This document shows, one piece after another, positions 1 to 64,000 of a stretch of DNA of 64,000 nucleotides (positions are counted from its first letter, which is position 1; each line of letters opens with the position of its first letter). This DNA comes from Branchiostoma lanceolatum. Its lineage: Eukaryota; Chordata; Leptocardii; Amphioxiformes; Branchiostomatidae. The stretch lies in contig NC_089726.1 of assembly GCF_035083965.1 (NCBI RefSeq), positions 9,739,501 to 9,803,500 of the forward strand. The letters run 5' to 3'. The translations under genes were made by a program, and so were the position numbers. The notes under the pieces are model-generated. The model ran no database searches, was not told the origin of the DNA, and saw only the letters and a list, made by a program, of their open reading frames with translations.

Positions 1-167
1 AATCTTACATGTGTATGTGTTCAAGTGAAAGAGCTAGAACTTGGAAGGGTTATCCAATAGAGCAGTTCAATTTTTGACGTTGTCTCAATTTGAATTTTTT
101 TATTTCTGTATTCAAAATGTAGCTATTTCTGAGCTGTTTCGAATGTCAATTTGATCTCTTTTTACAG

Positions 168-3100
168 TTAGTGCAGAGGACGTAGGGTTGAATGTCAACG
201 ACCTGAACAACGTGATGAACAGAACCCGCTACACCACGTGTATATCTGAGGAGCTGGGGGGCTCCGGGAACCCCTCTATACTCACAGGAAAAGGTGGGGA
301 ATTCTAGGTCAAATTGTGTACATGTAGTCTCAGTTGGGTTAAGGCGGCCCAGGAAGTATTATTCTGTACATATATGATTATACTCTGTAACTATCGATAG
401 CCTTGTCGCACCACGATGAAACTTCACACAGTTTTAGAACTACTTTAAACACATTGAATAAAGGTGACTTTAGTTTTTCTACTGCTGGATTTTGGGTTAG
501 AAATACACATTTTGGTTAAAAAAAACGTGTATTTTATGGATTTATGCGCGCAGGCGGTAACACCACCTTTCATCATAATATTTTGCAAGGAAAGAGCTAA
601 CCCCATACAAATTATTTTTGTCCGAGGCTATTTTGTTTAAAATGACGATTACATTGTTTTTTTGGGTCAGAAACATCAGAAACAGCTATTTTTGAGTCAT
701 TTTTTATTGAAAATTCGCCCCAGTAAAAAATAGGTAAAATCTATGCAAAATAGCCTCGGACAATTTTGATAAGAAAGGGATAATAAGTTACATTTCATTA
801 CTCAAAAGCTGAATTCTGTTGTTTTGAGCTGCGCGTAATTGCGTAAAAGTCATAACCCAAATCCCACACAAGCAGCTCGTTGTCTCCCGCGTAATCCAAC
901 ACCTGTGACGTAACGGCCGTTCCATTCGAACACCATATCGAACATATAGAACCTCCCGTTCTATTTGGAATACCTCTGTCAAAACAGCGCTAGTAGGACT
1001 CGGCGCGGCTCATGCAACATTTGTGGAGGAGACAACTTCCAAATCATTTGATTGAAACATTTAGAATGTAATACAATCCAAATCACGGCCTATAAAACAA
1101 TTTTGTACTTATACGTACACCTGAGATATAAGATTGGGTAGTGTGCGCTCCCCGAAATGCTCCGTAGTGGAACATTTCGAACCGTGTTCGAGTTCGGCCG
1201 CGCCGCTGGCCAGGCACGCGGCCGAACTCGAACACGAATTTTCGAGCCTGGGCTGCCTTAACCCAACAGAGTAGTCTCAAACAATATGAACATTTTCTAT
1301 CTTGTTTTTCAGTCATTGTCTTGATGTAAATAAAGCTAATGTTTTGTGTTCTGTGTCTGCATCTAGGAGTTGTGTGTGCAATGGAGGCTGCTCTGGACTT
1401 CCTGAACATGGGAACTCTGAAGGAGAAAACAGTGGCTATACAAGGGGCTGGCAATGTAGGCAAGTATCCATAGAACAAAACTCAGAAAGGATAATACTCA
1501 TACATAGTATTACGCAATCATATTATATTTATTCAGGACTGAAGATGTGAAAATTATGTCCCTGCCTGATGAAACTAAAATTGATGAGTGTATGCATGTA
1601 TTTGAACAGTTTTCCTGGTATTTTCTGCAGAGATTGAAGTATTATTATACTTACTCATTCAGCCATTGAACTTCTATATTATCTTATATGTGTCATTTCT
1701 TCTGTGTAAGGCCAGTCTTATGTTTTAACACCATGTTTTTTGTTTCACATTTCCAGCTGTGATCATCATTGAAACACTATTAGAGAAGGGGGTGAAATAT
1801 ATCTATGTCACAGAGTGTCACCAGAACCGTGTGGACGATATGAAACGAGTCTTAGCTGACAAGGTATTGATATTGCTGAAAAGCAAAATCACAGTTTCAA
1901 GCAAATGATGGCATTTTTGTATACAGTAACAAATTAAAGCACATTTAGAATAGAATATGGTGTTCTTGTTTAAATAAGTTGCTTTCTTTGTCTTTTGTTG
2001 TTTGACAGCTCAGTCTGTTTTTTGTTTGTTTGTTTGTTTGTTTGTTTGTTTTGTCTCGACTACATTTGTGCATGTACTACCTGCTTGTGACATCTATAGA
2101 ATACAGTCAAACCTGCCCAAGAAGACCACTGAGTGGACCAATCTGGTCTATGTGGACAGGTGGTGACTCTAGACAGGATTCTTAATGCTTGTTTCAATGA
2201 GATAAATGTGATTATCTAAGGAACCACCAAAAGTCATCACGTTGGCCATGTAGTCCTTATCTGGAGGTAGTCACAAGTACAGATTTGACTACTCAGATTA
2301 CCATGCCATCTCTAAGTGATCTCCTGTGTAACATTCCCCTGTTGACACCCCTCTACAGGCCAATGGCAGGTTAGAGATCCAGAAGGTTCCTATAGAAGAC
2401 GCCAGCGTCATGTCTTATAACTGTGACATCCTGTCACCGTGTGCACTTGGAGGGGTAGGTTCGAATTCCATTTCTTCTGTTCTTTTGACTTGACAGATGG
2501 AATTTAGGTCACTAGTTGTGATATTCATATCCTTTATGGGAATTCTTAATTTGACCTGTAGATTGAATGAAAAAGATCCATTAGATTTAGAAAGCGAAAT
2601 AATTTTTTCTACTGTAGCTTTTTGATTTTGAGATATAGAACTATACTGTAACATCAGTTTACCATAAGATGTTTAGACCTGGGAACATTTCAGGACGTGC
2701 AACAACGGTAAACAACGAAGTCGTACTGCCGTTTCCTTTTCACACGCAAGAAACTCGGATTCCCGCTGCACCCCTGCTCTGCCCTAGGCGGTCCTGCGTT
2801 CACTCGGGAGGTGGCATACGATGAAATGAAAATGCCTGCTGTCAATGCGCAGATAGGTTCACACCCCCAAAAAAGGTGTCTTAAGTCAAAGATCTATATT
2901 TTTGTCGTACGCCATTGTCGTACGTCCAGAAATTTTCCTAGCGTGAATCGGGTCTTAGATTCTTGGACGAATCCGCACTTTAGATGTTATGATATGTTAG
3001 AACTTGTGGAAAGTGTTGTTTATCTTGATCTATCCAGAGATCCCAATGAAAAAGAAACAATCACTACATGTACTTTTACATTCTTCATCTCACCTTTTCC

Positions 3101-4376
3101 CAGATCCTGAATGCAGACACAATTCCGCTGATCAACGCCCCCATCGTTTGTGGTGCAGCCAACAACCAGCTACGTTGTCCAGAGGATAACCAACTGCTGA
3201 AGGAACGTGGCATCACCTACATTGTGGACTATGTGGCCAACAGAATGGTGATTACTGAACATGTTCATAGCCCTGAAGATCTGACTACAAGCTTTGGGAA
3301 TATCCATTGATAGTTCATGTAGGAGAAAAGGGAATGTACTGTGAATCATGAAATTTTCTCGGTGGTTTTATTTTCGCTGTTTTTAAATTGACCTCTCCAC
3401 CACAAAGTCAGGACATCACAGAAATGTGTTTTCAATTTATTACTGATTCATTACGGCTGTACTACAGAATTGTTTTAACCACGAAATTAAAATACCGCTA
3501 AAACCTCTTTTTCCCTACAGATCTAGAAAAAAAACCAGTGTGTTATTCCATGTAGCATACATGTAGGCTTTTTGCTATGTTGGGATAGTGGAAAAATCTT
3601 TACAGCTAGCAAAAGCCCTGAATGTGCTAGTTTGTATACACTGAAATTTCCTTTTTCCCCAGGGTATAGTGAACTGTGCCAATGAGACCTATGGTAGACT
3701 GCCCGATGACCCAGCCATCACCAGACACCTGGGTAGAGACTGGGAGAACTCAGTAAGCTATTCTTCTTACTTTTGATGACTTATGATTTATGTATCAAAA
3801 CGTTTTTTACATCATTCATATTTTGTTGGGTGTTTCCCATTGCTGATGAAAAGACTTTCCTAAGAATCAGATATTTCATCTTCCCAAGAATTTAACAGTC
3901 ATTTGTTTGTTAGGCAGCTGGCATCCTTGAGTTTGTAAAATTTGCCTTGCAATGATTAAGGTCTGGCCCCCAAGCAGCATCTTTTCAAACTGTATAGCTC
4001 CCTTGCACAAGTATGTAAACTCTACAGAAGAAACAAAGGTGCTTTTAAGATGTTTTCAGAGTGCTACAATGTATTTCAGAATTTCTTCTTACCTCATATT
4101 AGTACATGTTGCATGTACAATCACTGAAGCAAAATGAGGGATTATTTTTTATTGTTGTGTTGTCCCCAGGTGTTTAGGATCACAAAGGAGATCCTACAGA
4201 AGGCTGAGAAGGAGGACATCACGCCTGTGGAGGCTGCAGACGTCCTGGCGGACAAGGCGAGTCGGGAGCTGCACCCCATCTGGCCTCACCGCAGCCAGCA
4301 CATCATCAAAGCACTGGTGGATGGGGGCTGGCACAAGGGGAACAACATTTACGGCTCTCTAACTATAGGGCTTTAA
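168..4376 (+). CDS. Leucine dehydrogenase-like Glu/Leu/Phe/Val dehydrogenase (3' part, 8 exons)
   Basis: NAD-dependent oxidative deamination of a branched-chain or related amino acid is the family reaction; the true substrate is not visible. Exons read in one frame: 168-293, 1367-1459, 1757-1863, 2359-2454, 3104-3247, 3663-3752, 4170-4376 (stop TAA). An upstream exon must exist because the first one begins in mid-codon. Visible family signatures are EDVG, GGSGNPS, the Rossmann loop AIQGAGNVA, CDILSPCALGG, CGAANNQL and the C-terminal NCANETYG, all in the order found in bacterial leucine dehydrogenases. Seven exons are listed; the word 8 in the call counts the missing 5' exon. The intron after 1459 has a GC donor (GTAG|GCAAGT), needed to keep the GNVA codons. 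The catalytic Lys region lies upstream of the window. A polyadenylation signal AATAAA is at 4462-4467. Family is confident; the specific enzyme name is less so. Confidence 0.85.
331..1269. mobile_element. TIR-bounded transposon-like element in dehydrogenase intron
   Basis: The ends form a 23-bp inverted repeat (331-353 against 1247-1269, core GTTGGGTTAAGGC), and the 9-bp string GTAGTCTCA lies at both outer edges, overlapping the left end, as expected of a target duplication. Inside are two perfect hairpins: an 18-bp stem 618-635/746-763 and a 19-bp GC-rich stem 1184-1202/1217-1235. No transposase frame is visible, so it is non-autonomous. Confidence 0.75.
2017..2050. repeat. (TTTG)n microsatellite
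   Basis: Run of tttg units in a dehydrogenase intron. It may mark the tail of an antisense retroelement, but no body is recognisable. Confidence 0.8.
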
Positions 4377-6580
4377 CACTGTCATGGTATTTATGAGTGT
4401 AGTTTAATAGTTAGAAAAAAACATGTTAGTTTGTTGTAAGGGTTTAAAACTATCTTTTAGAAATAAATGAAAAATAATTTTATTGATAGAATACTGTATG
4501 TAGATGCATCCACCATATTGGTGAATCAACAAGTATGTATGATATAATGCAGATGATTGATAATGGGAGTTTTCGGTCACATCCTCTAATGTTAGAACTT
4601 TCTTAGACATATCTATGTGAAACAGTTACCTGAAGTGCAAGAACAACTGTAATTATAGTAATATTAGGCCATGTTGACATTTGTATTGTTAACACAGAAT
4701 AGATGATTTACAATATGATACAATGCAACATTTCAGACCCACAAGATGCTGCCTTGTATCTTTATTTATGGGAATGAGAGACTCCCAAGATGTAGAGTAT
4801 AACTATTTACATGGGAGCAGTACAGCAAGACCACACCATTGGTGTTTGTAGCAACAATGTCATTATTGTTTTAAGATTATAGCAAAAAACAACAATAATT
4901 GTTTATAGACATGGTTTTTAGTCATCACAAGGCAGCTGTTGTATCTATGCACATTGAGAAGCAGTTAAAAATGAGATAACATTACTGTACATACATATGT
5001 AATAGAGACCATAGAAACTTGACTGTAGTTTGACTGTTTGGGGTAAAATATCAAAATCATATCGCATTACATTTACATCATCTATATAGCAAATCTTTCT
5101 CCAAATTTTTACTTTAATTTTGAAGTGATTTTAAGGGCAGTACTAGATTGAATAGACAATGATTTTTATTAGATTATCTTTAGTTTGATGGTAGAAGTGG
5201 TAAGGACAAGGTAGAAGACATATCAAGCACTTAGTATTAGCATGATATAGACCTAGTGTTATTGTATTGTAAGGTTTGTTTAACCTTACAGCCTTAGTGG
5301 GTTACTGTTGAAACAGAAGATAAAAACAGAAACCTCTTTAGGGATGTACCAATAATACCAGTTGGGAACTAAATGCAGAGATGTCTCTTTACGGTGTAAT
5401 ATTTGATCATTGATTTGTGATTTTGTGTGTATCATAGTCCTTAACACACGGTGCCAAGAATAACAAAAATTCTTAGTTTCTTAAAATTTTCAAGCTGTGT
5501 ACAGGATATTGAATCCATAGTATTTTGTTGTTTCTGTCTTATTAGAAGCAGTTTGTTGCAAGATAGAAAGTTCTTTTTTTGTTGACTGAACATCTTTTGT
5601 CACACACCCAATCCACTAGGGCGGCGACCTTGTTGCCACCTAAAATTTAACAGGTCCCTCAAATTTCATAGATAAAAAAATTTTTATTGCTTTTTGATTT
5701 TTGTTGCCTTTTCAATTTGAAATCAAGAGTTTCCCAAATTTTATCAAGGAAGCAGCGAGAGTGCAGTATGTTTGCCATCTAGTGGAATGGGGGCCTAATA
5801 TAAGGTGCATTTAATGGTTAGTACGTTTTAGATGGCAATATTCATTTGAAACAGTCTTACCAGGAATGCTGAAATGGATAAGTTCTTGTACTACTTGAGC
5901 TGCAATTCATCATCATTCAGCTGCAATTATGTGCCTTTTACTAGTTGTGTATTAAATCGTACGGTGTGTTTTAATGTGTGAAGAGAATAAACAGTATTAG
6001 GGAGTCAGTAAAATATTTCAGTAAAAGATGAAGAATGTGTCTTTCTTAAACACTTCAATGTCATCAATCCAAAGTTAAGCTTCTGGATCTGCAAACTGAA
6101 CTGTCACGTAATCATTCTGGACTTTATAAACTATAAGGCAGCTCCAATTTAATGTCTTTAGTTCGCCCTTTTTTTCTGATTTGAAAATAAGGTCATCTGC
6201 CATTCAGGGTAAATTGCTAAAATCGTGTTATTTTGTTTGTATGTCAAAGGGAATACGCATGTGCAAATAGGTAAGAATACCCTTGGAATGAATTGAACCC
6301 TCTTGGTTGAACCCAAAGAACCTGCTACTAGTACTACTAGCATCATGAATACAGGAAAGTGTCCTTGTCCTGATGTGAACTGTGTCCATAGTGTCAAGTA
6401 TATATACGCATGTGTCCTTTCTTGGAAGTGTTTCCCGGGGCTAATAACATATGTTTGACAACTAATCGGTAAATTGCCTCATCCTAATAACACGAAATGG
6501 CGTCCAAAAGAAGAAAACTCAACTTCCTCTCATGCAAAATGACGTAATCTGTCTAAATTTGTACCAAACTCTCATAAATT
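4377..6580. other. 3' UTR and intergenic stretch, no gene seen
   Basis: AT-rich non-coding sequence between the dehydrogenase stop and the IRAK promoter. The first 90 bases are 3' UTR with AATAAA at 4462-4467. I see no conserved protein, RNA gene or delimited repeat in the remainder. Confidence 0.6.
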
Positions 6581-6655
6581 ATGCAAATATGTGACGTCAG
6601 AGGGGTTCGGGGATTTCCCGAACTTTAGTCAACACCACTTCCTTGTGGGAGCGAG
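6581..6655 (+). promoter_or_regulatory. IRAK proximal promoter: octamer, CRE, kappa-B and YY1-like matches
   Basis: Within 75 bases of the start codon lie ATGCAAAT (6581-6588, octamer consensus), TGACGTCA (6592-6599, CRE consensus), GGGGATTTCCC (6609-6619, fits the Rel/NF-kB consensus) and a YY1-like ATGGCGGC overlapping the initiator at 6656. No TATA box is evident. These are string matches only; binding is inferred. A Rel site on a Toll-pathway kinase promoter would suggest feedback. Confidence 0.6.
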
Positions 6656-9600
6656 ATGGCGGCTGTGGCGGTCAGCAGTATGAAAACCTCCGGCTATACC
6701 CCGACCACCTCCCGGAGTCCCAGCCCCCAGACCAAAGTAGCCGTGGGGGACATCGAGTACTCCAAACGAAGACGTCTCAAGGATCTCCTGGACCCGAAAC
6801 ACCACTGGGAAGACGTTGGTAAGACGAGTTTCTTACCAAGTGTTTTTTACAGCGCGCGCGGGACGTTTTCTCAGATCAGAATGGAGAACCAACCCCTCTA
6901 AATTCTATGTAACGTTACATTTCCTCTTCCTTTTCTTCTGTAGCTGGGAGGCTGGATTACTCCCAAGATGAGATCAGTGCCTTCGACCTGGACTACAGAA
7001 GACCTGACGGCAGTCCTACCATGAAACTTCTGGATCATCTTGGGCAGAAGAACGTCTCCGTGAACAAACTCTTCGTCGTCATGTGCGAGTGTGAGCTCAA
7101 CAGAGCCGCCGAAGTTCTCAAGCCTCTGGGTACGTGGATTCCTCTTTTATTTGGATTCAGATAGATTTTGTTATCCGTGGTATTTGTGAAGTCAGGATGG
7201 GATAAATAGGTCGTGTTAAGTAAGGGTTAAAATCGACCATTTTCACACACGTTCAAGTTTTGTTGCTCAAAAATTAAGGGGAAACAAGATGGCGGCGGCC
7301 TTTGCGCCACTTTACTTCCGGGTTGGACAAGTTTACTTTTTCCCCACCTACGACACATTTTCTCCGACAGCAAAGCAAATATACAGATGTAACCGGCTCC
7401 TTACTGGGCGCCCAGTACGGAACCCGTGGAGAAAATGGCGCCGATACTCGGCCTCCAGTACGGAAGGAAGTTCCGTACAAGAATTCCAGTACGGAACGGC
7501 TTTATTCCAGTACCGAAGCTTCGTCAGCACTGGACGTCCAGAACTGAATTTGTTTCGGTACTCGGGTTCCAGAGCTGAACTCCTCTCGGTACTCGGGTTC
7601 CAGTACGGATTTGCGTTCCGGCTAGGTCAAAAGTCTTTCGGTTCTGGCTACCCAGTGCGGAGGTCATTCAGCACTGGATAACCGAGTGCCGATTTACGGA
7701 TGTAACGGGTTCCGTACTGGATTTACCAGTAAATAGTGACTCTTCAGTACTGGAAGCCGAGACCTCAAATTATTTCGGAACTGGGCGTCCTGTACTCACG
7801 TTCTATTAGTACTGGGATGATCCATTGTTTGGACCGACTGGACAGTTTTGGATTTAGTTTTCTGTACATCTTAATAATAATAACTTTATTGCAAGTTCAT
7901 GCCCGAAGGCTAATTGCAGACAATCAAGTACATGGAAATACATGGGTATCGAAAAAGTTATCTAGTCTGCTGTGAAAGTTCTAAGTTTACTACGATTGAC
8001 TATGGTTCAGGGTATGCTTGTAACGTTACATACTAACGTTTAGGTAGTACTGTTTTGTTCCTTGGTTATGGACATAGATTTTGGTAGGTAATAAAAAGAA
8101 CATTATTATTTCAGTGTACATTTTCTCCCGATAAAGGCACAAGCCACAGGGACATGTTGTCGTCGTTGAAACCTAACAGAATGTGATACTGTATTTTATT
8201 CTATTTTTTTCTTCATTCAAACGTTTTCCAAACAATAGTTTTGAAGTAGGAAAAAAAAGCATCGAAGAGATGCAGCCCTGAAAATAACGTTAGACGCTCG
8301 TTAAAGTCTCAGCACTCGGTTTCCCGTCCTGACAGGAGGGTTCCCAGTACTGAAGCTGCCCAGTACAGGAAGTCCAGTACTGAGAAAGTCTCAGTACTGG
8401 AGCTCCTGTTCTGACGACCACTTCCGTACTGGTTATCCAGTACTGACAAAGGAGGCAGTTACATTTGTATATTTGCGACAGCAAATTCTTAAGTCAGCAG
8501 AAGTCTTTGTATTTCAACTTCCAGCACGCCAACCGTTCACCTAACTGTTATCAAGTACGTAAATTAGCATTAGAAAGAACACCTTTGGCGGGATAAACGC
8601 AACATTTTAGGGAAGGTGGTTGACAGGAAGTCAGTGAAGTGAAATAGTTGAAAGGACGTCATCTGAAACGGCATTGACGCCGTAAAACTTTCCCAGCAGG
8701 AAATAATTGCGGAAACACGTCCCTAGATAGTTTGCTGAATCATTTTCCCTGTTCAATATGTACAGGTTTGCTAGTGTCAAAGGAAACTTGACATTTGAAA
8801 AGTTGTCAATTTCCCTTCTTTATGTTTTGTGAGGAAAAAAACATAATTGGAAATCCCCCTGGTGAAGAAATGACTATGCCAGAGCCCTTTTCCTATTTTC
8901 TGTCATGCAATGGTTTATAACACTTTAAAAGCAACAGATTCTAAGGTGTCTGCCCAATTCTTGGACTAACCTTTTGAAACTAAGTTGCTTGTTAGGAGTA
9001 ACATTTAACGTTACTATTACTTAGTGGTGCGGATCGGTCCGGCCGGACCGGTTCCGGACTTGTAAAACGTTTAGGTTCAAGTCCAAAAAAACCTAAACGT
9101 CTGGAAACAAGTCCGGACTTGAAAAAAAAATCTCTCACTTATACACTCCTTTTTGTTTCAAACCATCTTAAACCTTCCTTAGATCGTGAAATTTGCACTA
9201 GAAAAATATGAAAACATTGCTGTTTTTGTGTTTATAACTGAACCTTTGTGTTAATTACTGACTGTATATAATTCCGTATATATAGTTTTCAAATTACATG
9301 TAAAATATCTGCCAATTTGCAATGTTACATGTAACACGAAAAAAATATTCCATAATTATTGTTCAGGTCCGGACTTTCAAGTCCGGACCTGAACCTAAAC
9401 CTCTGGACTCGAGTCCGAACCTAAACCTAAACTCGGGTTTCGATCCGCAGCACTACTATTACTACTCTTTGGTTGTACGGCTCAATTAAGGTGTGATATC
9501 AATATGGTGATACCAGTGTATAGTGATGAGTCAGCCGCTTTAGTACAGGCATATGTAGGTTTGTTTGTTTGTTTGTTTTATTAAGATCTCCATTAGTGTA

Positions 9601-12600
9601 CAACAATTTATACACTAATCTTCCTGGAGTCCGCCTAATTAAATACAATTTTATCAATACAATAACAATACAATTAAATCAAATACAGGAAAAACGAAAA
9701 CAATTGTTAGATAGTAAATCATACAAAATCAAATATGATGAACTAACTAAGTGTTGTACTTGACTTTTGCACAAGCCTATAACTTAAGACCTTAGGGAGC
9801 CATAAATTTGTATTCTGTAAGAATTCATTTTTGTTCTTTAAGGGCATTAATTTTGTGGAACAAGGAGAAATGATGATTTTGTGGTGTTTTAATCTTGCGG
9901 TTGAAACAAGTCTGTACAGTACAGAAACACATATTTGTGGTGTCATAAGTTCACAGTAAAGAAGATGATATGAGAAGTCACTGTGAAAAATGTGAAAATC
10001 AAACTACTTTTAAAAGTGAGGGCCTGCATGACCCTTTATCGTAAGGCGTAGGCAGCCTATTTTTATTTCCTGTAATTCGTAGGAAAGCTGTCTTATTCAC
10101 ATAATTGGTAGCCAAATTTTGCATAATTACCTTCCTCGATTTTAGTGTAATACATACAGGGTTCTTCTTAATTCAGCATAAAGCATTGTCGCAATCATTT
10201 CAAGATATACAGTATTCCATTGTAAGTTACATCCTGAGCGAAAATGGAAAGAAAAATGCCAAAGTTACTAAGTGTCAAAGTCCTGGCATCCTCTTTCTAA
10301 ACTGCTCAACACTGGAACTGTACTTTCTCCTTTTCCCCAACAGTGGACTCCAAGTACCATGGATACCTGAGAAATGAGGAAGACCCCCCAGTACCTTCCA
10401 TGCAGTCTGATGAGAACATCAGCAAACTTTCAGACAACTTTGGGGCCATGACATTTGAGAATCAAGGTAAATCTACTCTTCAGCCATTAGAAGCTTAAGA
10501 ATTTCAAAGTATTTCATTGTTACGGTAGTTTTTAGCTGTTATAGTCTTTAGCTGCTCAGTATGTGTCTTAAGCTGATTTTCTTGCACACATGAAGATATA
10601 TCATTGAAAACTTTATAACTGCTGTGAATCTTAAAGTTTATCACATTACATTATTGATTATCCAACATTATATCATGTTTGCTTTCCATTCTAGGAACAA
10701 GTCCCTCCATGGACTCCCTACCCCTCCCGGGCCCTCCCCCACCCATGCTCCCCGGCCCTGCCTCCCCACCCAACCACAGGGTGTGCCAACCCCACCAGGA
10801 GCCTCGGGGCAGAGAGGAGGATGGGAATCAAGGTCAGCCCAAGGAGACATGGGAAGAGGCACAGGAAAGACTGAAAGGTAATTACAGTGAATTGAAAGAC
10901 ATTAAAACATTGCTCTTTTCTCTGCACTGACATTCAGAACTAAGGATAGACCTGAATACATGTTTGTGAATAGTATTCAGCACTAAGGAAAGACCTGTTT
11001 ATGTGTTTGTAGATAGTATTCAGCACTAAGGGCAGACCTGTTTACATGTTTGTGGATAACTTATTCAGTACTAGGGACAAACCTGTACATTTGTTTGTGA
11101 CCGTGCCTAGGGCTACATGCATATGTTTGTGTTTTTTGTTAATTTCAGATGTGGACAAAGGCTTTACTCTGGCAAAGATGCCTCACTTCTTCTACAAGGA
11201 CTTGGAAGAAGGCACAAAAGGCTTTTCTCCAGCCAACCTCCTTGGAGAGGGGACGTTCGGCAGAGTCTTCCGTGCCAATGTCTTCAAGACTATTTTTGCT
11301 GTCAAGTGCCTCCGACAGGTACAGTCGATTTTAGTGTTTATTATTGTATGCCTCGAACACATTTTTTTCTTGCAAGAGGGCACAAATGTGCAACATCAGT
11401 AATCTTTGACTTGACGGCTGCTTGACAGTAAAGCTAATTTCTGGGCAGCTCCCTCTTCTTTAAGTTAGTCACACTAGATCTAGATTGCTGCTTTTCCTTT
11501 GGTGAAGAAGGTTAACACTATTGTCTGAAGTAAACGATTTATGACAGGAAAAAGAAGCTTAAGACCTTAACATTACTATACATGATGGGCTTTATAAAGT
11601 AGAGTAGATTCATTTCTCATGATCAGCTAACCGACGTCTTTCGCACCACAATCATCCCTCGGTAAGACATCTGGAGCCGCATACATTACCGTTTAGAACT
11701 TCTATTCAGCCTGTCACCCGGTAATACATGGTTGGCTTGTTAGGGCTATTTTTCTCCATGTCACCTCTAGAGTGCATCTCTCTGAATGAGTCTAATGTCC
11801 ATATCTCTCCCAGAATGACGAGGACATCACCCAGGAGCGGAAGGGCAGGAAGTTCCAGTTCAACGAGCTGGCCAAGCTGATGCAGTTCCGCCATCCCAAC
11901 CTCCTCCCTCTCCACGGGTACTCTCTAGACGGACTTGTCCCCTGCCTGGTGACGGAGTACATGCTCAACGGATCCCTGGAGGACAGGCTACAGTGCAAGG
12001 TATGATCATAACGAGGCTTGAGACTTTATATCTAACATGTAGAATGAAGTTATCCATGGTTATTCCAGCTGTGAACGCAATTTCTAAGAGAATTTATAAT
12101 GCGCTTATGGAAAAAGCAGATTTTATTTTCATCAAAATAATAATAACGGGTTTATTCAGAAAAAGAACCTCATGGGCCTAGGACAACAGGAATTGCAGCC
12201 TTTTTACAATAGGTTTATGCAAATCTAAAATTAAACTATCATTTGCCATAAAGCATTGCCATGTTACAGAGGAGAACAGAACTAATATAACTAGAACCTA
12301 ATTGCACTGTCACCCCACTGTCTTCGATAAGAGACGGTTTATGGTTTATGTCCATCAGCACATATGTCAGCACATACATTGTAAGAAAAAAAGACATTAC
12401 ACAAATCTTTTTTTCTGCCCACAGGACAGGACAGCTGGACTAAAGTGGGAACTGAGGATGAACATCACTAAGGGTGTGGCCAGAGGACTTCAGTTCCTAC
12501 ACACTGTCAAGGACCCACCACTCATACATGGGGATGTCAAGAGGTACAACTTACCCGAAACATTAACTTAAACATTAACTTAAACTTAAGTATAAATTGA

Positions 12601-15600
12601 TGTGTTGCTGGAAACAGATGAAGATATCTGTTGATAAATTTTCACTGAAATCCATTCACTTAAATCCTTCTCATGAGCCTTAACATCTATGAACTGTTTA
12701 CTGCAATTGTCAGCAAATGAAGTATCCCTTGTTTACATCACCAATGCAATGCCACTCTTTTATTTTTGTTCATCAGTGAAGACTTCATATTCAACTACAG
12801 CATATTTTCTTGCCAAAATTAATCAACTCTAGTACATGTAGTATAATAGATTAGAGCAACAATGAAAAGATTTTTCATTAGCATGCATTTTGTGTCCTTT
12901 TGTAACTTTGACAATCTCTGTTTTTGCCCCCAGTTCCAACATCCTGCTGGACAGGCATTACGAGGCAAAGATCGGTGACTTTGGTCTTGCCCGTGATGGC
13001 CCGTCGGGAAGTCTGAAGAGCTACACGATCATGAAGACAGACAGTAAGATCATGGGCACCACAGCATACATGGCACCCGAGTACTGCAGGAACAGGGTAC
13101 TGTCTCGGGAGGTGGACACATACGCTTTCGGGGTGGTAAGTAGCAGTTGGTTTGTTGTTTATTTACATGCAGGACTGAGAAGAAAAGTGTGTTGTGTAAC
13201 TGTTACAGCAAAAAGACTTCAAAATTGGAAAATGCTTTTTCACAGACTGGCTGTTTGGAACATTTTTACATATTGGCTGTGAGTCATAGTCTACTGTTAC
13301 CATGTGTATAACATTGCCATCCTGTAGCTTTAAAATAGCTAAAATGTTAGATATTAGTTTACTATTTATTTTATTTTCATTGATGAAATAATTTTTAATG
13401 TTTTCCTCAGGTGGTGTTTGAAGTACTGACTGGACAGAAGGCGTTTGATGAAACCAGGGGACGGCACAGAGTACTGGTAGGTTTCCCCTTTGGAGTTGTT
13501 TTCAGCAAATCTTAAAGTGCAACGGAACCAGTTTGAATACACTACATGTATATACATGTACATGTGTGTCACACAGTACTGTTTTTGGAGGGGGTCATGA
13601 TTACTGGTTTGGGGTTGAATTGTTGGTGCATTTACAATTTACAGACAAAATTCTTGAAAAAACTTGGTAACATCTACTAAACATAATTTCACCAGGGTAC
13701 ATAATTCCATCACCCTGAAAAGATACGTCCAAAGAAATCTTCAACCCATTGTCCCCCAGCAAAATGCACTGTAAATATCTAAACTGCGGACCCTATTCAA
13801 TGATATCATCTCACTTCCACAGAGTGACCTGGTGCAGGACCACATGGATACCAACGACCCCGACATGACCTGGAAACTTGTGGACAAGAAAACAGGGAAG
13901 ACGCCCTGGCCACGGGACACAGCCCTGGGTCTGTTTGAAATCGGCCACCAGTGTACCCTCCACAAGAGGAAACAGAGACCCAAGATGCCTGATGTACGTT
14001 GATAAGTTTTTCTTGACATTCACAGACAAATCTTGTCCAACACATGATTTACAGCTACATTATATTTCAAGTTCAACTGAGATTGTAGTATTTTTGCAAG
14101 GTACATTCATCACTAAAGACAGATTTGTATACATGTTTGTGGAGAGTATTCAGCACTAAGGACAGACCTGTACATGTGCTTGTCAATGATATTCAGTACT
14201 AAGGACAGACCTGTGTAATCATATGTGTGTGAATGGTATTCAGGACTAAGGACAGACCTATTTATGTGTTTGCGGCTAATGATATGCACAAAGGACAGAA
14301 TTGTGTACGTGTTTGCTGGTAATATACAGCAGTGATAAGAACATCATTATGTTTAGCCATAAGTATGGCTAAACATATTGTTTTCTCTCATGTTTCTTCT
14401 TCTTCTTCTTCTTCTTCTTCTTCTTCTCCTGTCAAATCTTCAAATCGATTCATCTCTGTCATTTTTTGACCAAATGACCTGAAATTTGGTACAGAGGTAA
14501 TGTAGGCAAAAACCAATGTGCGTTCTTTTCCTTGTTTTGATATTGACCTTGAAAGTGATTTTATTAAGGTTTTTAGGCTATTTTTAGCATATCTTGGCCT
14601 CCTGCGCCCTGGTATTTCAACCGAATGACCTGAAATTTGCTGTATATGTGGCTTGAACAAATATTTAAAGGACTACATTCCCATTTTTGGCATACATATA
14701 TTCAAAACGATTTATTTTGGGCTTTCTTGACAATATTTGCCACTTCTGTCACTTTCAATACTACATATGACCTACAGGTCATTGACCCCGAGTGCCTTGC
14801 ACCTGGTCAAGCTGGAAGTTTGCTTACGAGGAGGAAAGACCGGACATAAACATTTAACGTGATTATCGGGAAAACACCATGTTCCCTTAAACTCAGTGGT
14901 TAAATTGCAGTTTAGGAAATTTTATAACAGAAAACAAGTTAAATCAATGATTTTGTGAATGTTTATTCTAGCATTAGTTATTCCAGATATTTTCAAACTC
15001 CAAATTCTTCAACACAACACGGGAGATCGTTTCTCCTCAGACTGGCGCGACGTAGCGTCCACCACCAGGCCTTCCTACATGTCCTACGTACGGGCGTATT
15101 GATCGTAGAATTCGGCAAAAAAGGAATGATTAGGCCAGTAGAGTCAGTCCCCGGTAAGGTCAATGATTCGCCCCTTTGCGCTAGCTTGTAACGTTAAATG
15201 AATGTACCCTCTGGTGGCCAAACTTCACTGACAAACTTTCTCCCTATTATCATCATGAGCTTGCGTTAGTCTGGTACTTGTGACTAGTATGTGCCGGGAA
15301 TGTTTATCTATCGCACGCATTGGAAGGAAGTTCAACCATGATAAATGGTCGGCCGTTGCGAAAATTTGGAATCCCATGCTGTTGATTTTCGTGATTGAAT
15401 CTGTAAGAAAATATATTTTCATGTCGTTCATGTTTTTGGGACGGACGCCGGGACGGGGTGAATTTTTTCTATCATTTTCGTCCCGTTAGTAATGCAAATC
15501 GAATCGTGTTGCACAAGAGGCAAAACACTAAAAACGTGGGTCTTGTGGAGTGTTTTGGAGCGGGAAAATGCCGGATATTAGCGGTGCCGAACAGTGTACA

Positions 15601-18488
15601 TCGTCGCGCGCGGGTGACGCTCCGTCAAAACAAATCCGCTGGTGGTCTAGCGCGGCCACCGAAAATAGGCAGAAACACACAGGAGGACTTAGCACCTTCG
15701 TTTATGAGGGCAATTGTGAAAATCTTTTGTTACAAATTGTTCGAACATTGAAACATTTGGATAGATGGTTTGAAACTGTTCTAAATAAAGAGATTTTTGT
15801 GTAGTTACGTTCGAAATGTTTCCAACGTGTGTGAAATAAGTTCAAACATGTTATAAGTTTCAATTCTAATTGTTTGAACACTTTAGAACTATTGTGACTT
15901 AGACATTCTTTTAATCAAAATAGTTCAAACATATTACAAATATTATATTAAAACCCTCTCGGTGACTTTGAATTGACTCAAATATGTTGTTTTTGGTCAT
16001 TTCCTTCGTCTCCTGTCAAATCTTCATATGTATACTATGGAAAACTTCATTCTTCCCTGGGGTTGATCTTTTTTAATTCAATTTTGAACTGGGTTGATTA
16101 TGCGCAAGAGTGTAATTTTCAGCGGATATTTTTCGACTGGTTTACATGGAAATGGCACGGGATATCCCATTCTTGCAAGGGGAGGATTATTTAATTATTT
16201 CTTTCAATTTTGAGCTGGAATGATTATGAAAAAGTCCATTTTTTAGCAGAAGTGTATTTGTTAATCAATTAGTGGATATGGTTGTGGACTGGTCCATATT
16301 GTGTTGAGGTGCTACTGGAAGACTCAATTTTGGACTGGGGTGATTCATTTTTTTAGTGCAAGTATTTTAGAATGGTCCATTGTTATTTTGGGAGAGTCCA
16401 TTTTTTGCATGGCGAGGAGTATGGCTAAACATGCTGTATTTGCTCGCAAATGTTGCCTTTCTAGTTGCCTTCATTTTTTCTCAGGTGCTAAGTCGCCTGG
16501 AGAAGATGGAGTTGAGGAGACAGCTGAGTAAGGAGGGAGTCAGTCTCATGTCTTCATTATCATCTTCACCAGGTCTGTATTCACACCATTTACATCATCA
16601 ATCTGTAAAAGAGAAATTTCTATCTATCAAAAAAAATCATTTAGTTCAAATTGATCTTTTATACTAACGTGGAGTATTGCTATGCTTTTTTTAAATCACA
16701 GATGTTCCACGAAGAACACGTCAAGAGCCACAAGAGAGTGAGTCTCCCAGTCTGGCCAGTGGGTCTCCAATTGTTGGACCCTCACTATGCCCCCCATCGT
16801 CTCAGTCCTCCTCACACGAGCCTATTGAGTCTGATGAGCTGGCTTGGAACAAGGAAGACAACAAAAAGGATGCAGTTGGTCACTACGGAAGCCAAAATGG
16901 GGGCCAGCTACCGGTGGAGAGAGCAACAGGCCAGCCAAGTAACAGCTACCCATCCCAGAGCACCATCAGCACTGATCTGGAATCAAACGGTGTGGTCAGT
17001 CACCAGCAAAATGTGGAAAATCTAGCTAGCCCACCTGACACCAAAAAAGCGGAGAACAGAGGCAGTCTTCCCCTTCCTTCGGGCAAACAAGATCTGAACA
17101 CTTCCGGGGCAGTCGTGACAGGCAAAGAGCAGTCAAAGGATGAAGAGCAAGACAGAGATTCACTGAAGAAGGGAGACCTCCGACCCAACAGGCCAGTTGA
17201 GGCCTGGATGCCTGACAGCATCCTCAGGAACACAGAAGGGAAGGGGGGCAAGTCTGCCGCTGAGGAGAAGTTTCCATCCAAGGATGTTTCTAAGCTTGAC
17301 AACATGTCCTCTCCATCAAGGCAGCCTGGAGGAAGGAAGCTGAGTCCGTGTGAGTCAGACGACTGTCCTTCGATGGCCCGGCCAGGACAGTCCCCTGTCG
17401 AGTTTCATGCAAAGGCAGATGTGGAAAACATGGTAAAACCACAGGTTAACCAACCAGCCAACACTGCTGGAAGTTATTCTGTAGTCTCGCCGTCAGAACA
17501 GCCAGCTAGAATCACCCCAAGTAGGGAAGGGCTGGAGTCCACAGGAAGGGATGGTGATTTGGTACCGTCAGGGATGGCAGGTAGTCCAACTGACAAGAAC
17601 CACAGGCAACATTTCCTGCCTGCATACCCACCTGGATATGGTCCACTAGATGACAAAGCATCTCGCTACCCTCCGGTTCCTTACCCTGGGGGACAGTGGG
17701 GATATCCTCATCATCAAAACCTGCCCGCAGGTGAGGCTGGCATGTCACCTGCACCTCAGAATGGTTACCCAATGGTCTATGGAGTAACTCAACCGTATGG
17801 GCCACATTTCGGGCAGACATCACCAGCTGTGGGTCCAGCGGAAGTGCCATACTTGCCCCATAACAATATGCCATACGGTCCTCATGCATTCCTTCCTCAA
17901 TATCCACCGTATGACATCCCCCCATCACAACATCAAAGAGCTGACATTCAAGACCCCTACCCACAGTACGTCCCGGAACCTCACAGAATGTACCCAGGTC
18001 GTCCTCCCACAAGATTCAACATCTGTCCCCCTTCGCCAGACTCTAGTTGCTCTAACCAACAGTCCACAGCATCCTCATCCTCCTCCCAGAGTAGCAGCCC
18101 CCAGTCTTCCGTTTCCCAGGAGGGCTCCTCAGGTTGCACGACCTTCACAGACAGCAGCAGTGGTCTGTCCAGCCAGACAACAGCAGAACCAAACTCGGGA
18201 CTGTCCGGGGATGTCACCAGCTCCATGTCTCTTCCAGAAACGTCATCCGTCGAAAGTCTTCCAATGTCTGACGAGCGAAGCATTCGCTTTACCCCAGAAT
18301 TCAATGAGGCTCGTAACAGGCTGATGCAAGACATGAAAGACTACGATGAGGGCAGGCTTAACTCCGAGCAGTGTTTTGGGAACATTCCATCAGAAAGTGA
18401 CTCCTTGGGTGAACTGTCACTGGAACAGTCTGAGACTGGGAGCAGCAGGGTGCCTACTGAGGACAGCGATGACAGCACCTCATGTTAA
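6656..18488 (+). CDS. IRAK1: IRAK/Pelle-family death-domain serine/threonine kinase (12 exons, 1147 aa)
   Basis: Kinase that links MyD88-type receptor complexes to TRAF6 in Toll/IL-1R signalling. Exons: 6656-6818, 6944-7129, 10344-10466, 10695-10877, 11149-11318, 11814-11999, 12425-12543, 12934-13135, 13411-13476, 13823-13993, 16485-16572, 16702-18488; phases join without a stop. Residues about 45-116 resemble a death domain (HHWEDVAGRLDY). A Pro-rich linker (LPLPGPPPPMLPG) precedes the kinase: glycine loop GEGTFGRVF, AVK lysine, catalytic HGDVKSSNILLD, DFG, then GTTAYMAPEY. HGD rather than HRD is IRAK1-like. The 600-residue tail is rich in Pro, Ser and Tyr and contains PIESDE (16821-16838) and PTEDSD (18453-18470), both fitting the TRAF6-binding PxExx(acidic) pattern. 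The IRAK gatekeeper Tyr is Thr here (codon 11952-11954). Polyadenylation signal AATAAA at 19057-19062. Family certain; the IRAK1-versus-other assignment is inference. Confidence 0.92.
7289..7295 (+). promoter_or_regulatory. YY1-like ATGGCGG motif in IRAK intron 2
   Basis: The context AACAAGATGGCGGCGG is a close YY1 consensus, about 90 bases before a transposon-like element. The same motif type sits at the IRAK, DLD and ARPC4-side starts in this window, so an internal promoter is possible, though no supported coding exon follows. Confidence 0.3.
7375..8476. mobile_element. Non-autonomous transposon with subterminal CAGTACTGG repeats
   Basis: The ends are 26-bp inverted repeats (7375-7400 and 8451-8476) matching at 23 positions. 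Between them, on both flanks, the palindromic motif CAGTACTGG and variants such as CCAGTACGG recur many times (about 7410-7820 and 8310-8450). Such clustered subterminal repeats are typical transposase-binding sites. A short retroelement tail (about 7875-7960, 'ctttattgcaagttcatgcccgaaggc') lies inside. No transposase is seen. Confidence 0.75.
9022..9455. mobile_element. hAT-type MITE, 434 bp, with 8-bp target duplication
   Basis: The element starts TAGTGGTGCGGATCG and ends CGATCCGCAGCACTA. CTATTACT flanks both sides exactly (9014-9021 and 9456-9463). TAG-type ends with an 8-bp duplication fit hAT. Nested 'aagtccggactt' palindromes fill both subterminal parts. It sits in IRAK intron 2. Confidence 0.85.
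9559..9760 (-). mobile_element. Truncated antisense non-LTR retrotransposon 3' end
   Basis: A (GTTT)n run at 9559-9580, which is an AAAC tail on the minus strand, is followed by 'ttattaagatctccattagtgtac', a layout typical of a 5'-truncated retroelement. No reverse transcriptase remains. Confidence 0.45.
10930..11100. repeat. Minisatellite, about 43-bp unit, locus 1
   Basis: About four degenerate units of the form 'attcagcactaaggacagacctgtttatgtgtttgt' in the IRAK intron before exon 5. Related units recur at 14100-14340 and 21480-21770. Confidence 0.8.
14100..14340. repeat. Minisatellite, about 43-45-bp unit, locus 2
   Basis: About five degenerate copies of the same unit as at 10930-11100 ('gtattcagcactaaggacagacctgt'), in the IRAK intron after exon 10. 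Confidence 0.8.
14348..14377. repeat. 13-bp inverted repeat hairpin, 4-base loop
   Basis: Perfect arms tatgtttagccat (14348-14360) and atggctaaacata (14365-14377). The right-arm string agtatggctaaacat recurs directly at 16418-16432. Confidence 0.85.
15550..15804 (+). other. Unrecognised 84-codon open frame in CpG-rich intron segment
   Basis: Starts ATGCCGGATATTAGC, in the most CpG-rich part of the IRAK intron, and is not similar to anything I recognise. It has no clear domain. It could be a 5' exon of an inserted element or chance. Low confidence that it is coding. Confidence 0.15.
16030..16410. repeat. Three imperfect units of about 122 bp
   Basis: Strings 'tcaattttgaactggg', 'tcaattttgagctgga' and 'tcaattttggactggg' recur near 16078, 16204 and 16324, each followed by a similar 'tgatta/tgattc' segment. 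Confidence 0.55.
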
Positions 18489-19600
18489 TCACTCTGAAGG
18501 ACAATTGAATTGATTGAATTTCTTTATTTCGAGTATGTCACCCATAGAAAACAGCCATACAAATGTTTACATCTACAGTATAAGCATTTCTGCTGTACTT
18601 TTTTTAGTCCTATGTATGTATGACTTGCTGTTATATGTATGACCTGCTGTTATATGTACCTCCTAAGCTGGAGTTATTGAACATATTTGAACTGAATTGT
18701 ACCTTGCACTTCATATTAAGAAAATACATGTTTGCATGAGATGCATTTATGATACGATTTAATTGGAGGGTTCCATACTGTCACTTCTTGTTTACCAGTA
18801 GTGTTTGTTTTAGTGGTCTCTAAAATGTATGTATGCTGTTGTATATTTGGTACCTGGATAAAGGTTAATAATGATAATATATAATATGTGACTGAATATT
18901 ACATAAGGGCATGAAACAGATTGCTTATTGGAGTGTGCCACTACAGGTTGAAGGAAGGGGTTGTATGGTCTAGCTAGGAAAGAAAAACTTTAAGTTTGTA
19001 CTTTTTCAATTGCAGATTTCCTGTGAATTTGAAAGTTGGCCTATAGCTGCTTGCCAAATAAAACTAATTATTCATAATGTACAAGTAAAGTAAAGCTAGA
19101 TATGAAAGAAGTGTTACATGTAGTATTAATCAGGGTGTTTATTTGTATATGCGGATATAAGTGAGAGATGTTTGAAATTTCTGACTTTTGTAGTTTAATC
19201 ATAGGTATATCTTTCAGATCTTCCAATTACAGTATTCATAGTTACTGCAGTTACATCATATAGAAGATTAATGTAGGCAACAGTGCCCTTAGACTTGGAT
19301 GCTTGATAGTCCATGGGAGAATCTACAAGTAACACTGTTTTGTAGAATGAAGGCTAGCAGGCTCTAGCTGAAAGGTTGTTTCTTCATAGCCGTATTTATA
19401 TCAATAGAGACAAAAAGAAATGCGCTATTCTTGTATATTCACACCTTGTGGGGTTTTGCATAGCATATTGTGATTGCTTTACAAGGGAGAAAAAGGCCAA
19501 CCATATATTAGTAGCATATGAAACATTATCTACAGATGAATTATATCATGTCTACATGGTCTATATAATGGGCATTGTTTGCATTGGCGGTATGATGATA
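18489..19600 (+). other. IRAK 3' UTR and downstream sequence
   Basis: Contains 'ttgaatttctttatttcgagtatgtcaccca' (about 18512-18545), an antisense retroelement-tail-like piece, and the likely polyadenylation signal AATAAA at 19057-19062. Nothing else is recognised. Confidence 0.5.
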
Positions 19601-19608
19601 CATATAGA

Positions 19609-19747
19609 ATACAACACGGGGTATTCCGTATCACCCGAGGTACCAGCCCGACCGCGGGTCGGATCGCCCGACGGCCGTAGGCCGGAGGGCGATCCGACCC
19701 GCGGGAGGGCTGGGACCGAGGGTGATGCGGAATACAACGTGTTGTAT
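19609..19747. repeat. 139-bp GC-rich hairpin MITE, 68-bp arms
   Basis: Left arm 19609-19676 and right arm 19680-19747 are near-perfect reverse complements around a 3-base loop. Outer ends read ATACAACAC and inner parts are rich in CG (gcgggtcggatcgccc). A folded-back MITE is the simplest explanation. Confidence 0.85.
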
Positions 19748-19752
19748 TTTAT

Positions 19753-20035
19753 TTATGTCATACCTTGGTCATACCCACCCGAGAAAACATACATCTCAAT
19801 GCGGAATGCGCCAGAAGTTGAGGGAGTTTTGTGTCTTCGAACAAGAAAGTGTAGCAACATTGATTCCAATCTCCGAACCCGGTATTCGAATTTCCGACGG
19901 CCGCACAACCGGCGCGCTCGAAATGCGTTCGAAATATTCTATGGAAGCCTGTATGATAACACTTCCGAACCCTATGTGATCCGGATAGTTATCACACGGT
20001 CCGGAACACCCGTATCAGGCCCAGGCATGACATAA
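19753..20035. mobile_element. Candidate 283-bp TIR element adjoining the hairpin
   Basis: The left end ttatgtcataccttggtc and the right end (reverse complement ttatgtcatgcctgggcc) match at 15 of 18 positions. It lies five bases after the 139-bp hairpin. No clear target duplication was found. Confidence 0.5.
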
Positions 20036-20039
20036 TGTG

Positions 20040-21480
20040 ATTTATGGGTTATATGAATAGAATCATATCATAATCGTATGGTGATTGAAATATTTTAATT
20101 ATTTGATGCCAGCGTTTGATATTTTTTTTCCAATCTAGAATGAAGATTGCTATAATTACTGCATTTTAAAGTGAAAGATAAATGTATTTTTGCACAAGTC
20201 AAGCACAGATCTTGAAGGCCTCAGCTCAATTCTATATTCAGAAATGATAATGTTAGAATTCTGGCCATGTTGGAAACTGTAGTTTATTTTACAAACAGGG
20301 AGAGAATGGATTAGAAGGTGACACCGTGACAGCTGTTCCGCAGATATATCTCTTAGTACCTACTTTCTGCCTAATCCCCAGTACAATAAAAGAATTGTAA
20401 GTTGTTACATGTGTCAATTTGATTCTTCTTGGGACTCACTACTAGTACTAGTATTATCATCTTGTTACGTTCGCCAAGAAGGTTATGTTTTTTGTGCAAT
20501 TTGTGTGTGCTTGTGTGATTGTGGACAGCATAATTCAGAGTGAATGAAAGAGAGATAGTAGCATTCCTTTTCAGTATTATATAGTGTTTACCCAAGGACA
20601 TTATATGGTTCTTGGTTTACCACAGGAAAAGCTTCGTCTTATATGGAAATGAAAGTTGTTCTGGAACCGCAAACTCCTTGTGTTCTAGACTAGCGACGGC
20701 GTTCGATGTGGTTTGTTTACAGTTACGACTGTCTGTTCTGAGAGACAGACGTGTAATATTGAGCTGCTACTAGTATACGTTCATTACGTTGCTTAGTTCA
20801 AACTTGAGACAAGTATGTCGAGACAGAAACCGGCGGTCTTGCGTTGTTGCGACAGCCCCCTCCCGTACGGCATTTGACAAGTCCGATGAGCCTCCAGATG
20901 GACGACGGCGGTTAACGATGTTCAAATCTACTGTCATCACGGTATCAATTAAGGTTCACTTTTCTTGTTTCTGACATTGGAATCGACTGAACTTCCACTT
21001 AAGACTTCCACTTCCATTAATCTGTGTAACATCACTTTTTGAACCTGTTGTAAATACCAGAAAGTCCCGGCTAGAACTACATGTGACGGACGTTTCTACA
21101 GTAGCGGTCTCATTATGATCTCTCATTAAACTAGTAACAAAATACACGGGTTGTTTGGTCTACAACCTTTATGGACACATCTGGACGTTGGTCTGAAGGT
21201 TCCAACTGTCCTATCAATATAGGTTTATGCTTATGTCACCGCAATATTGTTTATCTCTTGATGATTGAAATAATTTTGATTCCAAAGATGCAGCCCAATT
21301 TCAGTGTGAATTGTTGGAAAGGTGCTCGTCGTCACTGAGATGAGGTACAAAATGAGAGATTCTAGATTACAATTACGTTGAATAGTCTAGGAGTCAAATA
21401 TTCTGCATGTTACTGTCACAAGTGTAATTGTATTGCAAATGCTAAACAAGTAAGAATGGATGCTAATTCATGTCAACACC
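20040..21480. other. Intergenic, no supported gene
   Basis: Holds a 'ttcgccaagaaggttatg' repeat-end signature near 20468-20490 and otherwise unremarkable sequence. The short open frames here show no recognisable protein. Confidence 0.5.
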
Positions 21481-21770
21481 ACCTTGTGTGTATGGATGGT
21501 GTTCAACACCAATGAGAGATCCGTTTGTGTGTAGGTGGGGTTCAGCTCCAAGGACGGGTATGTTTGCCTATGTAGATGACGCTTAGCTCCAAGGACAGGT
21601 ATGTTTGCCTGCGTGTAGGTGGTGCTCAGCACCAAGGACAGGTATGTTTGCTAGTGCAGATGGTGTTCAGCACCAAGGACAGGTATGTTTGCTAGTGTAG
21701 ACGGTGTTCAGCACCAAGGATAGGTATGTTTGCATGTGTGTAGATGGTGTTCCGAACCAAGAATATAATA
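21480..21770. repeat. Minisatellite, about 41-bp unit, locus 3
   Basis: About six units of 'ggtgttcagcaccaaggacaggtatgtttgctagtgtagat', intergenic between IRAK and DLD. The core 'ttcagcac.aaggacag' is shared with loci at 10930 and 14100. Confidence 0.85.
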
Positions 21771-22034
21771 TTGTACTTTTTTCAGCACTTCTTGCATCAA
21801 ATATAAACAGATCTTTATAGGATGCCATTCATAGTAGCATATCAGAGCAACCTTAACAGGACTTCTGACAGTCTAACTATGCAGACCCTTGTTGTACCCT
21901 TATTTAGGACATTTGACTATGGCTGGGTGGTTAAGCCTGGAAATGACAAGGTAAATTTGAATTTACATATTTGATTATAGTCAAGTAATTACAACACAAA
22001 CAAATGCACATGTATAGGTCTGACTTTTACCATT

Positions 22035-22078
22035 TCAACCAACCAACCAACCAACCAACCAACCAACCAACCAACCAG
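22035..22078. repeat. (AACC)n microsatellite
   Basis: Eleven or so perfect caac/aacc units. Confidence 0.9.
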
Positions 22079-22797
22079 CGTGACTACTATGACATCACAT
22101 ACAAACATTCTATATGTTTGTGTCTAGGTCTAGAACCAGGCAAGAAACCAAGCAGATCAAAAGTATGCTATTTCCAATTTTGCTATTACTACCTTTATTT
22201 ACCAAAATCTTCACAAAATCATATGCACCAAGTTGTCTAAAGCAACATTCTATTTCATGTGAGTCAATTTTTCTTCTTTTGTCGGTTATTTAGAATTACC
22301 TCAAATATTTGTTTCAAAGACATTGAAAATACGCCGGGACTAACATTCATTTTTACTCTTTAAACTGAAACAATGTACCGGGTATATCAAAAGTTGATGT
22401 ACTTTAATTCAGTGGCATAGGGTGGAAAATGTGAAGAAATACTAGACGGCAATGATATACATGTTACAATTATAGAGCTAACTTTATTTCTCCATACGCA
22501 TGTAACATTACAAACACAATGCTGGGGAAACATCCAAAATCTTCCAAACAAAGATAATGTTGTAACAGTGTTTCCATTTTGTGTCATCCCAAATCCTAGA
22601 ACATGTTCTTTAATTACATGTGTAACAACACCAATCCTACATGTGTCCCAACATCACTTACAAATGATAAACATCCCTTTGTTCTGCAGCTAAAGTCATG
22701 TACATGCACCTAAAATACAAAGTAAATAGACTGTCTGTCACACACAGAGTAATTTACAATATTCTCATATTTGTTTCCAGTGTGGACAAAAATACAT

Positions 22798-35380
<12,583 letters not shown>

Positions 35381-35395
35381 CTTGCGCCTGGCTCC

Positions 35396-35412
35396 GAATC
35401 CAATATGGCGGA
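35396..35412. promoter_or_regulatory. DLD promoter: YY1-like ATGGCGG with CCAAT-like flank
   Basis: TCCAATATGGCGGAAGG lies 20 bases upstream of the DLD start codon on the opposite strand. It fits the YY1 consensus CAAxATGGCGG common near the start sites of TATA-less housekeeping genes. The matching plus-strand ORF from this ATG looks incidental. Confidence 0.45.
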
Positions 35413-35799
35413 AGGTGAATTGCTGCGCAAGCGTAGTGACCTTGCGATTACCTGTCGTACTACAATTTTCCGCACGGTGGCGTTATTGTCAATGTATGAG
35501 ATTTTGCTTCAGCACCAAGGCTATGGTCAGCCTAACGTTGTGTAAACTAACCTACGAGATAAAAACCAGAACTTTTAATGCTGAAATATCCGTATCTGTA
35601 CCTGTGGAACGAACAAGGACAAACATAGCTGACAAAATATTTACAGGAATTTTCATGGACATTCTTCCAACTGACCTTGAAATGCATATCTAACGTTAGA
35701 TCTGGTGAAAGTCTAACGTAATTTTTTTCCTCTCAACTTCACAATTCAGATAGACCAAACTTCCCACTTTTTGCTGCACTTATGCACTGAAAATACTGT

Positions 35800-36035
35800 G
35801 TTGGAGTTTTGAGAATGCCTGCCCCTAGAAAGTATATGGGGGTTGTGAGAATACCTGTACATGGAAAGTACTATATGGCGACTATGAGAATGACTGTCCG
35901 AGAAAAGTACTATATGGGGGTCATGAAAACACTTCTTATTGTAAAATACTAATTGGGGGTTATGAGAACACCTGTTCGTAAAAAGTAGTATATGGCGGTT
36001 ATGAGAATTTCTATATGGGGGTTCTGACAGCACTT
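35800..36035. repeat. Minisatellite, 48-bp unit
   Basis: Four to five degenerate units of 'atgagaa.acctgtacg.aaaagtactatatgggggtt', about 400 bp upstream of DLD. The 48-bp period gives a spurious 16-residue repeat in translation. Confidence 0.8.
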
Positions 36036-36039
36036 GTTG

Positions 36040-36820
36040 GTTTCACTTGATTTATGCTTGAGACATGTGTAATAATCTGGGTAAAGAAAATCCCCATGAT
36101 GACCTTATGTGCATAATCAAAGAAAATTGTCTATGATACGTCAGTGGTAATTTTACCATGGAATATTTGTAACATATGTCACTTGGGATGAGGATAACAT
36201 CATCATCATTTACCTTCTATGGTGCTAAAGACGGTCCCGGGATAATGACGATTAGTTACGCCCTGCAGCTGCCGCCTGCCAAATAGAAAACTCTTGTAGT
36301 GTTAAATAAGCGATTAAACATCTTAGTTACACTCGTCTGGGCACGATTTACACATGCGTTCTTGAGCCGACTTAGTGTCGACCCATGCAGGGCTGTGCAA
36401 GATTGACCCAAGGCCACTCAACTATCGTTCTATAGTAGGCAAACTTTACTTGAGCATCCCAAAGTTCCTCACACACAGCCCCGAGTCGACTTCGAAAACA
36501 TGTGTCTAAATAGGGCCTAAAGGGCAAAGAATCGTAATGACACCAACATGAGATCTTCGAAACACCTGGGGTGCACGTGGATGCGGGGTCAGTGGATCAC
36601 ACAGGTAGGACTGGTAGAAAATATGATAATCTGTACGAGTAATTTAAGAGGAAACAAGGAAAGCAATAGCAAGAGTATGTACAGAATGACCCATTCACAT
36701 CATTCCAGTTCAACGGACCATTTAACGACCCCCATACAATTTTGAGGGTGAAGAACAAATGTTTAACACCTCACGTGATCACGCCCGGTGAACCGCGTAG
36801 GAGGAAAGGAGTGAGGCAAG
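36040..36820. other. Intergenic, no supported gene
   Basis: No recognisable coding or structural signal between the minisatellite and the TenA-associated duplicated block. Confidence 0.4.
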
Positions 36821-36825
36821 TGTCC

Positions 36826-37280
36826 AGTAGGACACGACAGTGGTAGCTGACTAACGCTCACCGAGAAACAGCTACAACATTGTTCTGTGGGCGAGAACGC
36901 AGTCACAGATCACACACCAAGTAGGTTCATACATCGTGACGTCTACATTTTAGCCACCTGATATTCATCAGAGCATAGTGAAGAAAAGGATACGCATTTT
37001 ATGGGCGTGCCACTTAACCTTTAATGTTTAACATGTCCTAGAATTCGGACAATCGTAGAGTAGGACTCGTTACCATTAATCGCTGTAGGATACTAAATAG
37101 CTTTAAACTACGCTTGCAGTTAGATGTCAAGGTTTGGTGCGACAGGTCGTTCGGTGTAATATAACCAGCTGCTGTCGCGCTGTGTGCTGTGAAGTTGGTG
37201 TGTTACGCCGAAAGGCGGTCATACCGGCTACCCGATATCATAGATATATGTTTATCATGTGACCATCACATGCCAGTAGA
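36826..37280 (+). repeat. Upstream block shared with TenA copy B
   Basis: Includes the 24-mer gtaggacacgacagtggtagctga (36827-36850), 'gtgccacttaac.tttaatgt' and 'tatc.tgtgacca.cacat' in the same order as at 53488-53700. This shows that the TenA-like duplication carried its 5' flank. Confidence 0.65.
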
Positions 37281-37398
37281 AACATGTCGGTGTGGGTCCT
37301 TCAACCTCTAACCTGAAAGCCAGACTGTTTAGAGGGCGTACACAGGCTAGCTCTTCGGCTACAGGGCCAAACATGCCCTCAAGGCAAATGCCAATCAA

Positions 37399-37635
37399 AT
37401 GAGGAAAAGCATATTTCTGTTGACGCTGATTATGTTATCAGTTATTACAGTGGGCACATTTAGTTGTGTTAAGTCAGTCCTAAAATGCCATGAACATCAT
37501 ACTTATAGATTGCATTCGCAACCCAACACAAAGCTATGCGTATCCTTATCAGCAATCGGCTCCACCAGTATTGAAAGAAAAGCAGGTTTGAGGATTAAGG
37601 AACTTGGAGACTGTGATGGCTGCATCAAGCAAAAG
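37399..37635 (+). CDS. Possible secreted Cys-rich small-protein exon
   Basis: Starts ATGAGG with a strong signal-peptide-like hydrophobic stretch (MRKSIFLLTLIMLSVITVG), followed by five Cys including CDGC. A good splice donor AAG|GTAAGA follows at 37636. A possible downstream exon starts after TTTTTTTTAG at 37743, but joining in phase gives only 21 further codons. It might instead be a 5' exon of the TenA-like gene downstream: phase 0 joins to 38001. No family is recognised. Confidence 0.35.
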
Positions 37636-38076
37636 GTAAGAGAAGTCTTTCCTTTCTAATTTATGGAATAATTGTACTGTGGTTTTTCCAATCGAGCCCA
37701 GGCCGTTTTACATGTGGGAAGATATAGTGTGTTTTTTTTTTAGATATGCCAAAAGTTATATTGCCAGATGTCACAAACAGCTACATTCATACATCACGAT
37801 AATCGATGAGATGGAAAAGAACATCAACATTATTTTTCCGCAGTTGACACGTTGTTCAAAACAACCTGTAGTAAAAGACGACCACCATGCCATCCAGTTT
37901 AATCAGTAAAAGCAACCTACGACGATAATAATTTTATGGACATTAAGAATTTGTCAAATATAATGTAGTTGTTTCTTAAAAGCAAACTCAGTGTGCAGAG
38001 TCCGAGGAGCAGGCTGGGGAAGCCACATTTCTTGAAGGACTTCCTGCAAGCGACAGACGAAGTCGACAGCCCGGCC

Positions 38077-39327
38077 GTTCAGCAAGCGGCTGTGAAAGAG
38101 CAGGTCGACAGCGCAGCCCGGGAAACGCTGAGCGAACGTCTGTGGAAGGAGAATGCGGGCCTGGCTGAGGCAGCATGGAATACCCAGTACATTCAGGTAA
38201 GCGCGTCGGCACGGGTGGTATGATTAATGATAGGGTGTTTTCTCAAAGCACTCCATTCAAACAGTAACGGTAGTCGTGGAGACCTTATGCCAAATATCAA
38301 CTGCAAAATGTTTACTTCTATGCATCACATTTCAGGGCATCGCATTTGGAACTCTTGATCCAAATGACTATGGACACTACACGGTTCAGGACGCCGCATA
38401 CTGTCACGCTTCCACTGAGAACCTCAAGCTCCTCCAGGCTCAGAACCAGTGGTTGAATAACTTCTTTAAGGGCCAGTACGAAAGCTACAAGGATTACACA
38501 CAAGAGTTGTACGATCAGTGGTGTCTCAAGGTAATAACTTTTACTGTAGCTACCAAGCAATTGACAATTCAACGAACTTGAACTGTGTAAAATTAACGAA
38601 ACAGAATTTCTTCAACGTCGAACGTCAAATCTAAATCGAGAATACTAAGATGGAAATCAGTTGATGGCTATCCATGCGAGTTATGTTTATTCAACTTGTT
38701 GCTTTGTATTGCAAATACTCAGATAGTATTTCAGTGATGATGATTCATTCACATGTTAAACTTTTCTCTTCATACAGAACTCCAACATTTACATGTTCTG
38801 GATTGACGAGAACTGCAGTTACCACAGTGCAAAGGAGGTTGAGGCAGTTGTGAATGTATGTAGTGGCCTTGGGCTTATTGACCAGCAGAAGGCCAGGCAG
38901 ATCTACCGCGATTGCATGTATGGGGAAGTCAACTTCTTCAGGTGCGGTCCAATTTGCAACATTTGCCTTCAAAGGTGTTTTAAACACAAACTTTGTGTCT
39001 ACCTTTTATGATATCCGTGAAAACACTGATTTCTGGAGCACTCACATGGAAGCACAAGAAACGTTTTACAGATCTGCATAACCATCAAAACAACAGAAAT
39101 CAAGAAAATCATTGTAAAGAAATTGAAGCCATTATGCCACTTTGACATTTTAGTGATATTCTGTACACAATGCTGTTGATACGTCTGTTGTATGAAAATG
39201 CATACCTGTCTTTGACATTGCTCGATGTGTATACAATATAATTGTCTTGTCATATTCCTTCATCAGGTCCGCCTGTGGTGAAGAGCTCCTGCCTATCTCT
39301 CCAAAAGGTGTCAAAGGGCGTGCATAG
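38077..39327 (+). CDS. TenA/THI-4-like protein, copy A, lacking the Cys exon
   Basis: Member of the helical TenA (thiaminase II)/THI-4/PQQC family, which salvages thiamine fragments in microbes. Exons: about 38077-38196 (start not resolved), 38336-38530, 38778-38941, 39267-39327 (stop TAG). Visible are FGTLDPNDYGHYTVQDAAYC (the family F..Y..QD..Y motif), YDQWCLK, FWIDENCSYHSA and a final GEVNFF helix with its Glu. Relative to copy B, the 54-codon exon containing the IPCYRLWPYLA motif is absent: the intron 38531-38777 is only 247 bp and holds nothing similar. Exon phases stay in frame. Without that Cys-bearing segment the classical activity seems unlikely. Family 0.75, function unknown. Confidence 0.7.
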
Positions 39328-40820
39328 GAACATCCCATCTCCCCCAAGCAAGGACTACTGACACGGAAAAAGCTTTTTAAAGAAAACTCGGTTCTTCCCA
39401 ATTCAATGAAATAAAAAAGTATTGCCCTTGGGTAAAATAACAAAAACGGGAGGTTTCATCTTTATGTGAACTTTAGTAGCCGGTCTTCTCGTACAGATAA
39501 ATGATTAATTCCGATCGCGAGCTTGTGGACAGTTCCCCGTCGTCTTGTCCACAACAATGATTTCCCACTGAGGGTGGGCAGACGTTTCCTGTCCTTTCCT
39601 AGAGTAGGATAGGCGTTATTTCCGCTAACTACCAGGGTGTAGGCGCAGCCGTTTAGAATGCTGTTGGCCAATAATTATGTGCCACACTCGAGGAAGTAAT
39701 TCTGGTGCCACGCTCGAGGAAGTGATTTTGGTATCGGTAATGAGGTCTATATTTTGAAGCTTGGTAACGAGATCACTTCTAATAAAAAAAAAAACTTTCA
39801 CACCGGTGTGTAAATACACCTTTGTGTCGTATTGACGCTATCTGTTGTGAAGGAATTCAACAACCGTAAAGGTCAACGAATACACTGTTTCTATTCACGG
39901 GACGTTACCTGGGCTTGACGTTTGAAAAATAACTGAGAAAAGATGGCGTCTCTAACAAGACAGATGTGATGCTTCCCGCCAGAATGCCAATATATATAAC
40001 GTTATATATATTAGCAGTCTGTCAGGAGGCTTATTATATATTAAAGTGAACATTGGCTCATGGCCCAAAGTCAGGAACCAGGGAAAAAACTACATATTTC
40101 AAGGAGGTATGAGATATTCAATTTCTTGTTAAGCATGATGTACTATATTGACAGAAAAGTCCATCTGTGTCGAAACAGGAGAAATGAGCAGAAGGAATAT
40201 ATGTCGCTGTTCAAGTGACATTCATAGATAAGCTTTGTTCCCACGTCAGGTCACATGGTCTCACATGTGTCTAGCTTGTAAACAACGTATGGTGAGACCT
40301 ATAATCAGTAAAGAAACTCAGGTAAATATCAAACCATTATAACAGCCTTGTCTAGTTTGATGGTGACATTACCTACCAGGTGTCTGGGCTTGACTACTGG
40401 GACTCGAGACCAACACCTTGAGTACAAACACAAAAAATAACAATGCGGGAGGTTTCATGTGGTGCAAATGGCAGCCGGCTTTTGTTTCTCAGATCTGGTT
40501 AGACAAGCTCTAAATGGGCAGTGAATTGTGATGGTCTCAACTATCACGTTATATGGGCGGGTGGGGAAACCAACATAAAGTCTTCAAAACACCTAAACAT
40601 ACCTTCATCTAACAAACGGTAGAACTACTGTCACAATTCATTGTGGAACTACTCTGATCTAGCTGCTACTTCTAGACAAAAATAACCGCCAACCAAACAT
40701 CCGATTTTCTATGTCACAGAAATCAATCCAAAACGCACCCCTTTTGTGCTACAAATCCCCTCACCCAGCTACCACTTCCGTAAGCATTCACCATGATCAG
40801 AGTTCTGGCCAAACCTACTC
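39328..40820. other. Intergenic; small tandem duplication, otherwise nothing seen
   Basis: The phrase 'ctggtgccac.ctcgaggaagt' occurs twice at about 39678-39725. An AT palindrome 'atatataacgttatatat' is near 39992-40010. No gene is supported. Confidence 0.5.
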
Positions 40821-40993
40821 GAAAATGCCAATTCAAAAATACCTGGGGCAATAAAAATTTCGCTGGCTTGCATGTATGTCAAACAGACCATACATGTGTA
40901 ACAACGCAGTGCTCTGTAGACAAACATGCTCTTGTCTTGATCACAGTATCAGGGACAAAGTTCAAAATTAGATCGTCGGCGTGAAGTTGGAAA

Positions 40994-43959
40994 ATGGCCG
41001 CACCGATCCAAAAGGGCACGGACTATCACAAAACGTTTGGCGCAAAGGCGTATTTGACGGAGTATTTTGCCACGACAGAAGGTACCGAAGAAGGAGAATT
41101 CGACACACTGCTTCTAAAAGAATTCCACGAGATTTTCAACTCTGGTGAGACTTGATTTTTCCCCGTTCTATGGGATACTTGTATTGCCACGTCGTGTTTA
41201 TGATGTCATGCTTTGCGGTATGAAAATGATCATGTACAGTCCTCCGACCTGTTTAATTTTTGGCGACACAGATGGTATAGTATTGTGTACAGTTTGCAAG
41301 AATTCTAAGAATTGTACAGGAATTTATCCACAGGAATTTGTAGTCTATTGGTATGTTTAGATGTTAGTTCCTTGGACCTGGTATGGTCGAAAGTGAGTCA
41401 ACCCCTGTCCAGGTCTTTTCATCATCACCATTGCATTCCAAATGCTGTGTAGGTCGAATAAAACCAGGGAGTCGCCTCCTCGATGTTGGGACTGGTCCGA
41501 CCATCTATCAACTGATCAGTGCCAGTAGGCTCTGCACAGAGATCGTCTGCGCAGAGTACACTCAGGTACGTTTAAACATAATTCACACTTCAAAATTTAC
41601 CACTTATCCCGGAGGAATTGCCCCGGGCACTAGTATCAAATCAGGAGAAAATGATTTTCAATAGGCCAGATGAAAACATGTCATGTTCTTCATTTGTAAG
41701 ACGTTCGAGATGGTGATGTTGAGAATGATGTTGTTTCACACAGTTTGATCCTGCAAAGGTTTCTTTTTTCTACCTTAAACCATATCTTGGCAGAAGATGA
41801 TAGTAGAAGGGTTTAACCCCTCAGTAAAAACTTTATGGATCCTCTAAAGTGGTAACCTCTTGTAACAAGGCAATCAGAGATGGCAGACTTCACCTCCTTA
41901 CCCATACTGCTTCATGCCCCTCCAGTTCCAGACAAAAATAGCAGCTCTGAGGATGTACATTATATGAAAGCATGCCATGGGAATGACAGAAAGATATACA
42001 CTCAGACAAACAAGCAAAAAACAGTACTTAACTTCTTGGGGTGGGAATCTGTTAACATTCCAGGAGGACAATGACCCCTAGCACACATCAACGTCCACAA
42101 AGGTTTGGTACTAGTGACCTCTGCAGCTAGCCTGCATTGCCCAAAGGTACGTAATTAAAACTCCCTTCTGACTGACAATTTACTCAAACCTGCCCAGGGG
42201 CGCACCCGGGGAAACCACCAACTTAAATACCAGACCATCTACGCCCGTACAGACACATATATATTTTCAATAACGACCGGGCCTGCCTGGCTCGGTCGTG
42301 TTGAATATCCAACGGCAAAACATGAAAACATCACTTCCTGCTGTCCAAATGAGTTTTCCTCCAAATAGTTATCGCAGCATTGATATTTTGGAAGTGAAAG
42401 CTTACACTTCCTGGAGTATGTGTACAGTTAAGAAAACATTTTCATACCCTTACAATTACGAGGGGTACGAATAATTTTGTTGCCAGTTGCTTAAAGAAAC
42501 GTCACATTGTTTCATAGCATGATCATGATTGTGCCAACATGTGCGCTTTCGTTCCAGAATAACCGAGCCGAGATTGAGAAATGGATGAAGAAGGACCCGG
42601 ATATGCACGACTGGTCCCCCTTTTGAAAGTTCGTAGCTGGTCTGGAGGAAGATAGGTATGCTATCTGGCTAACTGTTTGCTGTCTTGTTGGGTTCAGCGC
42701 AAATAATGGCGTTATGTTCGCTAGGTACAAAGGTGGATAAAAAAAGTGAGGAGCCTCGTCCGGAATAAGGGGTATAGATCAAGATCTGGAGCATAACTAT
42801 ACATCACAAAGTCCAGACGTGGTGGACATTGATGGAATACTTTGTAATGTATAGTTATTCCAGGAAATATAAACCACACCCCTTTATTCCGGGTGAAATC
42901 TAACACGTTTTGATCCCCAATCCTACAACTGGCTGCTTTCAACAATGAAACTATGTTTGCCAGCTTATTTTGATCCTCTAGCACTTGTCCTACTGCTTTG
43001 TATTTACCTCTGATAACAGTTTCGGTACGATGACAAGTCAGTTAACATACCCAATTAAGAACATAGTGGCAACGAGTTCCACTCTACCGTCCCACGTAAG
43101 GCACGGCTATGGCTGGTATTAGATATTTAGATGTTGATCACATTCTTGTACAGCGGCTCGTGGGAAGCCCGACAGTCTCATCTCAGAGATGCTATAAAGG
43201 AGGTCATTCCTTGTGACGTCACCAAGCCAGATCCTTTTGCTCCTCGTCAGTATGAGGAGGTGAATGGAATTTTGTTGTTCTATTCTTTATCTAATTAGAT
43301 AATCAATAGGTCAAACGTTTCGATGTACAACCTTACCTTAGACCTTAGACTTGGCGGCGGACTTTGATGTACAAACCAATCTAAATAAACCTATTTCCGC
43401 ACGTGCCTTGAGTATTGTTAAGTCTCAAATAAAATCCTAATACCTAATCTCCAATCAGATTTTGGGCGAGGCTCAGTGTTTTGCACATTTTCTCGGCTTT
43501 TTATTTAGAAAATGTACAACTGAAAATGTGGGCCACAAGAAAGACCAATAAAATGCTTCAAAAACACACGTAAAACACCGAGTCGTACCGTAAATCATAT
43601 TGCTAATACCCACATCTTGACGTAACCAGTTCGACGTGGTGACCACAACCCTGTGCCTGGAGGCAGCGTGTCCGGACCGGGAGTCCTACTCGGCCGCTGT
43701 GCGCAGCATCACCCGCCTACTCAAGCCGGGCGGCACGTTCGTTCTCTCTGGAGTCACCAACCAGACCTTCTATACCGTCGGGGGCTACAAGTTCTTCACC
43801 CTTCCTATCGACAGCAGCTTCATGAGAGAAGTGTTTGAGAAGGCAGGATATGTCGATATTAGTATTAAGTCGTTCCCGGCTACAAATTCTGAGAACAACA
43901 CTGTGTCCGACTTTGACGGGTTTGTTGTTCTTGATGCTAAGAAAGCAGAGATTGAGTAG
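40994..43959 (+). pseudogene. NNMT/INMT/PNMT-like methyltransferase, copy 1, with premature TGA
   Basis: S-adenosylmethionine-dependent N-methyltransferase of the nicotinamide/indolethylamine/phenylethanolamine family, cytosolic. Exons: 40994-41144, 41453-41565, 42558-42655, 43154-43259, 43630-43959; 265 codons, like NNMT's 264 aa. Seen: N-terminal KGTDYHKTF, SAM motif LLDVGTGPTIYQ, then CAEYTQ, TTTLCLEAACPD, LLKPGGTFVLSGV. The frame is complete except for TGA at 42624-42626 (residue about 111), where copy 2 has TTT (Phe). All splice sites are intact, and exon 5 is nearly identical to copy 2. Either a recent pseudogene, an allele, or a sequencing error; two base changes make an error less likely. 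Confidence 0.8.
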
Positions 43960-44239
43960 TATGAATCTCTATCAATTCGAAAAAAGATATAGAGAAAGAA
44001 ACGCCAACGAGTGTGTGAAAATGTTAGATTAGAATTCTGGAGAAAAAACACGGTTGTTACAGCTTAATTCATGTTACAACAGTTGTTACACCATTTGTGA
44101 TCTCGATTTTCAAAAATATCGGCATCTTGTTTTGATTACATACATAAAATGACCTTTGTGTGCCAAGGGACATGTCTACGCTGCACAGAAAATCAAGACA
44201 AACAATTGGTATGTCTTTGAAATACTATTCGAATGAATG

Positions 44240-44360
44240 AATGCATGCATGGATGAATGGTTTATTATGACCGCTATGATTAGCTATAATAAGTATATCG
44301 CAGCCACTGGCTGAATTGCATACTTTTTACAGATAACATTCAAAACTAACTGTTGCTTTC
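44240..44360 (-). mobile_element. Retroelement-tail-like repeat downstream of copy 1
   Basis: 'gaatgaatgcatgcatggatgaatggtttattatgaccgctatgat' resembles an antisense LINE 3' end with a (GAAT)n tail. The same insertion is present at 51705-51810, so it predates the segmental duplication. Confidence 0.5.
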
Positions 44361-44739
44361 ATATGCAATTTACAACTTGACCATCTTAACCGTATAAGTA
44401 TTCTAAAATCATGATGAATACTAACTTTTACTAATACTAACTAAGTTTTAGACCAGGTAAGCTTGGGTATATGGTACTTATTCCGGACGACTAGAGCGTT
44501 ACGTTATTCAATGAAGATGTACTATGTTCAAAGTTACAATATGCATACCAGCTGTGTAGCAAAAGGTGAAATTATATAGTTTATCAAAATACATATAACT
44601 TGACGGATGAAGAGTACAGGACTATGTTGTACCTCGATTGGGTCTATATTCTATAGCTACATAACATTTTGTCAAGTTATCCGAAAAGAATACAAAACTT
44701 AGCAAAGTAGCAACGCATATCATCTTATTACCTTCGCCT

Positions 44740-45480
44740 AGAATGTTACATTTTCGTCAGTGTACGTGTGTGTGTGTGACTACATGTATGTGTGTCTGTG
44801 TGTCTCACGATAACTCCAGAATGCCTTGATTGATTGTCTTGATTTTTGTATGTGGGTAGGTCTTCTTGAGACTTCGAAATGATTAGATTTTGGGGCCCCC
44901 AGTGGCTTGCTATGGTACTGCAGTGGAACTTTCGGGTTCGATATCTAGCGTTCTGTACATGCTATGATCATAATTTTTGAGTGGTGGATAACGTTAGCTC
45001 TTGGAAGGGAGAGTAAGTTGGGAATAACTAAAGAAGGGGTCGTCATGATATTTGGTAAGTAGATAGCTTGAGTGATGGTTGACAAGATTGTATGTTAACT
45101 ATGCAAATCAGAAGCTAATGTGCATGATTAATGAGGAAAGTTTTAAAATTCGCTGGGTTTCATTATAGGACTCATAACCTTATGACATATGACATAACTG
45201 ACATATGACATAACTGAGAAAGAGGAAAATCAATAGATATCAATTATGCAAATGAATACCTAATTTGCATCATTAGTTGAAACATGCTATAACTCCATAA
45301 TGGTAAATGATGGGGATTTCCGTCTTGTAGCATTTGGAAGTTAAGTAGACATAATCAGATATGAATTATGCAAATAAGGGCCTCATCTACAGAATATACT
45401 AGGAAATACTACAAAAATTCTTTGCTGACATAAGAATTTCATACTTTGAGCAACTTGTATTATTTGGGTAGAAGATGATC
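44740..45480. repeat. Dispersed 'accttcgcc.agaa..tta' repeat family member
   Basis: Starts 'attaccttcgcctagaa', then (GT)n, 'ctcacgataactccagaatgcc', 'ttgggg.ccccagtggcttgctatggtactgcagtgg' and several 'ttatgcaaat..' segments. Related stretches are at 52200-52300, 55400-55680, 61150-62160 and 63760-64000. Confidence 0.6.
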
Positions 45481-45608
45481 AACTGACATAATTCAATAAG
45501 GTCCTTATTTTCATAATAAATGGCAAACTGTACGTACATCTTATTTGGGTTAAACTTAAACTGACCAATCTATGCTTTTGCTTATGGAAACGTGAACATT
45601 TTGAAAAG

Positions 45609-47850
45609 TCAGGCCTGCAGTTGGTTGAAGACAGGTTGCCCCTTTCTCTCTTGGAAAATGAAATAACCAAGAGTCCCAAACAGCACTGCCACAACCACAC
45701 AAGCTACGACTACTCCGGCAACGAGCCCAGCGTTTACCCCATCATCACCGGCACCGGTGTTATCAACTTTGGCATACTCCCTGGCACATGAAGCATAGCT
45801 ACCACTGTCTGCGGCACAGAAGCGGTCGTGCCGACATGCGTGGAACCAGGCGTCACAGTAGTCAGCGCGGATGGGCATGCCCTCCATCTGCCACTTGTTG
45901 TGATTCGGGTCCGACTCGTTGTAGATGTGGGCCGGGAATTTCCGGTAGAAACCTGGAAGTTCACATACAAGTCTTCAGTGGAAAAGCATATGATTATCAA
46001 CGAATAGCGTGTTTTTTTCTATTCTATATATCGCCTCCCTGGTTTGACTGCTTCTTTGACAGACAGATCGAACGATTAATAGATAGATGCAAGACGGACA
46101 CTTCACTGTAGTTCACCGATAAGATTGAGATTGTGATTTTTGTAATACCTGCGTTCGGTTCACATTCGTACAGACAGGCCTCCTGCACGAAGAAGCGCTC
46201 ACAGGCTGAGCTGAGGGGACCACACCGGTCCCAGTGCCACTGCTTGCCGTACGCTTCCTTGATCTTCTGTACGGAGGAGACGGTGTCCTGGTGACAGCAG
46301 GAGTAGTCCTTCCAAGGATGGCATTCCGTGAAATTGTCAGGTTCTGGCCCTGGGGCTTCCTATCAGGAGACACAATGTTTGGTTTTGAAAGCTCAGTGGG
46401 GTGGTGCCAGTATGAGCGGGTAGAAGGGAATGGACTCGATTCGTACTGTTTGCACAATGTTCTGTTCACCATCGTTAATGAGACAATTTCAATGAATTTC
46501 ATAGTCAGTATTTAGCACTGGGAGTTAGTCGTGACCAAGGACATCTATGGTTGAACGTTGTTCGGAAATGTTGCCTGCTAGTCTTTGAAGTTAAAAAATC
46601 AAATTCGGCAATGTCACATTCTGATTGGATGCGATCAGGGGAGCGAACTTTAGCCATACACAAGACCAGAGGAGAGTGTTATTTTCTAAATGATCACATC
46701 TTTATGAGTACAAAATGAAACAATTTTGTTAAAATTATTCACATCTGGACAGATAAATTGACAATTTATAATCCAGGAATTGAGTAGTTTCATACAGACC
46801 CGTTGGTTGTATTGCATTTTGGGAATCAGCCCTTAAGTATTGGTTCCTATGAGATAATTGCTGGAGTTACAGGTCAGTTTTGGGGTCAACGCAATAGAAG
46901 AATTAAGTTGCTAAGGGTGGAAATTGATGAGCAACTATTCGCACACACGCTACAAACATTATATTACAAACATCGGACATAGATTTCCTAAGAGCCGCCA
47001 ACTGTGGTGAAGGCCTTTTTTTCAAGTCTTAAGTATAGGTTTCAATGGGATGGTTGACAAAGATCAAAGTCCATTTTTGACCCCAAACAAGCGGAAAATA
47101 CGGTTACCAGGGCTATAAGTTGACAAACAAGTATCTAGAAACATGTTACAAAGCTTAACCCTTCTTTAAGAGCCGCTAAGTTGAAGTTTGTCCAATGGTT
47201 GTTCGCGATATAACATATTATACCTAGCTGTAATTAATCTGAAGGATACCCGGGTTAACGTTACCAGAATATTGCCGCTGCCTATTCCATGTTCAAGGTC
47301 TAGCTGCCAATACAATTATGTTCTTGGATTCAGAAAAATACTATACACCGAACCAGAACACTCTCCTCTTGTGTCTTGTGTAAGGCTGTAAGCTAGAATA
47401 GGATGGATTTCTGTCTATATGATCCCAAACAGCGTCGACCTTGACCGGGAAGTGGTCGGGAGCAAAGTCGTGAGAAGGTCCTAAATGTGTGACAGGGGCA
47501 TTACTGCATGGTGGGGTTGGGGACACTAATAAACGACATACACTCCACCCATAACTAGTTGTATCCTATACAAAACAAACCTTATGGAAGTACTCCAAAT
47601 GGCAATCATCAGCTGAGGGCCATCCGAGTCTCTCAGCCACTTTGTTATTAGGATTCTCGGCTTCAAAGAACCACATGGTGAAGGCCCTGCTGAGGTTCGT
47701 CTCGTACACGAAGGCGTCGTCCCACATCTTCTCGCACAGTTCCTTCCCGCTGGGGTAGATGTCCTCGAACATCCTACAGGGTACGTCGTCTGCCGACTGA
47801 GTGGTTGGAGCAGCCAGCACGATCATGACGACCAAGATGGAGGCATTCAT
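45609..47850 (-). CDS. Folate-receptor-family type I membrane protein, permuted module order (274 aa)
   Basis: Member of the folate receptor/riboflavin-binding family, expected to bind a vitamin or ligand at the cell surface. Exons: 47581-47850, 46149-46359, 45609-45952. A signal peptide (MNASILVVMIVLAAPTTQSA) leads into LCEKMWDDAFVYET..TMWFFEAENPNNKVA, which matches the C-terminal module of vertebrate folate receptors (LC..IW..S...QMWF..A.GNPN..VA). Then FHKEAPGPE..ECHPWKDYSCC, W.WDRCGPLS.AC..FF.QEACLYECEPN match the vertebrate N-terminal and middle parts, and DYCDAWFHACRHDRFC follows. A C-terminal membrane helix (VAGVVVACVVVAVLFGTLGY) and 15-residue cytosolic tail replace a GPI signal. N-glycosylation sites include NFT and NES. 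It lies between the two methyltransferase copies and is not duplicated. Confidence 0.85.
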
Positions 47851-48300
47851 GGCGAACCGGCGATATAGGCCTGTTATATGTGAAAAACATGTAAGAAAGG
47901 ATAATGTGTATTTTGTTCTTCAAGCTGACTTTGCCTTTACTTGCGCAGTGCATGCGTATCTTGAACTCAGTACATGAAGTAAATGCCTTTAGTTATAAAG
48001 AAAAGCCCTACGTCTGTACTATTCACACCAAAATAGATATATACGATTACCTGCCACTTGTTACTCCAATAAGAAAGTTGAAGTGATGACCATAAACGTC
48101 ACCTCGCTGAGCCTTCTCGGTGTACATGTGGTACTAGGTCAATATTTGAATTGTGGCCGTGGGGTGGAGCTAGAGCATAGAAAAATAAAAGGCCGTGTTT
48201 ATGACAGGTTGCGAGTGTGCATAATGGAAGACTTCGATACTTTTTCGACCGTCCACCAATATGTCAATTCGACACTCGATCTGGCGGAACGTTGAAGTGG
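47851..48300. other. Intergenic between folate-receptor-like gene and duplication copy 2
   Basis: Divergent 5' regions of the two genes share this 450-bp gap. No clear promoter motif is seen. Confidence 0.4.
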
Positions 48301-51300
48301 AAAATGCCAATTCAGAAATACATGGGGCAATAAAAATTCCGCTGGCTTACATGTATGTCAAACAGACCATACCTGTGTACCAACGCAGTGCTCTGTAGAC
48401 AAACATGCACTTAACAACAGTATCAGGGACAAAGTTCAAATTGTCAGCGTGAAGTTGAAAAATGGCCGCACTGATCCAAAAGGGCACGGACTATCACAAA
48501 ACGTTTGACACAAAGGCGTATTTGACGGCGTATTTTGCCACGCCAGAAGGTGCCGATGAAGAAGGAGAATTCGACACACTGTGTCTAAAAGAATTTCACG
48601 AGATTTTCAATTCTGGTGAGACTTGATTTTTCCCAGTTCTATAGGATACTTGTATTGCCACGTCGTGTTTATGATGTCATGCTTTGCGGTATGAAAATGA
48701 TCATGTACAGTCCTCCGACCTGTTTAATTTTTTGCGACACAGATGGTATAGTATTGTGTGCAGTTTGCAAGAAGAATTCTAAGAATTGTACAGGAATTTA
48801 TCCACAGGAAGTTGTAGTCTATTGGTATGTTTAGATGTTAGTTCCTAGGACCTGGTATAGTCGAAAGTGAGTCAACCCCTGTCCAGGTCTTTTCATCATC
48901 ACCATTGCATTCCAAATGCTGTGTAGGTCGACTGAAACCAGGGAGTCGCCTGCTTGATGTCGGGAGCGGTCCGACTATCTATCAGCTGATCAGCGCCAGT
49001 AGGTTCTGCACGGAGATCGTGTGCGCAGAGTACACTCAGGTACGTTCACTAGTGCCGTCTGCAGCCTTAAGATACGTAACTTATGCTAGGGTCACATTTC
49101 CTAACCGGGACCCGGCCGGGCTGTTTGCGGAAACGAAAAATCAAAATGTATGTCAATAATTTTGCACAAGCTATGCTCTTAAATAATTTTGGCTACGTTT
49201 TGTGTTTTTGTTGTCTTTCATATCATACTTTTCGTTCCCAAAGACTGTCCTGCCGGGCCCCGGATTTGTAATGTGACCCTAGCATTAAACTCCCTTCTGA
49301 CTGCCAATTTATTTAAATCTGCCCAGGGACGCACCCAGGGCAACCAACGACTTAGATACCAGATCATCTACGCCCGTACAGACACATATAGATTTTCATT
49401 TTTTCCACTTACAATTCCTGAATGGTGCGCCCTACCTGGCCCGGTTGTGATGTCTCCCACAGTTGAGACATTCCGAGCCAGTCTGGAGTCCTGCCCGCCT
49501 TAGCCGGGGACCCCCCCCCCCTTACTTTGCCGGGGGTAAACCCAAGTTGAAGTTGAGGTTCCTTGGAGGGACAGATATGAAGTGCTCAGAGTCAATTAAT
49601 TGAATAAGTGTTGATTACCGCCAACGACGTCCCTGCGCTGCTAACGAATATCAAAAATATAAGAGCAAAACTTGAAAACATCACTTCCTGCTGTCCAAAT
49701 AAGTTTTCCTCCAAAGAGTTATCGCGGCATTGATATGTAGGAAGTAAAAGCTTATTATTACCGAATAAAAATCATCAATCAATCAATCATCAATCAATTA
49801 AGGCCTTTCACTTTCTGACGTACGTGTACAGTTAAGAAAACATATTCATACCCTTACAATTACAATTACGAGGGGTATGAATGATTTTGTTCAACTTGCT
49901 AGTTGCTAGTTGCTGTACATGGTTTCTTGTGCCAAAATGTGTGCTTTCGTTTCAGAATAACCGAGCCGAGATTGAGAAATGGATTAAGGAGGACCCGGAT
50001 ATGCACGACTGGTCCCCCTTTTTTAAGTTCATAGCTGATCTGGAGGAAGATAGGTATGCTATCTGGCTAACTATTTGCTGTCTTGTTGGGTTCAGGGCAA
50101 ACAATTAATAATGGCGTTATGTTCGCTAGGTACAAAGGTGGATAAAAAAAGTGAGGAGCCTCGTCCGGAATAAGGGGTATAGATCAAGATTTGGGGCATA
50201 ACTATACATCACAAAGTCCGGTGTGGCCATTGATGGAATACTTTGTATTGTTATTTCAAGAAATATAAACCATACCCCTTTATTCCGGGTGAAATCTAAA
50301 ACGTTTTGATCCCCAATCCTACAACTGGCTGCTTTCAACAATGCCAGCTTATTTTGATCCTCTAAGCACTTGTCCTACTGCTTTGGGAATAAGGCCAAGC
50401 TTGGTAGTTACCTCTGATAACAGTCTCGGTGCGATGACAAGTCATTGAACATACCCATGAAGTACATAGTGGCAACGAGTTCCACTCTACCGTACCACGT
50501 AAGGCACGGCTATGGCTGGTATTAGATATTTAGATGTTGATCACATTCTTGTACAGTGGCTCGTGGGAAGCCCGCCAGTCTCATCTCAGAGATGCTATAA
50601 AGGAGGTCATTCCTTGTGACGTCACCAAGCCAGATCCTTTTGCTCCTCGTCAGCATGAAGAGGTGAATGGAATTTTGTTGTTCTACTCTTCATTTAATTA
50701 GATAATCAATAGGCCAAACGTTTCAATGTACAACCTTACCTTAGACCTTAGATCCTCCCGCAACTTTGTTGCATAGGTCGACTTGGCGGCGGACTCAGTG
50801 ATGTACAAACCAATCTAAATAAACCTATATCCGCACATGCCTTGAGTATTATTAAGTCTCAAACAAAATCCTAATACCTAGTCTCCAATCAGATTTTGGG
50901 GGAGGCTCAGTGTTTTGCACGTTTTTCTCGGCTTTTTATTTGGAAAATGTACATCTTTCCAGTGGTTCGCTTTTAAGGAGGTACCACCGTGCGGAACTGA
51001 AAATGTGAGCCACAAGAAAGACCAATAAAATGCTTCAAAAACACACGTAAAACACCGAGTCGTACCGTAAACCATATTACTAATACCAACATCTTGACGT
51101 AACCAGTTCGACGTGGTGACCACAACCCTGTGCCTGGAGGCAGCGTGTCCGGACCGGGAGTCCTACTCGGCTGCTGTGCGCAACATCACCCGCCTACTCA
51201 AGCCGGGCGGCACGTTCGTTCTCTCTGGAGTCACCAACCAGACCTTCTATACCGTCGGGGGCTACAAGTTCTTCACCCTTCCTATCGACAGCAGCTTCAT

Positions 51301-52290
51301 GAGAGAAGTGTTTGAGAAGGCAGGATACGTCGATATTAGTATTAAGTCGTTCCCGGCTACAAATTCTGAGAACAACACTGTGTCCGACTTTGACGGGTTT
51401 GTTGTTCTTGATGCTAAGAAAGCAGAGATTGAGTAGTATGAATCTCTATCAATTCGAAAATGTGATATGACCCAAATAATAGAGAATGAAACGCCAACGA
51501 GTGTGTGAAAATGTTAGATTAGAATTCTAGAGAAAGAAAACACGGTTGTTACAGCTCAATTCACCATTTATGATCTCGACTTTCAAAAATATCGGCATCT
51601 TGTTTTGATTACATACATAAAATGATCTGTGTGTGCCAAGGGGCACTCCTACGCTGCACAGAAAATCAAGACAAACAATTGGTTTGTCTTTGAAATGCTA
51701 TTCGAATGAATGAATAAATGAATGAATGGATGAATGGTTTATTATGACCGCTATGATCAGCTATGATAAGTATATCGCAGCCACTAGCTGAATTGCATAC
51801 TTTTTACAGATAACATTCAAAACTAACTGTTGCTTTCATAGGCAATTTACAAATTCACCATCTTAACCGTATAAGTATTCTAAAATCATGATGAATACTA
51901 ACTTTATAAGTTTTAGACCAGGTAAGCTTGGGTATATGGTACTTATTCTGAACGAATAACAGAGCGTTACGTTATTCAATGAAGATGTACTATGTTCCAA
52001 GTAACAATATGCATACCAGCTGTGTAGCAAAAGGTGAAATTATATAGTTTATTAAAATACATATACTAGTAACTTGACGGATGAAGAGTGCAGGACTATG
52101 TTGTACCTCGATTGGGTCTATATTCCATAGCTACATACCATTTTGTCAACTTACCCGAAAAGAATACAAAACTTAGCAAAGTAGCAACGCATATCATCTT
52201 ATTACCTTCGCCTAGAAGGTTATGTTGTCGTCAGCGTTCGTGTGTGTGTGTGTGTGGCTGTGTGTGTCTGTGTGTCTCACGATTACTCCA
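48301..52290. repeat. Segmental duplication, copy 2 (about 4 kb)
   Basis: Counterpart of 40822-44827. It contains extra sequence in intron 2 (about 49040-49300 and 49490-49860) not present in copy 1, and like copy 1 ends in the (GT)n-rich repeat near 52240. Confidence 0.9.
48462..51436 (+). CDS. NNMT/INMT/PNMT-like N-methyltransferase, copy 2 (266 aa, intact)
   Basis: Transfers methyl from S-adenosylmethionine to an amine or pyridine nitrogen; the acceptor is unknown. Exons: 48462-48615, 48927-49039, 49956-50053, 50557-50662, 51107-51436; all phases agree and 801 nt give 266 aa. It has KGTDYHKTFDTKAYLTAYF, SAM motif LLDVGSGPTIYQ (as in NNMT), CAEYTQNNRAEIE, WSPFFKFIADLE, TTTLCLEAACPD and KPGGTFVLSGV. 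It differs from copy 1 in having an uninterrupted exon 3 and one extra codon in exon 1 (ADEEGEFD). Identity of exon 5 between copies is almost complete, suggesting recent duplication or gene conversion. Confidence 0.92.
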
Positions 52291-52299
52291 GAATGCCTG

Positions 52300-53480
52300 G
52301 ATCACCCCGACCAATCGATCGATTTGAAACTCATATTCGAATCAACCATGACCCGACAAATCGCTTTCTAAATTGCCTTAACGACTGACTTAATCTGACA
52401 GACCAAACTCGCCAGTGAGATGCTGAAAGGTGTCAGCTTTCAAAAGATATTTTCAGATTGATAATTGTGGCACTTTGGAAGTGATAGAAAGTATCCGCGA
52501 TTTAACGTTTAAAAATATAGTTTCTACTACTTTTCTTTACAAAGTTTTGTGCCTTGCTCTTTTGAGTTGTCTTGTCCTGCAGGACTTATTAAGATGTCTT
52601 AGGCCCTTTTTCCAGCATTAAACATGATTTAAAAGGTCACACTGCTTACATCCATTGTAATGATTGAAGAGCAAGAAATAACTTGACATACAATTCTATA
52701 TATTTCAGTGATGCTACACTGAAGGCAACGTAGTGGAACACAAATTATCAGCACTGGGGATGTATTGTAGTGCTGCATTGTTTACACTGGGAAGTTCGGA
52801 AATGCGAAAACACGCAGACAAGGCAAAACAATACTCCACTCTCTTAGTTTTTGATTATGAGAAATGTGTACTCAAAGCTGGACCTTTGAAACCCTATTGT
52901 CAACTTTATACCGTCACTACTGCTGACTCAGACGTGGTGTGCATCGTAAACACTCCAGAGAAACGTGATGGCCTCAACTATCACGGCCTTAGCAGGGGGA
53001 GGGAGCACAAATAGGAGGCCTTCCAAAAACCTTGGGTGAATGAGGAGTGGATTGCAAAGATAGCAGAAGAAGAAATATGATGATCGGTTAAAGAAATTTG
53101 AGAGAGAAACATGGGTAGCAGTAGAGAGAGACAAAAAAACACGATAAACATTTCGCACAAACCTTTACAGTCCTTACCGTTAAATGGACCATTTAAAATT
53201 GATTTATGCCCATATCATATGTTCTCGAGCAAACATTGCGGGTCCAGTCTTAGGGTTGAATAACGAATATCAGTCTATCAACATGTCGGCTAGGTAAGTT
53301 CCACTTTGTACTTGTCTTCTGAGATTATGAATAACCGGGATTGTTCTGTAAATTCCGGAATCCATATTAACTCCAAATCATAAAAGCTTGAGTTTGGGAT
53401 TATGTTGTTGATGCTAATCTTAACAACTCATATTGAAGTGATTACGTTCGACGAACAGGGTATGATTAGGGGTGGGGCAG
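52300..53480. other. Intergenic with dispersed repeat fragments
   Basis: 52600-52640 ('cattaaacatgatttaaaaggtca') resembles 57100-57130. 52725-52850 ('acaaattatcagcact.aggatgtattgtagtgctgcattgttt') resembles 58830-58985. No gene is supported. Confidence 0.5.
52725..52850. repeat. Dispersed 130-bp repeat, copy 1
   Basis: Shares 'ggatgtattgtagtgctgcattgtttacactgg' and 'aggcaaaacaatactccactctct' with 58830-58985, and more weakly with 58640-58740. Confidence 0.75.
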
Positions 53481-53487
53481 ATACCTG

Positions 53488-53700
53488 GTAGGACACGACA
53501 GTGGTAGCTGAAAGCCAACGGCCAGGCACGTGCTCATATACAGTTTTGCATTATTATATCTTAGACAAATAGATTATTGGCACAGTATCACCATTATATT
53601 CAAGAAAGCGAAATTCTATCAGGGTGCCACTTAACATTTAATGTCTAACAACTTATAGCTTTACGTTTATCTTGTGACCACCACATCATGTGTCAGTCAG
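53488..53700 (+). repeat. Upstream block shared with TenA copy A
   Basis: Contains the 24-mer gtaggacacgacagtggtagctga at 53488-53511 and further collinear matches to 36826-37280. Confidence 0.65.
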
Positions 53701-53980
53701 TCTAGGACAGACGTCTAGGACATGGCACTGCGCACAAAAACAGATCAACATTAGATCTATAGAATAAACAGTTCACAATATTCAGAAAACAGTTCAAATG
53801 TCCAAACAATAGGTCAACGTTCAAATGTTCGATGCCCGCTTATCTTCCTTACAGCAAAGCCACAAATTTAAAGTGTTGGCTTAAGAAAATGTTCTTTAGT
53901 TGTCGGTCTTCTCGTACTTCTTGGTTTTGTGCTTTAAACAACAACAGGCGGACGGACCTCGTTTTCTGCGTTTGTTACAG

Positions 53981-56338
53981 AAAGGCATTGGTTCTGTTGG
54001 TAACGTTGCTTTGTCAAGCAACTGCGAAAGGGGAGCTCGACAGGGCTGCCCAGGATACGCTTACTGATCTTCTTTGGAAGGAGAATTCGGACCTGGCTGA
54101 CGCAGCATGGAAGACCAAGTACATCCAGGCAAGTCTTGACGTTGTAATGATTTGTTTTTTTTAATCACTTCATTTTGCCTGTCAGGCAGGCAAGTAACGG
54201 CAGACGTAGAACACTAAAAAGTAAACTTTCATTCTACACATCGCATTTCAGGGCATCGCATCTGGAACCCTCGATCCAAGGAACTTTGGAAACTACACAG
54301 TTCAGGACGCCGCCTACTGCAGCGCTAATACTGACAATCTGAAGTTCCTCATGGACAAGACTGGCAACGAGTCGTTGAAGACGTTTTTTGAGAGCCAGTA
54401 CGAAGAGTTCAGGAATGAAACCGAATCGCTGTACAATCAATGGTCTCTCAAGGTAAAGCGTGTTACCTGTTGGCAGCTACCAAGCTCGAAGAGTTGTGAA
54501 ATAGATTCAAATGAAATGAATTCTATTGAAAATTCAGTGGAAGTTTTTCTGAATGAACTAGACCATTCGTCACAGTGTATTTGCAAAGTAACAATACGCA
54601 TTCATTGTTGAAATCATCATTTGCGAAATCATCATAATATTTTGGACCAATTCCTATTCATTCTTCTTGTAGCCGGGTGGTTCAGACCTCGGTGCTGCTG
54701 CCAAATGGTACGTAGATGTGGAGTACAAGGTAGCGCACGAGGAGGACCCCCTGTACTACCTGGTGGCCATGATTCCGTGTTATCGACTGTGGCCTTACCT
54801 GGCCAACAAGATGCAAGCTGAGGGTGACGACAAGGTAAGGTTGAATCAGAACTAGTGCTTGACACTTCGCAACATACATGCACCATGAGTGTATAGGATG
54901 TTCTCCAAAGCAAAGATTGTTGATATCAATTTGTATGAATGGTTGAACCGTCGTGGAAACTGCCAAACATTTGGTTGAACAAGATCAGTTTATTTTTCTG
55001 TTTGCCAGAATGAACCATTCTTAATATTGACAAGAGAATACTCTTTTGTCCACTGACAAATTTCATTAATTCTAAACATTTCTTTGTAGTCAAGTCCAGA
55101 CCTTCTTGTAGACTGCTGTACTTCCTCAAACATCCAAACTTTCTATTCCAAAGATCAGAATGATTCAGCTATATGTTGGACTGGCCAGGGGCATGCACTT
55201 TGGACAGATGGCAATATATACCCATTATTTCCATCGTGTAAGAGACTCTCTTTGGGGTTATTCTTTTTAATGATCGATGAAACAGATGATTGATTCATAT
55301 ATGTCGATGTTCCTCTCTTTCTCACTTACCTATGTCACGTGGTTGAATTGTGCTATCATGGAACATATTGTATTTATAAGATTTTCTCATTGATTATACA
55401 AATTAGATCCTGATGTGCATAATTGCCACCTATGTCAATCATCACTGAAGCTACCAACATACCAATAATCACAACGATCTGTCAAGCACATTAGTGATCA
55501 TCTTTCAGAAATGGTAACAAAATGCGATGTTTCTTTGTTCAGTTATCCTTCAAAGATTTTAACAAAACACTCCTGTAGTTCCAGAACAAGATGCTAGGGG
55601 TCCCCAACCAATCCATCCAGCCGTTCTTGAGTTATATTGGTGACCAACAGAGACACACACACACACACACTGCCCAAAATATGACCTTCTTTGCAAAGGT
55701 AATGATCTATTCACTACGCGTTTTGTTCCTTTACAGGCCTCTAACATTTACAAGTTTTGGATTGAAGAGTATGGCAGCTTCAAATCTGCAGAGGGGGTGG
55801 AAAGTGAGGTGAACAAGGCTAGTGCTCTCATCGATCACCAGAAAGCCAGCCAAATCTACCACAGCTGCATGGTTGGGGAGGTGAACTTTTTCAGGTATGT
55901 TCCAATCTACAGTCTTCCATAGTCAAGTCGAATACCAACCCCAGTGACAGGAAAGAATATTTTCAGCTGCATGTAACACATATTTGGAAATGATGTAATA
56001 CATGCAACAGATGGAAACAGCTGCAAAGGTCCAAGATTAAATGCAAAAGTTTATCATTGATCCATGGAGCCCCATCATAAGTTGCAATCAATTCTTTGTT
56101 GTACCAAATCATATCCCTGCAATGTATATAGATCTATGTTGCAGCATTATACAAATTTCATGTGATTCCAACATGACATACATGTACATTGTCTGCTTGT
56201 CTCATGCTCTTAAGGTCTGTGTGCGACGAAGAGCTCCTACCTTTCCCTAAGAGGACTCGGGCACCCACCCCTCTCCACATCAGGGGAAGAAAGCTGAATA
56301 TACAAGGCTTTGAAGTTCTTAACTATATCAAGAAATAG
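53981..56338 (+). CDS. TenA/THI-4-like secreted protein, copy B (complete core)
   Basis: TenA-family all-helical protein; relatives hydrolyse thiamine breakdown products, but the animal role is not established. Exons: 53981-54128, 54252-54452, 54673-54834, 55737-55894, 56215-56338 (stop TAG). A first exon supplying the initiator was not identified: 53981 starts in mid-codon, and KALVLLVTLLCQATA reads as the rest of a signal peptide. Seen: GTLDPRNFGNYTVQDAAYC, YNQWSLK, IPCYRLWPYLA (conserved active-site Cys region), YKFWIEEYGSF and GEVNFFRS with the late Glu. The first listed intron has a GC donor (CAG|GCAAGT) where copy A has GTAAGC. Polyadenylation signal AATAAA at 56359-56364. Confidence 0.78.
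55395..55680 (-). repeat. Dispersed 'agaaggttatg' family fragment in TenA copy B intron
   Basis: 'cattgattatacaaattagatcctgatgtgcataatt', 'gatgctaggggtccccaaccaatccatccagccgttcttgagttat' and an (AC)n run match, on the opposite strand, the family seen at 44740 and 63760. Confidence 0.55.
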
Positions 56339-56364
56339 CAATCATTGCTTGCCTTCAAAATAAA

Positions 56365-57700
56365 AACAAATTTGAATGTTGCGGCCACTCTCAATCAACT
56401 CTCAGTAGCTCTGGTAGAGCTTTGCATGTAAAGCAGATCGGTTGTGTTCAACAGAAACTGCTACAGGAGACAAGCCTTTGTGTGTGGTAAAAGTAGCATT
56501 CCATTGTATACTATACGTAAGGGAAACTGAGAGCCCTATCATTAACTACAAATGCAGTTCCATGTAATCACAGGCATTCCTGTTTATTCTGAATCTCAGA
56601 GTAAAAATATAATATCCAATATGCCACTCTACTACATAATGTTTAGCTACCGAAGTACGCATCCTTGGTTAATGACACTTTTTTCCTTTTGCGTTATAAT
56701 CAGTTAACTTGTAATAGGTACCCCTTACTAGAACTTTCTTGCACCGGATTGACATTAAGAGCTTTAAAACACCTTTAAATCCCACCTAACCATAGCTACT
56801 TTGAAATATCAACTTAAAACTCTTGTCAGGTACTCTCTTGAAATGAGTTACTTTACTTGGAAGAAAAGGGGGTAACAGAAGAAATGGAATGTACAAAAAA
56901 AGTGTAATTAATATGCGTGACTGCTCTAAGGTTATAATATTTGTATGGCAGCTAGTTTGCTGTAGAGGGCTTTCATTGAATAAGACAAAAATGTCAAAAG
57001 TGAAAAAGATCATTTCTCCTGAACCATTATTACTGATAACTTCTTCATTCAGACCTTTCATCTACTCTTCACTTATTTCTTCCATTAATTTACTTTTCTC
57101 AGCATTAATCATGATTTAAAAGGTCAGACTGCATATGGCAGTTTTAGGCATTCACAATAAGCATCACTGTAGCATCAGTCCAGGCTAAATTTCTTCAATA
57201 GCTGCAATACTTAATAATCATTGAGATGTAAAATCTGATTGCAAAGATTTTCCATACAAAGTATTTTTAAGTCTGACACCTAGGAAAATGAAGACGTGTA
57301 TAGATTCCTTCTTTTTTTTCCAGTTATTGAGGGGCAAGAAAGACTGAATAAACATACAAGCCTAGACAGTTCTTATGTTGCTGTACTAAAGGCTACAGCC
57401 TCCAACATAGTGTTTCAAATTGGATCATTTGACTCCAATAACAATGCCAATGGTGGTCATATAGCAGATCTGATGAAATAAATGTGCATTATTTGAACTA
57501 TTCTACTAGAATTATATTTAGTCCATTTACCATGGAAACAATTCTCAATAGTATCGACAAAATACAGTGAAAGAGCATTAGATACATGTTCTATTATAGA
57601 TCTAGCATTAACGTATAAAAGAATCCTCTGGTTGCTCATTTTTACACGACTGTCGTCTGTCTCTGGCCTGCAGTGTAGGAGAAAGATGGGCTGGCTTCCA
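56365..57700. other. Intergenic, no supported gene
   Basis: AT-rich; the only repeated element noted is the 'agcattaatcatgatttaaaaggtca' phrase near 57098-57124, shared with 52614-52640. Confidence 0.4.
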
Positions 57701-60700
57701 CTAGAACTGTGGAGACAGGAGACAAAATACAATCAACAATCATTATGCATGACACATTATCAAGTAAATACGTAAGTATGCAAGGTACATTGTAAATCAA
57801 AGATAGGTGGAAAGGACAACATGCTTTCAAATGTCCATAGTACATGGCCTTACCAGAAAGATCTACGAAGAAAAGGATGAAGTCTCTACCATCTGATGAG
57901 GGGAGGATATCATTTCTTTGATTAATACTATAAATTCATTCACTTTTGCTGTGGTTTTATTTTACGGTGGGAGGAAAAATGGAGTTTTCATTGTTTTTAA
58001 TTCCTGATCGAAACGATTCTGTAGCATAGTAGTCATACAAGGGAGACACATTTGCAGTGTCACGAAATTGTGGTGGAGATGCAATTTTGAAAACTGTGAA
58101 AATAAAACCGCCAAGAAAGTTTCAAGGTTTACAGTACATGAACACTGAGCTGTGATTTCAATCCTGTCTGTTTCGATCACCCAATACGCACGCTACTGGA
58201 AAGGGTTGCAGTCTTTAGGATGGTACATTAAGTCGTAGTCCACAGTTTATTGTGCTTGTTGAAAGGAGCTAGGGGAATTTCCCTGTTACAATGAACCTGT
58301 AAAACTGTACCTAACTTTTTTCTTCTCTGTCAAGACCAGTGGAAGAATAGCTCTTCAGTGAGCTTCACTGGATCGATATCACTTTCACTTTTTTCACTTA
58401 CATTTTTGAGGAACTCCTCTGCACATATACGCGCCCTGGCGTTGACGGTGAGTTTCATCTCGCTAATCTCCTTGTCGATCTCCTCCATGAAGTGGATAAT
58501 GAAGTCCACCAGCTTGTGCTTGTACATGGCCTCCGTGTGGAAGTTGGTGATCAGGAAACTGATGTCATAGCCCTGGAAGAAAAATCAAACACGGAAATCA
58601 GAGGTTGAAACCCTTGCAGTCACACAGACAAAAAAAGGCAGCGCCGAGGATGTGTGAGAATGCTGCATTGTGTATATCGGGAATTGCAGAAAGAAAGAAA
58701 CAGACAAGCCCAAAACAAAACTATCCTCTCTCTTGAGGTGAAGTGATAAATAAGATTCCTCAGTTAGCCAATTTTAGACTACTTATGCTACACTCTTATA
58801 AATAAACAGAAAGTGGAAAGTCTCTATGATGCTGCATTGAATGCTATAGTCTCCAATGTAGTGGAGCACAAATTAGCAGCACTGAGGATGTATTGTAGTG
58901 CTGCATTGTTTACACTGGGGATTTCAGAAATAAAAAAAAGGCAAAACAATACTTCACTCTCTTTGTAATAAAGTAGTAAATCGAAATCCTCACTTACCCG
59001 ATTTGGGTCTACAACATTAAGTAATGCCTAACTCTGTTACAGGAATTTTATAAGAAAAACAGGGTTCTCGCCAGGGAATTTGAGCGTAGGGGCCCCTACG
59101 CTGTAATTTTGATCCCCTATGCTGTGATTTTGGCCCTTACGCTGAGTTTCAACAAGCATAGGGGGGATTTTCTGTTGATTTGATGCAAACTTTTAAAAAA
59201 TTGGCTTTAATTCACAAACTTTAGCCCTCAAAATACAGGAAATAGTGTCTTCGAGAGTTTTAAATCTCAAAATTTCCACGGGGAGGATGCCCCAGACCCC
59301 ACTACAAATTATTCCTGCCTGCAGCCCTCATCCTCACACCTGTAGCGCTCGCCATGCGGCTTTGCCATGCAGAGATACCCCTACGCTGTCAAAAAATCCT
59401 GGTGAGGACACTGAAAAACCTGAGTCAGTAAGTCTCACCTCTACAGGTTTTCTTCTGAGGATGAAGAAGTTTTCTGCTCGCATCATCATGAAGCCCATGA
59501 ACTTGTGGCACAGAATGGTCTCAATCTCATCAGCCTGGAAAGAACCACACACAAACATTGATTGATCAACACAAAATCATGTACTGTCAATGCTTTTAGA
59601 CTTCAAAATGGGCCAAAAACAAGGCGTTTTAGTGTAACATTTTGTGTATATAACAATCAACTGTATATGTTTAAGTTGATTGAAGACATCAGCTATGTCA
59701 AATTGCTGCAAAGTCTGAATAGGTAAATGAGCAATACATATAGAGTTCTTTACCTGCTTAACAGCTATGGAGATCCGGAGTGAGTTGACGGAGCCCTCAA
59801 TGAGAACTTTCTCCTTCTGGTTCCGACTGATCACAACAGGCTGCAACAGCAGCTCTTTGCTACTCCTGAATGTGCAAGACAAAAGGTACATGGAGTCACA
59901 GATGTTAAACAATACACAAGAGGAATATCAATCTAATGTAGTTTTCAGACAGACTAGAGAAAAGTGTTAGTGTTACAAAGAACACTATGTACAACAGGGT
60001 GCGAAATACTTTTTTGAGCCAGGTTGCCCATGTTGCAACCTAGGGCAAAGGCTAGGTTGCACATCCAAATTTCATGTTGCTCCAGCAACATTCACAGATT
60101 TCTTCAAATCAAGCTCGTATGTAGCGTATAATACTACTAATATTTCAAAATATAAATTAGATAGTATTGTGTTCCCATTGACCTAACAACATCTTGTTTA
60201 GCAGAGGGCAGTGTGTTTTCGTCTTTTTCAGCTCAAATTCCACGATCTATGAAGGGTTTTTGATAGTTTAAAACGAAAAAGTTTTGATTTCTTTATTTCA
60301 ATTGAAGATTTACCAAATTTTATGAGAGTGACACTGTGTTTTTGTGAGCTTCCAGGGCTCCGATTGAGATCTTTGGCTCAAAATATAAGGTTGCACACTG
60401 CGCTACCTGGGTTTGGAATTAACTTGCACCATCCGAAATCTTGTTGCACTGTGCAACGTGCAACCAGGTATTTCGCACCCTGGTACAATAACATGTACAT
60501 ACTTCCAAGTTCCATTGAATTTAAACAGATTTAATTTTATGAAAAAGTCAGCATGGCACAACTTCCTGCCTAGTGGCAATATACATTGGAAAAGGTTATA
60601 CCTTCTAAGCATTTTCATGAGTTTAAAACTTAACAAATTTAACACATGTGCAGAAAATTACAACAGTTCAATGACTCATGCTGATTCTGACCCCCAGTCA

Positions 60701-63435
60701 TGTGCTTGAATAATAAATGAGCGCAACCTGTCAAATCAATACTGTGTTTGCTTTCCTCACAATGAAATATTGACCAAATACATAGAACATCCTCCTGGCA
60801 AACCCAACAATCAATTCTACCTCCGATGTTCATCTATATATGTCGTTCTGATCAACTTCCCGGGCAACCCATATCCCACAAGGATACTAAACATCATTTC
60901 TGCACACAAAGTGACCATAAATGTATTAATCTGCAGTGTGTACAGCATATAACATGGGAACTTCTCACCCACTTTACCATATTTCCCCAAGGTATTACTG
61001 TAAATTTGGTCTAGCTGTATGTAATTCATGTACATATGACTGAATAGTCATTTCCCTATGAGATTAACAATTAACTAGAACAAAACTGTTTAATCTAAAT
61101 AGTGTTGAGTTGAGTTTAATGAGAAAATCCATTACAAAAGTGTGAAAGTTGTCTGGTCTCTTCTTACATCTCTTCATAATAAAACAATTATGCAAATGAG
61201 GCCCTTATTAGCATAATTTGATGCAACGATGTTCACATTCACATAACTTCCCGATGGCACAAAAAAAGTATTAAATGCATGAAATTTCCGTCATTTACCA
61301 GTATGGAATTATAGTAGTTTCTCATTTAAGTATGCAAATTAGGCCCACATTTGCATATTTTCTATCTTCAACATTCCTCTCTTCCTCAGTTACAATTTGA
61401 ATAGTCATATCATGGCACAAAGCAGATTTTTAATGTTGCCTCATTAATTATGCAAATTAGAATCTGATTTGCATAATTATCGGCCAATCATTCTAAGCAT
61501 CACACAAGCTATCTACATACCAAATATCATGACCATCCATCAAGGCCATCTTGAGTTATAGTATTTTCTCATTAATTATGCAAATGAGGTCTTCATTTGC
61601 ATAGTTCATATCAATTAATATTTCTCTCTTCCTCACTTACATATGTCACATGTTTCAGAGTCCTATCATGGAATTTGGCGGATGTATAAACTTTCCTCAT
61701 TAATTATGCAAATTAGATACTGATTTGCATAAAAAGTATCTAATCATGTTCATCATCACTCAAGCTATCTACTTACCAAAAATCATTGCCATCCATCAAG
61801 CCCTTCTTGAGTTATTCCCTTTCAAAGTCAGATGCAAAACCTGCTCCTCCAGTTCCAAAAAAGCCGCTAGGGGGCCCAAACCCATACCACTTACTCTCTG
61901 TCCAAAGAGCTATCTACCACTCAAAAATCAGTTCCATAGCATGTCCAGAACACGAGATATCAAAACAGGAAGTTCCGCTGCAGTACCGTAACAAGCCGCT
62001 AGGGGACCCAAAATCTAATCATTTCCTAGTCTCATCAAGACCTACCCACCTACCAAATATCAAGACAATCCATCCTAGCCTTCTCGAGTTATGCTGTACA
62101 TTACACACACACATACAAACGCTACCCTCTGCATAACCTTCTCGGCGAAGGTAAAAATGATAAACGTACGTATGAACCTTTCTCATTGAAAACATTACAA
62201 GAAAGTAATATTGAGGAAGAGAATCCACAACAAGAATGTACTAATGTTACATGACACTGTCACTTAGTAAGAGGACTTAGTTTCAAAGTTTCAGAAAGTG
62301 AATTGGACAATGCTACAGTTGTTGTTGCCATTTACGTTTTCTAACCTTTCACACTCACACAAACCTACAAGATTCTTCACTAGAAGATATAAAGTGTTTC
62401 AATAAAAACCATTGTAGGCAATGTACAAATGTACAATGTAGGGTGTTTTCTTATGTAGTGGTAAAATTGATCAACCATTGGAAATACGTTTTTAACTGAT
62501 AGAAAGTACTAGTATAAGAAACCTCAAATAAAGATGAAGTGGGATGAGATCACACAATCTCAATGATCAACAGAGTGTGTGAGGGCGTGGGGGATAAAGT
62601 CTCTTGACTTAATATCAGAAAATGTGCCAGTGCTGGAATGCAGTATTGACTGACCTGACTTCTACCTCCGGTTTGTTGTGCCTCTCCACCACCTGCGAGG
62701 AAAAGTTCTCCAGACACATGGCCGCCGTCAGCGTGGAACGCACGGCGTTCAGGTACGGGCGTAATGTCGCAGACTACGGGAAAAATGACCATGTACGTTC
62801 AAATATCTTTCAACCTCTACTCTAGCATGCAATGGAGCATATCAATGTGATTGACAGTTCTGAAAATGTGCTGTTATTTTCTAAAAAAACTATGCAATGT
62901 CTGAAGCATTCTTTGCAATTCATTGCGATCCCAAAGGAAATACAAGACATCAGCATTCAAACCATTTCAAGACTTAGCTACGTGTATAGAGTACATATGA
63001 GAGATTTAGTCATGTTTACTAACTACACAAATCTGTTGACATGTTCACAAGTGAATGCAACAATCTTTTACGACTGAGAAGGAAATACGCAAAAGGTGGT
63101 ATTTCGTGGGACTTCCAAGTGTATCATAGGTAGTGATATATATATCATAGAGCTTGAATACAGGACAGGAAGTTCCAGAAGTGAAAGATCACGTGTATTT
63201 TTGGTGGTGGCCCCATTTTGGGGAGGGGCAACTTGACTGAAGGTATGAGATAGCGACTGGTTGATCGACCAACACCGCAACCAAATTTTCAGCGAATCTG
63301 GTCCATCAAACACCCTGAAACTTTTTCTGCATACACTACGATAGATATTGAATGGTATAAAGTTACACTAATTACCAAATCGATTTAATTCCGGAAAGAG
63401 AAAGAGAAAACTTGAAGAGGAAGAGAGCTTACCAT
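57701..63435 (-). CDS. ARPC4: Actin-related protein 2/3 complex subunit 4 (6 coding exons, 168 aa)
   Basis: Core subunit that, with ARPC2, bridges Arp2 and Arp3 in the actin-branching complex. Exons in coding order: 63433-63435 (ATG only), 62655-62773, 59754-59865, 59439-59534, 58402-58572, 57701-57706 (TTC TAG). Total is 507 nt, 168 aa, the same as human ARPC4. Seen: [127 protein letters not shown] and AEEFLKNF at the end. The two terminal exons are minute: the donor follows the initiator directly, and the last exon holds one codon plus stop after a good TCTCCACAG acceptor. Introns hold a MITE (59995-60482) and a long dispersed repeat. Confidence 0.97.
58640..58740. repeat. Dispersed 130-bp repeat, divergent copy 3
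   Basis: 'gcagcgccgaggatgtgtgagaatgctgcattgtgtatatcgggaattgcagaaa' aligns with the units at 58830 and 52725. Confidence 0.55.
58830..58985. repeat. Dispersed 130-bp repeat, copy 2
   Basis: 'gtagtggagcacaaattagcagcactgaggatgtattgtagtgctgc' and following bases match 52725-52850. It lies in the ARPC4 intron before the 58402-58572 exon. Confidence 0.75.
59995..60482 (-). mobile_element. 488-bp MITE copy 2 (CAGGGTGCGAAATAC ends)
   Basis: Reverse-orientation partner of 23747-24233, high identity over full length. A 6-bp duplication GTACAA flanks it (59989-59994 and 60483-60488). Sits in the ARPC4 intron 2. Confidence 0.9.
61150..62160 (-). repeat. Long copy of the 'accttcgccgagaaggttatg' dispersed family
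   Basis: Contains at least five 'attatgcaaatta/tgag' segments, two 'aagccgctagggg.ccca' phrases, 'cttgagttat' and ends with (AC)n then 'gcataaccttctcggcgaaggt'. It is the reverse orientation of 44740-45480. Confidence 0.65.
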
Positions 63436-63545
63436 GTTGAACAGGAAATCACAGGGACCAGGCGGAACCGGAGTAGTGCGCGTGCGCAGTATGCTGCATC
63501 ATGGGAAATTGTACAGAAGTTTGACCTCTGACACCAACATGGCGG
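63436..63545. promoter_or_regulatory. Bidirectional promoter of ARPC4 and a divergent gene
   Basis: Includes TGCGCGTGCGCA (63477-63488, NRF-1-like with one mismatch), 'catcatgggaaattgtac' (63498-63515) and a YY1-like CAACATGGCGG (63536-63545). TATA-less, GC-rich, about 100 bp between the two predicted starts. Confidence 0.5.
63539..63545 (+). CDS. Possible 5' coding exon of a divergent gene (MA/G...)
   Basis: ATGGCGG is followed directly by an excellent donor GTAAGTTGAG. The rest of the gene would lie beyond 64000, so no product can be named. In human, ARPC4 is divergent from TADA3, but this short start cannot test that. Confidence 0.35.
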
Positions 63546-63759
63546 GTAAGTTGAGATGTTTTTAGTGAAATTCCCCATATTTTTGGCTTTTTCGTGACGA
63601 AGTTATTGGCACGGATTTGTAGGTGAAGGGCCTCTTAAAGACGTAACCTTGGTAGTAGTATTGACGATGGTGCGATCGCGTGCTACAGATATGTTGAATA
63701 TTGCTTAATTTGCAAGAAAAATATAGCACAGCGAGCTTGGTTTGTTGCAACAAATTATG

Positions 63760-64000
63760 TTTATTTTTGGCGACGCCTCAGGGGCGAGCCAAATTTTTAC
63801 TATATTGTGTGCAGATTGCAAGAATTCTAGGAATTGTACAGGAATGTGAAAGTCCATGGGACGATAACTCAAGAATGCCTGGATGTATTGTCTTCATATT
63901 TTGTAGGTGGGTAGGTCTGTGGGAGACCTTGTAATGATTGGATTTTGGGCCCCCTAGCGACTTTCTATGGTACTGCAGGGGAACTTTCACTTTTCAAATC
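63760..64000 (+). repeat. Dispersed repeat family member at window end
   Basis: 'ttttggcgacgcctcaggggcgagcc', 'ttgcaagaattctaggaattgtacaggaat', 'cgataactcaagaatgcctggat' and 'gggccccctagcgactttctatggtactgcagggg' are collinear with 44740-45000. The 'tgcaagaattctaagaattgtacaggaat' part also lies in the methyltransferase intron at 41295 and 48768. Confidence 0.65.

Follow-up and report, generated by a model that had tools for sequence, protein, structure and literature searches.

A gene on the minus strand of the window (the whole 64,000-nucleotide stretch of Branchiostoma lanceolatum DNA that was analysed) encodes a folate-receptor (FR)-like protein, and judging by its sequence this protein quite probably represents a genuine natural circular permutation of the FR domain. 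Canonical FRs have the order N-terminal, middle and C-terminal module, whereas here the C-terminal module (C-module) comes first and is followed by the N-terminal module (N-module) and the middle module. The gene was rebuilt from the DNA as three exons at 45609-47850 (Table 1), giving a coding sequence of 825 nt and a product of 274 amino acids. In the encoded order, this product consists of a signal peptide, the FR C-module, the FR N-terminal and middle modules, a hydrophobic helix and a short tail. The end of the signal peptide was placed with the cleavage rule for such peptides. Both introns have GT/AG borders, and the GC content of the exons (0.533, 0.583 and 0.549) is higher than that of the introns (0.403 and 0.372) and the flanks (0.355 and 0.42); GC3 of the coding sequence is 0.67. 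The start ATG has a G at -3, and an in-frame stop precedes it at a distance of 23 codons. A candidate splice acceptor (TATAACAG/G) is found 20 nt upstream of this ATG, and neither AATAAA nor ATTAAA occurs in the 709 nt 3' of the stop codon, which makes both transcript ends provisional, with room for an upstream exon.

Table 1. Parts of the FR-like gene in window coordinates; a slash marks an exon border
Feature	Position	Strand	Content	Basis
Exon 1	47581..47850	-	270 nt, residues 1-90: signal peptide, FR C-terminal module, linker, first 8 residues of FR N-terminal module	open frame; FR C-module match E 8.7e-07
Signal peptide MNASILVVMIVLAAPTTQS	47794..47850	-	residues 1-19; putative cleavage site	read from sequence
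FR C-terminal module	47632..47787	-	residues 22-73, including Cys25, Cys39, Trp43	aligned to FR-alpha 172-227 and, from the neighbour of Cys25 onward, to FR-beta 147-200
New linker RLGWPSADD	47605..47631	-	residues 74-82, joins old C-terminus to old N-terminus	lies between both aligned stretches; best rotation points begin at residues 72-89
Intron 1	46360..47580	-	1221 nt	
Exon 2	46149..46359	-	211 nt, residues 91-160 and first base of 161: FR N-terminal module, CC pair, CLYEC motif (Tyr154)	acceptor GATAG/G, donor GCAG/GTATTA
Intron 2	45953..46148	-	196 nt	
Exon 3	45609..45952	-	344 nt with stop, rest of residue 161 to 274: FR middle module, stalk, hydrophobic helix, 14-residue tail	acceptor TTCCAG/G; middle module aligned as far as FR-alpha 154
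Probable transmembrane helix	45654..45728	-	residues 236-260	Kyte-Doolittle mean 2.85 across 19 residues from residue 237

Membership in the family is clear, as the protein scores 121.9 bits against the Pfam profile Folate_rec (PF03024), which has a gathering cut-off of 29.8. The order of the modules was examined with phmmer searches of 177,635 distinct PDB sequences, counting matches up to E 10. The whole protein gave 14 matches, and the top ten (E 3e-21 to 3.2e-13) comprise FR-alpha, FR-beta, JUNO and riboflavin-binding protein. Nine of these ten are aligned in two stretches; riboflavin-binding protein is aligned in one stretch only, without a match to the C-module when the query is in its native order. 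In FR-alpha the two stretches are swapped, with residues 82-208 of the FR-like protein on FR-alpha 36-154 and residues 22-73 on FR-alpha 172-227. Across the five alignments displayed, the stretch covering the N-terminal and middle modules begins at residues 82-87 and runs to 208, and the C-terminal stretch covers 22-73 (24-73 for FR-beta).

The original prediction had assigned exon 1 to the C-terminal module of vertebrate FRs and exons 2 and 3 to the N-terminal and middle modules, and searches with each part separately bear out both assignments. Mature exon 1 alone gave 15 matches at E 10 or better. The top nine (E 8.7e-07 to 0.003) fall on FR or JUNO chains, whose C-module gives the best stretch each time, and the remaining six are unrelated proteins (E 0.27 to 1.7). 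Exons 2 and 3 alone gave ten matches up to E 10, all of them to FR, JUNO or riboflavin-binding protein and all at the N-terminal and middle part. With tblastn, exon 2 is matched by this part of FOLR1 at 40.8% identity (E 3e-19). The matching part of exon 1 is small, with identity to FOLR1 at 17 of 52 aligned positions. Residues 20-80 score 78 (FOLR1) and 97 (FOLR2) against the FR C-module in Smith-Waterman alignment, which none of 5000 shuffles equalled in either case; the resemblance of exon 1 to the C-module exceeds chance. Against the N-terminal and middle part of FR the same residues score 41 (FOLR1) and 44 (FOLR2), equalled by 65 and 15 of 5000 shuffles, and the five phmmer alignments displayed for exon 1 also contain a second weak stretch at the middle module, of 2.6 to 5.0 bits. 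The idea that exon 1 is a copy of the middle-module helix was rejected on these scores, 41 and 44 against 78 and 97 for the C-module. An AlphaFold2 model of mature exon 1 alone is too uncertain to be informative (pLDDT 55.3, pTM 0.33) and was disregarded, although it draws a helix at GKELCEKMWD.

The third element of the prediction, that the join between exons 1 and 2 resembles the N-terminus of vertebrate FRs, is found in the alignments as well. The end of exon 1, CHLEYFHK, lines up with CMNAKHHK of FR-alpha, the start of exon 2, EAPGPE, lines up with EKPGPE, and phmmer aligns the whole of CHLEYFHK/EAPGPE across the join to CMNAKHHKEKPGPE of FR-alpha. The exon 1 donor, AAG/GTTTGT, is in phase 0, and the splice restores HKExPGPE; the GTTTGT itself is a weak fit to the donor consensus. 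The C-module and the first cysteine of the N-module lie in a single frame of exon 1.

The apparent permutation was put to a rotation test, in which the ectodomain was rewritten in silico in the canonical order and searched again. The match to FR-beta changed from 78.1 bits (E 6.5e-21) in two stretches to 85.9 bits (E 3.2e-23) in one stretch covering 14-200 of 207, and the match to Folate_rec, split in two for the native order, became continuous over profile positions 2-163 of 172, with 133.3 bits. Both stretches already count towards the native score, so the bit scores rise only modestly, and the weight of the test is in the collinearity rather than in the gain: the swapped stretches merge into one collinear match upon rotation, whereas the native order gives no single collinear alignment. 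When all rotations of residues 20-230 were compared with FOLR1 and FOLR2 by Smith-Waterman alignment, the best rotation raised the score from 222 to 274 (FOLR1) and from 203 to 268 (FOLR2). The best rotations begin at residues 72-89, between the modules. For an unpermuted control, FOLR2 against FOLR1, the unrotated order scores best.

It is rather unlikely that the exons are remnants of two tandem FR genes that only the original prediction has joined, the real proteins being canonical or the locus a broken duplicate. Lancelet gene models are error-prone, and Banyai and Patthy (PMC4967905) hold that errors of gene prediction lie behind many of the novel domain architectures of lancelets, a caution that applies to the FR-like gene model. 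The locus also shows active duplication, as the gene sits between two tandem NNMT-like genes, at 40821-44830 and 48300-52302. However, exon 1 begins with a start codon and signal peptide of its own, its single 270-nt frame covers both the C-module and the N-module start, the phase-0 join restores the FR motif described above, and exon 3 ends in a hydrophobic helix and a stop. In addition, tblastn and phmmer found no second C-module or other FR exon on either strand of the 64 kb. The next best tblastn matches in the window have E 0.42 for the C-module, by which a second C-module downstream was rejected, and E 0.64 for the N-terminal and middle part; the next best phmmer match of the whole protein has E 0.059 and falls in a frame at 16695-18485 that looks unrelated. 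Intron 1 was likewise rejected as the site of an alternative first exon. It contains ten phase-0 candidates that run from an ATG to a GT and encode at least 15 amino acids, and none of the ten closes with the Cys-x6-Lys motif that opens the N-module. One of them, 46793-46698, has a mildly hydrophobic start and ends in CTHKD, and two would leave an intron of 14 nt. An assembly artefact, with a misjoin within exon 1 that places the C-module ahead of the N-module start, is highly improbable: a single assembly is the source of the sequence, but the break would have to be in frame, within a coding exon, in the short linker, and would have to bring its own signal peptide. The permuted gene would be transcribed with the three exons as drawn.

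The cysteines can be followed through the rotated alignment. FR-alpha (FOLR1) has 16 cysteines in the compared stretch, and eight disulfides are described for FR in PMC4947182. The FR-like protein has 14 cysteines in the ectodomain and one in the hydrophobic helix. Thirteen of the 16 FR-alpha cysteines face a cysteine, 12 of them in the rotated alignment (C189, for instance, lies over Cys39) and C37 opposite Cys83 in the native alignment, a pair that was placed by hand. Of the remaining three, C169 is four columns off Cys216, in a loop that is shorter in the FR-like protein, and C135 and C209 face Arg189 and Ala56. The FR cysteine framework is thus present, with 13 of the 14 ectodomain cysteines on FR cysteines and one four columns off, and the pairing predicted from it is as follows. 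C135 and C209 of FR-alpha are, we assume, a disulfide pair (UniProt P15328), and with both unmatched cysteines being partners of each other one whole disulfide would be gone and seven of the eight could form; this also argues against remnants of two tandem genes. The FR-alpha pairs C89-C175 and C139-C189, which we likewise assume, have equivalents that would link exon 1 to exons 2 and 3, so two of the seven would join them. The C135-C209 pairing fits the C8-C12 pair that the ECOD paper (PMC4256011) gives for folate receptors and glypicans.

These cysteines bear on a further reading, in which nothing is permuted and exon 1 is a separate N-terminal mini-domain, with the domain of exons 2 and 3 closing without a C-module. 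This is quite improbable. Cys136 and Cys193 would then lose their partners, Cys25 and Cys39, which by the presumed FR pairing exon 1 supplies at aligned positions, and exon 1 fits the C-module far better than the rest of FR, although it is weakly like the middle module too. What speaks for such a mini-domain beyond this likeness is the amphioxus protein FrLRR, whose annotated Fr domain covers 34-165 and whose leucine-rich repeats (LRRs) begin at 188 (PMC10199209), so that little room is left for a C-module behind the domain. The FrLRR domain also begins too early to have a C-module in front. A permuted single domain would instead have a fold like that of FR-alpha, held by seven of the eight disulfides, two of which would tie exon 1 to exons 2 and 3.

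The ligand pocket was compared with the FR-alpha residues named in PMC4947182 and PMC7922218, for which residue letters agree at an offset of 22. The set used has 16 residues, namely 15 of the 16 cavity residues in one list of PMC7922218 and Trp64 from its other list; the sixteenth cavity residue, Gly137, faces Ser210 in the rotated alignment. Three of the 16 are identical (W64, Y85 and W171). Ten are changed, from FR-alpha to the FR-like protein: Y60 to Lys, F62 to Trp, D81 to Glu, W102 to His, R103 to Asn, R106 to Gln, W138 to Gly, W140 to Tyr, S174 to Ala and Y175 to Phe. W134, H135 and K136 face a gap, the position of which is uncertain in the short loop. In the sets given in PMC4947182, none of the five hydrogen-bonding residues (D81, R103, R106, H135 and S174) is identical, D81 being Glu, and two of the four stacking residues (Y60/W102 and Y85/W171) are. 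The FR-like protein does not have the full set of folate-contact residues of FR alpha and beta, and weak or absent folate binding is expected of it from this comparison. The ring-stacking pair Tyr85/Trp171 of FR is retained as Tyr154, from exon 2, and Trp43, from exon 1, and a ring sandwich in the FR-like protein would accordingly be built half from each of these exons. The sandwich of riboflavin-binding protein, Tyr75/Trp156, is presumably the same pair and would correspond to Tyr154/Trp43.

As the polar contacts to folate are lost and the stacking Tyr and Trp are kept, another planar heterocycle or a protein partner is likelier than folate. From these residues one may tentatively suggest that the protein takes up or senses a planar heterocycle, for example a flavin or a pterin other than folate. 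The main alternative to a heterocycle ligand would be protein binding, as in JUNO, which retains the sandwich Trp yet binds no folate (PMC4947182).

The original prediction had also proposed that a transmembrane helix replaces the GPI anchor. The Kyte-Doolittle mean, which peaks at 2.85 in the 19-residue stretch starting at residue 237, and the hydrophilic tail of 14 residues, QERKGQPVFNQLQA, which follows the hydrophobic residues 236-260, make a transmembrane helix likelier than a GPI signal. The product would be a type I membrane protein, located at the cell surface via this helix, with an ectodomain formed by an FR-family cysteine-rich domain in the order C-module, N-module, middle module. 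Since the permutation opens the chain between FR-alpha positions C169 and C175, the anchor would exit there instead of at the old C-terminus, and this relocation would reorient the ligand pocket with respect to the membrane. Putting these parts together, we lean towards a transcribed and working permuted member of the FR/FZ-CRD superfamily in a basal chordate. Its C-module would bring half of the sandwich and two cross-module disulfides, and the permutation together with the new transmembrane anchor would turn the pocket and change the ligand.

Several known proteins can be set beside this one. The FR-like protein is homologous to FOLR1 and FOLR2 (PF03024) throughout the three modules: after rotation, 59 of the 182 positions aligned with FOLR1 are identical, of which one was aligned manually. 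The ring sandwich of Tyr and Trp is shared as well, as is the greater part of the cysteine framework. The protein differs from both receptors in the order C-N-middle, in a probable transmembrane helix as opposed to GPI, in the absence of C135, C209 and the polar contacts to folate, and in a shortened WHKxWxW loop. Riboflavin-binding protein is homologous (6hce, E 1.4e-14 after rotation) and has the canonical order, as its in-order match shows; it is secreted, in contrast to the predicted anchoring of the FR-like protein. JUNO (IZUMO1R/FOLR4) is of the same fold family and has unconserved folate pocket residues (PMC4947182), but it has the canonical order and, by the same source, a GPI anchor. 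In the amphioxus proteins FrLRR, BbFR and BfFR the last exon likewise codes for the anchor together with part of the Fr domain, whereas these have predicted GPI sites and, in FrLRR, LRRs; the passages of PMC10199209 seen for this comparison report no permuted order for any of the three. The circularly permuted GTPases called cpRAS show the same kind of event within a domain family, in a GTPase as opposed to a disulfide-rich extracellular domain (PMC2430557).

No report of a permuted folate receptor was found in the open-licence literature among the matches listed, as judged by titles, the starts of abstracts and passages. In a scan for relatives with exon 2 only, 17 pattern matches turned up in viral contigs and 112 in prokaryote genome contigs, and tblastn confirmed none of them. 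To our knowledge, it is rare for a single animal receptor domain with many disulfide bonds to have undergone natural circular permutation. On balance, the FR-like gene is most probably a real, uncommon rearrangement of a known family. If this is true, new termini in the C169-C175 loop are compatible with the FR fold, which would provide protein engineers with a natural design and would allow one to test how the position of the anchor sets the orientation and specificity of FR-type receptors.

With regard to its origin, the canonical order is probably ancestral and the permuted order derived, as far as these sequences can tell. FR, JUNO and riboflavin-binding protein all align in canonical order with the rotated query in phmmer, and the cysteine patterns of HHIP (PMC8660895) and the glypicans (PMC4256011) agree with the canonical order; this distribution is the reason for considering the permuted order derived. 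An ordinary FR gene that was duplicated and then rearranged is its probable source, and local duplication is a plausible source. The two neighbouring genes mentioned above are on the plus strand and belong to the NNMT/PNMT/TEMT family of methyltransferases (Pfam), and blocks of their DNA are 87-92% identical.

Several other features were noticed in the window. Three mir-2060 precursors lie head to tail at 21484-21778 on the plus strand, one with 85.5 bits and two with 49.1 and 48.1 against an Rfam gathering score of 54.5; the match above the gathering score is at 21603-21694. A miR-2060c is tabulated for Branchiostoma belcheri in PMC5650284. Two paralogous stretches on the plus strand, 38083-38558 and 54015-54485, are 69% identical in DNA, and their frames share GTLDPxxxGxYTVQDAAYC; Pfam gave only sub-threshold matches for these frames near 38 kb and 54 kb. 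An inverted pair, 23747-24234 and 60482-59994, is 97% identical over 489 nt and may consist of copies of a transposable element. A frame at 25557-28601 on the plus strand resembles a non-LTR retrotransposon, with reverse transcriptase and endonuclease/exonuclease domains, and the frame at 12866-13279, also on the plus strand, contains a fragment of a protein kinase domain.
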